Virus record (IMG/VR): IMGVR_UViG_3300008624_001193
Coordinates: 1 to 64,000 of that record
Reading direction: 5' to 3' (one strand)
Source: a virus
DNA: 64,000 nt
Made by a program: the position numbers and the translations under genes. The notes under the pieces were generated by a model. The model made no database searches and was not told the origin of the DNA. It saw nothing but the letters and a program-made list of their open reading frames with translations. Shown here in pieces: positions 1 through 64,000 of this stretch (position 1 is its first letter; each line of letters opens with the position of its first letter).

Positions 1-231
1 TCATAATTTCCACCATATTCCTATAAGAATTATTATTACTACGAGTAACTCTATTCCTAAAATGGTATGATAAAAAACCCACTTGGTTTCGTATATTTTG
101 TCGGCTTCTAATTTTAATTCAAGTTGTTCTTTAAGATTATCTTTTAATTTTTTAGATTCGACGCCTATTCGAACATGCAGATCTTCCAAGGCCTGCTGGC
201 TCTCCTCAAATATTTCACGAAAATTACTCAT
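1..231 (-). CDS. Small C-tail-anchored membrane protein, unknown
   Basis: A 76-residue protein. The first 45 residues are charged and predicted helical or coiled coil, rich in E, K and L. A single hydrophobic segment lies at about residues 53-74, ending in GIWWKL. This suggests a small C-tail-anchored inner-membrane protein. The stop codon is the first three bases of the window, so the gene is complete. It directly follows the 95-residue gene with no gap. A spanin or holin accessory role is possible, but nothing in the sequence decides it. Confidence 0.6.
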   Translation of the reverse strand: MSNFREIFEESQQALEDLHVRIGVESKKLKDNLKEQLELKLEADKIYETKWVFYHTILGIELLVVIIILIGIWWKL

Positions 232-519
232 TTAGTATATTGTCTCAGTTACTAATTCTCCCTCCGCAAAGCGGTAGACTTCGAAGTCGGTTGTACAAAA
301 CAGTTTGTTTAATCTTTCTGCCAAATTATAGGCATGTCCGGGATTAGAAAATGAGACTTTTTTATATTTCAATCCCGATTTACCTAACTTATTAATAGAG
401 CGTAAATTAATGGGGGCGTCTTGATAAAAGACCGCATAAATGTGTTTGGCCTTCAATATTTGAATGACCGAGCCATTATTGTTATTTTCTAATAGAATAT
501 CAGGTTGAGGCCGCGCCAT
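232..519 (-). CDS. Conserved hypothetical phage protein
   Basis: A 95-residue soluble protein of mixed alpha/beta character with no catalytic motif I recognise. The middle (residues 50-75) reads like a small phage fold with a conserved helix around YNLAERLNKLF. The ATG is preceded on the minus strand by an AAGGAG-type ribosome site and, further up, by an AATAAATA box next to the palindrome at 549-570. It may therefore begin its own late transcript. Function unknown. Confidence 0.6.
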   Translation of the reverse strand: MARPQPDILLENNNNGSVIQILKAKHIYAVFYQDAPINLRSINKLGKSGLKYKKVSFSNPGHAYNLAERLNKLFCTTDFEVYRFAEGELVTETIY

Positions 520-548
520 TAATAGTATACTCCTTATAATTATTTATT

Positions 549-570
549 ATATCTATCTTAAGATAGATAT
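549..570. promoter_or_regulatory. 22-nt perfect palindrome overlapping a stop codon
   Basis: The half-site ATATCTATCTT is followed immediately by its exact reverse complement, giving an 11+11 dyad with no spacer. It overlaps the last codons of the 558-983 gene and sits 30-50 bases upstream of the 95-residue gene. On the plus strand it runs into six T residues, like an intrinsic terminator. On the minus strand it is followed by AATAAATA. It could be a terminator, an operator for a dimeric regulator, or both. Confidence 0.5.
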
Positions 571-983
571 TTTTTGAGTATACCGGCGGGAGCAGTGAGT
601 TTTTGGAGTTTTTCTTCTTGTTTCAGTCGTAACGCTATTTTTTCATGGCGTTCTCTTTCTTTTTCTTGGGCAATTAATTGTAACTTGTGATAATCTATTT
701 TTATGCCATTATCTTCTAATTTTGGTTTATCTTCTATATTATCATACCATGTTGTTTCCCAAAAACCTTTTGCCTCGTGCCCTCCCTGGACTATACCTGA
801 CATCTTGTCTTTGTTCCACCATATATGTAAAAAACCTATAAGTTCGTCATTTGATTGTACTGGATAAAAAAATTCTTTAACACCCATTGATTGATAATAC
901 GGAAATACAGGTTGTTGGTATAACTGCATTTTAATATTTAATTCAGCATGTTTTCTTATTTTTTCTTTTTCTTCATTTGTCAT
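558..983 (-). CDS. Hypothetical protein with charged helical tail
   Basis: A 141-residue protein. Residues 1-30 are a charged helix. Residues 30-85 hold a mixed region with several aromatic residues (IWWNKD, FWETTWYDN). Residues 98-141 form a long basic/acidic helix rich in K, E and R. No family recognised. It starts one base inside the stop of the RNase H gene, so the two are probably translationally coupled. Its stop codon lies inside the 549-570 palindrome. Confidence 0.55.
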   Translation of the reverse strand: MTNEEKEKIRKHAELNIKMQLYQQPVFPYYQSMGVKEFFYPVQSNDELIGFLHIWWNKDKMSGIVQGGHEAKGFWETTWYDNIEDKPKLEDNGIKIDYHKLQLIAQEKERERHEKIALRLKQEEKLQKLTAPAGILKKYLS

Positions 984-1966
984 TAATTATATCCAGCATT
1001 TAAATATAAAGCATGATCTTGAACTTGTTGACCTACCCTATCTAAATTATACTTACCACAAAACTTCATGAAATGTATGCCAACCTGTGGTATTTTGTCT
1101 TTTTGGACAACTTTTGTAATAGTCTCATCCATTGCTGTTTTAATCCATTTTGGTTGCTCAGAAAGATCAATGAGTTTTCTGTTCCTTTCGTAATCATCCA
1201 ACACTCGGTGTTCTTCACCCTCATGATCCGTCCAACGTTGAAGCATGAGATTGTTCCAATTATATCCTTGCTTATTTCTATCATCAAATGCTTCAAGTAA
1301 CCCCACTTTGTTTTTAGTTCCTTTTTTACGTACACCAGGGTAAGCACTAAAAATATTATCGGAGGTGTCGCCACGCATACACTTCTCGAAAAGAAGCCAT
1401 CTAGGATTAGGTGCTTCTTTTGGTTGTCCGGTTTTCTTATCAATACTAAGTTTACCTTTCCCATCATAATATCCTTCCTTTGTTATTGTGGTATCAGTTA
1501 TGCCATTATAAATTTGCACATTATCTGATATAAGTTGAAAAAAATCAGAGTCACTCGAAACAATAACATGTTTATCTTCGGGATGTAATTGTATCCAACG
1601 AGCAATCATATCGTCTGCTTCGCAATCTTTATTTTGCAAAACAGAACAATTTGATTTTTCAGATAAAAAAGTTTGAAATTCCCCAAACTTTTCGAAAAAA
1701 TATTCATCTTCTTTTTGCTCTTTTGAAGTAAGAGCATCACGTTTTTCTTGTCTATTGCGTTTATAAGGTTCATATTCATTTTTACGCCACGATCGGCCTT
1801 CAAAACAAAATACAACATGACTACCGGTAAAATCTCTCCATACTTTGTTTATTGATGTAAACATAATATGCAAAGCCATACCAACTTTTGTATCAAGATC
1901 ATCTCCTCTTACAACATGTTTTGCTCTAAAAAACATATTGGTTGTATCAACAAGAATATATGTCAT
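983..1966 (-). CDS. rnh: RNase H / 5'-3' flap exonuclease (T4 Rnh-like)
   Basis: A 327-residue member of the FEN/5' nuclease family, close in length to T4 RNase H. That enzyme removes RNA primers from lagging-strand fragments. The N-terminus has ILVDTTNMFFRAKH, the typical first metal-binding aspartate with downstream N and R. Residues about 112-120 have CEADDMIARW and residues 136-145 have VIVSSDSDFFQL, the two acidic metal-binding clusters. GDTSDNI around residue 200 is the helix-hairpin-helix entry. It fits the gp43/gp44/gp45 replication set elsewhere in the window. Its stop overlaps the next gene. Confidence 0.9.
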   Translation of the reverse strand: MTYILVDTTNMFFRAKHVVRGDDLDTKVGMALHIMFTSINKVWRDFTGSHVVFCFEGRSWRKNEYEPYKRNRQEKRDALTSKEQKEDEYFFEKFGEFQTFLSEKSNCSVLQNKDCEADDMIARWIQLHPEDKHVIVSSDSDFFQLISDNVQIYNGITDTTITKEGYYDGKGKLSIDKKTGQPKEAPNPRWLLFEKCMRGDTSDNIFSAYPGVRKKGTKNKVGLLEAFDDRNKQGYNWNNLMLQRWTDHEGEEHRVLDDYERNRKLIDLSEQPKWIKTAMDETITKVVQKDKIPQVGIHFMKFCGKYNLDRVGQQVQDHALYLNAGYN

Positions 1967-2316
1967 TCGATTATCTTTCGCCCATCTTTGAGTTGAACAA
2001 TATTAGGGGCTTCACCTAAAAGATCATATTCATCTTCTATTTCTTCCCTAACAATAGTTTTACATAAATCACTAAACCATTTGTCTACTATCATTTCGTC
2101 TTCACTACCTTCATAACCATTTTCTCGCAACATTGCTACAAAAGGTTCATTCCAATCTAATTCAAAAAAACCTTGAGATGGATTATCTGCATCCAATTTA
2201 ACATTTAATACATCTACCCAAGGTTCTTTGCTATCCTTAGGATCGACTTTTTTGGGTTTAGGCTTAGGTGGTTCTTTCTTTTTAAACTTATCTTTAATTT
2301 TATCAAATATTTTCAT
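1963..2316 (-). CDS. Conserved T4-like phage protein, basic N-terminus
   Basis: A 117-residue protein starting MKIFDKIKDKFKKKE, followed by a Pro/Lys-rich linker (residues 15-30) and an acidic globular part with aromatic residues. I chose the ATG that overlaps the QueE stop as TAATG and follows GGGGAA; an ATG twelve bases upstream is the alternative. It sits between QueE and RNase H. No domain recognised, so the function is unknown. Confidence 0.6.
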   Translation of the reverse strand: MKIFDKIKDKFKKKEPPKPKPKKVDPKDSKEPWVDVLNVKLDADNPSQGFFELDWNEPFVAMLRENGYEGSEDEMIVDKWFSDLCKTIVREEIEDEYDLLGEAPNIVQLKDGRKIIE

Positions 2317-3155
2317 TATGTTCCCCATGCGTTTCCGAACAAGTGTACATGTAATCTAGGACTAAATCTATATCCATATTCTAACGCAAGTTCAGCAACA
2401 TCTTTTTCTGTAAGTTCTAGCCCTTCAACTGTACCGCCACATGGCATTAAATATACCGGAACATTTAATCCATAGGCATGTTCTGCTGTTTTTACTTCTT
2501 TTATATCTTCTTTATCTTGTACTACAAATTTTAAATACAGCTCGCTATTTCGTACTCTATTATATTCTTGTACAACCTCAGGCTTTATTGCATTTTTCCA
2601 ATCCTCACCACTAATCCATAATTTAGGACTACACGACCAAGTTATATGTATTTTACGTGCATTTAAAAAATTTTTAAAGAAAGGAGTTAATTCTTGTGTC
2701 GCATTTGTTTCAATTGTAATATGTTCCAATCCTGCAAATTCTTCTTGTGATAATAAATCAGGTAACGTTTTTTGCCAAAGCATAGGTTCACCACCAGTAA
2801 GAATTAAATGTATACCATTCCAGTTTTTATGTGGTGTTAAATTTAATAATTTTTTCGCAACTACAGAGTTTTCCTCGTTAGTTGCAATGTGTTTATATAA
2901 ATGTGACCAAGATGCACTTGTATCACATCCTATTTCTGGAACAGGAAGATCATGATATGATTTATAATTAAGTCTATTTGGATCTGTAACATGTGGCATT
3001 TGATCCTTTGGTATCCATTTAGATTTATCTTTACCTTGACCAAATCCTCTACATTCAAAATTGCATCCAAACATACGCAAAAAGACACTAGGAGTTCCTA
3101 CCCAACGACCTTCTCCTTGTATACTATAAAATGCTTCTGAATATTTAATTTTCAT
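2316..3155 (-). CDS. queE: QueE-like 7-carboxy-7-deazaguanine synthase (radical SAM)
   Basis: A 279-residue radical SAM protein. QueE turns 6-carboxy-tetrahydropterin into 7-carboxy-7-deazaguanine using SAM and a 4Fe-4S cluster. The N-terminus YSIQGEGRWVGTPSVFLRM is the QueE signature. C31 and C35 start the cluster motif, but the third Cys is not two residues later; a candidate is C77 in GCDTSASW, as I recall for other phage QueE-like proteins. GGEP at residues 121-124 is the SAM-binding motif. With FolE, a QueD-like protein and DpdA in the same window, it probably supplies a modified base for phage DNA. The unusual Cys spacing is the main uncertainty. Confidence 0.85.
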   Translation of the reverse strand: MKIKYSEAFYSIQGEGRWVGTPSVFLRMFGCNFECRGFGQGKDKSKWIPKDQMPHVTDPNRLNYKSYHDLPVPEIGCDTSASWSHLYKHIATNEENSVVAKKLLNLTPHKNWNGIHLILTGGEPMLWQKTLPDLLSQEEFAGLEHITIETNATQELTPFFKNFLNARKIHITWSCSPKLWISGEDWKNAIKPEVVQEYNRVRNSELYLKFVVQDKEDIKEVKTAEHAYGLNVPVYLMPCGGTVEGLELTEKDVAELALEYGYRFSPRLHVHLFGNAWGT

Positions 3156-3327
3156 CTGTTATTATTTCAAATATTGCTTTATCACCTCTTGCTATTTTTT
3201 TAAGGATAACTTTATCATTTTCTTTTAAACCTAATGCCTTTTGTGCATCTAGAGGTAACACTACAGTTTTACCGTCATCTTCTACTTGAAGATCACTTAC
3301 ATTTATATTATACGTTTTATTTTCCAT
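3145..3327 (-). CDS. Small AbrB/SpoVT-like protein
   Basis: A 60-residue protein. The stretch VVLPLDAQKALGLKENDKV resembles the swapped-hairpin AbrB/MazE DNA-binding fold, where a beta strand is followed by a short helix and a G-L-K-x-x-D-K-V turn. It could regulate nearby genes or act as an orphan antitoxin-like protein; no toxin gene is adjacent. Its ATG overlaps a consensus promoter (3307-3335), so part of its start region may instead serve the downstream queE transcript. Confidence 0.5.
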   Translation of the reverse strand: MENKTYNINVSDLQVEDDGKTVVLPLDAQKALGLKENDKVILKKIARGDKAIFEIITDEN

Positions 3328-3335
3328 TTTGTCAA
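3307..3335 (-). promoter_or_regulatory. Consensus sigma70-type promoter ahead of queE
   Basis: On the minus strand TTGACA (3330-3335) and TATAAT (3307-3312) are separated by exactly 17 bases. Both hexamers match the consensus. The site overlaps the first codons of the 60-residue gene, so a transcript from it would start inside that gene and serve queE and rnh. It may be an internal early promoter. Confidence 0.75.
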
Positions 3336-3626
3336 TTAGTTTATAGTATCACTTAATGGTGGTCCCATCGTATCTTGAAGACCATTAGTACTAATAAGAG
3401 GATTACCATGTTCGTCTAGTATTTGAAATTTTGTTGCTATTGTTATATTATCGTCTGATGCAAAATCAAATATAAATGTTTTATCATCTGCTCTTAGAGT
3501 TAAATTTGCCTGGGTAACAAAAGATTCTGCACTTTCAAAATCTTGTGTCAATTTACCGGTAGTTAAAAATAATAATTTAGGAATACTATCTTTATACCTG
3601 GTAATTTCCTTTGCATGGGATGACAT
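3336..3626 (-). CDS. Hypothetical protein, beta-rich C-terminus
   Basis: A 96-residue protein. I chose the ATG at 3626 because it follows GAGAGG and begins close to the end of the HIT gene, which it overlaps by 35 bases. The longer reading of this frame is antisense-free shadow of the HIT gene. Residues 30-75 look like beta strands (LTLRADDKTFIFDFA, ITIATKFQILDEHGNPL). No family recognised. Confidence 0.5.
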   Translation of the reverse strand: MSSHAKEITRYKDSIPKLLFLTTGKLTQDFESAESFVTQANLTLRADDKTFIFDFASDDNITIATKFQILDEHGNPLISTNGLQDTMGPPLSDTIN

Positions 3627-3969
3627 GTCTGATACCGCCTCTCGGATCTTCGACATCTCCTTTACGTCTTGGTATAAGGTGAATATGTGGCCAAAAAACA
3701 GTTTGACCCGCATCGGCACCATTATTATACCCAATATTATACGCTTCAAAATCTCCATTTACAACTCCATTATTGCCCCAATTGTATGCCGCCGCAAAAC
3801 ATTGTATAATATTTACATGTTCTAATGTTTTAGGCACAAATAATAAATGGCCTTCTGTTACTGGAAAACCATCTTTATATACTATAAATCTACTTTCTTC
3901 ATGCACTATATTATCATCTGGCCAAGGTGCATCCTGCCATTTTTTTAATTGCTGTTCGGATTCCACCAT
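3592..3969 (-). CDS. HIT-family nucleotide hydrolase/transferase
   Basis: A 125-residue HIT protein. The hallmark is near the C-terminus: GQTVFWPHIHLIPRRKGD, a variant of the histidine triad H-x-H-x-H in which the first position is a Trp-Pro-His arrangement. The upstream PVTEGHLLFVPKTLEHVN is also typical. HIT enzymes hydrolyse or transfer nucleotidyl groups from dinucleotides and nucleoside phosphoramidates. The preceding gene is a phosphoribosyltransferase with overlapping ends, so a role in nucleotide salvage is plausible. The ATG directly follows GGGAGG, so a GTG one codon later may be the real start. Confidence 0.75.
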   Translation of the reverse strand: MVESEQQLKKWQDAPWPDDNIVHEESRFIVYKDGFPVTEGHLLFVPKTLEHVNIIQCFAAAYNWGNNGVVNGDFEAYNIGYNNGADAGQTVFWPHIHLIPRRKGDVEDPRGGIRHVIPCKGNYQV

Positions 3970-4463
3970 TCCTCCCACGGAAAAACAATCCAACAAGGAT
4001 CATCTACTTTATTAATTGTTGTACCCGAATAATCGCAATCAAAGTCACTCGGTCCATTATCTATTAAACATGCAGTTCTAACATTATTACCAAATATCAT
4101 ATCATTTTGCCATTTAGGATCTGCTGGTAAATTACCTTGTCGCCAATCCCTTTTAATCCAATTAAAAGTAGATCCGCTATCGTTAATATCATCAAAGACA
4201 AGAATATTTTTACCATCATATGCATCTTCGGACATCCATGCATTACATTCTGTATCATCTTCGGTATGTTCTCCTATTCCGTCTGCTAATTGTACTTTTA
4301 ACGTATACATTGGTACACCTGAATAATGACTATACATTCCTGCAGGGAAACATCCTCCTCTAACAATACCTACTACATAATCAGGTTGCCAATCTTTCAT
4401 ACTCCGCATAATTTCATGAAGTAAAAATTCTATTTGTTGCCATGTATAATATATTTTTTTCAT
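3945..4463 (-). CDS. Phosphoribosyltransferase (type I PRTase)
   Basis: A 172-residue type I phosphoribosyltransferase. The PRPP-binding loop is clear: ILVFDDINDSGSTF near residues 85-98. An earlier VVGIVRGGCFPAG (residues 31-43) is the PPi loop. This arrangement fits the hypoxanthine/xanthine-guanine PRTase type rather than PyrE. The enzyme would join a purine base, or a modified base, to PRPP. It lies beside the HIT gene and close to FolE and QueE, so its substrate could be a normal purine or a deazapurine. Substrate is not decidable from sequence. Confidence 0.75.
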   Translation of the reverse strand: MKKIYYTWQQIEFLLHEIMRSMKDWQPDYVVGIVRGGCFPAGMYSHYSGVPMYTLKVQLADGIGEHTEDDTECNAWMSEDAYDGKNILVFDDINDSGSTFNWIKRDWRQGNLPADPKWQNDMIFGNNVRTACLIDNGPSDFDCDYSGTTINKVDDPCWIVFPWEEWWNPNSN

Positions 4464-4478
4464 TTATATTCCTTAAAG

Positions 4479-4534
4479 TGGTGACCTGTAAAGAACCAGG
4501 AGCCAGAACTCCTGTCTGGAGTCCCCGGGCCACC
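4479..4534 (-). ncRNA. Degenerate tRNA-like element, possibly D-armless
   Basis: In the 79-base gap between two genes the minus strand reads GGTGGCC at one end and GGTCACC at the other, which can pair over 7 bp (one G-U), with an encoded CCA overlapping the 3' end. Between them CCAGA and TCTGG can form a 5-bp stem with a 7-base loop containing GGA. A CCTG/CAGG stem encloses GTTCTTTA, like a T arm. The length is only 56 bases, there is no room for a D arm, and the base 5' of GGA is A rather than U. It may be a decayed tRNA, a D-armless tRNA-like RNA, or a structured leader for the PRTase. Confidence 0.35.
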
Positions 4535-4542
4535 TCTATTCT

Positions 4543-4728
4543 TTATGGTTTTTGTGTAATTGAATATTCAAAACAACCTTCAGGATAATTTCGAATACCA
4601 TTATCTGTTTGTGCTCGGCGTTCTATTTCCTTGCCTACATTTTCCCGAAATTGTAATTCTTGTTCACACCATTCTTTTACTTGTTTTATTTCTGTGGTGT
4701 TTAAATTTTTAATATCTATTACTGTCAT
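4543..4728 (-). CDS. Small hypothetical helical protein
   Basis: A 61-residue protein starting MTVIDIKNLN, mostly predicted helix and rich in E, Q and R. The chosen ATG overlaps the previous stop as ATGA and follows GGAAGGA. A longer reading inside the upstream gene is less likely. Unknown function. Confidence 0.5.
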   Translation of the reverse strand: MTVIDIKNLNTTEIKQVKEWCEQELQFRENVGKEIERRAQTDNGIRNYPEGCFEYSITQKP

Positions 4729-4958
4729 TGCGTTCCTTCCTCCTCTATCCAATGCCTGCATACAAATTGGTCACCAAACTTATCAATTTCTTCTTGAGGA
4801 TAGCCATTGTCTACTAACCATTCTAGAGTATTTGTTATATTATTTGGTAAAATTTTTGGAAAACCATATTTCCAACCACTAGGTGGATCTATCCAGTGTA
4901 GGTACCCAACCTCCATCTTAACTTTGTTTTTCATATAATGTTCTGGGTTCCAAGGCAT
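4725..4958 (-). CDS. Small hypothetical protein
   Basis: A 77-residue protein with an aromatic-rich middle (VGYLHWIDPPSGWKYGFPK) and an acidic C-terminus. No recognisable domain. It overlaps its downstream neighbour as ATGA and starts in the stop codon of the acidic 103-residue gene, so it belongs to the same translation-coupled group. Confidence 0.5.
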   Translation of the reverse strand: MPWNPEHYMKNKVKMEVGYLHWIDPPSGWKYGFPKILPNNITNTLEWLVDNGYPQEEIDKFGDQFVCRHWIEEEGTQ

Positions 4959-5269
4959 TATACTCCCATCGCTTTTTCTTCGGCTTTAAAATAGTATTCA
5001 CGTACTTCGTCGTCTGCTTCTACTTCTTCTTTGCCGTCTTCTTGTATTAGTATTTTTGTAAGTGATCGAGTAGTTTCACACAAATCACTCTTTGCTTCAA
5101 AATTAATGCAATCTTCATCGTCCCAATCATAACAGTCAGCGGCATCATCACATGCTTCTTGCCATGTTTCCGCATCATAATATGTTTCTAATTCTATTGG
5201 TCCAACATCTTCTTCTTCGTCGTCATAAAGCCCTTCGGCTTCCCATAAAAATCTTACTCTAACACTCAT
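4958..5269 (-). CDS. Highly acidic hypothetical protein
   Basis: A 103-residue very acidic protein with long D/E runs (residues 16-22 and 40-53). The charge makes a DNA-mimic or nucleic-acid-binding-protein antagonist conceivable, but that is only inference. It sits between two small unknown genes, downstream of FolE in the same transcription direction. Confidence 0.55.
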   Translation of the reverse strand: MSVRVRFLWEAEGLYDDEEEDVGPIELETYYDAETWQEACDDAADCYDWDDEDCINFEAKSDLCETTRSLTKILIQEDGKEEVEADDEVREYYFKAEEKAMGV

Positions 5270-5490
5270 AATGGAAATCTCACTCCTTTTTCGGCCATTG
5301 CTTCATTAATAATATCCCTTACACCTTGCAAGGCTTCTTCAATGGATTTGAATTGATGATTATCATATTTAACCCAATCACGACATTGTTGTTCAATATC
5401 CCATGCTATTAATGCCCAATCCATTGCGTTGGATGCAACATTAAATTCATCTTTGTCTTCGGGCAAATTAAATTCAAGTTTTGCTTTCAT
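5266..5490 (-). CDS. Small hypothetical protein
   Basis: A 74-residue protein with two predicted helices (around NAMDWALIAWDIEQQCRDW and EALQGVRDIINEAMAEKG). The pattern recalls short conserved phage proteins, but I cannot name a family. It is ATGA-coupled on both sides, directly after FolE. Confidence 0.55.
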   Translation of the reverse strand: MKAKLEFNLPEDKDEFNVASNAMDWALIAWDIEQQCRDWVKYDNHQFKSIEEALQGVRDIINEAMAEKGVRFPL

Positions 5491-6134
5491 TCTGAAAATC
5501 CTTTCATGCCTTTAAGTAATGCAAAAAATTCACGCTTTTGAGTTTCTTCTTCTCTTAAAGATCCTCGTACAATAGATGTAGTCATATCACTCTCGTGTTC
5601 TTTGACACCTCTATGTGTTAAACACATATGTTCTGCTTTTATAACTACTGCAACTCCTTTTGCTTGTGTTTCCTTTTCAATAAGATCTGCAATTTGTACT
5701 GTCATTTCTTCTTGTATTTGTGGTCTACTTGCTACCCAATCCACTAGCCTATTAAACTTTGATAAACCAATAACATTTTCACCAGGGAATATACCAATCC
5801 ATGCATTACCAACAATAGGCTGAAAATGATGAGCACAGGTCGAACGGATTTTAATCGGTCCTGAAATATAAAGTTGATCATATTGATTTGCATTTGGAAA
5901 TGAAGTTATACGTGGTTTAGGTTCGTATCTACCAGCAAAGATTTCACGTACTAACATCTTTGCTACACGTTTTGCGGTTTCTTGTGTATTGTGGTCGTTT
6001 TCTGTATCTATTAACAATGCATCTAATACCTTTTGAAAACGTTTTTCAACTTTTCGTTCTATTTTAGCAATACCTTTTTCTGTAACTATATCACTAATGT
6101 TATCATTGCATCGTTTTCCGTCATAATTTATCAT
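5487..6134 (-). CDS. folE: GTP cyclohydrolase I
   Basis: A 215-residue GTP cyclohydrolase I, which converts GTP to 7,8-dihydroneopterin triphosphate, the first step toward both folate and 7-deazaguanine. Visible motifs are STCAHHFQPI (C100, H102, H103) and EHMCLTHRGVKEHESDMTTS (C171), giving the zinc ligands; the family usually has CEHH rather than CAHH. GLSKFNRLV and the Q-rich segment that follows are also typical. I chose the ATG that overlaps the upstream stop as ATGA. It is coupled to a glycosyltransferase upstream. With QueE, a QueD-like protein and DpdA nearby, base modification is the likely role. Confidence 0.92.
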   Translation of the reverse strand: MINYDGKRCNDNISDIVTEKGIAKIERKVEKRFQKVLDALLIDTENDHNTQETAKRVAKMLVREIFAGRYEPKPRITSFPNANQYDQLYISGPIKIRSTCAHHFQPIVGNAWIGIFPGENVIGLSKFNRLVDWVASRPQIQEEMTVQIADLIEKETQAKGVAVVIKAEHMCLTHRGVKEHESDMTTSIVRGSLREEETQKREFFALLKGMKGFSE

Positions 6135-7243
6135 GTGTTTAATTTTTCTAATAATGGTTTGCAACTAAAAAAGTTTTGTGATAACTTATATGCTTCATCT
6201 ACTATTGTAGGATATAACTCATTATATTTGTCCATTCTTTGGACGATTACATCAATTAATTGTTTTTTGTGTTTTTGATAATTGCCCCAATCTGTAGTCC
6301 ATTCTGATGGATATTTAAATTCCCAATCATACATTTCACTATAAGAAAGCCTATCTGGCACCAATGGAATTGCCCCAACTAATGCTCCTTCATATGGGCT
6401 AATACCTAATGTTTCTTGTAAGTTGGCACTAAAGACCATTTTTGCTCTCTTTAGTATAGCATGATACTCAGGTTTTGTCAACTGTTTATCTTGACATACT
6501 ATCCACTTGTATTTAGGCAATGCCGTTGTTAAATCTCTAAATATCTCTGGTTGTTTTTCGGGTGCTATTCTATGTGGGAATACTATTAAATTTTCTTTTT
6601 CCGGTTGTACATTGTTATCAAATAATGTTGTCTTTGAAGCATCTTCTAAATACTCCATTGGCCAACCTGTACGTACTATTTTACTTTTAAGTTTTTCGTG
6701 AAAGAATTGGTTACTAGGCACATCTGCTGATTCTTCAAATGTTCCAGTAAATGTATAATTAAATAATGTTTCTACAAATAATTTAATATGAAAATTAGTA
6801 GCAAAATAGTTATAATCTGAAGCATGAAAAATGCTCCGCTCAAAATCAAAAGTCCACTGCTTATCATTAATTAACCTTCCTAAAAAATCATGTGGATCAT
6901 ACGATCCTGCATGCCACATTGAATGAATTGTTACAGGTACTTGGAGCAGTTCGCTCATATACTTCAATGTTATAATACCTGGATGCCAAGCATCTGTAAA
7001 TAAAAAATGATCTCCTGCTTTAACTGTACCATCGCAGAACATCCTACCCATTGTTTCTATTTGTTTTGCTTTATAAATGTTAGTGCCACCAAAGTTTAAA
7101 AATGCACCTGGGGTAGTTGCTTTAGGTATGTCGTCTGCTCCTTCGATAGGTACAGATCCTTTTATTAGTTCAGGTAAATGCCATTTCCATTCACATGTAT
7201 ATCTAGATTCAACTGATTCTAAATCAACTATGTAAACTGTCAT
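6131..7243 (-). CDS. GT-B glycosyltransferase
   Basis: A 370-residue protein with a GT4-like C-terminal half: VFPHRIAPEKQPEIF (about residues 220-234) and later SANLQETLGISPYEGALVGA, where the E and G residues match the nucleotide-sugar-binding E-x7-E region. The N-terminal half would hold the acceptor. T4-like phages use GT-B enzymes to glucosylate modified DNA, and other phages use them on host surface sugars. Here it is ATGA-coupled to FolE and overlaps PyrF, so a link to base modification is attractive but unproven. Confidence 0.75.
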   Translation of the reverse strand: MTVYIVDLESVESRYTCEWKWHLPELIKGSVPIEGADDIPKATTPGAFLNFGGTNIYKAKQIETMGRMFCDGTVKAGDHFLFTDAWHPGIITLKYMSELLQVPVTIHSMWHAGSYDPHDFLGRLINDKQWTFDFERSIFHASDYNYFATNFHIKLFVETLFNYTFTGTFEESADVPSNQFFHEKLKSKIVRTGWPMEYLEDASKTTLFDNNVQPEKENLIVFPHRIAPEKQPEIFRDLTTALPKYKWIVCQDKQLTKPEYHAILKRAKMVFSANLQETLGISPYEGALVGAIPLVPDRLSYSEMYDWEFKYPSEWTTDWGNYQKHKKQLIDVIVQRMDKYNELYPTIVDEAYKLSQNFFSCKPLLEKLNT

Positions 7244-7883
7244 ATATCTCCTTTACTTTCTCGACTGGATCGCTCGCTTCAGTAATAGATCTTCCAATAA
7301 CCAAGTAATCAGCACCGAGTTCGTATGCTTCTCTTGGTGTTGCTGTTTTTGATTGTCCTTTAAGTTCTGTTTTTTCATATTTTATTCCTGGGCAAACCCT
7401 AATTAAATTATAATCAGGATCGATTCTATCAATATGATGCAAATCTGGAACCGAACATACAATTCCATCAAAATTATGTATTATTTTACCTATATGTTCT
7501 TTCCATATATCATGTGAAGTTTCTTTATATAATTGTAATTCTTCTACAGATGACCACGATGTTAAAGATGTAACACCTAATAATCTAATATCGTTATTAT
7601 ATTGTGAAAGGAGATCAAATACTTCGGGATTGTTAAAGGTACTTATTGTTGTCATTGATGCACCTTTGGCAATAATTTTTTCTACTATAGTTTTAATTGT
7701 ATTAGGTGTATCCCATAATTTGCAGTCTATAAATAATTCTTTATCAGTGTAATCTTTAATATACACAGATTGGCTCCATAACGCATGATTAATTTTAAAC
7801 CCGTCGACATGGTCACGTAACTTTGCGGCCATTTCTAGTGCTTCTAACGGATTAGTATAATCTAATGCTACTATTATGCTCAT
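7224..7883 (-). CDS. pyrF: Orotidine-5'-phosphate decarboxylase
   Basis: A 219-residue protein, the usual length for bacterial PyrF, which decarboxylates OMP to UMP. The catalytic D-x-K-x-x-D is present as DCKLWDTPNTI (D53, K55, D58). D8 in ALDYT and K30 in GFKINHALW complete the active site, and GADYLVIGRSITEA is the phosphate-binding loop. The barrel looks intact. A phage-borne PyrF is uncommon. It would raise UMP supply during replication, together with the PRTases and RpiB elsewhere in the window. It overlaps the glycosyltransferase start by 20 bases. Confidence 0.9.
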   Translation of the reverse strand: MSIIVALDYTNPLEALEMAAKLRDHVDGFKINHALWSQSVYIKDYTDKELFIDCKLWDTPNTIKTIVEKIIAKGASMTTISTFNNPEVFDLLSQYNNDIRLLGVTSLTSWSSVEELQLYKETSHDIWKEHIGKIIHNFDGIVCSVPDLHHIDRIDPDYNLIRVCPGIKYEKTELKGQSKTATPREAYELGADYLVIGRSITEASDPVEKVKEIYDSLHS

Positions 7884-7884
7884 A

Positions 7885-8097
7885 TTAGTTTGTTAAAAAG
7901 ACTTTCTGGTCTATTAAATCACCAAATATTACACTACATACTTTATCAATACAATCTTCTGTTATTATAACAAAATCACCTAATGCATCTATTATAATGT
8001 ATCCGCCGTTCTGCTTATACCGACGAACTTCATAATCACCGATTACATCTACGTGAGTAGATACATCAATTATTTCTCTAAAATTTTCTAGGTTCAT
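7885..8097 (-). CDS. Small hypothetical protein
   Basis: A 70-residue protein with alternating beta-like segments (YEVRRYKQNGGYIIIDA, LGDFVIITEDC). No family recognised. It lies between PyrF and the QueD-like gene and overlaps the latter's stop by about 20 bases. Confidence 0.5.
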   Translation of the reverse strand: MNLENFREIIDVSTHVDVIGDYEVRRYKQNGGYIIIDALGDFVIITEDCIDKVCSVIFGDLIDQKVFLTN

Positions 8098-8548
8098 CTA
8101 CTTGATATGTGCCACCCCTGCCATCAGAATATACTTTTCCAATAGCTTCGGTTCGTTGATATTCTTCTTTAAACTTAATTGGATTAGTTGGGTTTATATT
8201 AATAAATTCAACCAAACAACCATTTTCGCCATCTTCAGATACTTCAATACTAAAATGTCTATGAGGATATTTTTCTTGAATATATTCTCCTAGTTCATCT
8301 GCCATCATTTCACATGATTTATAATCTAATTGCAAAGTACCTTCTGTATATAACCCTTCTAGTTCACGTTTAAAAAGAATAAATTCTACTTCACGATCAT
8401 CGTGGAATACTTGTAAATCTACTCTAAAATGAAACATATGTCTATGTTCATTTGCAAGAAATTCTACTCCTGGATGATTAATAGCATCTGGCCATTTATG
8501 TAATCCTTCTTTTTGAAAAGTTACAAAAATACGTTTATTATTTTTCAT
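8078..8548 (-). CDS. QueD-like 6-carboxytetrahydropterin synthase-type protein
   Basis: A 156-residue protein with the layout of the QueD/PTPS family. ANEHRHMFHFRVDL supplies an H-x-H zinc pair in a beta strand. REVEFILFKRELEGL matches the position of the family's M-V-x-D-F-x-x-L-K, and SCEMMADELGEYI resembles the P-T-x-E-N-L-A helix. EVSEDGENGCLVEF parallels the C-terminal E-x-x strand. The usual catalytic Cys before the H-x-H is not evident. If functional, it would act between FolE and QueE. The call rests on motif order and neighbourhood, so it is moderate. Confidence 0.55.
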   Translation of the reverse strand: MKNNKRIFVTFQKEGLHKWPDAINHPGVEFLANEHRHMFHFRVDLQVFHDDREVEFILFKRELEGLYTEGTLQLDYKSCEMMADELGEYIQEKYPHRHFSIEVSEDGENGCLVEFININPTNPIKFKEEYQRTEAIGKVYSDGRGGTYQVDEPRKF

Positions 8549-8708
8549 CTTCTTTTTCTATTCCTAAATATTTTTCTACTCGTTGGGCAGTTTGATAGAG
8601 TTCCCATAATTTCCAATCCATTGCTTCCATGGTTTTAAGCATAGTTTTTAATAAATCGTCAGTTGATGATTCATCTTCTTTAATTAATTTAATTTTTTTA
8701 TTACTCAT
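8538..8708 (-). CDS. Small helical hypothetical protein
   Basis: A 56-residue charged, helical protein starting MSNKKIKLIKEDE, with a central MLKTMEAMDWKLWELYQ helix. Its ATG overlaps the stop of the upstream gene as ATGA, and its stop overlaps the QueD-like start by 11 bases. It fits the coupled gene order well. Function unknown. Confidence 0.55.
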   Translation of the reverse strand: MSNKKIKLIKEDESSTDDLLKTMLKTMEAMDWKLWELYQTAQRVEKYLGIEKEDEK

Positions 8709-9214
8709 AATATTTTATCGCTTTTATATTTGTCCCAGGTTGTTTTATTATCGTCTGTACAAACATCCGATAAATTGAAACACCAAACACCATTATTTGT
8801 TGCTTCAAAATCTATATCATCAATTTTAATATTTAAATTAGGATTTTCATGTTCTAATTCAGGAAAATGCAATGATATTTGTGGTATAAAATTTTCATTT
8901 TTATACAAATTATTAAGTTCTTTTATTACATTATTATGATAATTAATTGGATAATTTAAAGAAACTAAATATCCTGCTGTTATACATTTGTTTACAGTAT
9001 TATAATTCCAATCTAAATTAGGAACAAAAGAATGATTGGCACCTAAGTAAATATGTTCTACTTTATTTTCTTCGGCATGTTTAATTATTTTACTCGTGGG
9101 TTGGAGCCCCGCAACAAACAATGTGCGGAGCCCATGTGCCTTTGTGTTTTCTACTTCTGTTCCAATGAAAAAACTTACATCAGTAGATTTTCCAGTTTCG
9201 TAGTCTCTCAGCAT
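8705..9214 (-). CDS. Conserved hypothetical protein
   Basis: A 169-residue alpha/beta protein. It has LRTLFVAGLQPTSKIIKHAEENKVEHIYLGANHSF-type alternation, suggestive of a small Rossmann-like domain, and a C-terminal IKIDDIDFEATNNGVWCF. Three in-frame features (F, V, A near GLRTLFVAG) suggest nucleotide or sugar binding, but no motif is decisive. It sits in the same coupled run as the QueD-like protein, so a role in base synthesis is possible. The ATG lacks a clear ribosome site. Confidence 0.55.
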   Translation of the reverse strand: MLRDYETGKSTDVSFFIGTEVENTKAHGLRTLFVAGLQPTSKIIKHAEENKVEHIYLGANHSFVPNLDWNYNTVNKCITAGYLVSLNYPINYHNNVIKELNNLYKNENFIPQISLHFPELEHENPNLNIKIDDIDFEATNNGVWCFNLSDVCTDDNKTTWDKYKSDKIL

Positions 9215-9380
9215 TTTTAATGTTTTGTAAAATATTCAAAAGGCCAGGTATGCCATCACTATTGCGTGATTCGGCAATTCCCTCTAAGCCACTAGTTTCA
9301 AGAATTCCTTCTTCACTTTCTGGTACAGGGACAATTTTTGATTTCGAATTGCCTGTTGTTTTCGATAAGCTCTTATGCAC
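9180..9380 (-). CDS. Possible overlapping small protein (GTG start)
   Basis: A 66-codon frame that bridges the end of the 9284-9520 gene and the start of the 8705-9214 gene, overlapping both. It would start at GTG, ten bases after GAGG. The product is protein-like (KIVPVPESEEGILE, GIPGLLNILQNIKNAERLR). It may be a real overlapping gene, the target of a frameshift from the upstream frame, or a chance ORF. Confidence 0.3.
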   Translation of the reverse strand: MHKSLSKTTGNSKSKIVPVPESEEGILETSGLEGIAESRNSDGIPGLLNILQNIKNAERLRNWKIY

Positions 9381-9520
9381 GAAATGATTTCCTCGTTATT
9401 AAGGTTGGTGCCCAAAAATACGCTCTTTCCATAATCTTTAAGGTTTATTTCTCCGTTGGTACAATCGTGTTTTACGATTTCCTGCTTATGATCAACCGAC
9501 ATGGATTTAAATAACAACAC
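9284..9520 (-). CDS. Small hypothetical protein behind a strong promoter
   Basis: A 72-78 residue basic protein. It is the first gene after the promoter at 9546-9574. The leader carries AAGGAGAG, with candidate GTG (9523), TTG (9520) and ATG (9502, MSVDHKQEIV) starts; none is ideally spaced. The C-terminal half is a basic helix (IISCIRAYRKQQAIRNQK). It resembles early phage proteins in size and position only. Unknown function. Confidence 0.45.
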   Translation of the reverse strand: MLLFKSMSVDHKQEIVKHDCTNGEINLKDYGKSVFLGTNLNNEEIISCIRAYRKQQAIRNQKLSLYQKVKKEFLKLVA

Positions 9521-9545
9521 CCCAAGCGATCTCTCCTTTAGTAAT

Positions 9546-9574
9546 ATTTTAACATATCTAGTTATTTATGTCAA
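9546..9574 (-). promoter_or_regulatory. Sigma70-type promoter (early)
   Basis: On the minus strand TTGACA (9569-9574) and TAAAAT (9546-9551) are separated by 17 bases. It faces the small gene at 9284-9520 and the metabolic run behind it. The -35 box overlaps the stop region of the 9571-10512 gene. Confidence 0.75.
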
Positions 9575-10512
9575 GTGATTTCTTTAACTCTTTTTGTGAA
9601 TTTTTTAATTGCTGTTTGATATCTAGGATCTGCTTCTTCCCAGGATTTCCATTCTCCTGGTTTAGTTTCTCGCATTCCTTTTAATAATTTGAAAAATTGA
9701 CTACTCCGAATATAATCTTTTATTTGTGGCATCACAGGTTCGGTGCGGTCATAGAATGTATATCTAAATCTTACCGCTTCAGATTCAATCATAGGATCAA
9801 ATTCTATAGGACTTAAATTATGAACTCTATAACCAAATTCAGGATGATCTCTTTCTAAATCGTCATCTCCATATCCAGGTAATCGATCTGTTTGCCCAGT
9901 ATATGCTAAATCATCTGTTTCCCATTCACCTGTTTTTTGATTTAATTTTTTAGAAGTTGTACTTTTAAGTGTATGTTCTTGTGTTAAATGCATAAGCTCA
10001 TGTCTTAGAGTAGAATTAACACGTTGTAATGTATAATGTATTTCTCTAAATTGCTCCTTAGGCTTATCTTGAATTAGTATATCCTCCATAATATCGCCCA
10101 TTATTATTCTAATGGTATGGAGCCATTTATTTTTACGTACACCAGTTTGGTGTGTTCCTTCTGCCTTTTCATCGGCACCAGGTTTATATACTAATTGTAG
10201 TTTAGCATATCCTTCTTCGGTTTCTGTTTTAGGTGTGTATCTTTTAGGAAAGTCGTCTGGTTTAATATCTATTTCAAGTTTATTATTTTTTCCTTTAGAC
10301 CAATTTTGCTCAATAGTTATACCTTTTTTGTTTGCTACTTTGGCAACCATGCCCTTAATATTATCATGTTCTTGTTCATAATCGTCTCTATGAACCTTAT
10401 AATGATACATGTAATTAAGCATTTCTTGCTCTAAATGAGCAGAAAATACTTTATATATTCGTTCTGGATATTTTACTAATGCTTCAGATATTTTTAATTG
10501 ATTTAACTGCAT
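9571..10512 (-). CDS. Zincin metalloprotease-like virion protein with leader
   Basis: A 313-residue protein. TLRHELMHLTQEH near residues 165-177 holds the H-E-x-x-H zinc motif of zincin proteases; a downstream D/E third ligand is likely but not obvious. The N-terminus MQLNQLKISEALVKY carries an I-S-E site like the leaders in the 25-34 kb virion block, so it may be packaged and processed by a prohead protease. The rest is charged and helical. It lies apart from the block, beside the two 2OG-like genes. The substrate is unknown. Confidence 0.65.
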   Translation of the reverse strand: MQLNQLKISEALVKYPERIYKVFSAHLEQEMLNYMYHYKVHRDDYEQEHDNIKGMVAKVANKKGITIEQNWSKGKNNKLEIDIKPDDFPKRYTPKTETEEGYAKLQLVYKPGADEKAEGTHQTGVRKNKWLHTIRIIMGDIMEDILIQDKPKEQFREIHYTLQRVNSTLRHELMHLTQEHTLKSTTSKKLNQKTGEWETDDLAYTGQTDRLPGYGDDDLERDHPEFGYRVHNLSPIEFDPMIESEAVRFRYTFYDRTEPVMPQIKDYIRSSQFFKLLKGMRETKPGEWKSWEEADPRYQTAIKKFTKRVKEIT

Positions 10513-10519
10513 ACAATAT

Positions 10520-11149
10520 TTATTCTAAAAGAATAGGAAAGCAAGGAGGCAAAGGACGAGGGTCTTCGACATGTATTTGTCCTATTACATCAAAAGCAAT
10601 AGTTATTCTTGACTCATCTTTTTCCCAAATTGAACTATGATGATTTACACTTTTAGTAACTTGAACTTGACCATTTTTATTTTCAATTGGAACATGGTAT
10701 TCTTTACCTTCGGGGTCTTTCCATGAATATGTAGTAGTTGACGGTTCGGCATTTATAGAAACATGCCCTACCATATGAAAATTATGTGTGTGTGGAAATA
10801 CTTGTCTACCTTTTCTAGTTAATGTTGCCCAACAACCTAAATATGTAACAGGTTCTTTAAATTTAGTAAACTTAGTAAATTCTTTAATACCTTTCATTAT
10901 TATTTGATAAACTTTAAATAATTCAGGTTCATTTAATAATAAAATATTCCAGCCATTCCATTTTATAATCATTTCGTTGACAGTTCCTGGTTCTTCATTA
11001 TAATGTCCTTTATCAACTTCTAATTTTAAAATTTCTGGTTCTATTTTTTCGACAAATTTTATTATTTTATCATAGTCTAATTCTATACCATGTTCTTTTG
11101 CTGGTACTGTAGTTACTGGAAGCATGTTATGATATACTGTAGTTGGCAT
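10520..11149 (-). CDS. 2OG-Fe(II) oxygenase-like protein (paralog A)
   Basis: A 209-residue protein of the 2OG-FeII_Oxy_5-like type. It has FPHTHNFHMVGHVSIN (H-x-H metal-binding strand), a beta-rich core, G-Q-V-Q-V-T, then NHHSSIWEKDESRITIAFDV, where a distal His is followed by the Arg that would bind 2-oxoglutarate. The family hydroxylates diverse substrates using Fe(II) and 2-oxoglutarate. A second paralog lies immediately upstream, and both follow the DpdA-like gene, which raises the idea of DNA-base tailoring. The substrate is not known. Confidence 0.65.
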   Translation of the reverse strand: MPTTVYHNMLPVTTVPAKEHGIELDYDKIIKFVEKIEPEILKLEVDKGHYNEEPGTVNEMIIKWNGWNILLLNEPELFKVYQIIMKGIKEFTKFTKFKEPVTYLGCWATLTRKGRQVFPHTHNFHMVGHVSINAEPSTTTYSWKDPEGKEYHVPIENKNGQVQVTKSVNHHSSIWEKDESRITIAFDVIGQIHVEDPRPLPPCFPILLE

Positions 11150-11151
11150 AA

Positions 11152-11754
11152 TTAAACCTTAAATGGAAATACTGGTCCACATCCTTTTACTTGTGTATCG
11201 TGTGTTGTCATTAAATTAAATGCTACACTACATCTAGGATAATCTTTATCCCATATATCTGTATTATGAGGTATAGGTCCTAATGTTATAACTAATTGGC
11301 CGTTTTTGTTAGGTATAGGTATAGGTATATCTTCTTTTTCACCTGTATAAAATGTAGTATTACTACCTTCAGAAGATATCCCAACATATCCTAAGACAGG
11401 ATATCTATGGGCATGATAACTTAATTGTTGATCTTTTCGATGAAGATTACCATGAGAATGAATCCATAACGCTTCTTCACCAAATTTAACTTCTTCTGCA
11501 AATTGTTCCCATCCTGTTTGAATTAATTTATAAATTGGTAATAATGCTGGTTCTACAAATAAAAATATATTCCATTTATTAAATCGAGCAGATAAGTCAT
11601 CATTTTTATATGCCGTATTTGTATCATTAGGCGTAGAACATATTTGTGGTTCGACAAATTCTAAAAATTTTACTATTCGCTCACAATCTATATGAACTCC
11701 TGCTTCGTCGGGTTGCATTATACAAAATGGAACCCCTTCATGATATTGAATCAT
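11152..11754 (-). CDS. 2OG-Fe(II) oxygenase-like protein (paralog B)
   Basis: A 200-residue paralog of the next gene, with the same order of elements: LSYHAHRYPVLGYVGISS (H-x-H strand), a beta core with TFYTGEKEDIPIPIPNKNGQLVI, and PHNTDIWDKDYPRCSVAFNL with the distal His and Arg. Similar lengths and shared architecture point to a local duplication. Its start lies inside the end of the DpdA-like gene. A functional 2OG oxygenase is likely, the substrate unknown. Confidence 0.62.
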   Translation of the reverse strand: MIQYHEGVPFCIMQPDEAGVHIDCERIVKFLEFVEPQICSTPNDTNTAYKNDDLSARFNKWNIFLFVEPALLPIYKLIQTGWEQFAEEVKFGEEALWIHSHGNLHRKDQQLSYHAHRYPVLGYVGISSEGSNTTFYTGEKEDIPIPIPNKNGQLVITLGPIPHNTDIWDKDYPRCSVAFNLMTTHDTQVKGCGPVFPFKV

Positions 11755-13270
11755 TTAACTCCTCCATTTTTTCATCATCCTGTTGATCAAATGTATCTGC
11801 ATCATTATCGTCTCCTACATCTTCGGCTTCAAATAAAGAATTAAATACTGCCGCTGATGATCTTCGAGTTCTTTTATCACTAATATCGGCAAATAAGCCT
11901 TCTGCTTTTTCAATTAATGTCATAGGATTTTCTGCTGTAAATATGTCTTTACATACTTCATTAAAATAAATTAAATTACGTGGAACCCAAGGACTAAATT
12001 CATCTTCGTTGCCTGTTGCTTTAACTTTACGCCATTCTGTTATTTTAGGTTTATACAACATACTTGCAGTATCTGCAAGTATGTTGGCACGTTGTACAGA
12101 TTCTATATGCTGATATACGTTATGTGCCATCATTAAGAAATAACTAAAACTATCCCAACTAGTTTTGCCTTCCTTCCCTAACTTATTTAAGTCTCCTGGT
12201 TTATAATAACAAATATCTCCCATAGTCATACGTTCTGCAATAGGACTTGTCCAAGGACAAGGAATGGTACTACCTGCAAGTTTTTTATCATCAACTGCTT
12301 TATCCATTATATAACTAAAGCGATTATTTCTATGTACATGTTGTGTGTACATTTGTCCATGTGCGGTTGCTATAAAAGGACTAGCACAATCAAATGTAAC
12401 CATCATATCTTCATTAACATGTTCACGCAAACATCGCTGTACTGTGGTAAGCATACACGCCCAATCTAATCGCGATGTACCTAAGAAATGAACTACGTCA
12501 TGTTTGCCTTTTTCTAATAATTTGTCATCACGTAATACAATTAATCTACGCATAGCAAGGTAGATATTACGCATATTATTAGAACCAAACGCCCAACCTT
12601 CAAATGGAAAATGTTTTACTTCTTCATACCATTGTGATGAAGAAGCCCAATCCATTCCATGAAGAGCATTTAAAAATTTTACATTTCCTTGTCTGTTTGC
12701 GACGAACCAAGCATTATTATACAATGTGGCTTTGAGTGTTTCGGCATAACTAGACATTTTTGTCCGTCCACGATTAACGGGATCGGCAGTCCATGACGGT
12801 ACGTCCAGTACGAGGGCATAGTCAGCGGTATGCTCGAGCCAATTAAGAATCTTACCCCTAACGGCATCAGCATTACCAACATAATTGTTATCAGTAGGTA
12901 CTTCATAAAAATTCTCCCAATCGAATTTAATAACACCTTTACCTATTTGGAACCCACCACTATCAGCAAGACACCAAGTTTTCGGCTTATCTCTTTTTTG
13001 TACCATACTTTCTTCAACATCACTTTTTGCAATATCAAGTTGAGCATGGCCTGCAGAGTACAATGACCATTTATAATTAAAATATGCTTGATCTTCATTA
13101 AGAAAATTACAGCCTTCTATACCATTTTCAAACTCAGCAGGTATTCTATTCTTAGGTACATATTCTTCTACCCGTTGTTTTGATATAAATGTATTATAAA
13201 AGCCACTTATACTAGGAAGAAAGACTGCATAATCTTTATTACTTTTAGTTAAATTTTTCCGTGTTTTCAT
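11738..13270 (-). CDS. dpdA: DpdA-like DNA 7-deazaguanine transglycosylase
   Basis: A 510-residue protein of the tRNA-guanine transglycosylase (TGT) superfamily. DSGGFQ (103-108), LVLDVPSW (D156), LNALHG (200-205), GWAFGS (225-230), HFLGTSRLD (261-269) and VTFDCASPF (D294, the expected nucleophile) appear in TGT order. DpdA proteins swap guanine in DNA for a 7-deazaguanine base. A DNA rather than tRNA role is favoured by the phage context, the added C-terminal region (acidic tail, last 70 residues) and the neighbouring FolE, QueE and QueD-like genes. No zinc-binding C-x-C cluster typical of bacterial TGT is evident. It lies behind the gp45 gene with coupled ends. Confidence 0.8.
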   Translation of the reverse strand: MKTRKNLTKSNKDYAVFLPSISGFYNTFISKQRVEEYVPKNRIPAEFENGIEGCNFLNEDQAYFNYKWSLYSAGHAQLDIAKSDVEESMVQKRDKPKTWCLADSGGFQIGKGVIKFDWENFYEVPTDNNYVGNADAVRGKILNWLEHTADYALVLDVPSWTADPVNRGRTKMSSYAETLKATLYNNAWFVANRQGNVKFLNALHGMDWASSSQWYEEVKHFPFEGWAFGSNNMRNIYLAMRRLIVLRDDKLLEKGKHDVVHFLGTSRLDWACMLTTVQRCLREHVNEDMMVTFDCASPFIATAHGQMYTQHVHRNNRFSYIMDKAVDDKKLAGSTIPCPWTSPIAERMTMGDICYYKPGDLNKLGKEGKTSWDSFSYFLMMAHNVYQHIESVQRANILADTASMLYKPKITEWRKVKATGNEDEFSPWVPRNLIYFNEVCKDIFTAENPMTLIEKAEGLFADISDKRTRRSSAAVFNSLFEAEDVGDDNDADTFDQQDDEKMEELNDSIS

Positions 13271-14013
13271 TTATTCATCGCTGGTAAAATATAATCATAT
13301 GTTGCAAGTCCACTATCAATACTAATTTGCAAAGCACCTTGATCTGAAATATTCATAACACATGCTCCGCTCATTCCTAATTTAAGAATACCTAATACTT
13401 GTTGTAATGGCCAACTCCAATTTTGATTTAATTGTCCTTCTACATTTCTTGCAAATATACGTTTACCAACATGTCCGCTACCATCGTCAGTACCAACGCC
13501 GATAACAACATTACCATTTTCGGTTTTAACAGAAAAAGTTGGTTCAATTGTTGAATAAATACCTGCAATTTGGGCAAGCTCTTGAACACTTTGTTTAGAT
13601 GGTTCAAATGATACATTCCAATTAACTCCTCTAAATTTCACTGTTTTAAGTTGTTGTTCTACAACTTCTTTACTCATAAATCGATATTGATCAGTATTAC
13701 CATGCTGATCTTCAAACGTCAATGACTCTAATACTTGCTCGCCATTGCGTTCACGATTGTTAACATTAATTGTACCTTCATCTGATTTATACCCATCAAG
13801 ATTAACAATACCATTTAAAAAGCCTAAATTACCCATACCAAATTCACCAATGAACTCGGCTACTGGGTTAGTTGTTTTTGCATTTAAAATAACAGTTCTA
13901 TCTGGATCCATTGCTTCAAAAGAAGTTTCTGAATCCGTACCTGTTACTTTTACATTTTCAATGAACCCAAGACCAGCAGTATGGTCGACAAGGTCCAGAA
14001 GAATATCTTTCAT
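13267..14013 (-). CDS. gp45: Sliding clamp (gp45)
   Basis: A 248-residue T4-type DNA polymerase processivity clamp, close to the usual length of the trimeric family. The order of strands and the closing YDYILPAMNK match gp45. It tethers gp43 to DNA and activates late transcription in T4. It follows its own consensus promoter (14043-14071). Its stop overlaps the DpdA start as ATGA. The loader ATPase gp44 is at 42.9 kb, so the replication genes are scattered, unlike T4. Confidence 0.85.
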   Translation of the reverse strand: MKDILLDLVDHTAGLGFIENVKVTGTDSETSFEAMDPDRTVILNAKTTNPVAEFIGEFGMGNLGFLNGIVNLDGYKSDEGTINVNNRERNGEQVLESLTFEDQHGNTDQYRFMSKEVVEQQLKTVKFRGVNWNVSFEPSKQSVQELAQIAGIYSTIEPTFSVKTENGNVVIGVGTDDGSGHVGKRIFARNVEGQLNQNWSWPLQQVLGILKLGMSGACVMNISDQGALQISIDSGLATYDYILPAMNK

Positions 14014-14042
14014 ATGTCTCCTTTAGATTAATTAGTTAATAT

Positions 14043-14071
14043 ATTATAACATGCCGAACGGCTAATGTCAA
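14043..14071 (-). promoter_or_regulatory. Consensus sigma70-type promoter of the clamp gene
   Basis: On the minus strand TTGACA (14066-14071) and TATAAT (14043-14048) are separated by 17 bases; both hexamers match consensus. The spacer contains the inverted repeat GCCG-TT-CGGC, placed where a repressor could block RNA polymerase. It faces gp45 and, by read-through, DpdA and the oxygenases. Confidence 0.8.
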
Positions 14072-14072
14072 G

Positions 14073-14510
14073 TTAAAATTTAGATATAAATCTTGCAATA
14101 GGTTGTACTAATGGTAATAGTACGACTGCCATAACTGTATTCACTCCTGTATGTACAAGAGCTACCTGCTTTGTAATGCCCGTAGGCATACCATCACTTA
14201 CTAACATTCCTGCTATCCATATAGTGCCTGTTGTGCCTACATTTGCTCCTAATATAGCGGCAATCGCCGACGGAAGTGGTAACGTACCTGAAGCAACGAG
14301 ACCAATTACCGCAGTTGTAGTAAGAGATGAAGATTGCCATAGGAGGGTACATATTATTGCTCCAAGAAACATCCAATACGGATTTCCTAAAAACCATTGA
14401 AGGTGTTCTAAATGACCCATTGATTTCATACCACCTGAAAACATTTTAAGTCCTATATAAAAAATTACCAAACCTAAAAGGGTTTGAAAGACAGGATTAT
14501 TAAATTCCAT
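14073..14510 (-). CDS. Half-size Na+/phosphate cotransporter-like membrane protein
   Basis: A 145-residue hydrophobic protein with about four membrane segments. LLWQSSSLTTTAVIGLVASG carries the QSSS motif, and AAILGANVGTTGT is the G-A-N-V-G-T-T motif of the Na/Pi cotransporter family (NptA/YjbB), each of which has two such repeats. This protein has just one repeat and no PhoU-like domain, so it may work as a dimer or with a host partner. I chose the ATG following AAGGAAG; an in-frame ATG at 14567 would add 19 residues. Marine phages often carry phosphate-uptake genes. Confidence 0.8.
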   Translation of the reverse strand: MEFNNPVFQTLLGLVIFYIGLKMFSGGMKSMGHLEHLQWFLGNPYWMFLGAIICTLLWQSSSLTTTAVIGLVASGTLPLPSAIAAILGANVGTTGTIWIAGMLVSDGMPTGITKQVALVHTGVNTVMAVVLLPLVQPIARFISKF

Positions 14511-14563
14511 GTAGCTTCCTTTTTTATATTTCCATGAATCGTAAAGTTTTCTATCTTTTTTTT

Positions 14564-14731
14564 TCATTGATTACATTCTTGATCAATATAATCTTCTAAC
14601 CAAACTTTACCACAATTTGCTTCTGCATCTTCTATAGTTTGCTCAATTGCTCTAAGCGTTTCTCGTGGTAGTTGTTTTGTATAATCTTTAATCATGTTAT
14701 CTACATGAGTTACATATTGGGTAAATGTCAT
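14564..14731 (-). CDS. Small hypothetical protein
   Basis: A 55-residue acidic, helical protein starting MTFTQYVTHVDN. The ATG follows AGGAAGA. An upstream TTG would overlap the polymerase stop and is less likely. Its stop overlaps the longer possible start of the phosphate transporter gene as ATGA. Function unknown. Confidence 0.5.
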   Translation of the reverse strand: MTFTQYVTHVDNMIKDYTKQLPRETLRAIEQTIEDAEANCGKVWLEDYIDQECNQ

Positions 14732-14738
14732 ATTCTTC

Positions 14739-17402
14739 CTATGAAATCTCAAATAATGAGTTAAAAGTATTTGTGGTTTCTGTATCTTTCAGATCCCAAT
14801 CAAGCACTCCAATTAAATTGTCTATCTTTTTATTTATGATAGCATTCTCCATTCCACCATGATCAAATGGCAATTCTTTATACCAATTTGGTAAATGTAA
14901 TTCATCAATCGGATATGCAATAGATGTCATGCCCATTGGATTATTTCTTAATTTACAAACAATAGTTTTCATACCATCTGTAATTTCCATTGAATAGTTA
15001 TCTGAATATGCTTTGCGTAATCTGTTCCAATTAATAGCCGCCATTACATGCCCTACTCCGCACTTGCCTGTACGATTGTACATTTTAGTATATTTTGTAA
15101 GATTGTTTACACGCTTTGGAGTACCTTTTTCCCAACCTGGGCGTTCTTTAAATTTTCCTCTAAAGTCTTTTATTTTTGTAAAGATCTCTGTTTGTCCTTT
15201 TCCATCTAATACATCAAACAAAATTTCTTCTAAAAATCTTTGCATAAATTCTGGAGTATCACTTCGTTTAAGATCTAAGCCCATGGCCTTAAGTTTACCT
15301 GGTTGACCTTCGGTATCTTTACGATTGCCTTCTTCGTCATAGACCAAGATACCGTATCTTTTCTTTTTAATAAATAATCCTTTTGTAGCAACAATTTCCC
15401 TTGCCGCCGCAATTATTTCTCCGCTTTCTAAAGTAATACCAAACGCCTTATTCATATACTTCGGAAATGTAGAATTTACTTCCGTACCTATTACATCATA
15501 TAATTTTATTGCCTGTTCTTTACCCCATTCTACAGTTCCATTCTCTATATCTTCCTTGAGAGAATATATAGCACTATAATACACGCTATCAGTATCACCA
15601 TATATGATACTTGAACCCACATGATTGTACTCTCCTGTAAGTACTTTATTAACTTCTGCGGCCATATGCTTTGCAATTGATCTACCTGTTAAAGTTACAC
15701 TTTGTCCCATTCGTAGATCAAAGAATCTTGATCCTGGATTTAAAATGGCTCCATATAAACTATTTAAGTTAATTTTCTTTACAAGTTGCCTTTTATCCCA
15801 AAATTCTATTCTTCTTTTATCTTTATCATCTATTGCTTTTTGCAAATTCTTTTGCATCTCTTTACGCTCGGCATACCAACGTTCTAACAAGTTAGGTATA
15901 ATACCTTTATTATCATATCTAAAGAGTGTACCGTTTGCAGATATGCCCCAAGGGTTACCTTGATTATGTATTAAATCGTACATTTCTGCACCAGTGTATT
16001 GATCTGTATTTCCGTTTTCCCAATCAACTGTTATTTTTTCTGCTATATCTCGTTCTTGTATTAAATCATATTCTAATGTATTAAATATTCCTTCCCATGC
16101 TTCAGCAAATGTTGCTTTTTTACCCATTTTTTCACGAACCATTGCATGAGTTTTATCTAGTCTACATTGCCCTATAATTGTTTCTGGTCCCATATTCATA
16201 GCACGAATTACACTAGGATATAGTGAATTCAAGTCCATAGAACCTATCCAATCATGCATTCCTATTTTTGGTTGTGCTACATAGGCACCTGCGGCAGTAC
16301 TAAATTCGTCTTCGCTTTTTTGTTTTTTATCAGGTACTTGTAAACCTTGGCTATGTGCTTCGTTTATAATTGCTTGGTCACTAACGGCTACTGCCCCCAT
16401 TGTTGTTTGCAGTAATACCGTATTAGCATGGGCTAACACATTTGCTAAATCAATGAACTGTAATTTGTCATCCATTTTCTTTAGCATCATTGTATCTTGT
16501 CTATTATATGCTATAAATTTTTCATAATCATTGTTATATAGTTGATCTAATGTACCTTCATATGTAACTTTTGTTTCGCCAATTTCGTATTCTCCAACAG
16601 CATCTAATCTATAACTATGCATTTCGTGATATGTATACTTGCGATACAACTCTAAATAATCTAAATGTACTCTACCTATTAAATCAAATGTCTCTAATTC
16701 TCTGCCAAATTTTTCAAATTCTCTTTTACGTGGATATTGTCCCCATAAACAAAAGTCTCGCATACGTTCTTTGCCTAATACTCTAGCAACTCTGTTTACA
16801 GTATATGGAATATCATAACCTTCGCTGTTCCATCCGCTTAATATATCTGCATCATCTATTAATTTTAAAAAATTTTCTAACAATTCTTCCTCTGTATTAC
16901 AGAGCATAGTGTTTTCAAACTTATCACATATTTTTTCTGCTTCTGCTCGTTCAACTGTTTTTGGACGAATTGTTAATGTTATTAATTCTTCTATCCAACT
17001 ACACCATAATGTAACAGAATTAATCATTGAGAAAGGATCAGAAGGATCAGCAAACCCTTTACTTTGTTGAAAGTCTACCTCAATATCAAAGAAACATTTA
17101 TTTAAGTTTGGTGCTTCTTTACCTAAATAGTTGTCTTCTAAACAACGAAATACAGGATTAATATCAGACTCAAATAACTGTTTATGTGAATGAATTTTCT
17201 TTTCCATGCGGAAGGTTTTTCCGCTTGTGGTGCTTGCTCGAGATAAAGGTGTTCCAAATATAGAACGATATTTTCCTTTTACATCAGGATAATAGAAGAT
17301 ATATTTTGCAGGATATGTTTGATATTCCCGTTTCTTTCTAGATCGCTCTACTATATGTATTGCGTCTTTTTCTCTATCAAAAAATGCGTCTACGTAACTC
17401 AT
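14739..17402 (-). CDS. gp43: Family B DNA polymerase (gp43)
   Basis: An 887-residue T4-type replicative polymerase. The proofreading exonuclease has FFDIEVDF (D106, E108), LSGWNSEGYDIPY and YNRQDTMML. The polymerase domain has MDLNSLYPSVIR, KINLNSLYGAILN and YGDTDSVYY, with the catalytic aspartates intact. The length agrees with T4 gp43 (898 residues). No intein is seen. It forms the replisome with gp45 and gp44. The start overlaps the SGNH hydrolase by 26 bases. Confidence 0.96.
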   Translation of the reverse strand: MSYVDAFFDREKDAIHIVERSRKKREYQTYPAKYIFYYPDVKGKYRSIFGTPLSRASTTSGKTFRMEKKIHSHKQLFESDINPVFRCLEDNYLGKEAPNLNKCFFDIEVDFQQSKGFADPSDPFSMINSVTLWCSWIEELITLTIRPKTVERAEAEKICDKFENTMLCNTEEELLENFLKLIDDADILSGWNSEGYDIPYTVNRVARVLGKERMRDFCLWGQYPRKREFEKFGRELETFDLIGRVHLDYLELYRKYTYHEMHSYRLDAVGEYEIGETKVTYEGTLDQLYNNDYEKFIAYNRQDTMMLKKMDDKLQFIDLANVLAHANTVLLQTTMGAVAVSDQAIINEAHSQGLQVPDKKQKSEDEFSTAAGAYVAQPKIGMHDWIGSMDLNSLYPSVIRAMNMGPETIIGQCRLDKTHAMVREKMGKKATFAEAWEGIFNTLEYDLIQERDIAEKITVDWENGNTDQYTGAEMYDLIHNQGNPWGISANGTLFRYDNKGIIPNLLERWYAERKEMQKNLQKAIDDKDKRRIEFWDKRQLVKKINLNSLYGAILNPGSRFFDLRMGQSVTLTGRSIAKHMAAEVNKVLTGEYNHVGSSIIYGDTDSVYYSAIYSLKEDIENGTVEWGKEQAIKLYDVIGTEVNSTFPKYMNKAFGITLESGEIIAAAREIVATKGLFIKKKRYGILVYDEEGNRKDTEGQPGKLKAMGLDLKRSDTPEFMQRFLEEILFDVLDGKGQTEIFTKIKDFRGKFKERPGWEKGTPKRVNNLTKYTKMYNRTGKCGVGHVMAAINWNRLRKAYSDNYSMEITDGMKTIVCKLRNNPMGMTSIAYPIDELHLPNWYKELPFDHGGMENAIINKKIDNLIGVLDWDLKDTETTNTFNSLFEIS

Positions 17403-18129
17403 CAGCGTATTTATTATGACATTCTTGTGTAGGGTGTTTATGAGGTGCTATGGCATTCAAATCTTTAGCAAGATCCATTATACCACCATATTCTGAAGTT
17501 TCATTTTGCATAAAAATAAATTTTGGCCAATCTATTAATTCGTATAATTGTTTTATATTACCTATTATAGCATCTATAGGAGGTTTGTCTACAAATAAAT
17601 TAAAAATATATTCATCATCTACACATAACGATTTATATGAAGGCAAAGTCATGTTGTAGTTTATATTCAAAGATTCTAAATGTAATTGGGTAAAATATAT
17701 ATTACTTAATGTATTATATATTCCTGCATAATCGGAATAAAAATATTTGTAATATAAATCAATAAATTGCTTACCTTCTTTTTTAACTTTTTGTGACCAA
17801 TTTGGTCCAACAGTAGTAAACAATTTTTCACATTCTTTAGTATTTTCGGTATAAGGCGAATACTCTGTTATATTCTCTGCTTGTAAAAATTCTGCCCTAT
17901 CATTATAAGACCATGCAACTATAACAAAATTAGGTCGACAATAGGTACTAAAATTAATACAAAGGCGCCTAATACCAAAATTAGATAACCCTGGATATGC
18001 AAAATTTGCCGCACCTAATATAGCAGGCCATGCATGTTCGCTAGGATCATTTTTTGCTTCTTCGTATGGTACATCTTCTAATTCGTCGCCAAATGTAATT
18101 GAATCCCCAAAAACAATAAATGGGTTCAT
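17377..18129 (-). CDS. SGNH/GDSL hydrolase-like protein
   Basis: A 250-residue protein opening with IVFGDSITFGDEL, the G-D-S(I) block with the catalytic Ser of the SGNH hydrolase family. The second block G (YPGLSNFG) and a YND in the third are recognisable. The C-terminal HKHPTQECH offers a possible D/H pair. Such enzymes are often esterases acting on lipids, glycans or peptidoglycan acetyl groups. It sits between DsbA-like and gp43, an unusual neighbourhood, so a role in host envelope modification is only a guess. Confidence 0.65.
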   Translation of the reverse strand: MNPFIVFGDSITFGDELEDVPYEEAKNDPSEHAWPAILGAANFAYPGLSNFGIRRLCINFSTYCRPNFVIVAWSYNDRAEFLQAENITEYSPYTENTKECEKLFTTVGPNWSQKVKKEGKQFIDLYYKYFYSDYAGIYNTLSNIYFTQLHLESLNINYNMTLPSYKSLCVDDEYIFNLFVDKPPIDAIIGNIKQLYELIDWPKFIFMQNETSEYGGIMDLAKDLNAIAPHKHPTQECHNKYADELRRRIF

Positions 18130-18386
18130 GCAGTTCGTCCAACTGCCTGTAATACATCTTCTACTGCTTCAAAGTCATCCTTTGATTGATGCAATGATGC
18201 CTTATGTGCTATTTTAATTGCTTTGTTTAATGTAGCCGCTTTAATTTCCATTTCTTGGGCAACGGCTTTAACTGTATCGCCTAACCCTTCTCGCAAATCT
18301 TGAATTTCTTGCGATACTTGAACACCTTCGGTTACAAGTTGTTTAAGTTTAGCAATTTCATTTATACTATATGTTTTTGTTGGCAT
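18126..18386 (-). CDS. DsbA-like dsDNA-binding protein
   Basis: An 86-residue, mostly helical protein. The segment LNKAIKIAHKASLHQSKDDFEAVEDVLQAV resembles, in residue pattern and place, the C-terminal region of T4 DsbA, a small dsDNA-binding protein that helps late transcription. The identification is by pattern only. The gene is the first behind the promoter at 18416-18444 and is coupled to the SGNH gene by ATGA, so it would be expressed early or middle. Confidence 0.45.
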   Translation of the reverse strand: MPTKTYSINEIAKLKQLVTEGVQVSQEIQDLREGLGDTVKAVAQEMEIKAATLNKAIKIAHKASLHQSKDDFEAVEDVLQAVGRTA

Positions 18387-18415
18387 TTTTCTCCTTTCAT
18401 AAATAATGTCTTATT

Positions 18416-18444
18416 ATTATAGCATACTCTAAAATATGAGTCAA
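18416..18444 (-). promoter_or_regulatory. Sigma70-type promoter (DsbA-like/gp43 unit)
   Basis: On the minus strand TTGACT (18439-18444) and TATAAT (18416-18421) are separated by 17 bases. It lies in the 59-base gap after the 2OG oxygenase and faces the DsbA-like, SGNH and gp43 genes, so it is a plausible start of the polymerase transcript. Confidence 0.75.
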
Positions 18445-18445
18445 C

Positions 18446-18976
18446 CTATAAAAAATTAAAATTTATGGTTACCCTAACTTGTTCATCTGTACAATTTGTA
18501 CTATAATGATCCATAGCTCCGTCAAAAACTACAAATCGATTTTTTATAGAATCTACTTTAATGTCTCCTATTTGTGTATAGCCATCATTAGTGTTAATAT
18601 AATATACTGCCGATTTATTGTTGAATGAAAAATCTTGGTGAGGAGCATGTTCTAATAAATTTTCTGTAGAAGGATACATATTTGCTTTAATTCGTATTAA
18701 TGCTTTATAATTTAATTTTTCTATAATTGGAACTAAATGTTCAAATTCTGGTGCAATAATTCCTTCTGGTTGTCGCCAAATAACAAATGCCCAAAAACAA
18801 TCTGATGGATCGCCGGTTGATCGATTATGCATTTGTTCGACGGCAACTTTACTTTGGAATCGCCATTGAGGGTTTCTACTTAAAAAATGTTCTTCTAATT
18901 CGTCTGCTATGCCTTTTGGTAAGTAGTCATCTATTACCTCAGCAACGATATTGCCTTTGGTATCTTTATGAAACAT
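18446..18976 (-). CDS. 2OG-Fe(II) oxygenase
   Basis: A 176-residue oxygenase-like protein. APHQDFSFNNKSAVYYIN gives the H-x-D metal site on the first core strand; VFDGAMDHYSTNCTDEQVRVTINF gives the distal His and the Arg that would bind 2-oxoglutarate. The length matches the small phage prolyl-4-hydroxylase-like families. It is upstream of the DsbA-like promoter and downstream of the membrane cassette. The substrate is unknown; protein or DNA/sugar hydroxylation are options. Confidence 0.7.
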   Translation of the reverse strand: MFHKDTKGNIVAEVIDDYLPKGIADELEEHFLSRNPQWRFQSKVAVEQMHNRSTGDPSDCFWAFVIWRQPEGIIAPEFEHLVPIIEKLNYKALIRIKANMYPSTENLLEHAPHQDFSFNNKSAVYYINTNDGYTQIGDIKVDSIKNRFVVFDGAMDHYSTNCTDEQVRVTINFNFL

Positions 18977-18978
18977 GT

Positions 18979-19443
18979 TTAATCTTTAGGTATTGCTCTT
19001 GAAACATCAAATGTATAAAATTCAATTTGTCCTAATCTACTTTTACTTCTAGTATCATCACTTGTTTGATCAACAATTTCGCCTTGGACAACTTCTCCTG
19101 CTTCTTGTCGTCCTCGTATTTCTTCTTGTTTTTCGTGATCTTGTTCTGAATACGGAAATCGATATGCTATAGGTTCATCCTCACCTGGATATCCGACCCA
19201 ATAAAATATCCAATCTGGTTCTTTAACAGCAGATGATATAACAATAAATTTACCTTCTTTTATTTTATCTGTTGGGTATCCTAACATGCTTTGTACTGTA
19301 AAATAAGTCGTAACAGTAAGAGCAAGAGTAGCAGGAATTATAACAAACATCCATACTTTATCTGCACCATGTTGTATTAAATCCCATAAAAATATTGCAA
19401 GTAAAACTAACCATGCTATTATTAAAAAACTAAATGCTAACAT
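18979..19443 (-). CDS. Membrane protein of ExbB/ExbD-like cassette
   Basis: A 154-residue protein with two N-terminal membrane segments (about residues 4-22 and 31-52) and a charged soluble C-terminal part of about 100 residues ending in SRAIPKD. It starts one base inside the stop of the ExbD-like gene, so the three genes form one coupled unit. No family recognised. It could be a partner of the channel, for example a cytoplasmic or periplasmic coupling subunit. Confidence 0.6.
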   Translation of the reverse strand: MLAFSFLIIAWLVLLAIFLWDLIQHGADKVWMFVIIPATLALTVTTYFTVQSMLGYPTDKIKEGKFIVISSAVKEPDWIFYWVGYPGEDEPIAYRFPYSEQDHEKQEEIRGRQEAGEVVQGEIVDQTSDDTRSKSRLGQIEFYTFDVSRAIPKD

Positions 19444-20339
19444 TAGAATCCCCTCGAATCTGCGCCTATATTATCGTATCTATTTAATTCTGCATCACTT
19501 TCTTGTGTTGGAGCAGAATTAATTCCTCCTCCTGGTGTTGAATAATAGCTTTCTTCGGTACCACTACTATGAACCTCATCATCATCTGCAGGTATATTAT
19601 CTTCTATCATATATGATGGCGGAGATGGGCGATCATCTGGTTCTGCAACACCTTGTATTTGGGTTCCTTCGCCGGCGGCTTCTGCACTTATGCTTGTTGA
19701 ATGTCCTGAGCCTTCAATAGGGGAAAGATTACTTCGGTCTCGACCTGCAAATCTTCTTTTTCGTTTATTTTTATTTTTTACATAACCTTCGGGTGTAACT
19801 GTAAATCTTATTATTGTTTCTTCTTGTCTTGTATTTTCTAATGTAACTATACCAGTATGTACTTCTCCATATGGATTAAGTTTTATTACCCTTGTTGTTA
19901 CTTCGATCGGACCTTCTTGCTGGCTGCCTTTCATAGAATATAAATGATTATTAACTATATATTCTCCTGGCACTATACCTCTAATTGTCATTACTTCTCG
20001 ATTTAAATAGATTGTCTTTGTAGTTCCGTCTGCTAATACTACTTTATCGTTTGATTGGCCTAAATCGTCTTTATCTAAATGTAACAAACCGGCTTGCAAA
20101 TTAGGAAAACCAACTATATTGCCAACAGGATCTGCCATCCATAAATCTACATCATATGCAGACTGATCATCCCATTCCATTATGATCATAAATTCTGCTT
20201 TTGCTTCTATTTCTGCATCTTTTTCAACAGGATTAATTAAAATAAAAGCGACTATGAACATAAAAACAAAACCGATTAATACATTAAAAAGTAGATCGGT
20301 AAATGCTAGTGTACTTTTATATTTAGAATTACTGTTCAT
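19443..20339 (-). CDS. ExbD/MotB-like protein with periplasmic domain
   Basis: A 298-residue protein. One N-terminal membrane helix (residues 11-34, FTDLLFNVLIGFVFMFIVAF) has the D-L-L-F-N pattern of ExbD, MotB and ZorB, whose Asp carries protons; here the Asp is in FTDLLF. A beta-rich region follows: SAYDVDLWMADPVGNIVGFP resembles DUF2135-type domains, then GEYIVNNHLY. The last 110 residues are low-complexity (G, S, E, P). It is coupled to an ExbB/MotA-like protein, so a proton-powered rotor is likely. Role unknown. Confidence 0.65.
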   Translation of the reverse strand: MNSNSKYKSTLAFTDLLFNVLIGFVFMFIVAFILINPVEKDAEIEAKAEFMIIMEWDDQSAYDVDLWMADPVGNIVGFPNLQAGLLHLDKDDLGQSNDKVVLADGTTKTIYLNREVMTIRGIVPGEYIVNNHLYSMKGSQQEGPIEVTTRVIKLNPYGEVHTGIVTLENTRQEETIIRFTVTPEGYVKNKNKRKRRFAGRDRSNLSPIEGSGHSTSISAEAAGEGTQIQGVAEPDDRPSPPSYMIEDNIPADDDEVHSSGTEESYYSTPGGGINSAPTQESDAELNRYDNIGADSRGF

Positions 20340-20808
20340 GGCGAAAGTAGAATTTATTCTTTTTTCTGTTCTCGTTGTCTACATTAACCAATTGTATTTT
20401 TAATGCTAACGAACAGATCAACCCTATCAATGTTGTATATAAGGCAGTACTCATGCCTAATGCCATTTTTGTAAGCGAACTCTGTATAGTGCTTGTGTTT
20501 GCTAAATCAATTTCTGCAAATGCGCCACTTAACATTAACAAAAATCCGGTAACAGTTCCTATCATCCCCAACGCAAGACAGGCTTCAGCAGTAAACCAGC
20601 CAATGCTAACATCTTGCATTTGATTTTCAGATTTTTTTGTTCTCCATCCTATCCATATGGATGTTAAAACAAATACTATTAATATTAAAAAACTTATTTT
20701 AGTTTGGTCGGCATTATATAAGTCTATGTGCAAATTAAAATATACTGCAACACCACCGGTAAGATAGGTTAGACAAAATATAAGCCACCATCGTAATAGT
20801 GCTTTCAT
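20329..20808 (-). CDS. ExbB/MotA/TolQ-like proton channel subunit
   Basis: A 159-residue protein with membrane segments near residues 7-27, 37-55, 72-95 and 114-137. ACLALGMIGTVTGFLLMLSG and SSLTKMALGMSTALYTTLIGL are the TM-3/TM-4 signature of the ExbB/TolQ/MotA family, where small residues line the channel. It is shorter than typical MotA and lacks the large cytoplasmic loop. The stop overlaps the ExbD-like start by 11 bases, which supports a functional pair. Phage copies are little described to my knowledge. Confidence 0.75.
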   Translation of the reverse strand: MKALLRWWLIFCLTYLTGGVAVYFNLHIDLYNADQTKISFLILIVFVLTSIWIGWRTKKSENQMQDVSIGWFTAEACLALGMIGTVTGFLLMLSGAFAEIDLANTSTIQSSLTKMALGMSTALYTTLIGLICSLALKIQLVNVDNENRKKNKFYFRHEQ

Positions 20809-20849
20809 GTTATCCTTATGTTAATATTCCCTTGATAGGCTTATTGTTG

Positions 20850-21194
20850 TTATATTATGAGTTGCTTGCTAAAGTGTGGCAACATGTCATTATATTTATA
20901 CGTTGTTAGCTGGACGGTGTTACCTTCAGAATATTCTGTAGGTTTGAATGTTGCTATATCTAATTCTTCTATTAAAGGCTGTTGAACTTTAATTTTATCT
21001 TTTAATGATTGATAAACCATTCTGTGATTATCAGCCGGTGTAATACTGGTGTTAGATTTATTCTTAAACCATTTAGAAACTATTAAAATTTTATATTTTT
21101 TAGCCACTAATGCTGACTGTTCTACTAACAAATAAGATGGCGTAAATACTTCTTTTAATCTACTTTCTATATCTCTTGAACTATTAGTTTTCAT
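20850..21194 (-). CDS. BolA-like protein
   Basis: A 114-residue protein with BolA layout: IESRLKEVFTPSYLLVEQSA (the family has IxxKLxxxFxPxxLxVxxxS), KYKILIVSKWF, NHRMVYQSLKDKI and LDIATFKPTEY. BolA proteins bind monothiol glutaredoxins with Fe-S clusters and act in iron or stress regulation. The first conserved H is replaced by KK (AKKYKILIV), so the cluster-ligand pattern is altered. The start overlaps the M15 stop. A phage BolA is unusual; it may modulate host iron-sulfur handling. Confidence 0.65.
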   Translation of the reverse strand: MKTNSSRDIESRLKEVFTPSYLLVEQSALVAKKYKILIVSKWFKNKSNTSITPADNHRMVYQSLKDKIKVQQPLIEELDIATFKPTEYSEGNTVQLTTYKYNDMLPHFSKQLII

Positions 21195-21661
21195 TTAATT
21201 AATCCTGATTTATAACTAGTTTTACCTTTAATTCGTAATGCAGTCATTGCTTTTTTACGATTACTTCCATCTAAATTATAAGAACAATGAACCCAGCCAC
21301 TGTTAGGGCCTTCTGCAGGATTATAAAATTCTAAAATTAATTGGTCAAATACTAAATTATCTTTAATCCATTTTGCCAAATCATAATTAGGATAATTTAT
21401 AATTTCAAAGTCGGCGGCTTGACCATTACAATGTTGACTTTTTGCTGATCCTCTAACCGCGGCATTAAGTTTAGGACTTCTGTATCCACTATTTACTGTT
21501 ACTACTCTACCAAAATGCTCTCGCACAGGTTGAAGTATATGGCAACATACATTTACCATATTGACTAAGTGTTCTGAATTGGGTGTGTTATCTATTCCTA
21601 GTCTAGTTGCTGTAGAACTTTTTGTTAGTTCTCCTAAACTAAAATTTTTTGTTAACTTCAT
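21191..21661 (-). CDS. M15-type peptidase (likely endolysin)
   Basis: A 156-residue M15/DUF882-like zinc peptidase. FSLGELTKS begins like the family. NSGYRSPKLNAAVRGSAKSQH is the signature with the first His, GQAADFE supplies the Asp/His pair and GWVHCSY holds a further His. These enzymes cut D-Ala or L-Ala-D-Glu bonds in peptidoglycan, so this is a good endolysin candidate. No signal peptide. It is ATGA-coupled to the BolA-like gene and preceded by an AATAAATA box, as expected for a late gene. Confidence 0.8.
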   Translation of the reverse strand: MKLTKNFSLGELTKSSTATRLGIDNTPNSEHLVNMVNVCCHILQPVREHFGRVVTVNSGYRSPKLNAAVRGSAKSQHCNGQAADFEIINYPNYDLAKWIKDNLVFDQLILEFYNPAEGPNSGWVHCSYNLDGSNRKKAMTALRIKGKTSYKSGLIK

Positions 21662-21692
21662 CTATTTTCTCCTACGAGTTTATATATGTAGT

Positions 21693-21700
21693 TATTTATT
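21693..21700 (-). promoter_or_regulatory. T4-late-like box AATAAATA
   Basis: The minus strand reads AATAAATA, about 32-39 bases upstream of the M15 peptidase ATG, in the short gap after the 1192-residue gene. Close to the T4 late consensus TATAAATA. No -35 element is needed in that system. Short AT-rich match, so moderate support. Confidence 0.4.
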
Positions 21701-24700
21701 ATGCGGCTTTTGCTATACCTTCAAGTATTGCACTTTTTTTGGTATATGTTTTATTTTCATGAAGTTTTTTAAAAATGTCAACAAATATTTTTGCATTTGC
21801 TTTTGCATCAGATTTATTTCTCCAATTAGGACCACCATTATATTTTGCATAGGCTTCTTCTGCCGCTTTCATTGGATCTGAATTTGTTTCTAATGCTTCT
21901 TTATAATATACTGCAAATGTATCTGCACCAATATGTGCGGCTAAAAGAGCATCACCCGCAACATCCGACCATTGATACGTTGTACCATGTCGAAGATTAT
22001 ATTCATCTACGACTGCCGGATCATAAAGGTAAGGGTTTCCTTGGTCATCTTGTCTTATCTCACCTTTTCTAACATGAAATAACCCCCAAGCACCTCGTGT
22101 TCCTCTATCAGTATCTCCTTTAAATATTCCTTGCTTTAGTTCACCTTTAACTACACTTGTACCACTTTCTTTTTGTGATAATGCTTTTAATAATTTGGGA
22201 TCTATTTCGTATTCTGTGCTTAATTTTGTTATTAATGTATTATAGGTTTGAGTATCTGCTGGCCATCCAGAGCTGGCTATTCCTTGCCCTGCTATTGCTG
22301 ATGGTTCGTCTCCTTCTAAACCCGATTTAACTACTTTATCTATTTTTCTTTCTGAAGTAGATTGATAATCATATAATCCTGTCCATTCTCCAAAATCTGA
22401 TATAGTATCATCTATATAATCAGCAACAGAACTAGAACTTTCGTCTCCTTCTAAGTCTAATCCTGTCATTGATTCTGCAGGTAACAATGCAAATAATTCA
22501 TCTTCTGTCATTCCAAATTTCTTATAGATAGACGAAGGATCAAACTGCTGGCCTTTTCGAACTGCTTCTAGTTCTGCGGCTCTAAATTCTTTCATAAGTT
22601 CGTTATGCCTTCTCCAGGTTCCTTGCATGTTTATGTTTCCCTGAAATCCTTTTTTAGAAAATATTCCTACACCTAATTTTCTTTCATTGCCTAATTCGTC
22701 TGCTCTTTTACCTACATAATCGCTAGGATCCCAATTTGGATTTAATGAGTGTTCATGTGTACCACCTGCATGATATTTTGTATCTAAATGATCTTTATTT
22801 CCCCTTGTCATGTAAAAAACTTTCATTCTTGAAGTTCGCATGTTATATTTTATATCTAACCAAGTTGCTGTTCCTTGCGTTCCTTTTTTAGCCATATTTG
22901 TCCATGTTTGTTTAGCAACTTCGTTTGATATAGATTGAGTATAAAGTACAACATCTCCGTCGTTAATGAATGTATTAGGATCTAATATTTCGCCTTTTTT
23001 CTTTGCTCTTTTTTCATGTTCAGTTACATTAATATATGAACCATCAGGTTTTTGCACTACTATTTCAAATTGTTCGTCACGTTGGTCTAATGGTAGAAAA
23101 AGTTCTGAGTTTAAATCTCGTTCAGTCATTGAAGAAAATTTATCGTTAAACATTTTTGATCGTGAGTTAACCTGGTTAGTCATCGAACCTGAACTAGTAC
23201 CAACACCATATTCGTAAAAGTTTTTGTCTTTACCCTGTGGTCTATCTGTAAATGGATTTTTTCCTGGAAAAAATTGTTGTCCGTTATAAAACTGATTAGG
23301 AGACAATTTTCGCAATGGACTATTTTCTGGTAACTTATTTCTATCTTCGTCATATTTTTTAACAAAATTGTCATACGCTAATGCAGATGTTCCCGATAGT
23401 AACATATGAAATCCAAGTAATCCGGCACCTCCTCTAAGTCCCATGCGACCCGGAGGGCGGACCTTCTTGCTCTTTCTGGCTGCCTTTCTGTTTTGTGCTT
23501 TTACACCTGTCTCTGCTTGAGCCCCCATTTTACTAAGTTCTATTTTTGCCTGAGTATGGGTAAGGGGTTTATTATCCATTTTGTTTGCAGGATTTTGCAA
23601 ATAATATTGTCCATTTTTTCCTCTTATTAAATGTCTTTCAGGATTACTTGCAGAAGGTCCTAAATTTTTTGATGTTTGAAATCTTGTTTTAGGCGGTATA
23701 GGTTTTATATTCGTTGGAGATATATCACCTTTAACAGGTATTTTTATATCTGCACCTACTGGTAATCTTTTTGCCGACTCGTCTGTAATACCATTGAATT
23801 TCATTATCTCTCGATAATTAACACCATATCGTTTACCTAATTGAGAAATAGTCTCACCTTTTTTAAGTTTATAATTAATTTGTTTAACACCTTTCCTGGC
23901 CGCATCTTCTATTTGTGCTTGTGCCGTTTTTGCTGAGGCTACTTTTTTTCTAGTTTCTTTAATATTTTTTACGTCTTCAGGAGTTTTCTTTGATGCTAGT
24001 TCTTGTTTTTTAATATATTCTTCTAATGATTGTATATGTTTAGATTGTTTTTTTGATTGTGTAAGATGATCTTTAATTCCAGTAATTTTACTTCTATTTT
24101 GTTTTAATGCTTCTTGGGTTGCCAATCGTTTGTTATCTTCGTGTGCCCATTTCTTTTTTAACTCTTGTATTTTTTCAGGTGATAAGTTTTTATTTTTTAA
24201 TGCTTCTTCGTAATCTATTAGGGCTTTACGAGAAGCATATTCTGCTTGTCGAAATGCTTTTAGTTTTAATTTTGTTTGTCTTCGTTCTGCATCTGCTCTC
24301 TTCCTTAATTCTTCTTGATTTTTTTCTCTAATCTTTCTATTTTCAGTTTCTTTGTCTATACGAGCTTTTTCTGCTTTTAGCTCAGCAGTATCTAATTTTC
24401 TGAGTGCATTTTGTAAATTTTTTTGTGCCGTCTCTGCGGCTTTTTTTGCCGCAGGAGTTTTTAATTTAGTTGCGTTTAGATTTGCGGCTTTTGCCTGTCT
24501 TCTTGCATCTGTAACTTGTTTTCTTACCCTTCGTAGATAGTCTGAGTCAAATTTACGTATTTTTTGATTTAATTTTTTCTCGTCTTTTTGTAGTATCGTA
24601 TTTTTTCTTTTTCTCTCTTGTTCTTTTTCATGTTTTGCTATTATTTGTTTCTCTTTGTCGATATCTTCAGGTGATACTACTATTGGCTTTTGCCTTGGAG

Positions 24701-25277
24701 GCGGCTTTAGTTCCTGCTTTTGCTTTGAAGGCGGCTTTAGTTCCTGCTTTTGCTTTGAAGGCGGCTTTAGTTCCTGATTTTTATTGGCCCAGTTGTGTGG
24801 ATTAATTCTAGATAATGTTTTCCTTATTTTGCTAGGAGGTTTTTTCTGAGCACCTGTAATTTTTAGTTTTTGTGAAGGGGATTTCCCTGCTGGTGACCAT
24901 CGATTTCTATATCCAAGTGTAAGTGCCGCGGCCGCAGTTAAATCTGCCGGAACTGGCGGTTGTTTATAATTAGGATTTGTAACTAATGCATTAGGATCAT
25001 TAGGATCATGGGATGGTGGTTCTGGTGTATCAATCTTTCCGGCCGGATGAGCAGGTTCAGGCTCGACCCACTTATACATATCAGTCCAATGACTAGTTTT
25101 ATCAGCCTGTTTAAGCCAATCTGCTTGCTGTCTAGTTACGTCTTTGCCCTTGTATTTTACTTTTTTAATGGCAGGCTCTTTAATATATTCGTTAGGATCT
25201 AATTCGGTCAGAGTAAATAGCTCTTCAAGTTTTCGTTCGAGTAATACTTCTTCCTTTTCGGTAAGACTGTATGTCAT
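21699..25277 (-). CDS. Large LysM + lytic transglycosylase virion protein
   Basis: A 1192-residue multidomain protein, probably a tail or internal virion peptidoglycan enzyme. Residues about 150-200 hold three ELKPPSKQKQ-type repeats. Residues 200-460 are K/E/A-rich coiled coil. INYKLKKGETISQLGKRYG to IKIPVKG (about 465-515) is a LysM domain. The C-terminal 170 residues have the SLT lysozyme-like pattern LLKALSQKESG (catalytic Glu), GAWGLFHV and AYAKYNGGPNW. No signal peptide. The sequence in between has beta-rich stretches without a name. Confidence 0.8.
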   Translation of the reverse strand: MTYSLTEKEEVLLERKLEELFTLTELDPNEYIKEPAIKKVKYKGKDVTRQQADWLKQADKTSHWTDMYKWVEPEPAHPAGKIDTPEPPSHDPNDPNALVTNPNYKQPPVPADLTAAAALTLGYRNRWSPAGKSPSQKLKITGAQKKPPSKIRKTLSRINPHNWANKNQELKPPSKQKQELKPPSKQKQELKPPPRQKPIVVSPEDIDKEKQIIAKHEKEQERKRKNTILQKDEKKLNQKIRKFDSDYLRRVRKQVTDARRQAKAANLNATKLKTPAAKKAAETAQKNLQNALRKLDTAELKAEKARIDKETENRKIREKNQEELRKRADAERRQTKLKLKAFRQAEYASRKALIDYEEALKNKNLSPEKIQELKKKWAHEDNKRLATQEALKQNRSKITGIKDHLTQSKKQSKHIQSLEEYIKKQELASKKTPEDVKNIKETRKKVASAKTAQAQIEDAARKGVKQINYKLKKGETISQLGKRYGVNYREIMKFNGITDESAKRLPVGADIKIPVKGDISPTNIKPIPPKTRFQTSKNLGPSASNPERHLIRGKNGQYYLQNPANKMDNKPLTHTQAKIELSKMGAQAETGVKAQNRKAARKSKKVRPPGRMGLRGGAGLLGFHMLLSGTSALAYDNFVKKYDEDRNKLPENSPLRKLSPNQFYNGQQFFPGKNPFTDRPQGKDKNFYEYGVGTSSGSMTNQVNSRSKMFNDKFSSMTERDLNSELFLPLDQRDEQFEIVVQKPDGSYINVTEHEKRAKKKGEILDPNTFINDGDVVLYTQSISNEVAKQTWTNMAKKGTQGTATWLDIKYNMRTSRMKVFYMTRGNKDHLDTKYHAGGTHEHSLNPNWDPSDYVGKRADELGNERKLGVGIFSKKGFQGNINMQGTWRRHNELMKEFRAAELEAVRKGQQFDPSSIYKKFGMTEDELFALLPAESMTGLDLEGDESSSSVADYIDDTISDFGEWTGLYDYQSTSERKIDKVVKSGLEGDEPSAIAGQGIASSGWPADTQTYNTLITKLSTEYEIDPKLLKALSQKESGTSVVKGELKQGIFKGDTDRGTRGAWGLFHVRKGEIRQDDQGNPYLYDPAVVDEYNLRHGTTYQWSDVAGDALLAAHIGADTFAVYYKEALETNSDPMKAAEEAYAKYNGGPNWRNKSDAKANAKIFVDIFKKLHENKTYTKKSAILEGIAKAA
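24701..24780. repeat. 30-bp tandem repeat inside the large virion gene
   Basis: A 30-base unit beginning GCGGCTTTAGTTCCTGCTTT occurs at 24701 and 24731 as exact copies and at 24761 as a partial copy with one change. It encodes the ELKPPSKQKQ repeats, a Pro/Lys/Gln linker. Near-identity at the DNA level suggests recent slippage or selection for length variation. Confidence 0.85.
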
Positions 25278-25288
25278 AATGCATGCCG

Positions 25289-27400
25289 TTACTTCACTAA
25301 ACTAGTTGCTAAATCTTCATTTGCTGAAGTAAAAATGCGACTCATACCTTTTTTAATTCTAGGATCAACTGATTCCATGCCCATTATATCCATAGCCGGT
25401 TCTAGTGCTTCTTCTTCACTAGGTTCGTCTGTTGGGTGGGGATTAACTTGTTCGTATTCCATATAATGTTTAATAGAACTCATGTAATCTGCAGACTTAG
25501 TTATTTTGGCTTGAATCCAAGGTTCTAAGTTATCTGTATCGCCGATTTGTTGATGAAGTTTAATTGCATATTGTGCAATTTTATATAATTGCTCTTTTGC
25601 CATCCATCCATCTTCGTCGGCGGCATCTAACACGCCTTCTTTAAGTTTGTCATTCTTTTCATTTGTCATTGAATCACCTACTAATTTTCCTTTTGTATAA
25701 CCTTCAGGGCGGTTTGCTTGTGCAGGATGATCTGTTTTTGTTTTAACTTGAACACCTGTTTTAACCCCAACTGCTTTTTCTTTAACTGCTTTTGGAAACA
25801 TTCCTACTTTGTTAGCGTCAGCACTAACAGGTTTCTCTCGCCTAATCATTTTACCTTTGCCTAATGGTGCATTAACTGTTGCAACATTTCCAGCACTTGT
25901 GCCTCCTGCAGAGGCGGTTTCTTTTATGTTTTCCATAGTACTACTATTTATGCTAATATTTTGATCTGCAAGCAGATGAGCACCATTGCCTATTTCGATA
26001 ACTGTTCTCATATTACCGGCCGCTTGCAAATAAGTTCGTATACTGTATAATCCCATTTCACGATCAAAATCGGGCAATTCTTCTATTTTTTCTTCAGGAA
26101 ATATATCAACCCATAGTGTCGGGTTACCCGATTGTCTAGGAGGTTTAAAAATAAAATTAACTTTTTCTAGTTTTGCTTTTAATGTCTCGTCAAATTTTAA
26201 ATTGGTAAACATAGGATTATTTGGATCTGCTCCTAACATTACAATATCTATATCACTTCCTAATGTTGTATGGTGTTGTAAAAAATTAAATGTTGCATCT
26301 AAAAAATTAAATTCTTGTTGTGGTGTATTTACTGCACTATTTAATGATTGTGCGGCTCCTGCATATGCACCTCGAATAGATTCTACTGGATCTTGAGCAA
26401 AGGCTTGTTGATTAATTTTAAAAACATTAAGTCCAAAAAATTCATTAAAATGTGCTTGTAAGTCTACTCCTGCTTTTGTTTTTAATGCAGGTGTATTTAA
26501 ACTTCTTGTAAGTTGACCTACTTGTGAGGTGTTTGCTTTTACACTCAATAAATTAATTACAGTATTATCTACTTGTAATACCAAATCTGCTTTAGTTCCT
26601 TTTTGATCTTCTGTGCCTACACCTCGTACTATTACTTTATTAGATGTCTTATCTTCTTTAGGTAATTTTATTTTTTCTATAATGGGTGATTTACTATTAA
26701 TGTAACTTATTGCACTTTGAAAATATCCTCTAAATTCACTTGTGTCGCCTTCTTCTAATATAACTTTTTCTACATGATACATACTATTTTTACGAACCCG
26801 TATATTAACATCTAATCTATCAGGTTCACCATTTTCGTATATAATAGGACTTCCAAAAGTTAAACTACCATCACCACTATTAATTGTACTCTCACTTATG
26901 ATTTTAAGACAATCTTCAAATGCAACTTCTTCTTTATTATGATATAAAATTTTAGCAGTAACAGCCAATCCCATAAAAATTTCAGAAACATCGCCTCTGT
27001 TATATTGTTCTCTTACAGTTATTTTATCTATGTCACTTAATTTAATAGATTCGCCATTGTCTAACTTTAACGTAAAACCTGGAGGCATTTTATTAGGATC
27101 TCCGCCGGCAGATACTGTTCGAAGCAATACTTTGTCTCCACCTTTAATAACTCCTACTTGCTTATTCCAATCCTTTGGAATTCCTTCGGTACCAAATACT
27201 GCTTTGTTAAGTTTTTTATATTGGTCTCCGGCAATAACAACTTGAGATCCGTCTATTAAGGTTACTGGATCTCCATTTTTAATTTTTGTAATTAAATCCC
27301 TATAATAACGCATATCACCGTATCGTACTTTTCGTAGTTCGGCAAAAGATAATGTTGCTTCATTTAATTTATCTTTGATATAGGCGTTTAATATATTCAT
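25289..27400 (-). CDS. Leader-bearing virion protein with PD-(D/E)XK-like nuclease region
   Basis: About 703 residues from the ATG at 27400 (MNILNAYIKDKLNEATL); an ATG at 27430 adds 10 residues. The leader holds an L-N-E site like T4 gp21 cleavage sites. Near residues 270-300 TKADLVLQVDNTVINLLSVKAN gives the D...S-x-K of PD-(D/E)XK nucleases. The last 110 residues (DEDGWMAKEQLYKIAQYAIKLHQQ and SADYMSSIKHYMEYEQ) look like a repeated C-terminal domain of marine T4-like virion proteins. Between is a low-complexity K/G/T region. It may be a nuclease injected with the DNA. Confidence 0.6.
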   Translation of the reverse strand: MNILNAYIKDKLNEATLSFAELRKVRYGDMRYYRDLITKIKNGDPVTLIDGSQVVIAGDQYKKLNKAVFGTEGIPKDWNKQVGVIKGGDKVLLRTVSAGGDPNKMPPGFTLKLDNGESIKLSDIDKITVREQYNRGDVSEIFMGLAVTAKILYHNKEEVAFEDCLKIISESTINSGDGSLTFGSPIIYENGEPDRLDVNIRVRKNSMYHVEKVILEEGDTSEFRGYFQSAISYINSKSPIIEKIKLPKEDKTSNKVIVRGVGTEDQKGTKADLVLQVDNTVINLLSVKANTSQVGQLTRSLNTPALKTKAGVDLQAHFNEFFGLNVFKINQQAFAQDPVESIRGAYAGAAQSLNSAVNTPQQEFNFLDATFNFLQHHTTLGSDIDIVMLGADPNNPMFTNLKFDETLKAKLEKVNFIFKPPRQSGNPTLWVDIFPEEKIEELPDFDREMGLYSIRTYLQAAGNMRTVIEIGNGAHLLADQNISINSSTMENIKETASAGGTSAGNVATVNAPLGKGKMIRREKPVSADANKVGMFPKAVKEKAVGVKTGVQVKTKTDHPAQANRPEGYTKGKLVGDSMTNEKNDKLKEGVLDAADEDGWMAKEQLYKIAQYAIKLHQQIGDTDNLEPWIQAKITKSADYMSSIKHYMEYEQVNPHPTDEPSEEEALEPAMDIMGMESVDPRIKKGMSRIFTSANEDLATSLVK

Positions 27401-27414
27401 ATTAATATTTATTG

Positions 27415-27930
27415 TTAATCCTCGTCCCATTGTAAAAGTTCTTGTTTACCATGTTCGGCCAAAAACTCTCTATTTTTCCAATGCTCACCTTTAACATCGT
27501 CTTTATTTTGTCCCCAATAACCAACTGCATGGCCGTTTTCGCATAGCCATTTATTAACATTAGTCCAGCCACTATGTTCGCCTTCTGCTGTACAATTAAT
27601 CCAAACCTCGCCTAAAATTCTTCCAAACTTACCTCGGCTGTCTGCTTCAGGGCATCTAATTTGAATATCTATGTCATCTCTATCTGACATAATTGCCCAA
27701 TGTACCCATGATTTAAGTGCGGCCTTACTAAGTAGACCATATACTTTTTCGTTCTTATGTCTTGTTCTTGATTCTGGTGTATCGATGCCTAACATTCTTA
27801 CACGATGTTTTACCATAACATCAAAACCTAAATCAAAAACACAATCTAATGTATCTCCGTCTACTACTTTTGTTACTGCTTCTACTCTGTAAATGAATTC
27901 ACAGGGCTCATCGTTTTTATAAGTTGCCAT
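27415..27930 (-). CDS. Thermonuclease (SNase-like)
   Basis: A 171-residue staphylococcal nuclease-like protein, which cuts DNA and RNA in a calcium-dependent way. EAVTKVVDGDTLDCVFD, HRVRMLGIDTPESRT (D and R of the active site) and SRGKFGRILGEVWI (R and E) are all in order, and NKWLCENGHAVGYW is the closing helix. No signal peptide, so it acts in the cytoplasm or is packaged. It sits in the virion block between the nuclease-like 25289 gene and the amidoligase. It has no leader of the type seen in its neighbours. Confidence 0.85.
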   Translation of the reverse strand: MATYKNDEPCEFIYRVEAVTKVVDGDTLDCVFDLGFDVMVKHRVRMLGIDTPESRTRHKNEKVYGLLSKAALKSWVHWAIMSDRDDIDIQIRCPEADSRGKFGRILGEVWINCTAEGEHSGWTNVNKWLCENGHAVGYWGQNKDDVKGEHWKNREFLAEHGKQELLQWDED

Positions 27931-27952
27931 ATTTCTCCTCTAAGTTTTATGG

Positions 27953-29437
27953 TTATTCTACTGACATAAAATGTATGTCTTCTGTTTCATTTCCATGAAA
28001 TTCTCGCCAAGTCCTTTTAGCATAATCGGCTTCTTCCATGGTTTTAAATACTGCTACACAATCTGTATATATTGCATCTAAAAATAAATGATTTATTTTA
28101 AATTGATATAATTTTGGATTTTTAAATATAAATTGACAATTTTCAAATACACAATTCGTCATGCCCCATCCAAATTTATTAACTAATTCGTTCCACGCAG
28201 TAGGATCAATAACTAATACATGATTATAATACGTCATGTCATATAAATCTACTTCAATGCCTGGTTGGTCTGTACTAGTTCGTAATCTAGTTACCATGCG
28301 AGATTCGGGCGTACCCCAGGCTTGTTGTCCAACAAACGGTTGCAATGCTACTGCTTGAAATTTCATTTGCTCATTTAATGCCAGTAAATAGTTTTTATTG
28401 TCATATTGCGAGGTGTTTACTGCATTATTTCTAAATGATAAATGTTTTGTAAATTCTGAATTAGTTTGTTTAAATTCTTCTGATGGCATTATAGAACCAA
28501 AATGTCTAACAAATAATTGTGCTACATTATTAATTGAACCTTTTCGTTTTTGTTTATTTTCAAAATAAAATCGTTTTAAGTCTCGCAATGTTACGCCTGC
28601 AACATCATAGTCAAATATTTTATTTTGAGCTCGTCCTAGCTCTACAGCAAATTTATAAACAAATTTTAAATAGTCTACTATTTCATTATAATTGTTTACT
28701 TGTCCCGACATGCTATCAAGTACACCACGCAATCCTCGCCATTCTAATGTTCCTTGGTGATGTGGATTAAGAACACTATATTTGTCAAAAATTCCCATTG
28801 CCAATCTATTAACTGTTTGATCATACGCAAATTCTAATTTATTTTCTTTTGAAGTTAAATTTTCTAATGATCCTTTAAATTGCTCAACTGATTCTCCCAA
28901 ATCATTTAAACTTGCATACTCGTCATCGTCATATTGTGGAATACCTTTATATTCTTTAAATCTTTCAAACAAACCACTATCTAAAAAATAAATTGCAAAC
29001 CAGGTAGCATCCATTCCGCTTGTTTTTTCTAACATTCCTAACCCAAAATGAACATGAAAACCACATGATCTATTTGTATATGCACCATTGTCAAGAAACT
29101 CTTTTACAATTTTTGCTACTTTTTGGAAGTTAGGCGGAGTTGCTGTAAGTCTAGCAGATGCACCGTTTTCGTCTTTAATTAAACCTATATCAAATTCAGC
29201 ACCAAAATGAGTATCTGTGTCATCGTCATTTGCTAGAACACTTTGTTCTTCCATTCGACCTAACCCATACTTATCTACTATACGTTGTATATTAGGATGA
29301 ACTTCCTCTACTGAACCGGGCTCTAGGTCCATTATTTTAGAATCAAAAGATTTGGCGGCAGGAACAACTATTTCTAACTCAAAGCCAACAGTTATTTCAC
29401 CAGCCGTTGCTTCGGTTATTAATTCTTTTTCTCGCAT
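27953..29437 (-). CDS. Amidoligase-like virion protein
   Basis: A 494-residue protein. After the leader MREKELITEATAG comes EITVGFELEIVVP, the F-E-L-E opening of the putative amidoligase family (PF12224-like, in the ATP-grasp/glutamine synthetase-like fold). NRSCGFHVHFGLGML supplies the G-x-H-V-H block, and HHQGTLEWRGLRGVLDS resembles the E-x-R block. Such enzymes are thought to make peptide-like bonds. The I-T-E site in the leader fits prohead-protease processing. Substrate unknown; cell-wall or protein modification are possible. Confidence 0.65.
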   Translation of the reverse strand: MREKELITEATAGEITVGFELEIVVPAAKSFDSKIMDLEPGSVEEVHPNIQRIVDKYGLGRMEEQSVLANDDDTDTHFGAEFDIGLIKDENGASARLTATPPNFQKVAKIVKEFLDNGAYTNRSCGFHVHFGLGMLEKTSGMDATWFAIYFLDSGLFERFKEYKGIPQYDDDEYASLNDLGESVEQFKGSLENLTSKENKLEFAYDQTVNRLAMGIFDKYSVLNPHHQGTLEWRGLRGVLDSMSGQVNNYNEIVDYLKFVYKFAVELGRAQNKIFDYDVAGVTLRDLKRFYFENKQKRKGSINNVAQLFVRHFGSIMPSEEFKQTNSEFTKHLSFRNNAVNTSQYDNKNYLLALNEQMKFQAVALQPFVGQQAWGTPESRMVTRLRTSTDQPGIEVDLYDMTYYNHVLVIDPTAWNELVNKFGWGMTNCVFENCQFIFKNPKLYQFKINHLFLDAIYTDCVAVFKTMEEADYAKRTWREFHGNETEDIHFMSVE

Positions 29438-29441
29438 TTAA

Positions 29442-29849
29442 TTATCTTAACCTCTTTCTTTCAAGATTTGACATAGGTCCAACTGCCTTAGTTGGGTTAG
29501 TATTTGGAGAAACACCGGCTCCTGCGACTGCTTTTTTATGATAGGCTTGAGGGCCTGGAACCATATCAGTTTTTGCAAATTCAGATCCATCGCCCGGAGT
29601 AGGAGGAGATTTTTTAACTATCTTTTTTCCAACTTCACTGGCCGCATGTATTTTGCCTCCTAATCCATGAGATGCGGCTTTAGCCTTTTTTAAACCAGGT
29701 AACAATTTCTTTCCGTAATCCCAGGCTTTTTTTCCATACCTCAACGCATATGGCGCCGCAAGTCGCGCCGCATGTATTCCTGCGCCTATAACTGCCGGAA
29801 GTACTTCATCAACACGTTCTTTTTTGGTTATTACTTCATTTATTTTCAT
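29442..29849 (-). CDS. Small basic leader-bearing internal protein
   Basis: A 135-residue Lys/Ala/Gly-rich basic protein. The leader MKINEVITKKE has an I-N-E site of gp21 type, then a hydrophobic/Ala-rich helix (VIGAGIHAARLAAPYALRYG) and basic tail. This matches the look of T4 internal proteins that are packaged with DNA. No enzyme motif. It is one of a group of leader genes in order here, so packaging is the best guess. Confidence 0.6.
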   Translation of the reverse strand: MKINEVITKKERVDEVLPAVIGAGIHAARLAAPYALRYGKKAWDYGKKLLPGLKKAKAASHGLGGKIHAASEVGKKIVKKSPPTPGDGSEFAKTDMVPGPQAYHKKAVAGAGVSPNTNPTKAVGPMSNLERKRLR

Positions 29850-29879
29850 TTAATCTCTCCAAGACTAATGTTCATTGGG

Positions 29880-32105
29880 TCAAGTATATCCTGCTTTACT
29901 TGTTATTGCATGACACTGGTCCGCCGACAATCCTAAACGTGAACACATCTTATGTAACTTATCGTGACCTTTTTTACTATTAGAACCAGTTAACACTTGT
30001 GCTAACTTAATTACTTTTTTAGGAGTAACACTTTCACTTTGTACTTTGTTCTCTTCTTCTTCTCGCTTCCAATAATTATCTGCAAGATCTACACCTTGGG
30101 CATCTGTGTAATAACTTATGTGAAATTTTTCATTTCTATTTTTTAATATAGGAGACGTTTGTATCATAGATGTTTGAAAATCTTCTGCGGCCGCTCTAAC
30201 ATCAAATTGAGCATTTGGTACAACTTCGCTTCTTTGTAAAACTTCTTCTGCAGAGAAGTTAATATCTTGCATTGACCACCACTCTTTAGATACTTCACCA
30301 TATTGTTGTTCTTCTCGCACAACCCAATCTACAATTTGAACTATTGGTGCTGTTATATAACATCTATTAGGAGAATCTGATGGTAATCCGGGTTTTTCGA
30401 ATACGATTGCTAAATCTAATCCTCCGCCCGAATGATTAACGAAATTATAATCAGAATTTTCTAGAGCTGATTTAAATTGTAACACTACTTCATGTCTTAT
30501 GCCTTCTTCCCATCCTGCGTTGACTGCCTCTACTAATATATCAGCAATACCAACATAATCTTGTTCTGTTTTTTCATCATACTTAATAGCATTGTTTAAC
30601 ACGTCTTCCTCAAGTTCGTCGCCTAATACTGTTGCAAATTCTGTGTTTAATATATTTCGTGTTGCTTCTGGTATATATTTCCATAGCTCATTGTGGCCTG
30701 TGTCTTTATTATTGTCTCGTCTTAATGTTGTTGCCCAATCCTTTATACTCCAAGGCTCATAATCTTCATCTCTATACCGGAGATCTGGGGTCTCTCCATC
30801 ACGCAATACTTGGTCGTATGTGCTATTAGCCAATTCATAACTTATTAATGAATATACGTTTGGATATTCATTTGTAATTTGTACAGGTATTTCCATTGCC
30901 TGTTTTGCAGTTTTTCCTATAGCAGTATCGCGTGGTATGAATAGTTGCGGTGTTTGGCTTTCATTATCTAATTTAGTTGTTATAATTTCAACTAATGTGT
31001 CATCTATACCTATATCCTCTACATATTTGCCTATGTTGTCTCCTGCTAATCCAGGCTTTTTTGCTATAAGTTCTGCGGCATCAGGTAAATCCCATACAGA
31101 AAAATTTGCTTCAGGATGATATCCGCCGCCTTTAATACCTTTAATCTCTTTATTCATTATTAATGTTCTAATAACATTATGATATTTTGCGGAAGGTTTT
31201 TGATTTGCATAGCCTTTCATTTCACCCAAATATCCTGCACCATCTAATATAAATGTAAGATGTGGTGTCCAATGATATTTTTTATGTGGATGCGGTGTTC
31301 TATAACTGAGGATTGTATCATCATCCTTGTACGATGCAGTATTACCGCAATGACCCATTGACTCGCCCTCTTTTGAACAAAATGCTCTGTCTAAGTCAAA
31401 CCATGCCGATCCATCTGGAAACTTAATAAACTCTTCGTACATTTCTCGGTATTCGGTCTCTTCACCGGTATCCATATCGGACATTACTCCGCCATGTGCT
31501 ATTGAACGTTCATCATCTTTAAGAGCTTTAATCCATTCAGTTTCTACGTTGGCCATTCTCATATGAACAGCAGTCGGCGTTTCTTCAGGTTTGAATGTCA
31601 TATTGCGAATAGTATTACCAAATCCATCGTGTTCTATAAAATGATTCATAGAGTAAAAGAATTGATCATCACCGCCTGGAAAGATACCTCTTACACCTTC
31701 ATTGCCTATTTTTATACCTGCTTGTTCTGCTTGTTTTCTTATACGTTGTTCTTCTTTTTCTGTGTATAAAGTCGGATAGCCGTAATCTTTATTGTAAATA
31801 AGATGTATTTTAGTATCTAATACATACCATCGTAATGCCCATACTACTTTAGAGTTGTCTACTTTACCATCTTGTTTTTGAAATGCTTTTTTTGCTTGGT
31901 TTGTAATGGCTTTAAAATCTCTTAACAAGGTATTATAATTTTGAGTACCAGGACCATGTTCGGGCACTAAACCACGAACTAAACTATTCTGTAAATTGTC
32001 TACAATACTTTCGTTTAATAATAATGCCTCTACTAAACCACGAACTAGACTATTATGTAAATTGTCTTCATTACTTTTGTTTAATAGAGCCTCAGAAATT
32101 CTCAT
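29880..32105 (-). CDS. Large leader-bearing protein, unknown enzyme-like core
   Basis: A 741-residue protein. The N-terminus MRISEALLNKS contains an I-S-E site, and residues 5-25 and 26-47 are tandem copies of the same leader-like segment ending in NSLVRGLV. The central part has DLDRAFCSKEGESMGHCGN followed by HLTFILDGAGYLGEMKGYAN, then a beta-rich region. The conserved C/H residues look catalytic, but I cannot name the family. The C-terminus is basic. A packaged or structural role is likely given the leader and neighbours. Confidence 0.55.
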   Translation of the reverse strand: MRISEALLNKSNEDNLHNSLVRGLVEALLLNESIVDNLQNSLVRGLVPEHGPGTQNYNTLLRDFKAITNQAKKAFQKQDGKVDNSKVVWALRWYVLDTKIHLIYNKDYGYPTLYTEKEEQRIRKQAEQAGIKIGNEGVRGIFPGGDDQFFYSMNHFIEHDGFGNTIRNMTFKPEETPTAVHMRMANVETEWIKALKDDERSIAHGGVMSDMDTGEETEYREMYEEFIKFPDGSAWFDLDRAFCSKEGESMGHCGNTASYKDDDTILSYRTPHPHKKYHWTPHLTFILDGAGYLGEMKGYANQKPSAKYHNVIRTLIMNKEIKGIKGGGYHPEANFSVWDLPDAAELIAKKPGLAGDNIGKYVEDIGIDDTLVEIITTKLDNESQTPQLFIPRDTAIGKTAKQAMEIPVQITNEYPNVYSLISYELANSTYDQVLRDGETPDLRYRDEDYEPWSIKDWATTLRRDNNKDTGHNELWKYIPEATRNILNTEFATVLGDELEEDVLNNAIKYDEKTEQDYVGIADILVEAVNAGWEEGIRHEVVLQFKSALENSDYNFVNHSGGGLDLAIVFEKPGLPSDSPNRCYITAPIVQIVDWVVREEQQYGEVSKEWWSMQDINFSAEEVLQRSEVVPNAQFDVRAAAEDFQTSMIQTSPILKNRNEKFHISYYTDAQGVDLADNYWKREEEENKVQSESVTPKKVIKLAQVLTGSNSKKGHDKLHKMCSRLGLSADQCHAITSKAGYT
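31965..32093. repeat. Tandem duplication of the N-terminal leader
   Basis: The 29880 gene encodes residues 5-25 (copy 1, 32031-32093) and residues 26-47 (copy 2, 31965-32030) as near repeats. Both contain a D-N-L-x-N-S-L-V-R-G-L-V tail, and the DNA is partly identical (CTACTAAACCACGAACTA is shared). It resembles duplication of a capsid-targeting leader. Confidence 0.85.
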
Positions 32106-32290
32106 GCCTTAAACCGGTTTCCTTTTTTTGCTTGTTTTGTTGCTACTGCATACATAACAGATTCACCATCCTTACCATATTGGTCAGTAAAGTTTTTTTT
32201 ATGTGACTTTAACTTTTTAACATTATGTTCTTTGTCACTCTCTTCTTTTTTAGAAAGTTCACGTTCAGATATAATATCTTCAATTAACAT
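32102..32290 (-). CDS. Small basic leader-bearing protein
   Basis: A 62-residue basic protein starting MLIEDIISERELSKKEE, with L-I-E and I-S-E sites. The second half has KKNFTDQYGKDGESVMYAVATKQAKK, a pattern I recall from short T4-like marine phage proteins. It overlaps its neighbours by ATGA-type joints, and its size and charge fit an internal head protein. Unknown activity. Confidence 0.55.
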   Translation of the reverse strand: MLIEDIISERELSKKEESDKEHNVKKLKSHKKNFTDQYGKDGESVMYAVATKQAKKGNRFKA

Positions 32291-33180
32291 TCGATCAAAC
32301 TCCGAAATAATATGTGTTTACTTTCCATAGCATTAATCATATTAATTGTTTCTTGTTTTCTGTCCGCTTTAGGTGTGCCTACTTCGCCTGATTTAATTGA
32401 CACCATAGCATTGAACACACCTTTAACTCTATCTTTGCTTGTAGGGTGTTTTAAAGACGCTTGTACATCAGGTAATAGGTCATCGAACGATTTAGTTAAA
32501 TCATACTGCCATAACAATCTATCTACATCGTTCCAATTATTAGATTTCCATAATACTTCTCTAGTACCTTTTGCTTCTCTACCTCTATGATCTTTTTCAT
32601 ATGCTCGTAACTGTAATTCAATACCACTTAAATTAAATTCTAATACTTTATTTGTTTTAGGGACACCTAATCCTATACTTGCAAATAATCTATCTATTGT
32701 TTTTGTTGCATTTGCTTCTTGAATTGCAGTTTTAATAAGACCTAAAATTAATCCTTGTTTTTCTGCAGGCCAATCTAAAAAACTTTTTTTAAATGCACTT
32801 TCATCTTTTGTTACTGCTACTATATTATCTATTTGTGCTGTTTTGCCTGCTTCTGTTTGGGGGAACAAAACACTAACAAGTTCACCTGCATTGGATGAAC
32901 GTCTGCCCGCATACTTATCGCTTCTAAAAGGTAAAATTTTATTTGCTGATTGATTTTCTAAATAGTTTTGTAATTCTTTTTTAATTGCTTTTTTATCTGT
33001 ACCTTCAATGTGTACAATTAAATCTATGTCGCCGTGATGTTTTTTACCTGCGGCTACACCACCTGTAACTTCTGCAGACACGAAACCAGGAAAACCTGAT
33101 AACACCGAATCGATATAACTTTTCGCTGTTGAATTAACATGCTCGTTACTTATTCTATCTCCGCCTGCTACTCCGCTCAT
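32284..33180 (-). CDS. Nucleotidyltransferase-fold protein
   Basis: A 298-residue protein. TGGVAAGKKHHGDIDLIVHIE near residues 40-60 is a nucleotidyltransferase (pol beta-like) core: a G-G/S helix followed by D-x-D. The rest is helical and Lys-rich, ending ...ILFRSLIEC. The family includes poly(A)- and CCA-adding enzymes and toxin/antitoxin nucleotidyltransferases. A second, different member with a leader lies two genes upstream, so the pair may cooperate. No leader is obvious in this one; I did not see a cleavage site near the start. Confidence 0.65.
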   Translation of the reverse strand: MSGVAGGDRISNEHVNSTAKSYIDSVLSGFPGFVSAEVTGGVAAGKKHHGDIDLIVHIEGTDKKAIKKELQNYLENQSANKILPFRSDKYAGRRSSNAGELVSVLFPQTEAGKTAQIDNIVAVTKDESAFKKSFLDWPAEKQGLILGLIKTAIQEANATKTIDRLFASIGLGVPKTNKVLEFNLSGIELQLRAYEKDHRGREAKGTREVLWKSNNWNDVDRLLWQYDLTKSFDDLLPDVQASLKHPTSKDRVKGVFNAMVSIKSGEVGTPKADRKQETINMINAMESKHILFRSLIEC

Positions 33181-33183
33181 TGT

Positions 33184-33609
33184 TTATGGCCTCAACTTAT
33201 GGACAGTACCGGTAGAATCTTTATAAATTCCGCCACGGTCTGGCATTTTAGTTGGTTTACTTTTTGGCTTAGTACCAGCACCAGCAATAGCTGAAATCCC
33301 ATCGTCAGGCCTACCTAAATCTGCTGTACTTAATCCGGCTCTATTAGGATCAAGTATAGTTTTTGGTTTTGCCTTTGGCATTGTAAGTTGTGATGCATAT
33401 TGATCTTGAGGTTGAGGAGCATTCCAGTCTTTTGGCCAAAACTCTCCTACTGGTGGGTTTCGCTTTGAATAATCAAGTGCCGCTTTTCTCATGGAACCTA
33501 ACTTTGAGTTTTTTGCTTTTAAATAAGCATCATGTGTTTTAAAATGTACCCTACCAGCGTTATCAAAATATGTATCGCCGCGTTCTATTAATATTTCATT
33601 TAGTCTCAT
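33184..33609 (-). CDS. Basic leader-bearing protein
   Basis: A 141-residue basic Pro/Gly-rich protein starting MRLNEILIERGDTYFD (L-N-E and L-I-E sites). The rest is rich in K, P and S with an IYKDSTGTVHKLRP end. No enzyme domain seen. It sits between the two nucleotidyltransferase-like genes and looks like a packaged internal protein with a processed leader. Confidence 0.55.
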   Translation of the reverse strand: MRLNEILIERGDTYFDNAGRVHFKTHDAYLKAKNSKLGSMRKAALDYSKRNPPVGEFWPKDWNAPQPQDQYASQLTMPKAKPKTILDPNRAGLSTADLGRPDDGISAIAGAGTKPKSKPTKMPDRGGIYKDSTGTVHKLRP

Positions 33610-34553
33610 ATATTACTCCTAAGGTTACTGCTGTCTGGTAAAAACTTTCCTGTTAACCCAAACTCATCCTTATGTTGTAACCAGTATTCTTGTAAATCGT
33701 CTGGTATATCTACTCGTGTTCTGTCTAGTATTTTTAAATAAATTTGCATAACATTATCATACAATGGATGTCCTTTAATTGCATCGTGTAATGTATGATA
33801 GTTTGCTAATTGTTGTATTGATAAATTTAGCCCAAATAATTCATTTAATAGAGCCAATGTGTCGTCGGGAGTTCCTGCAACTACTTCTTTGGTTGCTTTA
33901 TCTTTAACACCTACTTTATGATCAAACGAATGATTAGTTGCTTGAAACATTGCTAACATTAATTGTGTTCTATGTAATCCTTTTACATTAGAGTCTTCAG
34001 GATAATTAGCCGATGCATAACTAAATTTAAGCCAATCTAAATTGCCTACCATCCAATCAATTTGTATACCTACATTTAAATTACTACCTTGTTCATCATA
34101 TTGCGGAAACATTCCAAATGCATTACCTGGTGTAACTTTTTTGGGATCCATATGTATAGTAGGTGCATGTTCATTAACATATTCGCTAATTAAAACTAAT
34201 GCAGTTTTCATAGCAACTTGTTCATCACTTGATGTTCTTGCACGTTTTTTAAAAACATCAAATCGTGTAACAAATTCTTCTGGTCTAATATGCCATGCTG
34301 TTAGTGTTTGGCTAGAAATGCCTTGTGGAAACAATTCTGTTGCGTCAACTGCTAAATCTATATCACCACTTGAACTTTTAAGACCTACAGATCCAACTGG
34401 ATGAAACTTATTAGGTGAGATGCCTGCGTTAGGAAACACTTGTTGCAATTCAGCAAAGTATCTTTCTAATGTAGGTTGTATATTTTCTTTTGCAATTCGT
34501 CCTGTATTTTCTCCAAATACATTACCACCTTCTAATAATTCTGCAAAACGCAT
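33606..34553 (-). CDS. Leader-bearing nucleotidyltransferase-like protein
   Basis: A 315-residue protein. The start MRFAELLEGGNVF has an F-A-E/L-L-E leader. PVGSVGLKSSSGDIDLAVD (about residues 52-70) is the G-S...D-x-D nucleotidyltransferase motif, and IQIDWMV (about 166-172) gives a third Asp. The arrangement is like poly(A) polymerase/MNT enzymes. In a phage head it might modify host RNA or proteins soon after entry. That is inference; no substrate signature is visible. Confidence 0.6.
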   Translation of the reverse strand: MRFAELLEGGNVFGENTGRIAKENIQPTLERYFAELQQVFPNAGISPNKFHPVGSVGLKSSSGDIDLAVDATELFPQGISSQTLTAWHIRPEEFVTRFDVFKKRARTSSDEQVAMKTALVLISEYVNEHAPTIHMDPKKVTPGNAFGMFPQYDEQGSNLNVGIQIDWMVGNLDWLKFSYASANYPEDSNVKGLHRTQLMLAMFQATNHSFDHKVGVKDKATKEVVAGTPDDTLALLNELFGLNLSIQQLANYHTLHDAIKGHPLYDNVMQIYLKILDRTRVDIPDDLQEYWLQHKDEFGLTGKFLPDSSNLRSNI

Positions 34554-34903
34554 TAAATATCCCCAAACTGTTTTTTATATCTGTTTTGACGGGCTAACTT
34601 ATCGTATGCAGAAACAAGGGTTTCAAGTTTTCCTTGAAAAACAGGGTTATCTTTACTGTATAATATCTTATATGCTCGCCGTATCATAAACGGATCGGCA
34701 GGTTGATCAATATCTGCGGTTGCAATACTATCAGCAAGTTCTTTTAATTGCCTTGCTACCATATTTTGTAATGATTTTATGTCATATGTTCCACCACTAG
34801 GTGGCCATATATCTGTTTCAAAAGGATCTTTTGGACCTTCTTTAAGTCTGTCTAGTACTTCACGCATTTGTGCAGATTTGGTTCTCTCAGATTCCGGCAT
34901 CAT
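34553..34903 (-). CDS. Hypothetical helical protein
   Basis: A 116-residue, charged helical protein. It starts MMPESERTKSAQMREV; GGAG followed by TACC precedes the first ATG. The second half (PFMIRRAYKILYSKD, KLETLVSAYDKLARQ) is helical. No family named. A GATAAATA box lies about 22-29 bases upstream, so it may open the block of virion genes that follows it. Confidence 0.55.
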   Translation of the reverse strand: MMPESERTKSAQMREVLDRLKEGPKDPFETDIWPPSGGTYDIKSLQNMVARQLKELADSIATADIDQPADPFMIRRAYKILYSKDNPVFQGKLETLVSAYDKLARQNRYKKQFGDI

Positions 34904-34924
34904 GGTACTCCATCTATATATGAA

Positions 34925-34932
34925 TATTTATC
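34925..34932 (-). promoter_or_regulatory. T4-late-like box GATAAATA
   Basis: The minus strand reads GATAAATA about 22-29 bases upstream of the 116-residue gene, between it and the methyltransferase stop. Resembles the T4 late consensus at all but the first base. Likely start for virion-block transcription. Confidence 0.4.
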
Positions 34933-35554
34933 GGTTTTGCAGAATGCAAAGGGATGTTCCAACTATATGTTGCAACGATTTAAAATCTCTATTACCAAGA
35001 TATAATTCATTTAATGCTTCAGTTACGCCAGGCCAATGGGGACTGCTATAGTCATGCCAAAGAATATATCCTCCTCGACGTACTAAATTATATGCAAGTT
35101 TAGAATCACTCATTGTATATTCATAACTATGTGATCCATCAACAAACATAAAGTCAATTCTATCTATATAATCAGTAAAATCGTAGTCGGCCGAATCACC
35201 ATATATTTGTTTTATCTGTGGATGAGATTTAATAGTTGTGATTTTTCTTTTTCGAGTAGTCCAATCTAAAATGTATTTTGCTTCATCGGGTTCAAGTGGT
35301 AATTTAGTTTCGTTAGAAGGTAGGTCTATAGTAATAACTTCACCATCTTTTGGTTGATTTAGTGCCATATTAATAGTAGTTCTTCCATTAAATGTGCCTA
35401 TTTCTAATATTTTTTTAGGTTTTAGTGTGCTTATTAGTAAAGAAATTACAACCAATTCAAGAGGTGTTATATTACCATCTTCAGGATTAAGATTTGTTAA
35501 TGTTATAGATGTGTTTTTATCTAATATATCGTCTATTAGTAACCATGGTATCAT
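34928..35554 (-). CDS. Class I SAM-dependent methyltransferase
   Basis: A 208-residue methyltransferase of the Methyltransf_24/FkbM-like kind. KKILEIGTFNGRTTINMAL is motif I with the SAM-binding G-x-G-x-T pattern, GEVITIDLPS is the acidic loop, and DFMFVDGSHSYEYTMSD is motif IV. GGYILWHDYS follows. These enzymes often methylate sugars or small molecules. It heads the 35-38 kb group by overlap with the radical SAM gene as ATGA, hinting that both act on one substrate. Confidence 0.75.
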   Translation of the reverse strand: MIPWLLIDDILDKNTSITLTNLNPEDGNITPLELVVISLLISTLKPKKILEIGTFNGRTTINMALNQPKDGEVITIDLPSNETKLPLEPDEAKYILDWTTRKRKITTIKSHPQIKQIYGDSADYDFTDYIDRIDFMFVDGSHSYEYTMSDSKLAYNLVRRGGYILWHDYSSPHWPGVTEALNELYLGNRDFKSLQHIVGTSLCILQNR

Positions 35555-36474
35555 GTTCTAACCCAAGCTCGAGGATGTTGTAAAGGAAAATCTAATCCAC
35601 CTATTACTGAATGTATGCATTTTCTACATATTAAATCATTATCGCCCATTCCTTTACCATACATTTGATCTCTTAAATGATTTGCTTCTTCTGAATTAAG
35701 TATATATTCGACACTATCTTTTGTTATATCTCCTATAATGTTTTCTTGATAATAATCTTGGCAACATAAAAATACCTTTCCTTTATGGTTTATAGAAAAA
35801 GTATGTTTTAAAACTTTCTTAACACAATCATACATATAAGTATTACCTTTATATTTTGTCTGATATATATCATATTCGTTTTTATCATTAATTTTAAGAT
35901 TACCACTTCTATTATTATGTGGCATAAAATACCAATCTACGTTAATAGGATGAGTTATTATAGATTCTAATTGGTCTCTTATTTTTCCATTTAATACAAT
36001 ACCTCCTTTTAATTGATTACGATTAGAAGAAAAAGTTTTTAATAAATTAAGTAAATTATTAAAAGTTTTCTTAAATTGGGCAGGCGGTAATCCATATGTA
36101 GCACACCATTCTTCTTCATCTAATGTTGTCATATTAACTTCTATTTTTTGAACTACATGTTTATATTGGTATAAAAATGCAATTTTATCTGCATCTAATC
36201 TAGTACCATTAGTATGAAGTTGGAGGTCTATTTTATATTTGTCTAATAGTTTGATTCGTTCTTTAAAAAATTTATCTAGTAATGGTTCGCCATAGTGATT
36301 AAAAACCATATAAAAATATTTGTATAATTTATTTGTTTTTCGTAGCTCTTTACATATGTGTTCGAATAGCTCTAAACTCATTGTATCAGCAGGAAGGGGA
36401 TCCTGACTTTGAGGACAAAATACACATCGTGCATTGCAATGTCTAACTGTTTCTATATCAACATAATTTAACAT
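35551..36474 (-). CDS. Radical SAM/SPASM-like enzyme
   Basis: A 307-residue radical SAM protein. ETVRHCNARCVFCPQSQDP has the C-x3-C-x2-C cluster motif (C14, C18, C21). LQLHTNGTRLD is the second SAM loop. The C-terminal third has KVFLCCQDYYQENIIGD and DLICRKCIHSVIG, which is the Cys-rich SPASM-like cluster. SPASM enzymes modify peptides or sugars. Coupling with the methyltransferase and proximity to the paralogous pair 36.5-37.9 kb suggest a modification pathway. No precursor peptide gene was found. Confidence 0.75.
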   Translation of the reverse strand: MLNYVDIETVRHCNARCVFCPQSQDPLPADTMSLELFEHICKELRKTNKLYKYFYMVFNHYGEPLLDKFFKERIKLLDKYKIDLQLHTNGTRLDADKIAFLYQYKHVVQKIEVNMTTLDEEEWCATYGLPPAQFKKTFNNLLNLLKTFSSNRNQLKGGIVLNGKIRDQLESIITHPINVDWYFMPHNNRSGNLKINDKNEYDIYQTKYKGNTYMYDCVKKVLKHTFSINHKGKVFLCCQDYYQENIIGDITKDSVEYILNSEEANHLRDQMYGKGMGDNDLICRKCIHSVIGGLDFPLQHPRAWVRT

Positions 36475-36476
36475 GT

Positions 36477-37244
36477 TTACTTAAAAATATTAGTTTCTAC
36501 AAAATCAATACAATATTCTATTCGTTTTAAAATTTTTCTACCATCGGCAATATAATCCATGATATGTTTATGAGCCCGTAAATTCATTAAAGAACCAAAC
36601 AATGCAATAAATGATCGTATAGCATCACTCATATATCGATCCTTATCAACAAAAGCAATATTAGGTTCATGATCAACTTTTGTAAACACGTTTGTTTTAG
36701 AACAATAAAACATATTGTTGCTAGATATCCAATCTACTTCTCCTATGCTACAATATTTTCCTGTAATTATTCCTTCGCCTTTAAAAATTCTTTGAGCTTC
36801 GTCATTAAAAAATTTTATTGTATTCAACATTGCATCTAAAAATTCATCCATTGAAAAAATCATTTTAGATTTGCCTAATAAAAAATTATATATATCTTCA
36901 CCGGGTACTCTTGTGGACTTCAGTATCCACCAATCATCTGTAAGATATGTTGTTATTCTGTTTGTTGGAAAATATGCATTGTTGTAAAATACATCATTTC
37001 TTGATATTCTATTTCTATACATCCCATAATAAATTTTATAAAATTCATCCTTAATTAAATCATGAATAACTACCTTTTGTTCTGATTCTATTTCTATTAA
37101 ATTTAATTTAGAAGATCTTGTTTCAATTATCTCAAATTTTTCTAATTTAAATTCTACTAAAAATTTATATAGGAAATGTTCTTTTAATAATTCTATCTCA
37201 GAATAATCAAATAAAATTTTACCATCAAAAATCGAATAGTTCAT
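36477..37244 (-). CDS. Unknown protein, paralog of the next gene; kinase-like features
   Basis: A 255-residue AT-rich-coded protein. DEFYKIYYGMYRN, WWILKSTRVPGEDIYNFL and a downstream SNNMFYCSKTNVFTKVDHEP resemble, in order, the nucleotide-binding lysine, hinge region and catalytic-loop N plus D of aminoglycoside phosphotransferase-like kinases. It shares this order with the neighbouring gene. The kinase call is weak. It belongs to the group with the radical SAM and methyltransferase genes, ending near the SPASM start. Confidence 0.45.
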   Translation of the reverse strand: MNYSIFDGKILFDYSEIELLKEHFLYKFLVEFKLEKFEIIETRSSKLNLIEIESEQKVVIHDLIKDEFYKIYYGMYRNRISRNDVFYNNAYFPTNRITTYLTDDWWILKSTRVPGEDIYNFLLGKSKMIFSMDEFLDAMLNTIKFFNDEAQRIFKGEGIITGKYCSIGEVDWISSNNMFYCSKTNVFTKVDHEPNIAFVDKDRYMSDAIRSFIALFGSLMNLRAHKHIMDYIADGRKILKRIEYCIDFVETNIFK

Positions 37245-37891
37245 AGAACCTCTTTATCAATAAATTTCATACATTTATCTAAAATTTTTGGCATTTCTAA
37301 TACAGGAAGAAAATTACAATAAGGATATGAGTTAAAATTTTCAAAATGTTTTAGCAATCTATAATATGTTTTTTCTAAATATTCGTCACGAGTTAACCAA
37401 GCAGACGGTTCTATATCTATATTTGTTGAAGTATTAGTCTCAATATCATATATAATATTGCTTGCACATGAATCTCCCGCCGAATAGTCCCAATACTTAT
37501 GTTCTTCTGGAAAAATGCGTCGAGTTTCATTTTTCACCCATATCAAATTATTTAAAAAACTATCAATTATATTTTCGTTAACTGTATTAGGTTTTAAAAA
37601 AAATTTTGATAATAAAGTTCCTTTAGGTATAGTTTGTTTAACAATCCATATATTTTCTTCAATAACAGATGAAACTAAATGATTTGGAAAATGTGCATTA
37701 TTAAAAAAGATATAATCGTATTTTTTTACATATTTTGTATCTTTTATAAAAAAAATTTTATAATAACAATTATTTTTATCAAAAATAATCAATCTTGGAT
37801 CAGCATGAACATTCGAACTAGTTGGAATTACTTTATATTCTTTAAGATCATAAATTTTTAAAAAGTTTGATAATAATTCACTTGATTCCAT
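37241..37891 (-). CDS. Unknown protein, paralog of preceding gene; kinase-like features
   Basis: A 216-residue paralog of the upstream-facing neighbour. CYYKIFFIKDTKYVKKYDYIFFNNAHFP parallels that protein's YKIYYG...NNAYFP, IWIVKQTIPKGTLL its hinge, and ASNIIYDIETNTSTNIDIEP its D/N loop. I use the ATG at 37891; the ORF opens in-frame with a TTG eighteen bases earlier. Kinase-like fold possible, activity unknown. It is coupled as ATGA to the next gene. Confidence 0.45.
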   Translation of the reverse strand: MESSELLSNFLKIYDLKEYKVIPTSSNVHADPRLIIFDKNNCYYKIFFIKDTKYVKKYDYIFFNNAHFPNHLVSSVIEENIWIVKQTIPKGTLLSKFFLKPNTVNENIIDSFLNNLIWVKNETRRIFPEEHKYWDYSAGDSCASNIIYDIETNTSTNIDIEPSAWLTRDEYLEKTYYRLLKHFENFNSYPYCNFLPVLEMPKILDKCMKFIDKEVL

Positions 37892-38183
37892 TGACAAGAT
37901 CTGTTTCAATACTAGTTGATGCTTCTAATTCAAAATCGTAATCCATTGCATCATCTAATGCTTCGGCTATAGAATCGCCTTCGTCGGGTTGAATTGAACG
38001 GGTAAGATTTACTTCATAATGATGTGTATAATTTTGCACATAATGCAACATAACACTATCTTCCATTGTTTGGACAATATCTTCTGGCCCATGTTTTTGA
38101 ACGATATTAAAAAAATTTACTGCTAAGTCATCGGGCAACTCTTCATCCATTTTTAATATCAAATGATTAGTAAATTCAGCCAA
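37878..38183 (-). CDS. Acidic hypothetical protein
   Basis: A 101-residue acidic helical protein. It has a D-D-L-A-V-N-F-F helix and an acidic tail (SIAEALDDAMDYDFELEAS). No family recognised. It lies at the boundary between the radical SAM group and the small virion-like genes; base composition is less AT-rich than the pair before it. Confidence 0.5.
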   Translation of the reverse strand: MAEFTNHLILKMDEELPDDLAVNFFNIVQKHGPEDIVQTMEDSVMLHYVQNYTHHYEVNLTRSIQPDEGDSIAEALDDAMDYDFELEASTSIETDLVNGIK

Positions 38184-38195
38184 TTGTTATTCCTT

Positions 38196-38516
38196 TTAAA
38201 TTTTAAGAAGAACTTTATCTACTGAACCGGCAACTCTATTTGTTACTTTTGCTCGTAAATAAACATAATTACCACTAAGAGTCATACCTCGAGTGTTTGA
38301 ATCCGCTGTTAAATTGAATTCAAATAAATCAAACCAGTCTGCTTCAATTGGATTACTAGCAAGAGTAGCCTGAATACTTAAGAGACCAGTATAACCAGTC
38401 GTATACATTACTACTGTATGCAATCCATCTGCGTAACCGTAATAACCATCTGCTTGTATTTTATCGCCTGTAGTATCGGCACTAACAGTGGTCATCATTA
38501 CTACACTACTAGCCAT
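38196..38516 (-). CDS. Beta-rich small protein, possible virion accessory
   Basis: A 106-residue protein rich in V, T, G and Y, with alternating hydrophobic strands (HTVVMYTTGYTGLLSIQATL, NYVYLRAKVTN). It has the look of a beta-sandwich decoration or adhesin domain. No direct name. It overlaps the next gene's stop by a few bases. Confidence 0.5.
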   Translation of the reverse strand: MASSVVMMTTVSADTTGDKIQADGYYGYADGLHTVVMYTTGYTGLLSIQATLASNPIEADWFDLFEFNLTADSNTRGMTLSGNYVYLRAKVTNRVAGSVDKVLLKI

Positions 38517-38706
38517 TTTCTGGAACCTCGCTTACATTAGCTTCTGAAACCACTTCTACCATAACATTTTGCCTGCCAGTAAGTTCACCAATAACTGGTT
38601 CCAAATTTGCAAGCATTTCGGGCGGTAGCAATGGTTGGACAGGATCTGCGTCTTTTAACATTTCAGATATTTTAATAACAATAACTTCTTCGTTTAATTT
38701 AGCCAT
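38509..38706 (-). CDS. Small hypothetical protein
   Basis: A 65-residue acidic protein (MAKLNEEVIVIKISEM...), with a central LLPPEMLANLEPVIGELTG. The function is unknown. ATGG/stop overlaps on both sides place it in one coupled string with the 38196 and 38699 genes. Confidence 0.5.
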   Translation of the reverse strand: MAKLNEEVIVIKISEMLKDADPVQPLLPPEMLANLEPVIGELTGRQNVMVEVVSEANVSEVPENG

Positions 38707-39004
38707 ATTTCTCTTTTCTACTTGCTGATACTTTATCCCATTCGGGTGTTCCTGGAGTTAGACCAAGATATGATTCAGAGTCAGTTGACTGTTTAATAGG
38801 GTCTTTCCAAGGAGACATACCAATTGCACTAAACATTTCGTCTACTAGTCCCATTTCATAAGAACCGCTTTGCAATTCTTTTCTAAGTTCAAGAAGACCT
38901 TTAGTTAAAATTTTGAGCTTTTCTGAATCTCGCCTACTAACGGCCTTATCAAATGTATCTACTTCTAGTATATTACTATATTTTCGTAAAAGTTTTCCAC
39001 TCAT
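38699..39004 (-). CDS. Hypothetical helical protein
   Basis: A 101-residue helical protein with basic N-terminus (MSGKLLRKYSNILEV). The GMSPWKDPIKQST to DKVSASRKEKYG tail resembles short phage assembly proteins, but I cannot name it. A GCTAAATA late-like box lies upstream, near the ClpA stop. Confidence 0.5.
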   Translation of the reverse strand: MSGKLLRKYSNILEVDTFDKAVSRRDSEKLKILTKGLLELRKELQSGSYEMGLVDEMFSAIGMSPWKDPIKQSTDSESYLGLTPGTPEWDKVSASRKEKYG

Positions 39005-39035
39005 AGGTTATCTTCCTAGTTAGATATTACAGTAT

Positions 39036-41234
39036 TTAGCTGAAAAAGACATCTAATTTTATCTTGTCCTTAACAATATCTAATGTTGCTGTGCCTTTTT
39101 TGCCAAAGTTTTTTCGGAATAACATTTCTTTGGCGAGTGGTCGTTTAATTTCGTTATTAATTACACGTTGCATAGGCCTTGCACCCATTGCATCGTCATA
39201 GCCTTTTTCTACTAACCAATCTATAACTACTGGTTTATAAACTACTTCTATATCACGTGGTTTGGAAAGAATATTTAAATCATTAATAAATTTAATTGCT
39301 ATTTGTTTAACATTTTCTATAGATAATTTATTAAAATTAACCATTGCATCTAATCTATTTCTAAATTCAGGCGAAAAGAATTTTTTAACTGCTTTTTCAT
39401 GGGCATCATCATGTTTGTTACTTCCAAATCCTATAGCATTTTCGTCTGCTTTTGCGGCACCCAAATTAGATGTCATTATAAGTGTGGCATGTCTGCCACT
39501 AACTTGTTTACCATTTGATCCTGTAATAATTCCGTCATCCATAAATTGTAATAAAATATTAAGAACATCAATATGTGCTTTTTCAACTTCATCGAGTAAT
39601 AATACACAATTTGTTTTTTCTTCCAACTCATTTATTAATGCTCCTGATCCTGCAGAACCATCTTCATAACCAACATATCCTGGAGGAGCACCAATCAATT
39701 TAGATACTGCATGTCGTTCTTGATATTCTGACATATCGAACTTAACCAGTGGCAGATCTAAATAATGTGCTAGTTGTCTTGCTGTTTCGGTCTTCCCACA
39801 ACCCGTAGGACCTGTAAACAAATAACAACCAACAGGTTTCTTTGGATCCTTCAGTCCTGCTTTTGATATATAAATTGCATCTAATAATACAGTTAAAGCA
39901 TCATCTTGCCCAAATACTTTTGTTTTTAAATTATTTTCTAAATCTATTATACTTTTATCCTGTTCTACATCTTTATGGCTTATTGTGTCTAAAGGTATTT
40001 TTGCTATTTTAGATATTTCTACTTTAATTTCTTCTGTATCAATAATAAGTTTTCTATCTGATTCTTTTGTAATACGTTGTCTTGCTCCGGCGGCATCGAT
40101 TAAATCTATTGCTTTATCGGGCAATTTTTTATCTAACAAGTATTGTGCTGATAAGTCTACTGCTGAATCTAATGCTTGATCTGTATAGTTTAAATTAAAA
40201 AAATCTGCATAATGTATTGAAGCACCTCGTACAATTTTCTTTGCATCTTCTATACTAGGTTCATCTATACTAAGTTTTTGAAATCTTCGTACTAACGCTC
40301 TATCTTTTTCAAAATGTTGTCTATATTCTTCTTGTGTAGTAGATCCGATGCAATGTAGTTTACCCTTTTGCAATGCAGGTTTAAGCATATTAGCAACATC
40401 CATAGAACCATTGCCGCCCGAACCTGCTCCCATAATCATATGAATTTCGTCGATGAACAATATAGCATCATCACGTTCTTCGAGTTCATCTAATACTGCT
40501 TTTAATCGTTCTTCAAAATCACCTCTATATCTTGTACCTGCTAATAATGCACCTATATCTAAGTTATATACTATATTTTCTTTAATAATTTCGGGCACAT
40601 TCCCGTCAACAATTAATTTTGCCAAACCTTCTACTATTGCAGTTTTTCCTACTCCAGGATCTCCTACCATTATTACATTATTCTTTTTACGCCGTGCAAT
40701 AGTTTGGGCGAGTTGATCAACTTCCCATTCTCTACCTATAAGTGGATCTATTTTTTTCTTTAAGGCAAGATCATTAAGATTATCACAAAAAATTTCTAGA
40801 GCAGTACCGTCTTCATCATCCTCAGTTAATTTTTCTATTAAAATTTCTTTGCTAATATTATTACGTTGCATGTAAAAACTAGCAGGGGAATGCTGTTCTG
40901 CTAAAATAGATAATAGCAGATCTCGAGGATCTAGTTTATTTTTACCTGTAAATAAACTTTGAGTAAATGCTCTATTAAATACTCGTTCTAAAGTATTTGT
41001 TTTTTTAGGTTTAGCATTAGAATCTATTTTTATATCATTCATTTCATTAATGACATAATAGTCTACTTCTTTTAATACATCCTTAGAATCTACTTTAATT
41101 TCTTTTAAAAAAGATCCGATACTTCTATCACGAAGTAATGAATGCAATAAATGTTCTAATGTAACGTATTGATGTTTATGTTCCTCTGCTAACTTAAATG
41201 CTCGTTTAACAATAGGTTCAATCTTGTCCGCCAC
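39036..41234 (-). CDS. clpA: ClpA-like AAA+ unfoldase
   Basis: A 732-residue Hsp100 protein, near the length of ClpA (758). An N-terminal repeat domain (residues 1-140; KHQYVTLEHLLHSLL) is followed by AAA-1 (GDPGVGKTAIVEGL, AILFIDEIHMI) and AAA-2 (GPTGCGKTETARQL, VLLLDEVEKAH). ENAIGFGSNK lies where ClpA has its ClpP-binding IGL loop, so it is likely to dock on a host ClpP. The region after (SPEFRNRLD, GYDDAMGARPMQRVI) is ClpA-like. It overlaps the peptide deformylase stop by 17 bases. It may redirect host proteolysis or unfold phage proteins. Confidence 0.88.
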   Translation of the reverse strand: MADKIEPIVKRAFKLAEEHKHQYVTLEHLLHSLLRDRSIGSFLKEIKVDSKDVLKEVDYYVINEMNDIKIDSNAKPKKTNTLERVFNRAFTQSLFTGKNKLDPRDLLLSILAEQHSPASFYMQRNNISKEILIEKLTEDDEDGTALEIFCDNLNDLALKKKIDPLIGREWEVDQLAQTIARRKKNNVIMVGDPGVGKTAIVEGLAKLIVDGNVPEIIKENIVYNLDIGALLAGTRYRGDFEERLKAVLDELEERDDAILFIDEIHMIMGAGSGGNGSMDVANMLKPALQKGKLHCIGSTTQEEYRQHFEKDRALVRRFQKLSIDEPSIEDAKKIVRGASIHYADFFNLNYTDQALDSAVDLSAQYLLDKKLPDKAIDLIDAAGARQRITKESDRKLIIDTEEIKVEISKIAKIPLDTISHKDVEQDKSIIDLENNLKTKVFGQDDALTVLLDAIYISKAGLKDPKKPVGCYLFTGPTGCGKTETARQLAHYLDLPLVKFDMSEYQERHAVSKLIGAPPGYVGYEDGSAGSGALINELEEKTNCVLLLDEVEKAHIDVLNILLQFMDDGIITGSNGKQVSGRHATLIMTSNLGAAKADENAIGFGSNKHDDAHEKAVKKFFSPEFRNRLDAMVNFNKLSIENVKQIAIKFINDLNILSKPRDIEVVYKPVVIDWLVEKGYDDAMGARPMQRVINNEIKRPLAKEMLFRKNFGKKGTATLDIVKDKIKLDVFFS

Positions 41235-41736
41235 GTTTTGCTTTCCTATGAAGTTTTCGTAATAACTTTTTTTGCTTTTGTCTAGCCATTTGTAAAGTTA
41301 ATTTTGCAACTTTATCTGTATATAATACACCGTCTAAATGTTCCAATTCATGGCAATAACACCTAGCCATAATTTCAGTAAAAGTCATTGTTTGAACTTT
41401 ACCATTAGAATCGGTAAATTCTACAACTACTTCTGCTGGTCGTCCTATTCTAAGAAACAATCCTGGAAAAGATAAACATCCTTCTACATCATATATCAGT
41501 TCGTCTGATGCATTTAAAATTTTTGGATTAAAACACGCAATGGCTTCTTGTGGATCACCTATTAAAAACATTCTATAATTTAATCCTACTTGAGGTGCCG
41601 CTAAACCTATTCCACCATGTTCAAACATAAGTGGTGCCATTTCTGTAGATAATTTTTCTGGATCTACATCTCCATTAAAATCAAATTCAACAGAAGATTG
41701 TCTAAGAACCGGATCAGTATCTTTAACTAATTCCAT
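41218..41736 (-). CDS. def: Peptide deformylase
   Basis: A 172-residue peptide deformylase. GIGLAAPQVG, EGCLSFPG and the zinc motif HELEHLDGV are all intact, so catalysis is likely. It removes formyl groups from new proteins. PDF genes are known in T4-like marine phages. It is the first gene behind the promoter at 41774-41802, with a late-like AATAAATA box nearer, and precedes the ClpA-like gene. Confidence 0.93.
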   Translation of the reverse strand: MELVKDTDPVLRQSSVEFDFNGDVDPEKLSTEMAPLMFEHGGIGLAAPQVGLNYRMFLIGDPQEAIACFNPKILNASDELIYDVEGCLSFPGLFLRIGRPAEVVVEFTDSNGKVQTMTFTEIMARCYCHELEHLDGVLYTDKVAKLTLQMARQKQKKLLRKLHRKAKRGGQD

Positions 41737-41750
41737 TTGTCTCCTTAAAA

Positions 41751-41758
41751 TATTTATT
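41751..41758 (-). promoter_or_regulatory. T4-late-like box AATAAATA ahead of def
   Basis: The minus strand reads AATAAATA 15-22 bases before the def ATG. It is close to the gene, so it could be a late start or part of an AT-rich leader. It lies downstream of the sigma70-type promoter. Confidence 0.35.
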
Positions 41759-41773
41759 GTTAACTAAAACTAT

Positions 41774-41802
41774 AGTATAACATATATCTTAATAATTTAC
41801 AA
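41774..41802 (-). promoter_or_regulatory. Sigma70-type promoter of def-clpA
   Basis: On the minus strand TTGTAA (41797-41802) and TATACT (41774-41779) are separated by 17 bases. It overlaps the last codons of the upstream 364-residue gene and faces def and clpA. Confidence 0.6.
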
Positions 41803-42883
41803 GAAATTTCATTCGTTTTTTGATTGATTCTACGGTAGGCTCTGTAGTAATTGTAGGATTCATAAAAATAGATTTATACAATGCTTTATCTAATGTAACA
41901 TTTGTTTCTATGTTGTCTCTATTAAAATCCTTTGGTAAGGAATGTCTATATGATGAAAATTTCCAATCTTCGATATTAGTAATATTTTTAACATCTTTTA
42001 ATATGTTTTCCATTTTCATAATGTAATTTTTATCTCGTTTAATTTCAACAAATACAAGATAATTACCATCTTCGTCTGATCCCGGAGATACTTCTACATC
42101 TAAAATATCATAACCACCCTGTTCAATAAAATGTGCAAGATCGTGTGCTGGTGGTTCATATTTAAGTACTTTAAATGATGTAACAATTGTCTCTTCTTCA
42201 GATCCTAATTTTGGTTGAAATGTATCAATTGCTATTACATTGTCAATTACATCTCGCAAGTCGTTTGGTTCAAGTCCTTCACGTACAACTGATTCTGGAA
42301 GTTGTGCCGCCATATTAGGATCTGGTGCAGTTTGGTATTGTTCTTCACCGCCTGCACCTTCATCGTAGGCATCTTTAACATCTTCTAATTCAACATCTTC
42401 GTCACCTGATGTACCGGCAGTATCTGCCAAAAATTCATCAATAAAATGTCTCGGAATTTCTATTTTAACTAACCAACATGGAAGTTTTATAAGTTTTGCC
42501 CTGCGTTTACCTTCTGAAGGTTTCATTTGTCCTTCATCGGTTAATTTTTCTTCATTAGCCCTAGGTTCGGCATCTTCGGGATGAACAAGTTTTGCAGGTT
42601 TTAAATAATGATCTTCTTTGAAACTACACTTGATACCATGTTTTGTAAGACGTTTTGTTGCATCTGGATCGGGCATTAACTTATACGGATACATTAATGT
42701 ACATGTAATCCAGTATTTTTCTACTTGGGGGCCGTCAACTAGCTCACCTTTTTTCCAGTTTTGAAATGCATAAATGTCTAAACTATCTAAAACATCTTCC
42801 CATTCTAATAGAAGATCGAGTAGTGTTTCACTACCATGTATTGAGTTTATATTGTTATTGATTGTTTCGAATTCTTGTGGCAT
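41789..42883 (-). CDS. Conserved T4-like phage protein, unknown
   Basis: A 364-residue protein. The N-terminal part (YWITCTLMYPYKLMPDPDAT, GIKCSFKEDHYLKPAKLVHP, LPCWLVKIEIPRHFIDEF) and the C-terminal part (DILDVEVSPGSDEDGNYLVF) are ordered, with a long acidic linker between (DEDVELEDVKDAYDE). I recall similar segments in uncharacterised T4-like marine phage proteins. It follows gp44 in gene order, where T4 has gp62, but length and sequence give no support for gp62. Confidence 0.55.
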   Translation of the reverse strand: MPQEFETINNNINSIHGSETLLDLLLEWEDVLDSLDIYAFQNWKKGELVDGPQVEKYWITCTLMYPYKLMPDPDATKRLTKHGIKCSFKEDHYLKPAKLVHPEDAEPRANEEKLTDEGQMKPSEGKRRAKLIKLPCWLVKIEIPRHFIDEFLADTAGTSGDEDVELEDVKDAYDEGAGGEEQYQTAPDPNMAAQLPESVVREGLEPNDLRDVIDNVIAIDTFQPKLGSEEETIVTSFKVLKYEPPAHDLAHFIEQGGYDILDVEVSPGSDEDGNYLVFVEIKRDKNYIMKMENILKDVKNITNIEDWKFSSYRHSLPKDFNRDNIETNVTLDKALYKSIFMNPTITTEPTVESIKKRMKFLVNY

Positions 42884-42909
42884 AATACTCCCAAGGCCAT
42901 TTACTATAT

Positions 42910-43830
42910 TTAGCCTGTTTTTAACTTTTCTAATTCGATTAAAGTTGCAGATAAATTAATTTCAGGGTCGGCTATCATACCATGTTTAACCAATCCATTG
43001 CGAATTATAAGAATTGCTTCGTCTTGTTTATCTTCTTCACCCCAAAACTCTAAATTTCTATACAAAAATCTATATACATCCTCATATTCGTCTAATTTAA
43101 CTTGTTCACATATAAGTTTTCTTGCATCTTTAATTTTACCTTCTCTAAATAAACCAACCATTGCTAGTTTATAATCATCTGAACTATCTACATCTGTTGG
43201 TAATGTAAGTTTATTATCTATACAATGTAATTGTACATTGTTTATAGTTTTACGTAAATCGGGATATGTTGCTTTTACATATGTATCTAATACATCTATT
43301 TCAAATTCTATATTCTCTTTTGCAAGTATTTCGCCTACACGAACAATAAATTCTGTTTGATCTAAATTTTGTATATGGAAACCTTGGCACCTTGAATGTA
43401 TTGCAGGAATAATTTTTTGTGGATAATTACAGGTTATAATAAATCGAAGCACCTCGTGATATTGTTCCATTACTCCACGTAATGCTCCTTGTGCATTAGG
43501 AGATAGATAATCTCCTTCGTCTAGTAAAATAACTTTAAATTCACCCCAAGGCATTGTGCTTGCAAAATTTGTCATTTTATATCTTACATCATCTACTCCT
43601 GTTTGCCTTGAAGCATTTATTTGTAATACATCCGCATCTTCAACTTCTAATGCTTTACATAAAACTTTTGCTAAAGTAGTTTTACCTGTACCTGGACCGC
43701 CACTAAACAATAAATGTGGTATTGATTTTTCTGCAATCCAAGTTTCTACTTGTTGTCGTTGTGAATTGTCTCTAAATACGTATTCGTTTGCAGTTTCAGG
43801 TCTGTACTGCTCTGTCCAAAGTTTTTTCAT
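42910..43830 (-). CDS. gp44: Clamp-loader ATPase (gp44)
   Basis: A 306-residue AAA+ protein close to T4 gp44. LLFSGGPGTGKTTLAKVLC is Walker A, VILLDEGDYLSPN Walker B (DEGD rather than DEAD), and AIHSRCQGF holds the S-R-C arginine finger. It loads gp45 on primed DNA. A small-subunit gp62 was not found in this window. It overlaps the glycosyltransferase-like gene at its start. Confidence 0.9.
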   Translation of the reverse strand: MKKLWTEQYRPETANEYVFRDNSQRQQVETWIAEKSIPHLLFSGGPGTGKTTLAKVLCKALEVEDADVLQINASRQTGVDDVRYKMTNFASTMPWGEFKVILLDEGDYLSPNAQGALRGVMEQYHEVLRFIITCNYPQKIIPAIHSRCQGFHIQNLDQTEFIVRVGEILAKENIEFEIDVLDTYVKATYPDLRKTINNVQLHCIDNKLTLPTDVDSSDDYKLAMVGLFREGKIKDARKLICEQVKLDEYEDVYRFLYRNLEFWGEEDKQDEAILIIRNGLVKHGMIADPEINLSATLIELEKLKTG

Positions 43831-44540
43831 AATGTTAAATATGAATTTGTAAAACCGTACGAACGGTCAGTTTCATTAAAATAATAATTATTTGGATGCA
43901 ACCAAATATTACCCATAGAACTATTTCCAAATGGTTGCGATGTGTTATTAAAAAATTTTATAAACTTAAATTCAATAAACACATTTACATTTGACATATA
44001 TGCTTGTGCTAAATGAGATATCCAACTGTCAGTACCTATAAACATAATAGATTTACTTGCTATTTCTGCAAGATATTCCCATTCATAATCAGGTTTATCT
44101 ATTTGTACTATTGTATAATGTTTTGAATATTTTGTTAACACATGATCAATAATATTATTTGGTAAAGGTAGTTTGCCTTGTGTATGTAATAATATTATAT
44201 TTTCTTTCTCTACGCCTTCGTGAATATATAATTTAGGCCCTAATATTTTAGGTTTTATTTTAATGTTTAAATAATTAAATAATAAATCAGATCTAGAATT
44301 TATATTATATGGTTTACGTATAAATTCTAGATCTAGTTTATTAAAATTTAATTCTACTAAATTATCGTCATTATAATCTATTTTTGTTACATATGGGTTG
44401 TATTTTAAAAAAGGATTATTATATTTGTCGATAAAAGTATATCCTGCCTCATGTAAATTTTCAGGAAACTCTGTCAATATTAAATTATCACCTATTTTAG
44501 TTTTTTTATATGAATAGGTTATACAAATATTATTTTTCAT
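43827..44540 (-). CDS. GT9-like glycosyltransferase domain protein
   Basis: A 237-residue protein. The C-terminal half has TIVQIDKPDYEW and SIMFIGTDSWISHLAQAYMSNV, resembling the D-S-x-x-x-H-x-x-x-A of heptosyltransferase (GT9) families, where an acidic residue and His interact with nucleotide sugar. The N-terminal domain is shorter than usual. Likely to act on sugars, but acceptor is unknown. It is coupled to the gp44 start as ATGA. Confidence 0.5.
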   Translation of the reverse strand: MKNNICITYSYKKTKIGDNLILTEFPENLHEAGYTFIDKYNNPFLKYNPYVTKIDYNDDNLVELNFNKLDLEFIRKPYNINSRSDLLFNYLNIKIKPKILGPKLYIHEGVEKENIILLHTQGKLPLPNNIIDHVLTKYSKHYTIVQIDKPDYEWEYLAEIASKSIMFIGTDSWISHLAQAYMSNVNVFIEFKFIKFFNNTSQPFGNSSMGNIWLHPNNYYFNETDRSYGFTNSYLTL

Positions 44541-44796
44541 CCATTCCGCTAAAGTGATATAATAGTATACTATAATGTAACGCTTTTAGCAAGTCTTTTT
44601 TGTTTTTTCCTTCTTTATCTCCGAAACGATAAAGATATTTTATTGCATTTGCTCTGCAAAAAGGTTCGGCAATATTAAGATGTTTAAATACATCTTGTAT
44701 TTGAAAATCATCAGCGGCATAATGTTCACCGTATGTTTTATTGATGTATTCTGTTAGTTCTTTTAATATTTCTCCTTCATTGTATCTATATTTCAT
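44530..44796 (-). CDS. DUF3310-like protein
   Basis: An 88-residue protein of the DUF3310 family, often annotated as nucleotide kinase-like. HYAADDFQIQDVFKHL, FCRANAIKYLYRFGDKEGK and DLLKALHYSILLY match its order. The family is common in phages; its biochemical role is not known. It sits between RpiB and the GT9-like gene. Confidence 0.75.
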   Translation of the reverse strand: MKYRYNEGEILKELTEYINKTYGEHYAADDFQIQDVFKHLNIAEPFCRANAIKYLYRFGDKEGKNKKDLLKALHYSILLYHFSGMDEK

Positions 44797-44803
44797 TTTC
44801 TCC

Positions 44804-45247
44804 TTAATCTATCATTTTGACTCTGACTTCGTGCCTACCACCTAAAAAGTCTGTTTCAAAAAATGTATTTGCTATATTAATTGCTTGGTATGGTGTTACT
44901 ACTCTTGCTCCCATACATAATATATTTGCATTGTTATGTTGTCTAGCCATCATTGCAGTATATACATCATGGCATAATGCGGCTCGTACACCTTTTACTT
45001 TATTAGCAACCATACTCATTCCGATACCTGTACCACATATGAGTATACCATAATCTGCATCGCTAGTGGCCACCAAATCAGCGACCATTTTTCCATATTC
45101 AGGATAATGTACACTATCAAGTGAATTGCATCCTACGTCATGAAAACGTGTAGTATCGTCTTTTTTCATTAATGATGTATATAATGCATCTTTAACTGAT
45201 TGTTTTATCTCATAACCGGCATGATCACATCCAATAACAATTTTCAT
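44804..45247 (-). CDS. rpiB: Ribose-5-phosphate isomerase B
   Basis: A 147-residue RpiB, which interconverts ribose-5-phosphate and ribulose-5-phosphate. VIGCDHAGYEIK, DVGC, GILICGTGIGMSMVANK (Cys active site region) and RAALCHDVYTAMMARQHNNAN are all family signatures, and the length is typical. It would push pentose carbon into PRPP, needed by the PRTases and AICAR transformylase. It lies near the AICAR transformylase gene in the same direction. Confidence 0.92.
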   Translation of the reverse strand: MKIVIGCDHAGYEIKQSVKDALYTSLMKKDDTTRFHDVGCNSLDSVHYPEYGKMVADLVATSDADYGILICGTGIGMSMVANKVKGVRAALCHDVYTAMMARQHNNANILCMGARVVTPYQAINIANTFFETDFLGGRHEVRVKMID

Positions 45248-45255
45248 ATTTTCTC

Positions 45256-45498
45256 CTAATTCAAATAATAAGATGCTATCTCGTCCCCAGATGCCTCAGG
45301 CGATGCATCTGCCATTTTTATAATTATTTCATGTAATTCATCGGCTTGATCTTCGTCCTCAGGATAGAAATGTGCTTCTTCTGCTCCGATACTTTGTAAA
45401 TATTCTTTTGATTCTCGTAGCTCGTGAAGTTCAAAGATTATGCCATTAATACATAATTTACCGTCCACTACACATATAACTGGGTTTTTATCAATCAT
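45256..45498 (-). CDS. Small hypothetical protein
   Basis: An 80-residue acidic protein with a strand-like start (NPVICVVDGKLCINGIIF) and helical, acidic second half. Unknown family. It lies between RpiB and AICAR transformylase, so a metabolic accessory role is possible. Confidence 0.5.
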   Translation of the reverse strand: MIDKNPVICVVDGKLCINGIIFELHELRESKEYLQSIGAEEAHFYPEDEDQADELHEIIIKMADASPEASGDEIASYYLN

Positions 45499-45501
45499 AA
45501 T

Positions 45502-46446
45502 TTAATGATGGAAAAGTCTAATGCCTGAAAAAATCATAACCATATCATGTTCATCGGCGGCTTCAATTACTTCATTGTCTTTAACACTACCACCTGCTTG
45601 TACTATATATTTTACTCCGCATTTAGCGGCATAATCTATGTTATCTCTAAATGGAAAAAATGCATCTGAGGCTAATGATACTTTATCAAGTTTTTGTTCT
45701 TTGGCCCAAGTTGTTGCTTTTGTGCCTGCCAACTCTGTACAATCTATACGGCTTTGCTGACCTGCTCCAATGCCTATCATTTGTCCGTTTAATGCATAAC
45801 CTACAGAATTTGATTGAGTATATTTAAGAGTAATAGCCGCCAATACTAAATCGTTTTGTGCTATAGCTGATAGTTCTTTATTTTTTGTTACAATTTTAGT
45901 TATTAATGTTTCTTTGTTTAATATAATATCGTTCCGTTGTTGCGAAAAAACAACTCCATAAATTTCTCTAGTTTCAATAGGAGGAGGTAGGTACCCTGCA
46001 TCCATTTGTAAGATTAAATATTTGCCATCCTTTTTTTCTTTTAATAATTCTAATGCATCATCGTCATATCCAGGTGCGGCAATTCCATCTGATACTACTG
46101 TTTTAATATACTTTGCACATTCTAAATCTACTTTTTGACTAAGAGCTATAAAGTCACCAAAGGAAGATTTAGGATCTGCACTCCTTGCTTTTCTATATGC
46201 ATCTGTTATAGTTTTACCTACTGCGGCACCTGCAGGGCTAACATGTTTAAACGATGTTGCCGCAGGTAATCCTAATGCACTATCTAATTCTTTAACTAAT
46301 TGCCATGCATTTATTGCATCTAACAAATTAATGTAACCTGGTTGCCCATTCAATTCAGTAAAAGGCAAATTGCGTTTTGCACTTGCTACTGATGCCGATC
46401 CTTGATGTGGATTACAGCCATATTTTAAAGTTATATAGTTACCCAT
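45502..46446 (-). CDS. purH: AICAR transformylase, stand-alone (PurH C-domain type)
   Basis: A 314-residue AICAR formyltransferase, lacking the N-terminal IMP cyclohydrolase domain of PurH. It has LKYGCNPHQ, FKHVSPAGAAVG, SSFGDFIALS, KYTQSNSVGYALNGQMIGIG, SRIDCTELAG and SDAFFPFRDN. The K-H of FKHVSPAG is the catalytic pair. These blocks look more like eukaryotic ATIC than bacterial PurH from memory, with about 55 residues missing after the ELAG block. It makes FAICAR in purine synthesis, using host IMP cyclohydrolase. A neighbour of RpiB. Confidence 0.9.
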   Translation of the reverse strand: MGNYITLKYGCNPHQGSASVASAKRNLPFTELNGQPGYINLLDAINAWQLVKELDSALGLPAATSFKHVSPAGAAVGKTITDAYRKARSADPKSSFGDFIALSQKVDLECAKYIKTVVSDGIAAPGYDDDALELLKEKKDGKYLILQMDAGYLPPPIETREIYGVVFSQQRNDIILNKETLITKIVTKNKELSAIAQNDLVLAAITLKYTQSNSVGYALNGQMIGIGAGQQSRIDCTELAGTKATTWAKEQKLDKVSLASDAFFPFRDNIDYAAKCGVKYIVQAGGSVKDNEVIEAADEHDMVMIFSGIRLFHH

Positions 46447-47054
46447 TTGACATGTCCTACTTTAAGTGTTGGTATTACCTTTGGCTTAACGCCAGTTTTT
46501 TCATATACATTTCTTGCAAATATTAAATCTTCTGCTACCCAAGTTGTTTCACCACTTGATCGTTCTATTTTAGGTACATAATAAAACGGAAATTCTAACT
46601 GTTGAATTAAACTGCTATGTATTTTCATGAAGCCTCCTGCAACATGATCTACTTCAAATATTTCTTTATGACTTAAAACTTCCTTTGGTGATAACAAAGT
46701 TGGTTCATCTTTCCAGTAACCTACTAAACTAGTTTGATTATTAGGATTAAAAATATACCACCCGCTTACAAACTTTTCTTCCGAATACATTAATTCTTGC
46801 ATTTGTTGCAAAGAAAATTTAATATCCGCATCTATAAAAATAAACCATTCTACTGTTTTTGCAAATTCGTATGGGTTAGATTGATTACCTTGTGTTAATA
46901 ATTTGTTTCGGCCTTCAGTTTGGTTTGATGCAACCATACTAATAATTTTACCATCTTCGTTTTTGGCAAGCCATTCCTGAAAAGGTACCCATTGTTGAAA
47001 CAATATATTAGGTACCATTTGTTGCCCTGACGGTATTAAAAATGCATATTTCAT
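46431..47054 (-). CDS. GT-A-like glycosyltransferase
   Basis: A 207-residue protein, starting MKYAFLIPSGQQ at the ATGA joint with the next gene. EGRNKLLTQG is followed by WFIFIDADIKF, a D-x-D motif with the hydrophobic strand before it, characteristic of GT-A glycosyltransferases. HVAGGFMKIHSSL and WVAEDLIFARNVYEKTG complete the fold with a likely acidic base. Acceptor and sugar are unknown. It is coupled to the SGNH protein, so they may act on the same glycan. Confidence 0.65.
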   Translation of the reverse strand: MKYAFLIPSGQQMVPNILFQQWVPFQEWLAKNEDGKIISMVASNQTEGRNKLLTQGNQSNPYEFAKTVEWFIFIDADIKFSLQQMQELMYSEEKFVSGWYIFNPNNQTSLVGYWKDEPTLLSPKEVLSHKEIFEVDHVAGGFMKIHSSLIQQLEFPFYYVPKIERSSGETTWVAEDLIFARNVYEKTGVKPKVIPTLKVGHVKWVTI

Positions 47055-47707
47055 ATTGTTTTTAACCATTCTTGTAATGGCTTTGATACTAGTTCTCCTA
47101 TCGCTTTGTTACCTTCTAACGTAGGATGTCCTATAATTTGTCCGCCTTGTTGCCACGGGCCTAGTTCCATATACATTTCATTATGGTAGTTTGGATTTTT
47201 ATATATTACTTCGTCTATAGAAGGCTTCACTTCTAATACAGTTGTATTACCATAATTAAATTGTTTTGTATCTCGTCTGCAATGAAACATTGCACATGGC
47301 TTATTAATAGAACTAATATAAGCAACCGCAAAACGACTAAAGGATAATTGGTTATCTGTTGTTTCTTTTTCGCTTCTAATGCTTATTGTTTTACAACTAT
47401 CTTTTAACGTATAATGGTCTATATCATTTGCTTTAATGAAATCAAAATCATCATTATTAGTAAGCAAAAATCTAGGTTCAAATGATTCTTGTAGTAATAT
47501 ATAATCAAATTTAGATATGTCTATTTTATCTAGTAATGTTGCATAATTTAAATACCCGCCTCCAGGAAACGAATACACTACAAGATTAGATATTCCTAAA
47601 AAATTATACCAACCTATTTGATTCTCTACAACTTCGCCTAAAGGATTTGACGGATCTAATTTATGTGTTCCGGCTGATATACTACAACCTAATATTAATC
47701 CCCTCAT
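47051..47707 (-). CDS. SGNH-like hydrolase
   Basis: A 218-residue protein starting GLILGCSISAGTHKL, resembling the SGNH block I region, with a Gly-Cys-Ser rather than Gly-Asp-Ser. SFPGGGYLNY and DYILLQESFEPRF match blocks II and III; HPTLEGNKAIG gives a C-terminal H block (expected D-x-x-H is changed to H-P-T). It may be a divergent esterase. It is ATGA-coupled on both sides to a GT-A-like gene and a zinc-ribbon gene. Confidence 0.55.
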   Translation of the reverse strand: MRGLILGCSISAGTHKLDPSNPLGEVVENQIGWYNFLGISNLVVYSFPGGGYLNYATLLDKIDISKFDYILLQESFEPRFLLTNNDDFDFIKANDIDHYTLKDSCKTISIRSEKETTDNQLSFSRFAVAYISSINKPCAMFHCRRDTKQFNYGNTTVLEVKPSIDEVIYKNPNYHNEMYMELGPWQQGGQIIGHPTLEGNKAIGELVSKPLQEWLKTI

Positions 47708-47919
47708 ATACCACTAACTCTCTCCTCATCATCTATAATACTATTGGGCTTAATTTCTACATTTTTTGTTTGGCCACAATGCATACAATGTACTTTTTCG
47801 TCAGATGAAAGGGTCAAATTATAATTAGTTAATTTAGTAGGAGATACAGCATAACTCCACCATAAATGACATAGATCGCATTCGAAATGATATATTATTT
47901 CTGCCGTATATCTGTGCAT
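47704..47919 (-). CDS. Small zinc-ribbon-like protein
   Basis: A 71-residue protein with FECDLCHLWW and VHCMHCGQT, two C-x-x-C knuckles spaced 28 residues apart, as in zinc ribbons. It could bind nucleic acid or act as a small scaffold. It is ATGA-coupled to the SGNH gene. Function unknown. Confidence 0.6.
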   Translation of the reverse strand: MHRYTAEIIYHFECDLCHLWWSYAVSPTKLTNYNLTLSSDEKVHCMHCGQTKNVEIKPNSIIDDEERVSGI

Positions 47920-47929
47920 ATTATTTTTA

Positions 47930-48373
47930 TTAAGTACAATATTCTCGTCCTGTAAATAACTCTTCAGGATTAACCATTGTTTTGATTTCTAATATATTGC
48001 CGTTTGGATCTTCTATAAACATTGTTTCTTGTTCTAAAATTTTTCCTTTAAATCTTACAAAAGGTTCTTCGACAAATTTTATATTATTGTTTATTAATTT
48101 TTCTTTTAATGACTTAAATACATCTGGATCAAGATGTACACCAAAATGCGGTACTTGCACCCTACCCATATCAACATTGTGCCCTTCATTTTTTGGTTCG
48201 CCTCCGCACGAGGCATGTAATGTAAGCTCATTACCCCAAAAATTTATATCGCACCATGAATCAGGTGGTTTAATTTCTGAATTACCTTTTGTGCATCCTA
48301 GCACATTACAATAAAAATCAATTGCTGTATCTAAGTCACCTGCAAGAATTGCTAAGTGAAAAGTGTTTGCCAT
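47930..48373 (-). CDS. VOC/glyoxalase-fold protein
   Basis: A 147-residue protein of the vicinal oxygen chelate superfamily. FHLAILAGDLDTAIDFYCNVLGC and HFGVHLDPDVFKSL are the two beta-alpha-beta-beta modules, and MFIEDPNGNILEIKT closes the second with the metal-ligand Glu. Members are glyoxalases, dioxygenases or resistance proteins, so the substrate cannot be read. In a phage it is uncommon. Confidence 0.75.
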   Translation of the reverse strand: MANTFHLAILAGDLDTAIDFYCNVLGCTKGNSEIKPPDSWCDINFWGNELTLHASCGGEPKNEGHNVDMGRVQVPHFGVHLDPDVFKSLKEKLINNNIKFVEEPFVRFKGKILEQETMFIEDPNGNILEIKTMVNPEELFTGREYCT

Positions 48374-48440
48374 TTTATATTACCGCTACTTTGCCCTCTA
48401 TCACTATCCTAATAGGCTTGTGTAGTGGCTTCAACTATAT

Positions 48441-49640
48441 TTATTTTAATGGCGGGGCGTATAACAATCCCCCTTTATTATACAATCTATTTAAACCTCT
48501 GTCAAGGCCTAATCTTGTTTCTTTACCTAAATACATTTCAAATATTTCTCTATAATTTCCTATAATAGAAATAATGTCAAAGGCAAAGGTGTTACTAATA
48601 CCTAATTTTTCACCTAGATTGCCTTGCTCGCCCATAAACATTTGAACCAACGGATCTTTATGATTAGTAAAATCATCTATGTTAACTTGGTCTATACCAA
48701 ACTCTTCTGCAAGAAATAAAACATATATTGCCCATCTAGCAATATCTGAAAACTGCTGGTCGCCATATTTTATTGCTGGACTTAACGGTTCCTTTGATAT
48801 AACTTCAGGTAAAATAACATGAGCAGTAGGATTAGAAAATATAGATTTTTTACCCGCTAGTGCTGAACGATCAGAACCAAACATATCACACTCACCATCC
48901 ATATAAGCATCTGGTGCAGATTCACCTACTTTTAGTGGTACAGGGATAAAGTCTACATCCCAGAGCTCAAAGAAATCTTTGATATTTTGTGCGGCAGTAG
49001 ATTCTTCATTATAACATACCCTTGCTCCGGTTAAATCCTTTGCACTTTTAACACCTAAACTTTTGCGTACAATAAACCCTTGCCCATCATAATATGTTGT
49101 AGGTAAAAATTCTATACGCCATTTTACATCACGTGAATATGTCCATGTTGTTGTAGCACTAATAACATCTACAGTACCATCAAATAAATATTCAAATCTA
49201 GTTTTACCGTCAACTTCAACGGTTTTCATTACCCAATCTTCGCCCATAACTGCAATAGCAATTGCGGTACAAATATCTACATCAAATCCTTCCCAATGGG
49301 CTGTTCCAAAACTTTGACTAAATCCAGGTTTATCGTTATACGAACCACATATCATATATCCCCGATCTCGAATACGTTTTACTGTTTGTCCGAATGTAGG
49401 TTTGTATTCCTCACCTAGTTTATAAGGAGGAGGCTCATGTTTAGCATGTTTCTTTTTTAATGCCTCAAGTTCTTTTTTTACTCCTTCAAATTTATCTCTA
49501 TAGTAATTAACATTAGATGCTTTTTCAGGAGGATAGCCGGCTATTTCGTCAGCAGGATTGCCTGCACTAGAAGGTACTCCGATGCCTAGTAGTACGCAAA
49601 TACTAATTGTTGTAAAAATCTTCCTATAGGTTTCCCACAT
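48441..49640 (-). CDS. Periplasmic amino-acid-type solute-binding protein (AapJ-like)
   Basis: A 399-residue protein with a signal peptide (residues 1-26; FTTISICVLLGIGVPSSAG). After a 40-residue charged insertion comes GYMICGSYNDKPGFSQ, WEGFDVDICTAIAIAVMG, FEYLFDGTVDVISATTTW and VCYNEESTAAQNIKDFFE, the order of family 3 amino-acid-binding proteins, most like AapJ. It would bind L-amino acids in the host periplasm. No transport permease is beside it, so it may use the host transporter or serve another role. Adjacent to a cytochrome-like membrane protein. Confidence 0.82.
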   Translation of the reverse strand: MWETYRKIFTTISICVLLGIGVPSSAGNPADEIAGYPPEKASNVNYYRDKFEGVKKELEALKKKHAKHEPPPYKLGEEYKPTFGQTVKRIRDRGYMICGSYNDKPGFSQSFGTAHWEGFDVDICTAIAIAVMGEDWVMKTVEVDGKTRFEYLFDGTVDVISATTTWTYSRDVKWRIEFLPTTYYDGQGFIVRKSLGVKSAKDLTGARVCYNEESTAAQNIKDFFELWDVDFIPVPLKVGESAPDAYMDGECDMFGSDRSALAGKKSIFSNPTAHVILPEVISKEPLSPAIKYGDQQFSDIARWAIYVLFLAEEFGIDQVNIDDFTNHKDPLVQMFMGEQGNLGEKLGISNTFAFDIISIIGNYREIFEMYLGKETRLGLDRGLNRLYNKGGLLYAPPLK

Positions 49641-50107
49641 TACTTCAACGTCCTATATATTTCCATCAGCTCAGTGTCGGATATAGGAGTTGCCATTGTG
49701 TAATATTTTTGGTGTCCGACAGACATAAAACCTTTTAAGTCTGCGAAACTTGGATATGTACTTTGCAAACCGGAAATTAAATGGTCAGGATCTAAATGAC
49801 ATTCAGCACATTCGTTACCTTTTGACATAACTCTAGTGGCCGCCTTATATCTTTCACTTTGTACTAATACTGAGTTTAAATCTTTTTCAATCCAGTCGAC
49901 TTTTTCTTGCATGTCGGGAATAATGAAAAATATTAACCATGCTAATAAAGCAATAATAATATAATCTAAAGTTTTAATGCCTTTGACTGATTCAAAGGTT
50001 TCACTCTCAATTTGCTTTACAGGTTCAAATTTCACTTCTTCTTCGCCATTTGTAGTTACCGTCGTCTGAACAGTATCTTTTGTAGTTTTAGTTTTTTGTT
50101 CTGCCAT
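49640..50107 (-). CDS. Membrane-anchored c-type cytochrome-like protein
   Basis: A 155-residue protein. Residues 1-45 are a charged N-terminal region, residues about 47-66 one membrane helix (DYIIIALLAWLIFFIIPDM), and the periplasmic part holds NECAECHLDPDH with one C-x-x-C-H heme-attachment motif. The usual distal Met may be in FMSVGHQKYYTM or further. Heme lyase of the host would be needed. It starts at the stop of the binding-protein gene, so both are likely made together. Confidence 0.6.
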   Translation of the reverse strand: MAEQKTKTTKDTVQTTVTTNGEEEVKFEPVKQIESETFESVKGIKTLDYIIIALLAWLIFFIIPDMQEKVDWIEKDLNSVLVQSERYKAATRVMSKGNECAECHLDPDHLISGLQSTYPSFADLKGFMSVGHQKYYTMATPISDTELMEIYRTLK

Positions 50108-50123
50108 GTTAACCTAACTTAAT

Positions 50124-50468
50124 TTACTTTGCTTTTCCAATCTGCGTAAGTTTTTTAGTTATTTGTTGTTGGAACCATTTAAGTACAATAGGTATACTTA
50201 CATTAGATGTTAATCCAAACAAATATCCAACCGGATATTTATAACTTGCATAAGGTGCAAGTTGTGGAATATTTGAAAAAACAATCGATATGAGTAAATA
50301 TCCTGTTACTGCCATACCAAGATTTATAAACCAGTCAAAGACAATCAAACCTCTGTGTCCTGCATATTTGTCTCTGTTATCTTGTCTGTAATTGAATAAG
50401 AATATAAATGTAGACGAAAATGCTACTACACCCATCATTACTAATTCATCTATTGCAAATAAATCCAT
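50124..50468 (-). CDS. Small multi-pass membrane protein (holin-like)
   Basis: A 114-residue protein with three likely membrane segments (about residues 6-24, 47-68 and 80-98) and a basic C-terminus (QQQITKKLTQIGKAK). This size and layout match class I holins, but a channel or transporter subunit is equally possible. It sits in the binding protein/cytochrome group. A GATAAATA box is 16-23 bases upstream. Confidence 0.5.
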   Translation of the reverse strand: MDLFAIDELVMMGVVAFSSTFIFLFNYRQDNRDKYAGHRGLIVFDWFINLGMAVTGYLLISIVFSNIPQLAPYASYKYPVGYLFGLTSNVSIPIVLKWFQQQITKKLTQIGKAK

Positions 50469-50483
50469 ATAGTTCCTCCTAAA

Positions 50484-50491
50484 TATTTATC
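50484..50491 (-). promoter_or_regulatory. T4-late-like box GATAAATA
   Basis: The minus strand reads GATAAATA 16-23 bases before the ATG of the small membrane protein, followed by AGGAGG as ribosome site. It overlaps the stop region of the Cys-cluster gene. Suggests late expression of the membrane group. Confidence 0.4.
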
Positions 50492-51065
50492 TTTTATCAT
50501 GGTACTTAATAGAACTATTCGGATAATATTTGTTTATTAATTCTGTTCTTTTATTTGCAAACCCTTTGATAATACAGTTGTTTATACACCCTATCGGCAA
50601 GGTTGTTACCTTATCAAATCTATCTTCTGACCAAAGCATACAAGTTTTATATACATCCTCGGGTTTTCCTGTTATTTTCTTTTTATTAAATACACATCCA
50701 TAATTTATGGTAATAGGAATATCATTAGGTGGTTCAAGAAATACAGGAAAACCTACGGTGTTATTTAAATCTACTAATGTGTCATCAGTAGCAATAACTT
50801 TAGGCTGAAAAATAACAAAAGTTTTATCTGTGGGATGTTCGTGTACTGTAAAATATTTTTCTACGAACTTTTTAAATGATAAATTTTTAGGGAAGGGTAA
50901 CTTATTTTGCTTGTATAACTTATAAATTTCTATGACATTTTCTAACGAGGCAGGCCCAGGGTTTGTACAACACGGATCTTTAATACATTCCTGGCAAGGT
51001 TGGTCAGTGCATTTTGTATATTTTTGTCCGTTTATTAAAAATTGTTTAAATTCATCATGTAACAT
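50487..51065 (-). CDS. Cys-cluster protein, YkgJ-like
   Basis: A 192-residue protein. The N-terminus has KCTDQPCQECIKDPCCTNPGP, a run with C-x5-C-x2-C-x4-C-C spacing, resembling the zinc/iron-binding Cys cluster of the YkgJ-like family. Further Cys residues lie at INYGCVFN, YKTCMLW and GCINNC, possibly for a second metal site. I use the ATG at 51065; an upstream in-frame start would lie inside tRNA-Tyr. Role unknown. Confidence 0.6.
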   Translation of the reverse strand: MLHDEFKQFLINGQKYTKCTDQPCQECIKDPCCTNPGPASLENVIEIYKLYKQNKLPFPKNLSFKKFVEKYFTVHEHPTDKTFVIFQPKVIATDDTLVDLNNTVGFPVFLEPPNDIPITINYGCVFNKKKITGKPEDVYKTCMLWSEDRFDKVTTLPIGCINNCIIKGFANKRTELINKYYPNSSIKYHDKR

Positions 51066-51070
51066 AAGTT

Positions 51071-51155
51071 TGGTGGGCAGGGAAGGAATTTGCACCCTCA
51101 CAGCATTATGCGGCGGATTTACAGTCCGTTGAGCTCACTCTTGCTCAGCCTACCC
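51071..51155 (-). tRNA. tRNA-Tyr (GTA)
   Basis: On the minus strand GGGTAGG pairs with CCTGCCC, followed by A and an encoded CCA. The anticodon arm CGGA-CTGTAAA-TCCG gives anticodon GTA. A long variable arm makes it a class II tRNA, as expected for bacterial tRNA-Tyr. The T loop has 8 bases (TGCAAATT) with the usual TTC changed to TGC, a small oddity. Length 85. Confidence 0.85.
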
Positions 51156-51162
51156 ATGTGTT

Positions 51163-51237
51163 TGGCACGCCTGCAAGGATTTGAACCCTGACTTAGTGGT
51201 TTGGAATCACTTGTGCTACCGTTGACACTACAGACGT
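51163..51237 (-). tRNA. tRNA-Trp (CCA)
   Basis: On the minus strand ACGTCTG pairs with CAGGCGT, then G and encoded CCA. D arm GTGT...GCAC, anticodon arm AGTGA-TTCCAAA-CCACT with one A-C mismatch, anticodon CCA, and T arm CAGGG-TTCAAAT-CCTTG. It lies eight bases upstream of tRNA-Tyr, so the two are co-transcribed. Confidence 0.88.
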
Positions 51238-51386
51238 ATTGGGATAGTTATTGCAATAAAACAATACCTGTCGCCAATAGTAAATTGGTAATGTGTGTGA
51301 AACTAACATAATGATTCCTTTTTTAATGTTAATATGCTGACTACCCGCATCCTAGCACCTCCGCCACCCTCATCAGCTAAAATTAT
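51238..51386. other. Gap with a dyad, no clear gene
   Basis: A 149-base gap between tRNA-Trp and the 23-residue gene. On the minus strand a short 38-codon ORF would overlap tRNA-Trp and is rejected. A GCTGA/TCAGC dyad at about 51333-51376 surrounds a G-rich loop. CATAAATA, a late-like box, is at its upstream end. The dyad may process or terminate the transcript before the tRNAs. Confidence 0.3.
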
Positions 51387-51458
51387 TTATGACAATACGA
51401 CCCAAGTCCAGGCCCATACAAGTAATATAACTCCAATAAAAACTGCTACTCCTGCCAT
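51387..51458 (-). CDS. 23-residue membrane micropeptide
   Basis: MAGVAVFIGVILLVWAWTWV followed by three residues: almost the whole product is one hydrophobic helix with W residues near the end. AGAGG plus TAAC gives a good ribosome site. Its ATG overlaps the previous gene's last codons. Could be a holin-like or membrane-protein-regulating micropeptide; not provable from sequence alone. Confidence 0.45.
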   Translation of the reverse strand: MAGVAVFIGVILLVWAWTWVVLS

Positions 51459-51607
51459 GTTACCTCTTTAACTGAATTAACTGAAACACCTTCGCTTAAC
51501 CCTGCAAAGTAATTTGCTTGTTTAACTGCATCACTAAAATCTACGGCCTTAATAAAAGTAGTATCTATTATCGTGTCTACTAAAAATTTAATTTCGTAAA
51601 ATTTCAT
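51446..51607 (-). CDS. Small hypothetical protein
   Basis: A 53-residue protein starting MKFYEIKFLVDTIIDTTF. Its ATG overlaps the upstream stop as ATGA, and its end overlaps the micropeptide by 13 bases. No family recognised. The tight coupling supports a real gene. Confidence 0.5.
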   Translation of the reverse strand: MKFYEIKFLVDTIIDTTFIKAVDFSDAVKQANYFAGLSEGVSVNSVKEVTWQE

Positions 51608-51792
51608 TTCTTTATTGAATTAATTAAGGTTTCTAATTGTTCAACCGGAGAAAGATCAACTGGTTTTGGCACATATATTGAATTGATTAAGGTTTCTAAT
51701 TGTTCCATCGGAGAAGGACCAAAACCCGACTGTGGATGCTCCGTTCCTTGGGCGTTACCTAATTCTTGTTCTAGTTTTTTTCGTTCTTTCAT
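51604..51792 (-). CDS. Small repeat protein
   Basis: A 62-residue protein. Residues about 27-40 and 48-61 are near-identical copies of SP-M/V-EQLETLINSI, joined by YVPKPVDL. The remainder is charged. It may be a short multivalent binding peptide. ATGA overlaps on both sides. Unknown function. Confidence 0.5.
   Translation of the reverse strand: MKERKKLEQELGNAQGTEHPQSGFGPSPMEQLETLINSIYVPKPVDLSPVEQLETLINSIKK
51614..51715. repeat. Two-copy 39-bp direct repeat (63-bp period)
   Basis: The unit starting ATTGAATT(A/G)ATTAAGGTTT occurs at 51614-51652 and 51677-51715 with few differences, inside the 62-residue gene. It encodes the EQLETLINS repeat. Confidence 0.8.
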
Positions 51793-52010
51793 ACATCCTC
51801 CTTTGGAACTATTTGGTATCCGCCTTTGTTATAATTAATTGCTACTGTAAATCCTTCTGGTATTTTTACTTCTTTCTTTTCTTTTTTAACTCCGCCGCCT
51901 TTTCCTGCTCCTGCCATCATGCGTTCTGCAAAGTTATCAGGTATGTCATCTAAGACAGAATGCCGAGTATATTGTAAATACCCGGCATTTTCTTTTATAA
52001 TTTTATCCAT
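51789..52010 (-). CDS. Small Gly/Lys-rich protein
   Basis: A 73-residue protein with a GAGKGGGVKKEKKEVK linker in its middle. The N-terminal half is helical (NFAERMMAG). Function unknown. It is in the operon that starts from the promoter at 52430-52458. Confidence 0.5.
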   Translation of the reverse strand: MDKIIKENAGYLQYTRHSVLDDIPDNFAERMMAGAGKGGGVKKEKKEVKIPEGFTVAINYNKGGYQIVPKEDV

Positions 52011-52224
52011 GTAATCTATATTCTTTATCCCAGCGAGTATAATGCCTAACGTTTTGATCTAACAATCTATTACTGCGGATAATGTATGCTACATTCTTAT
52101 CAAGCATCTTTCTTGTTAGTGGGGACATTTCCTTGTCTAACTTTTGAAGATGCATACATTCTGCAACTTTTTCTGCTTTTTTTTGTTGTGCCCTTACATA
52201 TTGTTGGAAAGTTAAATCTGCCAT
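52003..52224 (-). CDS. Small basic helical protein
   Basis: A 73-residue basic protein, predicted all-helical (VRAQQKKAEKVAECMHLQKL...). It overlaps the next gene by eight bases. It starts one base after the TAACATGG joint with the 53-residue gene. Unknown function. Confidence 0.5.
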   Translation of the reverse strand: MADLTFQQYVRAQQKKAEKVAECMHLQKLDKEMSPLTRKMLDKNVAYIIRSNRLLDQNVRHYTRWDKEYRLHG

Positions 52225-52225
52225 G

Positions 52226-52387
52226 TTATCTCCTTGAACCTAGGTTAACTGTTCTATACTTAACTCCGCCTAACTCTATTACTTCATCTCCGAGCGTCAT
52301 TGTTGGTCTTTCTTCCTTAGTCGTTAACACCTTTTCTAAATGCTTTAATTGTTCGCCTAACCTGTCTTTGTATTCTTTCTTGGCCAT
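52226..52387 (-). CDS. Small charged protein, first gene of promoter unit
   Basis: A 53-residue protein starting MAKKEYKDRLGEQLKHLEKV and ending in KYRTVNLGSRR. It is the first gene after the promoter at 52430-52458. Coiled-coil N-terminal half and a beta-like C-terminal (DEVIELGGVKYRTVNL). It may be an early host-interaction protein, but nothing names it. Confidence 0.55.
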   Translation of the reverse strand: MAKKEYKDRLGEQLKHLEKVLTTKEERPTMTLGDEVIELGGVKYRTVNLGSRR

Positions 52388-52429
52388 CCTATCTCCTAGT
52401 TAATGTTAACTAATTTACTTTATGTATAT

Positions 52430-52458
52430 ATTATACTATCTAGGATTAAAAATGTCAA
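52430..52458 (-). promoter_or_regulatory. Consensus sigma70-type promoter
   Basis: On the minus strand TTGACA (52453-52458) and TATAAT (52430-52435) are separated by 17 bases, fully consensus. The -35 overlaps the end of the 116-residue gene. It faces the chain of five to seven small genes ending at the tRNAs. Confidence 0.8.
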
Positions 52459-52805
52459 CCTTTATATTCAATTCCTCGCCAGCCGATTTTATTTAAATCA
52501 TCAGAGATGTCATCTGCGATAAGTCCTTCATTACCTGAGCAGTAATAGTCGAGATAATCTTCTCCGCTACCTCTGAGTGTTGCGACCAAATCCCCAGCAT
52601 AACGCCAACTACAATGCCAAGCGTCATCTTCATTCCCATTGCCATGTAACTGACTATCGTGATACCAATTAATATTGCATAAAGCACCATAGAGTCTTGT
52701 AGCATATCCATCTTCACTCCTTATTTTATCTTTAATAAATTGACAATCAATTAGATCTTGTTCTAGATCTTTCCTCGGACTCGTCTTAAAATTAAAATTC
52801 CTCAT
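52455..52805 (-). CDS. Hypothetical protein with D/W/H-rich core
   Basis: A 116-residue protein starting MRNFNFKTSPRKDLEQ; GGAAGAAGAAG precedes the ATG. The centre has ALCNINWYHDSQLHG, DAWHCSWRYAGDLVATLRG and GEDYLDYYCSGNEG, with possible metal ligands. No family recognised. The upstream part of the frame (before this ATG) is not used because it overlaps the previous gene. Confidence 0.5.
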   Translation of the reverse strand: MRNFNFKTSPRKDLEQDLIDCQFIKDKIRSEDGYATRLYGALCNINWYHDSQLHGNGNEDDAWHCSWRYAGDLVATLRGSGEDYLDYYCSGNEGLIADDISDDLNKIGWRGIEYKG

Positions 52806-52818
52806 CTTCTTCTTCCAT

Positions 52819-53259
52819 TTAATCCCACAAATGTTCGTACCACTTAGCAAACAAATGCAATCCTTCATTTACAGTATTGTAATATTCATTCATATACTCA
52901 TTATAATTTCTATCACCATCCATTGCCTCCGTTTCGTGGTCGTCCTTATGAATAATTAAACCAAATGCACGACACATCTTATCAAGGCGGGTGTTCCAAA
53001 GCTCTTCATAATATTTACTTTCTGCGTCACGATCCAAAATCTCTTCAAATGCCATTTGTCGGTCATATTCACGGTGACATCCATCTTCGTTACGATCGAC
53101 ATCTGGGTAACTTTGATGTTCATCTTTAAACTTGCAAAGCAACGGGTGTATAATTGTTGCCATTGTGTAATCAGCATTCCAAGTATCATAACCATCAATA
53201 TGTACGTGATACGCCCTATTCTTTCTATATGGTCCGATTTTAACTTTCATTTTTCCCAA
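52819..53259 (-). CDS. Hypothetical acidic/His-rich protein
   Basis: A 146-residue protein. Residues 10-60 hold YRKNRAYHVHIDGYDTWN and GCHREYDRQM; H-x-H and D residues could be metal ligands. The remainder is helical with WNTRLDKMCRAFG. No name. It overlaps its neighbour and is part of the unit from promoter 54043-54071. Confidence 0.5.
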   Translation of the reverse strand: MGKMKVKIGPYRKNRAYHVHIDGYDTWNADYTMATIIHPLLCKFKDEHQSYPDVDRNEDGCHREYDRQMAFEEILDRDAESKYYEELWNTRLDKMCRAFGLIIHKDDHETEAMDGDRNYNEYMNEYYNTVNEGLHLFAKWYEHLWD

Positions 53260-53480
53260 AACCTATTTTGAGTTTCTTCAATTGCTTCTTCTTTTGACAT
53301 GCCTTCTTCTCTACATTCTTTATACAAGTAATATGGAATGTCAGTTAATTCACGTAATTTGTCTTCTACTTCTCCCCACCAGCCAATATCATCTTCTTCA
53401 CCTATTCTATTTCGTTCTTCTTCTTCCATTTTTTCTTCAAAACGGAGTTCATCTAACCAATCATTACCAGGGTGGCTCAT
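53247..53480 (-). CDS. Small acidic protein
   Basis: A 77-residue very acidic protein (EEKMEEEERNRIGEEDDIGW). It could be a nucleic-acid mimic or binding-partner tether. It overlaps neighbours as ATGA. Unknown function. Confidence 0.5.
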   Translation of the reverse strand: MSHPGNDWLDELRFEEKMEEEERNRIGEEDDIGWWGEVEDKLRELTDIPYYLYKECREEGMSKEEAIEETQNRFWEK

Positions 53481-53572
53481 ACATACCTCACTTTATTAAG
53501 TTTACGATTTCGTTTACGATCATAGAGCTTCTTGTTCTTTTTAATGAACGGTCGTTGTCGTGTTATTAACAT
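53477..53572 (-). CDS. 31-residue basic micropeptide
   Basis: MLITRQRPFIKKNKKLYDRK with a further 11 basic residues. Its ATG and stop both overlap neighbours (TAATG, ATGA). Charge resembles a nucleic-acid-binding peptide. Small size leaves doubt, but the joints fit the rest of the operon. Confidence 0.4.
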   Translation of the reverse strand: MLITRQRPFIKKNKKLYDRKRNRKLNKVRYV

Positions 53573-53748
53573 TATAGTGCTCCAAAAAATATGTATTGAT
53601 CCATAAATGCCCAAACTTCGTGTGGTAATTCGGCCCATCTACAAAATTTAATGAATTTAAGATGCCAGAACGAATACCATTCTGCACTAATAAAACTGTA
53701 TGCATAACCTAGTAAAAATCCTAGTAATAGTATAACTGTTGTTTTCAT
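53572..53748 (-). CDS. Small single-pass membrane protein
   Basis: A 58-residue protein with an N-terminal helix (VILLLGFLLGYAYSFI) that could be a membrane anchor or uncleaved signal, then an aromatic-rich segment (EWYSFWHLKFIKFCRWAEL). Coupled to both neighbours. Unknown role; could affect host membrane or entry exclusion. Confidence 0.5.
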   Translation of the reverse strand: MKTTVILLLGFLLGYAYSFISAEWYSFWHLKFIKFCRWAELPHEVWAFMDQYIFFGAL

Positions 53749-54005
53749 ACAAGAGTTATATTTTTTTCAATGTTACGGATTTGCCATCGCTCCCAAACAA
53801 TAGTACCAAATTCATCTTCATCGGTACCTATAAGAGCAAATGTTTTGAATACTTGAGCTGGACGATATCCGTCCATGGTGTGCAAGGTATGAGTAGTACC
53901 TTGATCTTCTGACCACTTGCAAGGTGCGCCTAAATTACAGAAGTGCCTAAGTCCTACTTCTACCTCGTTAAAACTGACGTTGTGATTTTGAAGTTGTCTT
54001 AGCAT
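53745..54005 (-). CDS. Small hypothetical protein, first gene of unit
   Basis: An 86-residue protein that directly follows the promoter at 54043-54071. Residues 20-30 have RHFCNLGAPCKW. Mixed alpha/beta, no named family. Likely made early. Its stop overlaps the membrane protein start as ATGA. Confidence 0.55.
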   Translation of the reverse strand: MLRQLQNHNVSFNEVEVGLRHFCNLGAPCKWSEDQGTTHTLHTMDGYRPAQVFKTFALIGTDEDEFGTIVWERWQIRNIEKNITLV

Positions 54006-54042
54006 GGAATCTCCTATGCAAGTGTTTAATTATTATACTAGT

Positions 54043-54071
54043 ATTATACTACCTAAGATACTAGAAGTCAA
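54043..54071 (-). promoter_or_regulatory. Sigma70-type promoter
   Basis: On the minus strand TTGACT (54066-54071) and TATAAT (54043-54048) are separated by 17 bases. A second TATAAT lies 11 bases downstream. It faces the six-gene unit ending at 52455. Confidence 0.75.
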
Positions 54072-54078
54072 CCTTTTT

Positions 54079-54660
54079 TTACCTAAATGGCTCTCCTGTT
54101 GCCCATGAAACTAAGGCATATCTAGTTCCAGTGAATACTGGTGTTGCCTCATGTAGTAAGTATGAAGGGAAGAATGTAGCCGAGTTGTATTTTTTATTAA
54201 TGCAAAAAGGCTCGTGGCTTAAATGTAAAAGGGTGTCGCCTCCAGTATATTCATTTTCGTTTGATAGTTGCACAACCAATGATAATTTTCTATTAGTAGC
54301 ATTACCACCTAAATCTAAATGTGCTTTATAAAAATTATCTGCTTCATATTTTAATAAAAATACATCATAGATCATTGAAAGATTATAACAAAAATACCTG
54401 TTGTTAACATCTACAAATTTTCGCATTAATGTTTGGTACAAATAATTTGAATCATTATGTTGTTCAATAATAATATTTTTTGAATTTCGCACATCTGTTG
54501 CTTTAGGCTTTTTTGGATCTCCGACCCAGGCATATTCCCATTTTTCGGTATCCATAAGATGATTAATATATTCTAAACATGATGCATCAAAGAAATCATC
54601 TTGATTAAAAACATTGGGTTGGGCTATGTGAGGTGCAAGTAAGTTTGGAGGTATTAACAT
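54079..54660 (-). CDS. 2OG-Fe(II) oxygenase (PKHD-type)
   Basis: A 193-residue oxygenase. KAHLDLGGNATNRKLSLVVQ gives H-x-D and the start of the double-stranded beta-helix. EYTGGDTLLHL follows, then SYLLHEATPVFTGTRYALVSW with the distal His and Arg. It fits the PKHD-type (prolyl/lysyl hydroxylase-like) family used by phages. A relative, not a copy, of the neighbouring 54654 gene. Substrate unknown. Confidence 0.82.
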   Translation of the reverse strand: MLIPPNLLAPHIAQPNVFNQDDFFDASCLEYINHLMDTEKWEYAWVGDPKKPKATDVRNSKNIIIEQHNDSNYLYQTLMRKFVDVNNRYFCYNLSMIYDVFLLKYEADNFYKAHLDLGGNATNRKLSLVVQLSNENEYTGGDTLLHLSHEPFCINKKYNSATFFPSYLLHEATPVFTGTRYALVSWATGEPFR

Positions 54661-55322
54661 GGTATTATCCTTGCATTAACTGCTATAATATATCTATCAG
54701 ATTTACCATAATATGGAATTGCCGCATGATCCAAGAAGCCAGGAAATACTATTATTTGTCCGTCTTTTGGAATAAAATCTATTAAATCATTTTGAATCCA
54801 ATTTAATCCTATATCACCAACAGGAACAATGGTATTAAATGGTTTATAAAATCTCATACTACCATTTTTATAATCACATTCCGAAACATCTAAAAAATAG
54901 ATAGCAGAAAAAGACGAATGTGCATGATTATGTAAATCGTGATAACCTCCAGTTTTTGTTATATGATACCAACTTTCAGTAACTTCACATTTTTCATCTT
55001 GATAGTTAGTATTTTTGGTTAATGTTTTAGTGCCAGTTCGAGAACATAAAACTCTATATAACTCAACTATTATTGTTTCGAAATGTTTTTTTAAATTATT
55101 TAATACATCATTATTTGCTTCTTCAAAAAACTTTAAATTAGGAGCAGATTCTGCTAGGTTATATTTTATATGAGGAGATACAAAATCCTTATCTTTTATT
55201 TTATTTTGTTTGTCATACTCTTTAATAAAAGTTACTAGTTGATCTTTATGTTGTTCGTGATCAGGATACACCGTATCTGCTAAAAAACAATCAGAAAAAA
55301 TATTACCTATATTACTCATCAA
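54654..55322 (-). CDS. 2OG-Fe(II) oxygenase
   Basis: A 222-residue protein of the 2OG-FeII_Oxy_5-like type. GGYHDLHNHAHSSFSAIYFL supplies the H-x-H; KDGQIIVFPGFLDHAAIPYYG supplies the distal His, and RYIIAVNARI the Arg. Similar in shape to the genes at 10.5 and 58.7 kb. It is coupled to the PKHD-type gene next door. Substrate unknown. Confidence 0.78.
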   Translation of the reverse strand: MMSNIGNIFSDCFLADTVYPDHEQHKDQLVTFIKEYDKQNKIKDKDFVSPHIKYNLAESAPNLKFFEEANNDVLNNLKKHFETIIVELYRVLCSRTGTKTLTKNTNYQDEKCEVTESWYHITKTGGYHDLHNHAHSSFSAIYFLDVSECDYKNGSMRFYKPFNTIVPVGDIGLNWIQNDLIDFIPKDGQIIVFPGFLDHAAIPYYGKSDRYIIAVNARIIPC

Positions 55323-56013
55323 ATTCCCTATACATTATATGCGAATCTTTTCTAAGATTAACTGCTTGATCATAATATTCTTTACTTGCTTGCATAGAAG
55401 GATCGCCTAGTCGAAGTTCTACTGTTTTTTCTTTTCGTTCTACAGGTATAATACACATTAACGGATCTCCTGCTTTTAATGTTATATAACTAAACTCAGT
55501 AAGAGGTTTTGTTCGTTTTAGAAACAAAGGAAATATTAAATCATGATGATAATTTGTGTTTAATGCACCAGGTATAACTTCATAATCTTTGTCATATTGG
55601 AACCACATTGGAGTTTGTATAACAGCATATTTTTTTTGAGTTTTACATTGCCAAGGACAATGTAATTTTAATATGCTATGAAAAAAGTTATCTGGCAGAT
55701 GGGGTCGAACAGTCGCAACTTCTGGATAATGCCATGAACAAAATTCTTTAGTAACATTTGAATTAAGGGTAACTTCTTGGTCTTCCCAGCGTTCTGCCGG
55801 ACCAAGTGCAATTTGTAAATCAAACCACATTGGTACAACATAGCCATGTTTATATAAATCTTGAAACCCCGGACATCTAGCAGGCGGCGGATGTTTAATG
55901 TACTCGTGTTTGTAGTTTACCGCCGACTGTATAGGATATCTATCATAAATGTATTTCCATTTAGGATCTATATTAAAAATAACATCTTTTTCTTTTTTTA
56001 AAAAATTAAACAT
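55312..56013 (-). CDS. Unknown protein, paralog of 57848-58648
   Basis: A 233-residue protein, start at the ATG after GGACCTA. PARCPGFQDLYKHGYVVPMWFDL parallels its paralog's KGCPGIFDHMRAGYILPMWTDM. Other common elements are KYAVIQTPMWF versus GVSLFYTTPFYH, and GDPLMCIIPVER versus GQPLMQIIPFVR. The family is unnamed to me. It sits between oxygenases and a GT9-like enzyme, suggesting a glycan or peptide modification role. Confidence 0.55.
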   Translation of the reverse strand: MFNFLKKEKDVIFNIDPKWKYIYDRYPIQSAVNYKHEYIKHPPPARCPGFQDLYKHGYVVPMWFDLQIALGPAERWEDQEVTLNSNVTKEFCSWHYPEVATVRPHLPDNFFHSILKLHCPWQCKTQKKYAVIQTPMWFQYDKDYEVIPGALNTNYHHDLIFPLFLKRTKPLTEFSYITLKAGDPLMCIIPVERKEKTVELRLGDPSMQASKEYYDQAVNLRKDSHIMYREFDE

Positions 56014-56800
56014 TAGGTCCAATTCCTTGTTTTACATTCATACATTTAAATAATAATGTTGTACGTAATCCTGGAAAGAACTTATTTGGTTGCATACCTG
56101 TCCTAGGTATCATAGAACTAAAAAATAAAAATCGTCCTGGTTTTGGATACACAGATTTAATAATTTCTGGCTCACTATCTTTTAATGTATCTACACCTTT
56201 ATAAAATACTGTTGCTCCGTCCCATTCTGGTTTCCACATAGGATTAACATAGTATAATACATTCCAAATATGTCCATCTTTATCGTCTGCATGGGGCAAG
56301 CCAAATCTACTTTCTGTGATACCATGAGCAGAACAATCCAAAATATCTAATTCCATGTCGACAAATTCTTCTGCTAGTTTAACCCGAATTGCTTTCCATA
56401 AATCATGTACTCTAAAATTATTTTGTTGCCACGAATACAATAGATCGCCATTAAAAGACATTTCCCAATGTTGATCTAAAAATTTTACTCCATATTCTTT
56501 AGAATCATATTTTTTATCAGATAAATTATACGACCATTCCTCATATCTATGATTTCCGATATGACCATATTGCCAACCAGGTGCAGTAATTATTTTTGTT
56601 AATTCTTCTTGTATTTCTTTATCGATCAAATCATCATATTGATATATATGTTCATACCACATTTTACCGGATTGATCTTGTTCGCCTATATAACGATCTT
56701 TTCCATCTACCTTCCATTTTTTTGGCATAGTTGTGTATTCTTTTTCTTCAATCGTGTATTCTGGCAATGTTTCTTTTAACTGTTTCTTTTTATCTTCCAT
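56006..56800 (-). CDS. 2OG oxygenase-like protein lacking the distal His
   Basis: A 264-residue protein with a 2OG-type core. GLPHADDKDGHIWNVLYYVN gives H-x-D. DGATVFYKG and PKPGRFLFFSSMIPRTGMQP follow, where the distal His expected near PRTG is an Arg. RTTLLFK supplies the Arg for 2-oxoglutarate. If the reading is right, the metal triad is altered, so it may be inactive, use another ligand, or bind a different cofactor. The first 80 residues are an N-terminal extension. Confidence 0.62.
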   Translation of the reverse strand: MEDKKKQLKETLPEYTIEEKEYTTMPKKWKVDGKDRYIGEQDQSGKMWYEHIYQYDDLIDKEIQEELTKIITAPGWQYGHIGNHRYEEWSYNLSDKKYDSKEYGVKFLDQHWEMSFNGDLLYSWQQNNFRVHDLWKAIRVKLAEEFVDMELDILDCSAHGITESRFGLPHADDKDGHIWNVLYYVNPMWKPEWDGATVFYKGVDTLKDSEPEIIKSVYPKPGRFLFFSSMIPRTGMQPNKFFPGLRTTLLFKCMNVKQGIGPNV

Positions 56801-56811
56801 TTTATTTCCTT

Positions 56812-57855
56812 TTAAAGAACTTTATCTAATTGTGGTTTAAAATTTTCAAACGTCATGTGTTCTTCAACACATTTATAATCATCGTATAAACATTGCATCA
56901 TTATATTAACTGTTCTAGCATGAATAGTATTTTCTATACAAAATCTACATTTTAATGTTTCATCAGGCATTACAGGATATGCTTCCCATCCTAATTCATT
57001 ATGTCTATATGGCATTCGCATTTCTGGTGTCCATCCGTTAATACCAATAATCATTGGAGTGTCGGTCATTCCGCAAAATTGCATTAATCCACCTTCGGGC
57101 CCAATATAACAATGTGATTTGTCTAATATTGCAATTGCTTCATCTAATGTTGTTTTATGTATCAAGTCGATACATCCTGTTAAATCTAATTCCTCATGAA
57201 ATCGTGGTCCTATTGACATTTTTTTGTCGCCTATTTGCAAATTAAAAAAATATTTTCCTCCTAATATTACTACTTCATACCCTTTATTTTTACAATATGT
57301 TATTATGTCATTTATTGTATGAGCTGGTAATTGGCAAATAGTTTTAGTAGTACCTGGTCCTATTGTAACAAATTTTTTAGGTAAATTAAATCTAGATAAA
57401 TCTATTTGTTCTACAGGAAATTTAGGATAATTTCGTTCTTCCATAGGTACATTTATTCTACCATCTATTAAATGAAAGTAATGATCAACTGGATGACATT
57501 GATGCGGAGCATGAATAGTCATTGAAGTATTGTAAGATATTACTTGTTGGGCCATCGAACCTATAAAAATAGGATCTGTTTCTAATTTTTCTGCATTTGA
57601 ATCATAAAAAGGATAAAGATTATTTTCATCTATAAAATATTTTAATATCGGAAGATGATGCTCGTGGCATTTTAAAAATAAATCTTGGTATCTATTTTTA
57701 ATACTTAATATTACTGGTAAAGTAGTTACCGACATACCTATACCTATTTGTTCCATTTGAAGTACAATAGGCGGTCTATGAAAATAAGATGGTGGATCTT
57801 CTCTTAACTTTTCCTCACTATAATCACGGGTTCCTGTTGATAACTTTTTAGACAT
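56812..57855 (-). CDS. GT9/heptosyltransferase-like glycosyltransferase
   Basis: A 347-residue GT-B protein. GIGMSVTTLPVILSIKNRYQ is near the N-terminus, FVTIGPGTTKTICQLP is the mid segment, and SHCYIGPEGGLMQFCGMTDTP is the nucleotide-sugar site, as in ADP-heptose:LPS heptosyltransferases. The acceptor could be host LPS or a phage product. It lies in the 2OG block next to the 57848 paralog gene, so a linked modification is likely. Confidence 0.72.
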   Translation of the reverse strand: MSKKLSTGTRDYSEEKLREDPPSYFHRPPIVLQMEQIGIGMSVTTLPVILSIKNRYQDLFLKCHEHHLPILKYFIDENNLYPFYDSNAEKLETDPIFIGSMAQQVISYNTSMTIHAPHQCHPVDHYFHLIDGRINVPMEERNYPKFPVEQIDLSRFNLPKKFVTIGPGTTKTICQLPAHTINDIITYCKNKGYEVVILGGKYFFNLQIGDKKMSIGPRFHEELDLTGCIDLIHKTTLDEAIAILDKSHCYIGPEGGLMQFCGMTDTPMIIGINGWTPEMRMPYRHNELGWEAYPVMPDETLKCRFCIENTIHARTVNIMMQCLYDDYKCVEEHMTFENFKPQLDKVL

Positions 57856-58648
57856 TGTATTTTTTTGGAATTCTATTATTTTGTAATTTTTTTATAGGAT
57901 CTTGTGCAAAATCTTCTATTTTAGTTCTATGTTTTATATTTAATATTTCTAATTCCTGTTCGCCTTCAATTTCTATTGGTACATTATTTTCAAATTCATA
58001 GTCTGTTCGTACAAAAGGAATTATTTGCATCAAAGGTTGGCCTTGATTTAATTTAATTGTTACATTTGGTTTATTCAATTTAATAAAACAATTAACTTCT
58101 TTGTTTGGCAAATGATCAATGTCTGCATCAATGATGCCTGGTACAACTGTAAAATCACTATTAATATGATAAAATGGGGTTGTATAAAATAAACTAACAC
58201 CTTTAGGTACATTAGCATACCAAGGCGTATTTAATTTTATTAAATTGGAACAGCCATCTTCTAAAAACGGTACGCCTTTAGCTTGTTGATAGTCGTGCAT
58301 TTCCACAGGTTTACTTATAGTATTATTAATTATATCTGGTAACATAGAATCCCATCCTCGATTACTTTCACTCCTGCCATCGTCATGAAATCTAAAACAC
58401 ATATCGGTCCACATAGGCAGAATATACCCCGCTCTCATATGATCAAAGATACCTGGACACCCTTTTGCTGTTGGTTGAGGAGGCGCTTCAGGTTCATGTT
58501 GATACATTTTATCTAAATGAGTATGCCAACTAGGTTTAAAATCTACTGCTGGTCTAATAGGCCATGCATGAGCTAACAATTTATATATTTTTTGCTCATC
58601 TACAGTAGTACCTCTACTAGGATAAAATTCTATTTTATGTGTTTCCAT
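57848..58648 (-). CDS. Unknown protein, paralog of 55312-56013
   Basis: A 266-residue protein. The shared core (KGCPGIFDHMRAGYILPMW, PLMQIIPFVR) resembles the 55312 gene. The N-terminal part carries PAVDFKPSWHTHLDKM, and the C-terminal tail is longer. I cannot name the family; a catalytic His/Asp set is possible. It follows tRNA-Arg and precedes the GT9-like gene. Confidence 0.55.
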   Translation of the reverse strand: METHKIEFYPSRGTTVDEQKIYKLLAHAWPIRPAVDFKPSWHTHLDKMYQHEPEAPPQPTAKGCPGIFDHMRAGYILPMWTDMCFRFHDDGRSESNRGWDSMLPDIINNTISKPVEMHDYQQAKGVPFLEDGCSNLIKLNTPWYANVPKGVSLFYTTPFYHINSDFTVVPGIIDADIDHLPNKEVNCFIKLNKPNVTIKLNQGQPLMQIIPFVRTDYEFENNVPIEIEGEQELEILNIKHRTKIEDFAQDPIKKLQNNRIPKKYNV

Positions 58649-58658
58649 ATTTTCCTTG

Positions 58659-58733
58659 TGGTACCCCGACTAGGAATCGAACCTAGATCAATGGCTTAGA
58701 AGGCCATTGCTCTATCCATTGAGCTACCGGGGC
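58659..58733 (-). tRNA. tRNA-Arg (TCT)
   Basis: On the minus strand GCCCCGG pairs with TCGGGGT (G-U at end pairs), then A and encoded CCA. D arm GCTC...GAGC, anticodon arm ATGGC-CTTCTAA-GCCAT with anticodon TCT, T arm CTAGG-TTCGATT-CCTAG. The first ten bases overlap the end of the 58724-59278 gene, whose stop TAG lies at tRNA bases 8-10. Confidence 0.93.
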
Positions 58734-59278
58734 AATACGTATTCCATATCCGCCGCTACAATAAACCTATTATCGTAACTTTGTAATATGCCTGGCCTAT
58801 GCCAATAATAACTATCGTAAACTACCCACTTGCCTATACATGGTTCGACCCATGTTCGTTTCTTTTTACCTACACCATTTGGTGCAAATTCTGTTCCTGC
58901 CTTTTTAAAGTCATCTACATCTTCTGGTATATGTACATAATATATACCACTTAATAACTTATGCTCTCGTTTATGATCATGATTATGCCAAAGATTTTTT
59001 CTGTCTTCTGGATATTCTAACGATGTCATGTAACTCCAAGATTGAACTTTACTTATTTGTGCTTCTTTTTCTAAATAGAAAAAACATGCACTATAAAAGC
59101 TCATTCTAAGTTTTAACCAATGTATTCCTGGTAATGTAAAGACATCAAAATTTGTTTGGTAACGTGGACTATTGGTATAATATTTTCCTTCATTAATAGA
59201 TGCTTTGACATCTTTGCATATGTTTTTGCGATCTTTTTCGGTGATTAAACTTGTATAATCAAATACTTTATATTTCAT
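58724..59278 (-). CDS. 2OG-Fe(II) oxygenase
   Basis: A 184-residue 2OG-FeII_Oxy_5-like protein. LWHNHDHKREHKLLSGIYYV contains the H-x-D or H-x-H metal site and the S-G-I-Y-Y signature; CIGKWVVYDSYYWHRPGILQ gives the distal His; NRFIVAADMEY the Arg. The last codons and stop overlap tRNA-Arg by ten bases. Coupled to the 59275 gene. Substrate unknown. Confidence 0.78.
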   Translation of the reverse strand: MKYKVFDYTSLITEKDRKNICKDVKASINEGKYYTNSPRYQTNFDVFTLPGIHWLKLRMSFYSACFFYLEKEAQISKVQSWSYMTSLEYPEDRKNLWHNHDHKREHKLLSGIYYVHIPEDVDDFKKAGTEFAPNGVGKKKRTWVEPCIGKWVVYDSYYWHRPGILQSYDNRFIVAADMEYVLPR

Positions 59279-59553
59279 ATTAATATTTTAAATTGTGCCG
59301 CATCTTTATAATCCCTAAACCGTACATTAAAATACCCTAAAAGATTACGAGAATATGACCATCGCTTTTCAGCAGGACCATATTCTTTAGTCATAAATTT
59401 TACAAAATTCTTAAAAAATCGTTTTTCGTTATCTGGCCATTGTTTTAAGAGAGTAAAAGAATGGGTAAATTTAACTTCACCCAAATTTTGATATATAATT
59501 ACATCAAATTTTACGAAGGCATTTGAAAAAGTGCTTTTACCCATGGAGGACAT
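59275..59553 (-). CDS. Small hypothetical protein
   Basis: A 92-residue protein (start at the ATG after GAGAA-CACA). KFDVIIYQNLGEVKFTHSF and GYFNVRFRDYKDAAQF suggest a small alpha/beta fold with basic/aromatic surface. The start lies inside the PRTase gene by about 40 bases. No family recognised. Confidence 0.45.
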   Translation of the reverse strand: MSSMGKSTFSNAFVKFDVIIYQNLGEVKFTHSFTLLKQWPDNEKRFFKNFVKFMTKEYGPAEKRWSYSRNLLGYFNVRFRDYKDAAQFKILI

Positions 59554-59891
59554 TGTGTTCTCGCAAATACTACCCAACCAATTGCAGTAAAAGGTCTACG
59601 ATTGCGTTGGTATTGTGATAAAAAATATTCCATAGATCCGCCTGTCGTTAACACATCATCGACTATACAAATCGGATCTCCTTCTTTGCCTGTTGCATGT
59701 TCATTAAGTAAATCACCTAATTTAACACCACCTCTAGGAATACCTACTGCCTCTCTAAACGGTGGTGTTATTTCCATTATCATTTTTTTAATGGTAAACC
59801 AGTCTTGCTCACTTAAGGCATCCATTTCTATTTTCCAAGTTAAATTTAACCCGGAATGTGATTTAAAATTTACTGATTGAAATAAATCCAT
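59511..59891 (-). CDS. Short phosphoribosyltransferase (PyrE-like motif)
   Basis: A 126-residue PRTase. ICIVDDVLTTGGSMEYF is the PRPP-binding motif with the T-T-G-G-S order seen in orotate PRTase. VGIPRGGVKLGDLL is the PPi loop. It is shorter than PyrE (about 210 residues), so only the core may be present. With PyrF in the same genome an OMP-forming role is tempting. Competence signals (ComF-like) use the same fold, so the substrate is open. Confidence 0.65.
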   Translation of the reverse strand: MDLFQSVNFKSHSGLNLTWKIEMDALSEQDWFTIKKMIMEITPPFREAVGIPRGGVKLGDLLNEHATGKEGDPICIVDDVLTTGGSMEYFLSQYQRNRRPFTAIGWVVFARTQCPPWVKALFQMPS

Positions 59892-60067
59892 TACATTGAA
59901 TTTTTCTTTTCTTGAATCTCAGCTCGTCGATGCTTTGATAATTTACCAATTTCGCCCAATGCCTTGCGGGCTCTAGTGGCCGCGGCTTTTACACCTTTGT
60001 CTTCCCACTTTTCATGTTCTGCTATATAAGCATTAAAATTTTCTACTATTTGTTCATGTATTGACAT
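59891..60067 (-). CDS. Small basic histone-H1-like protein
   Basis: A 58-residue protein with KAAATRARKALGEIGKLSK and RRAEIQEKKNSM, a helical Lys/Arg/Ala pattern seen in small histone-like proteins of viruses. It probably binds nucleic acid. Its stop overlaps the PRTase start (TAATG). The 184-base gap between annotated neighbours is filled by this gene. Confidence 0.6.
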   Translation of the reverse strand: MSIHEQIVENFNAYIAEHEKWEDKGVKAAATRARKALGEIGKLSKHRRAEIQEKKNSM

Positions 60068-60075
60068 ATTTTCTC

Positions 60076-60477
60076 CTAATTATCATAGTTTGTTTGGTCT
60101 GAATAACCTTTTTTATCTCTATCTACTTTATGAACACCAGGTAAGTAAAGTTCGTCTACTTCCATGGCTTCTCCTTTTATATCATCACGTTGACCTTGAT
60201 CCCAGCCCATATCGCGAGCTGATTTATCAAGAGTTGTATCTTCAAACGTTTTATTACCTTGTCCCCAAGGATTATGATAACTATCTTTTTCCCATCCTGG
60301 TCCTGCAAAATGAAACGATGTTTTATTTGCTGATAGTTTTTCTAGCTCTCCGTCACAACTATAGGGTATAGGACCATCTGCGACGGCTCTACATTCAGTT
60401 AGTGGTGGGTCAGAGAACTTTTGAATTTCTTCAAATTTATTGTTGCATTTTTTACAGCGATAAACGTATATTGGCAT
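60076..60477 (-). CDS. FmdB-like zinc-ribbon protein
   Basis: A 133-residue protein. MPIYVYRCKKCNNKFEEIQK and SDPPLTECRAV through CDGELEKL correspond to the FmdB family zinc ribbon (C-x-x-C, later C...C). FHFAGPGWEKDSY is also found in FmdB homologs. The C-terminal 60 residues are an acidic extension. Role may be regulatory or nucleic-acid-binding. It precedes the holin-like gene's stop by one base. Confidence 0.75.
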   Translation of the reverse strand: MPIYVYRCKKCNNKFEEIQKFSDPPLTECRAVADGPIPYSCDGELEKLSANKTSFHFAGPGWEKDSYHNPWGQGNKTFEDTTLDKSARDMGWDQGQRDDIKGEAMEVDELYLPGVHKVDRDKKGYSDQTNYDN

Positions 60478-60478
60478 A

Positions 60479-60943
60479 TTATTTGTTAAGTTGCTTTATT
60501 TTAGGCATTGCCCTAGATCCAAACCAAAAACTAATGATAGCGGCAAATAATGCTTCTGTTTGATCATCCCATACAACTTCAAGAGTTGCATTTAGATCGC
60601 TTCCATTTTTAATGGCTTGATATACTAAAGTAACTTTAACTCCGATAAATGTTAAAAAGAATACATAAGTTATAAACGGTCTTACAAATGCTCGTAATGC
60701 ATTTATAAATCCCGGTTGACTTCCTAATGCGGCGTCATGTGCTAACAACATTTTTTGTTCTTCAAAGTCTTTCTTTGCATCGAACAATTTTATGTCTAAA
60801 TCAACACCTTCTTTTTTTGCTTGTAATTGAAGTTTAAATTCTTCTGTTTTTTGTTTTTTTTCTTCTTTGTCTTTAAAATAGTCTATTACGCTAGGAACTG
60901 CTGATCCAGCAAAGCCTAATAAACTTCCTAATACTGTAAGCAT
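60479..60943 (-). CDS. Holin-like membrane protein
   Basis: A 154-residue protein with a hydrophobic N-terminus (LGSLLGFAGSAVPSVI), a charged helical stretch (EEKKQKTEEFKLQLQAKKEG), and two membrane segments (VRPFITYVFFLTFIGVKVTL and LFAAIISFWFGSRAMP). It resembles the GTA_holin_3TM type. Preceded by TATAAATA at 60971-60978, which fits a late lysis gene. No lysozyme is adjacent; the M15 peptidase is at 21 kb. Confidence 0.62.
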   Translation of the reverse strand: MLTVLGSLLGFAGSAVPSVIDYFKDKEEKKQKTEEFKLQLQAKKEGVDLDIKLFDAKKDFEEQKMLLAHDAALGSQPGFINALRAFVRPFITYVFFLTFIGVKVTLVYQAIKNGSDLNATLEVVWDDQTEALFAAIISFWFGSRAMPKIKQLNK

Positions 60944-60965
60944 GTTAACCTTTATAATTACTCTG

Positions 60966-61541
60966 TTAATTATTTATATTATTAAAAACTGTTTTTTTCA
61001 TTAAAAGCCTGCATATGATGTTTATTCGCATGGAAAAGTATATATGACTAGGTCCTTTTCCATAATGTAATATACTTCCGTCTATGACAATTGCTCTATT
61101 ATATTTTGGAATAAAAACTTTACCTGTATACTCATCATCTGTTAATAAAATGGTTTCTCCTCCCCATGACGGAGCCCATTTCTTTTCCATAAGTACAGGA
61201 TATATAAAAGAATATTCTGTATAATCATCTACGTTTTCTACTGTATTTCCTAATAATACACCCAATTCTGCTTTATTTGATTTATCAAGATGTGGTGTAC
61301 TGTCCAATCCTTTTGTTTGGCCGTTAGCAAATATAGATGAAATATAAACATCATCCCATAAGGCATGAACTTTATCTTCAAATAAATTCCAGATAGGTGT
61401 ATGTTTTAAAGTGGATTTCCAAAAAGGGGGGCAAATGTCATCGGGCTTATTTCCATAAACCCAATGAGAAGTTTTAAAATATTCTATAACATCTGTTGCT
61501 TGTGATTCAGATAATAAATCATCTAGTATTTTGTATTGCAA
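60966..61541 (-). CDS. 2OG-Fe(II) oxygenase
   Basis: A 191-residue protein. STPHLDKSNKAELG gives H-x-D, SWGGETILL is the mid-core G-G-E-T segment, and YNRAIVIDGSILHYGKGP supplies the distal His with RIN as the Arg. This is the phytanoyl/PKHD-like type found in phages. The C-terminal LLMKKTVFNNINN is basic. Its stop lies just upstream of the late box for the holin-like gene. Confidence 0.78.
   Translation of the reverse strand: MQYKILDDLLSESQATDVIEYFKTSHWVYGNKPDDICPPFWKSTLKHTPIWNLFEDKVHALWDDVYISSIFANGQTKGLDSTPHLDKSNKAELGVLLGNTVENVDDYTEYSFIYPVLMEKKWAPSWGGETILLTDDEYTGKVFIPKYNRAIVIDGSILHYGKGPSHIYFSMRINIICRLLMKKTVFNNINN
60971..60978 (-). promoter_or_regulatory. T4 late promoter consensus TATAAATA
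   Basis: The minus strand reads TATAAATA, exact T4 late consensus, about 28-35 bases before the holin-like gene. It lies in the last codons of the upstream oxygenase. Good support for T4-like late transcription (gp33/gp55-type), although those factors are not in this window. Confidence 0.6.
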
Positions 61542-61975
61542 TAGTCTCTCTTGTATATATCTATATGTGGTGCCGTTGCCACTCTACCTGTTTTCTTATT
61601 ATAAAAATGAAGTTGCATTAAATACACAGGAATTTCATAATGCGGAGGACAATCCCAATCTATCACATTATTTTTATCTTGAACATAATGGGCTAACTCA
61701 TGTACAAGATCTGCTTGATATTCTACAATTGAATAATCGTTGAATTTCATATAAATCACACCTCCATAATAAAATCCTCGTATTTCTGTAGTTCCTTGGG
61801 CCAATGAACCATTACGTTTTTCAAATTCTTTTAGTAATTTTCTTTCCGACATCATTACTATTTTAGGTACTGGTAAATCAAAACCCATATTACAAAAATT
61901 TTGTGATTCATGGACCCCTGGTACATTGCAGTTTGCCTGCATCCACATCATTATTCCAATTGCTAGTGATTTCAT
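61523..61975 (-). CDS. Secreted zincin-like metallopeptidase
   Basis: A 150-residue protein with a short signal-like N-terminus (MKSLAIGIMMWMQANC) and ADLVHELAHYVQDKN, an H-E-x-x-H zinc motif. A third ligand (E or H) could be in PPHYEIPVYLMQLHF. Overlap of 19 bases with the oxygenase start. It may act in the periplasm on peptides or peptidoglycan. Family unnamed. Confidence 0.6.
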   Translation of the reverse strand: MKSLAIGIMMWMQANCNVPGVHESQNFCNMGFDLPVPKIVMMSERKLLKEFEKRNGSLAQGTTEIRGFYYGGVIYMKFNDYSIVEYQADLVHELAHYVQDKNNVIDWDCPPHYEIPVYLMQLHFYNKKTGRVATAPHIDIYKRDYCNTKY

Positions 61976-61985
61976 GTTATTTTCT

Positions 61986-62213
61986 CTATATTAATGTTAC
62001 TGGAAAGGAATAGGGCGAATGAAGTTTTACCAACTTGTTCAACATGCAATAAACAAAATGCAACAAACATTGACCGGCCTGGGAGCAACTCATCAACAAA
62101 CACATCAAAGTTTTTCTTATCCCAGGAGCAATCCTTCTGTCGTAAAGTTCATCCATTGTTGCCACCAATTTGGTGTAGTAGTCGATGCCACTCCGTTCGC
62201 CCAGCCGACTCAA
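61986..62213 (-). CDS. Small protein with TTG start, tentative
   Basis: A 75-residue reading (MSRLGERSGIDYYTKLVATM...), with GAGGG six bases before a TTG that overlaps the previous stop as TTGA. The latter half has Cys residues and hydrophobic character. Base composition is less AT-rich. It fills a 234-base gap. Real gene is likely but start is uncertain. Confidence 0.42.
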   Translation of the reverse strand: MSRLGERSGIDYYTKLVATMDELYDRRIAPGIRKTLMCLLMSCSQAGQCLLHFVYCMLNKLVKLHSPYSFPVTLI

Positions 62214-62773
62214 AGTAGTCCCTCATCGCTGAGTAACTGCTCCTCATCAGCAGAAAGTTCTATGGTTCGCTTAACATTTACTTCAAGAATTACATCATTA
62301 AGATCTTGAAAATTCTTTTTAAGAGTTTTAACTGTTTGTTTAAACTCTTTGATGTCGTCTTTATCAAAGACATTAGTACTAAAAGAATCTCTACCGTACC
62401 TAGATTCTTCGCCTCGTTCTTTAAGTTTCTCTATTCGTTGCCTAACTTCAAATAAGTCCGGTCGAGGTTTTCGTTCACATAAATTAGTATAAAGATTAAT
62501 ACATGCTTTAATGCGTTCTTGTTCTGCAAGCATTTTATTAACATCCCATTTGGCGTTAACTATTCCGGTTTTTGCTCGCAATGAATACAATACACTTAAT
62601 AGATTTTGTTTATAAACTATGTTGTCTGTAACTTCTTTAAGTTGAGTTTCAATGACCTGTTTAGGATCATTGTATTCATTTATTTCAATGTCTGTATCTA
62701 TCTCAATAGCATGAACTCGTTGAAATAGTTCTTTTTGAATTGCTGATGATTTTCTAAGATTGATTTTTGTCAT
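62210..62773 (-). CDS. Helical protein, DIP1984/septicolysin-like
   Basis: A 187-residue almost all-helical protein. LLSVLYSLRAKTG and DIKEFKQTVKTLKKNFQDLNDVI resemble the DIP1984 (septicolysin-like) family pattern of paired coiled coils. The promoter at 62892-62920 lies upstream. The family role is uncertain. I would treat it as an unnamed helical protein if the resemblance is not confirmed. Confidence 0.5.
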   Translation of the reverse strand: MTKINLRKSSAIQKELFQRVHAIEIDTDIEINEYNDPKQVIETQLKEVTDNIVYKQNLLSVLYSLRAKTGIVNAKWDVNKMLAEQERIKACINLYTNLCERKPRPDLFEVRQRIEKLKERGEESRYGRDSFSTNVFDKDDIKEFKQTVKTLKKNFQDLNDVILEVNVKRTIELSADEEQLLSDEGLL

Positions 62774-62924
62774 TTTGTTTCTCCAGTATTAGCCTAATCT
62801 TTTCTTTAGTAGCCTGAATATCTTGTCTAACAATTATTCGTTCTGACATGATTTCCTGTCTAAAAAGTTCTTTTTCTAACTCTTTTAAACTATTATACAG
62901 GAATTCTAGTTCATTGTCAACCAT
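62754..62924 (-). CDS. Small coiled-coil protein overlapping a promoter
   Basis: A 56-residue acidic helical protein (MVDNELEFLYNSLKELEKEL...). Its first codons contain a consensus promoter, so it may be a real gene with an internal promoter or the start of the downstream transcript's leader. The helical heptads support a real protein. Confidence 0.45.
   Translation of the reverse strand: MVDNELEFLYNSLKELEKELFRQEIMSERIIVRQDIQATKEKIRLILEKQNDKNQS
62892..62920 (-). promoter_or_regulatory. Consensus sigma70-type promoter inside a small gene
   Basis: On the minus strand TTGACA (62915-62920) and TATAAT (62892-62897) are separated by 17 bases, fully consensus. It sits in the first ten codons of the 56-residue gene and would serve the 187-residue helical gene. 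Confidence 0.75.
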
Positions 62925-62929
62925 TTTCT

Positions 62930-63106
62930 TCAATAATGTACTCGTCTTATAAAGGTTTCATTATAATGGCATCGAGGACACATTTGTCCTGCACCTTCAA
63001 TGTAACCCAATCTGCTATCAATATGATCGCTTGTTTTATACTTTGTTTCTTTACCACAACTAACACATAATTCTACTTCTTCTTCTTCCGTACTTGAACT
63101 ATCCAT
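62930..63106 (-). CDS. Small zinc-ribbon protein
   Basis: A 58-residue protein with ELCVSCGKETKYK and GQMCPRCHYNE, two C-x-x-C pairs as in zinc ribbons. It starts in a GGCAAAGG context and overlaps the 52-residue gene. May bind nucleic acids. Unknown function. Confidence 0.55.
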   Translation of the reverse strand: MDSSSTEEEEVELCVSCGKETKYKTSDHIDSRLGYIEGAGQMCPRCHYNETFIRRVHY

Positions 63107-63231
63107 CCTTTGCCTCCGTCTGGTGGTATGTAAGATAATCGTGTTATGATTTCTAATTCTTCTTCTAATCCACTGCTTCTTAAATGTTTTATTACTGTAA
63201 TTGATTCATATTCTTTATTTGCCTTGGCCAC
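63073..63231 (-). CDS. Small protein, GTG start
   Basis: A 52-residue protein (first codons GTG-GCC-AAG) with a helical start and PPDGGKGWIVQVRKKK end. GTG lies inside the preceding basic gene. Coupled by overlap at both ends. Unknown function. Confidence 0.45.
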   Translation of the reverse strand: MAKANKEYESITVIKHLRSSGLEEELEIITRLSYIPPDGGKGWIVQVRKKKK

Positions 63232-63343
63232 GATACCGTTTCCAGTTTTTCCTTTTGTGCTTGTTTAAAGGTCTTGACGACCGAGATCTACCTATGCTTG
63301 TTTTTTTAGGTGTTGTAGTTTTTTTCTTAACTTTTATTATCAT
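63215..63343 (-). CDS. 42-residue highly basic protein
   Basis: A Lys/Arg/Thr/Ser-rich protein (MIIKVKKKTTTPKKTSIGRS...), likely nucleic-acid-binding. TAATG joint with the upstream gene. Unknown function. Confidence 0.45.
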   Translation of the reverse strand: MIIKVKKKTTTPKKTSIGRSRSSRPLNKHKRKNWKRYRGQGK

Positions 63344-63510
63344 TATATTTCTCTTGTTTTATAAACAGTCCCATCATCATAAAACCATATTTCTTTTATT
63401 ATATGGCCTTTACCATAATAAGGTAATAATTTTTCTGCTATCTCTTTAGAATCGCATAACTCTACTCTTTTATTATTTGGCCAGTGAATTATTTCCCATT
63501 TTTGTTTCAT
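63343..63510 (-). CDS. Small hypothetical protein
   Basis: A 55-residue protein (MKQKWEIIHWPNNKRVELCD...). Strand-rich with KEIWFYDDGTVYKTREI end. TAATG joints with both neighbours. Function unknown. Confidence 0.5.
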   Translation of the reverse strand: MKQKWEIIHWPNNKRVELCDSKEIAEKLLPYYGKGHIIKEIWFYDDGTVYKTREI

Positions 63511-63716
63511 TACATATTGTGTCGCATTTTATATATTTGGGCTTCAGCATCTATAGGTGGATCGCCCCAATCTATATCTGTTGGATCTCCGCCCATATTT
63601 ACTTTAGCCCCACCTGCTTCTAATTTTCTTGCCCAATAATCCTCTAAACGGCAAGTTCGCAAATATTCTTCTATATCAACAGATGTTCGAGACATCTGAA
63701 TTTCTTCGTTACTCAT
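63510..63716 (-). CDS. Small hypothetical protein
   Basis: A 68-residue protein (MSNEEIQMSRTSVDIEEYL...), with helical first half (RLEDYWARKLEAGG) and DPPIDAEAQIYKM second half. Coupled. Function unknown. Confidence 0.5.
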   Translation of the reverse strand: MSNEEIQMSRTSVDIEEYLRTCRLEDYWARKLEAGGAKVNMGGDPTDIDWGDPPIDAEAQIYKMRHNM

Positions 63717-63789
63717 CTTTATATAAAGCCTTCATCCATAACCAAAAGGATACTGTACCTTCGTCACCTTCATGTCTTGTCCTTTTCAT
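63709..63789 (-). CDS. 26-residue possible micropeptide
   Basis: MKRTRHEGDEGTVSFWLWMK plus ALYKDE. Its ATG overlaps the previous stop as ATGA, and its end overlaps the 68-residue gene. Short, so low confidence. Confidence 0.3.
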   Translation of the reverse strand: MKRTRHEGDEGTVSFWLWMKALYKDE

Positions 63790-63935
63790 TCTGTTCCTTT
63801 TAACATTTGTTTTCTAGTTGAATGTCTAAATCTTTCTTTCATATTACCCATCCATCGGAAGGGTGTACATAGAGTACATCTTGGAATTCGTTTCCTCCAA
63901 GATTTAGACTTGCGTTTTCCTATCTTCTTCTTCAT
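63786..63935 (-). CDS. 49-residue basic Cys-containing protein
   Basis: A strongly basic protein (MKKKIGKRKSKSWRKRIPRC...) with C-x-x-C in RCTLCTP, perhaps a small nucleic-acid-binding protein. It overlaps the upstream partial gene by 32 bases. Function unknown. Confidence 0.42.
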   Translation of the reverse strand: MKKKIGKRKSKSWRKRIPRCTLCTPFRWMGNMKERFRHSTRKQMLKGTE

Positions 63936-64000
63936 ATTCTACCCATTGCATTAATTGTTCTTCACCTGTCCATTTGGCAGAAACTACTGGATAATTTTTC
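63904..64000 (-). CDS. Partial small protein at window edge
   Basis: The window end cuts a minus-strand frame. The last 32 codons read KNYPVVSAKWTGEEQLMQWV and so on, ending in RKTQV. The start lies beyond 64000. The product looks protein-like. Function unknown. Confidence 0.4.
   Translation of the reverse strand, partial: KNYPVVSAKWTGEEQLMQWVEYEEEDRKTQV

Follow-up and report, generated by a model that had tools for sequence, protein, structure and literature searches.

A block of four genes in a T4-like phage appears to be a horizontally acquired cargo cassette that builds or decorates a small molecule or glycan of the infected cell, with a surface-polysaccharide sugar as the most plausible target; we would give this explanation an even chance. 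The genes, which encode a pair of kinase-like paralogs (kin1 and kin2), a radical SAM enzyme (rSAM) and a methyltransferase (MT), lie in the stretch of 64,000 bases analyzed here (the window), and the entire block recurs in identical order and place, with the same neighbors, in one second phage contig, IMGVR_UViG_3300049899_000797 (L008). Phage-encoded enzymes can remodel the surface of an infected cell and so determine whether other phages can enter; jumbo phages have been poorly sampled for such enzymes.

Source phage and layout of the block

The window comprises bases 1-64000 of the 109,853-base virus record IMGVR_UViG_3300008624_001193. The DNA polymerase of the record is T4-like, with closest identities of 43-47% to the polymerases of Agrobacterium phage Atu_ph07, Sinorhizobium phage Phosso, GAP32 and CBB. 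These are jumbo phages, which makes it probable that the record belongs to a larger T4-like jumbo-phage genome.

All four open reading frames are on the minus strand (Table 1), and they are contiguous, as the first-pass annotation had stated. Its claim of ATGA joints stands for two of the three, kin2/kin1 and rSAM/MT, whereas at the kin1/rSAM joint a 2-base gap follows TAA. The kin2 frame can be read as 37241-37909 from a TTG start at 37909; this start was rejected in favor of the better ATG at 37891, and the start of kin2 overlaps the end of the upstream gene by 14 bases. Scans for promoters and terminators returned no more sites than in shuffled sequence.

Table 1. Features of the four-gene block, with positions in the window
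Feature	Position	Strand	Basis
Whole block, transcribed in the order kin2-kin1-rSAM-MT	34928..37891	-	Contiguity, two ATGA joints, lowest-GC 3 kb, kept as a unit in L008
kin2, kinase-like, 216 aa	37241..37891	-	Foldseek kinase folds (low-confidence model), loop kept in L008
kin1, paralog of kin2, 255 aa	36477..37244	-	BLASTP against kin2, alignment, Foldseek
rSAM, radical SAM enzyme with predicted Twitch (half-SPASM) domain, 307 aa	35551..36474	-	PF04055, PF13186, cysteine pattern
MT, class I SAM-dependent O-methyltransferase, 208 aa	34928..35554	-	PF13578, PF01596, PDB matches

The base composition of the block differs from that of its flanks. GC is 0.235 in kin2, 0.249 in kin1, 0.272 in rSAM and 0.311 in MT, compared with 0.337 and 0.368 in the flanking genes and a mean of 0.329 (sd 0.033) over the listed genes of the window. 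No other 3-kb stretch of the window is as low in GC as the block, at about 0.265-0.266; the minimum elsewhere is 0.299. Its AT-richness exceeds chance, yet it is weak for MT; the stronger A+T content claimed for all four genes thus holds for kin2, kin1 and rSAM, while MT differs little from the flanks. The block of L008 has a matching gradient, with a GC of 0.249 in kin2, 0.248 in kin1, 0.290 in rSAM and 0.337 in MT.

Distribution and conservation

Outside the window, the four genes co-occur in L008. The proteins of the two phages are 62% (kin2), 63% (kin1), 82% (rSAM) and 85% (MT) identical, and the other genes compared are 77-91% identical. The dN/dS values are 0.43 for kin2, 0.35 for kin1, 0.19 for rSAM and 0.11 for MT, indicating that all four genes are under purifying selection. 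All four reading frames are intact in both phages despite a dS of approximately 0.5-0.9, and gene order and joints are kept. The kin pair evolves fastest, with a dN of 0.25-0.27 compared with 0.05-0.14 for the other genes compared; fast evolution is often seen in host-facing genes.

Among the viral contigs searched, the kin pair was found only in the window phage, in two further contigs that carry proteins identical to those of the window phage, and in L008. Among 50 related phage contigs searched over their full records, a kin homolog occurs in L008 alone, and weak rSAM matches in these records were dismissed for their internal stop codons. The isolate phages searched gave no match to rSAM or kin1 and a single match to MT at 29% identity, and a scan of genomes with an rSAM pattern found no relative. 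A kin profile run against approximately 1,180 genomes of Alphaproteobacteria, Pseudomonadota and Bacteroidota, some of them drawn twice, returned chance-level matches only. One of these (L132; E = 0.009 per genome) coincides precisely with the catalytic loop of an EcKL-like kinase; it is within chance by its E-value, and its register alone is suggestive.

By the downstream flank gene, six viral contigs come next in similarity (L013-L018, 73-77% identity, some of them probably near-duplicates), and they lack the block. The adjacent 116-aa gene is kept in five of the six, with different genes upstream of it. Because the 101-aa gene upstream of the block was found only in block-carrying phages, no exact empty site can be demonstrated. 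In its deviant composition, its position between phage genes and its absence from these six contigs, which share the flank, the block has the features of moron-like phage cargo.

A kinase-like paralog pair

kin1 and kin2 are paralogs by sequence comparison, with 24% identity over 233 columns (E = 1e-16 in a single BLASTP comparison). Searches of Pfam, PHROGs and NCBIfam found no family for the pair, structural proteins included, and a PDB profile search returned chance matches only. Only four sequences went into the AlphaFold2 models, whose confidence is low (pLDDT 59 for kin1 and 58 for kin2). With both of these low-confidence models, almost all Foldseek matches are kinase folds, with E-values down to 2.7e-4. 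The best match of the kin1 model is APH(2'')-Ia (E = 6.6e-3), and its matches in the viral library are mostly protein kinases too; the kin2 model matches protein kinases, RIO1, NleH and APH(3'), with E-values from 2.7e-4. The models thus weakly support a kinase fold, in line with the kinase-like paralog pair of the first-pass annotation.

In kin2, the loop G-D140-x4-N145 ... I-D159-x-E161 is intact and is also kept in L008. kin1 carries Asp171 at the catalytic position in the window phage and Asn in L008, for which reason it is probably a weak or inactive partner. We infer from these residues an active kinase, kin2, accompanied by a degenerate partner, kin1. The pair resembles the aminoglycoside phosphotransferases APH(2'')-Ia and APH(3') in that such enzymes are the top structural match of kin1 and among those of kin2, and in the GDxxxxN...ID loop of kin2. 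It differs from them in lacking a sequence-family match (none to PF01636, the APH family), in the shorter length of kin2 (216 aa) and in the loop itself, which reads (A/G)GDxxxxN...IDIE in kin2 with the His of HGD replaced, while the Asp of kin1 is not conserved.

The radical SAM enzyme and the methyltransferase

rSAM matches PF04055 (E = 2.2e-14) and PF13186 (E = 4.5e-10), both above the cut-off, and has the CxxxCxxC motif of the radical SAM superfamily at C13, C17 and C20 in both phages. A SPASM domain is defined by the seven-cysteine motif CX9-15GX4C-gap-CX2CX5CX3C-gap-C, and a Twitch domain by the first four of these cysteines, which bind one auxiliary cluster (PMC6231123). The auxiliary cysteines of rSAM, C217-x14-G232-x4-C237 and C283-x2-C286, are identical in L008. 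They make up four of the seven, with none after residue 286, so that despite the PF13186 match the enzyme has the Twitch pattern and a single predicted auxiliary cluster; of the radical SAM/SPASM assignment first given to it, the radical SAM part stands and the SPASM part is reduced to its Twitch half. Similarity within Twitch and SPASM domains does not predict the substrate (PMC6231123).

The nearest solved proteins are YydG and BtrN. YydG, a radical SAM peptide epimerase, shares the radical SAM core (E = 1.2e-4), but the match is limited to residues 4-127 and the block has no precursor peptide. BtrN, a 2-deoxy-scyllo-inosamine dehydrogenase acting on an aminocyclitol, shares with rSAM the core, the Twitch set CX9-15GX4C...CX2C and the lack of an N-terminal peptide-binding domain, and the HMM alignment covers the core and the Twitch region; the overall match is weak (profile E = 1.2e-4) and the genomic context of BtrN is different. 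No RRE leader-binding domain was matched in the block, and rSAM, whose CxxxCxxC motif begins at residue 13, has none because it has no N-terminal extension. The window also encodes a QueE-like radical SAM protein at 2316-3155, which suggests nucleotide-directed radical SAM chemistry in this phage.

MT matches PF13578 (E = 3.5e-14) and PF01596 (E = 6.7e-12), scoring 54 bits against a curated cut-off of 26.3 for Methyltransf_24 and 45.6 against 22 for Methyltransf_3, and it matches O-methyltransferases in the PDB (E = 2.2e-8). By these family matches it is of the small-molecule O-methyltransferase type, and no DNA or RNA methyltransferase family match exceeded its curated cut-off.

Genomic company of the rSAM relatives

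A profile built from the rSAM proteins and a third phage rSAM recovered distant viral relatives at 22-35% identity. With Pfam at E <= 1e-5, we scanned 96 ORFs around 13 of these relatives and, as a control, 98 ORFs from related phages. The Polysacc_synt_2, epimerase and GDP-mannose dehydratase families were each found in four proteins around the relatives, together with methyltransferases (Methyltransf_11 alone in five), GT2 glycosyltransferases (three), aminotransferases (two), sulfotransferases (two), NeuB (one) and a carbamoyltransferase (one); none of these families occurred among the 98 control ORFs. Because the control ORFs did not come from matched contig types, this is an association and not a rate.

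Two phage contigs (L120 and L123) have a single run of an APH-like kinase with an intact HGD...N...ID, a nucleotidyltransferase-like protein, a radical SAM/SPASM protein and an aminotransferase, and the alphaproteobacterium AG-892-I02 (L127) has this run inside what, judged by eye, is a surface-sugar cluster. Like the block with its kinase-like genes, these runs place an APH-type kinase beside a radical SAM enzyme with a C-terminal iron-sulfur domain in sugar-gene cargo. The block differs in having neither a nucleotidyltransferase nor an aminotransferase, in its two kinase-like genes instead of one and in the extra MT. Since the kin pair has no detectable homology to the APH-like kinases of L120 and L123 (hhalign probability 0.2%), the runs are an analogy in gene content and not members of the same system.

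Proposed function and alternative explanations

In the proposed pathway, kin2, aided by kin1 as a regulatory or inactive partner, would phosphorylate a small substrate with a hydroxyl group, sugar-like or otherwise. The Twitch enzyme would then carry out a 5'-deoxyadenosyl-radical step, which could be an oxidation, a dehydration or an epimerization, and MT would add an O-methyl group. The outcome may be a changed host surface that, for example, excludes rival phages. Gene content, co-conservation, purifying selection, the Twitch motif and the company of the viral rSAM relatives are observed, the kinase fold only weakly; the substrate, the order of steps, the division of the pair into an active and an inactive member and the benefit belong to the proposal. 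The conservation of the block, the fast evolution of the kin pair, the BtrN match, the type of MT, the company of sugar genes, the runs of L120, L123 and L127 and the other candidate sugar genes of this phage argue for a glycan or small-molecule substrate, glycan decoration in particular being suggested by the association with sugar genes. Against it count the low identity of the viral rSAM relatives (only 22-35%), the poor guide that Twitch and SPASM similarity gives to the substrate, the missing homology of the kin pair to the kinases of L120 and L123, the pLDDT of 58-59 of the kin models, and the lack of any glycosyltransferase or sugar-nucleotide enzyme within or adjoining the block.

The structural matches of both kin models, mostly protein kinases and including NleH, would also fit a kinase and a pseudokinase acting on host proteins during takeover, with rSAM and MT as separate cargo that modifies proteins or small molecules. 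Takeover enzymes are a well-known feature of T4-like phages, and kin2 has the size of a minimal kinase. We nevertheless consider this unlikely, since the loop of kin2 runs GDxxxxN as in small-molecule kinases and not HRDxxxxN, the top match of kin1 is APH(2'')-Ia, and the pair is closely linked to rSAM and MT and conserved together with them, which suggests a single pathway. Alternatively, the block could be a recent acquisition of cargo that serves little or no purpose in the phage, being AT-rich, present in just two phages and absent from the next relatives; four frames kept intact under the selection described above make this quite unlikely.

A modified peptide was among the products first considered for the block, and a RiPP-like system, in which rSAM and MT modify a peptide and the kinase pair phosphorylates the peptide or its product, would account for the scores of rSAM against YydG and many peptide maturases and for an SbmA/BacA-like transporter encoded in the record. 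This transporter lies approximately 27 kb from the block, and every NCBIfam maturase score is far under its cut-off. No candidate short ORF for a precursor is evident in the block, as noted from the start, and there is no room for one, the only intergenic gap measuring 24 bases. With four of the seven SPASM cysteines, no RRE and no precursor, a peptide product is improbable. It is very improbable that the block modifies DNA, RNA or a nucleotide cofactor, as a hypermodified-base pathway would. Phages elsewhere do use radical SAM, kinase and methyl-transfer steps in base modification, and the QueE-like protein of this phage would fit, but MT resembles small-molecule O-methyltransferases, and the known phage DNA kinases are P-loop enzymes, unlike the kin pair.

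A small modification pathway, with a surface sugar among its possible targets, had been proposed for these genes, and the evidence for a cargo cassette acting on a glycan or small molecule supports that proposal. Phage cargo of glycan-modifying genes is an already known kind, and radical SAM enzymes, methyltransferases and APH-like kinases occur among sugar genes elsewhere; the description of the block as an undescribed system therefore applies to the kin pair and not to the general kind. The novelty lies in this combination of genes and in its duplicated kinase-like family, for which the collections searched gave no sequence relative, and no paper describing the combination was found in the open-licence literature searched. 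It is possible, although doubtful, that the block is a minimal pathway in which a kinase and pseudokinase of a kinase-like family not seen before supply a Twitch enzyme and an O-methyltransferase with a phosphorylated intermediate, yielding a surface or small-molecule modification known from no bacterium. Should kin1 and kin2 prove to be a new family of kinases that acts together with a Twitch enzyme, phage-encoded chemistry would gain a new reaction sequence. The four-gene set is compact and can be directly expressed and assayed, and an effect on the host surface is open to glycan mass spectrometry.

Other candidate sugar genes of the window phage

Outside the block, the candidate sugar genes of the window phage are a split carbamoyltransferase and two proteins judged by eye to be GT9-like. 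One other gene, at 43827-44540, is as AT-rich as those of the block (GC 0.232) and has no Pfam match; by eye, its product resembles a GT9-type glycosyltransferase.

Purine and central metabolism genes of the phage

A near-complete de novo purine pathway is encoded by the phage itself, in the adjoining part of the virus record (L100, record 64001-84000) and at 45502-46446 of the window. PurN, PurB, PurQ, PurL, PurE, PurM, PurD, PurF, and GuaA all scored above the NCBIfam cut-offs, as did a GMP reductase and, for PurH, its formyltransferase part; PurC gave a weak match only. The phage PurL is 523 aa long and is devoid of the C-terminal part. Unexpectedly, a gene for isocitrate lyase sits within this cluster. 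The phage also encodes an SbmA/BacA-like transporter; in the open-licence papers searched, SbmA was not found to be tied to phage auxiliary genes.

Locations of additional features
Feature	Location	Match
PyrF	window 7224-7883	
RpiB	window 44804-45247	
Isocitrate lyase	L100:16520-17752 (record 80520-81752)	NCBIfam, 690 bits vs cut-off 562
SbmA/BacA-like transporter membrane protein	L100:103-1068 (record 64103-65068)	Pfam, E=2.9e-134; NCBIfam NF009036, above cut-off
Clamp-loader gene	adjoins window 43827-44540	
APH-like kinase, nucleotidyltransferase-like protein, rSAM/SPASM protein, aminotransferase (common run)	L120:3236-6918; L123:2296-6993; L127:8001-11717	

Genes for protein turnover and iron-sulfur functions are found at window 39036-41736 and in two further parts of the record (L101 and L102, record 83501-109853). 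They include a ClpA-like ATPase, peptide deformylase-like and IF-3-like proteins, IscU, and ClpS, the last with a match below the cut-off. The same regions hold Trp-halogenase-like flavoproteins, for one of which Pfam gave confirmation, and a carbamoyltransferase whose coding sequence is divided between two ORFs.

Candidate head proteins and sugar-related genes

The genes that run through window 27953-34553 have similar-looking N-termini, MRxxE(I/L)(I/L)xE. L/I-x-E occurs within the first 11 residues in 4/8 genes of this run versus 8/72 elsewhere (Fisher p=0.015, for a pattern picked after the fact). Because these N-termini resemble the capsid-targeting sequence of T4 and its site of cleavage by gp21, the products, including the conserved protein at 33606-34553, may be packaged head proteins.

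The most AT-rich single gene (43827-44540, GC 0.232) had no match in Pfam; judged by eye, it looks like a candidate GT9-type glycosyltransferase.

An APH-like kinase run is common to two large phage contigs (L120 and L123) and one alphaproteobacterium (AG-892-I02, L127), and is a candidate for a surface-modification pathway swapped between phage and host.
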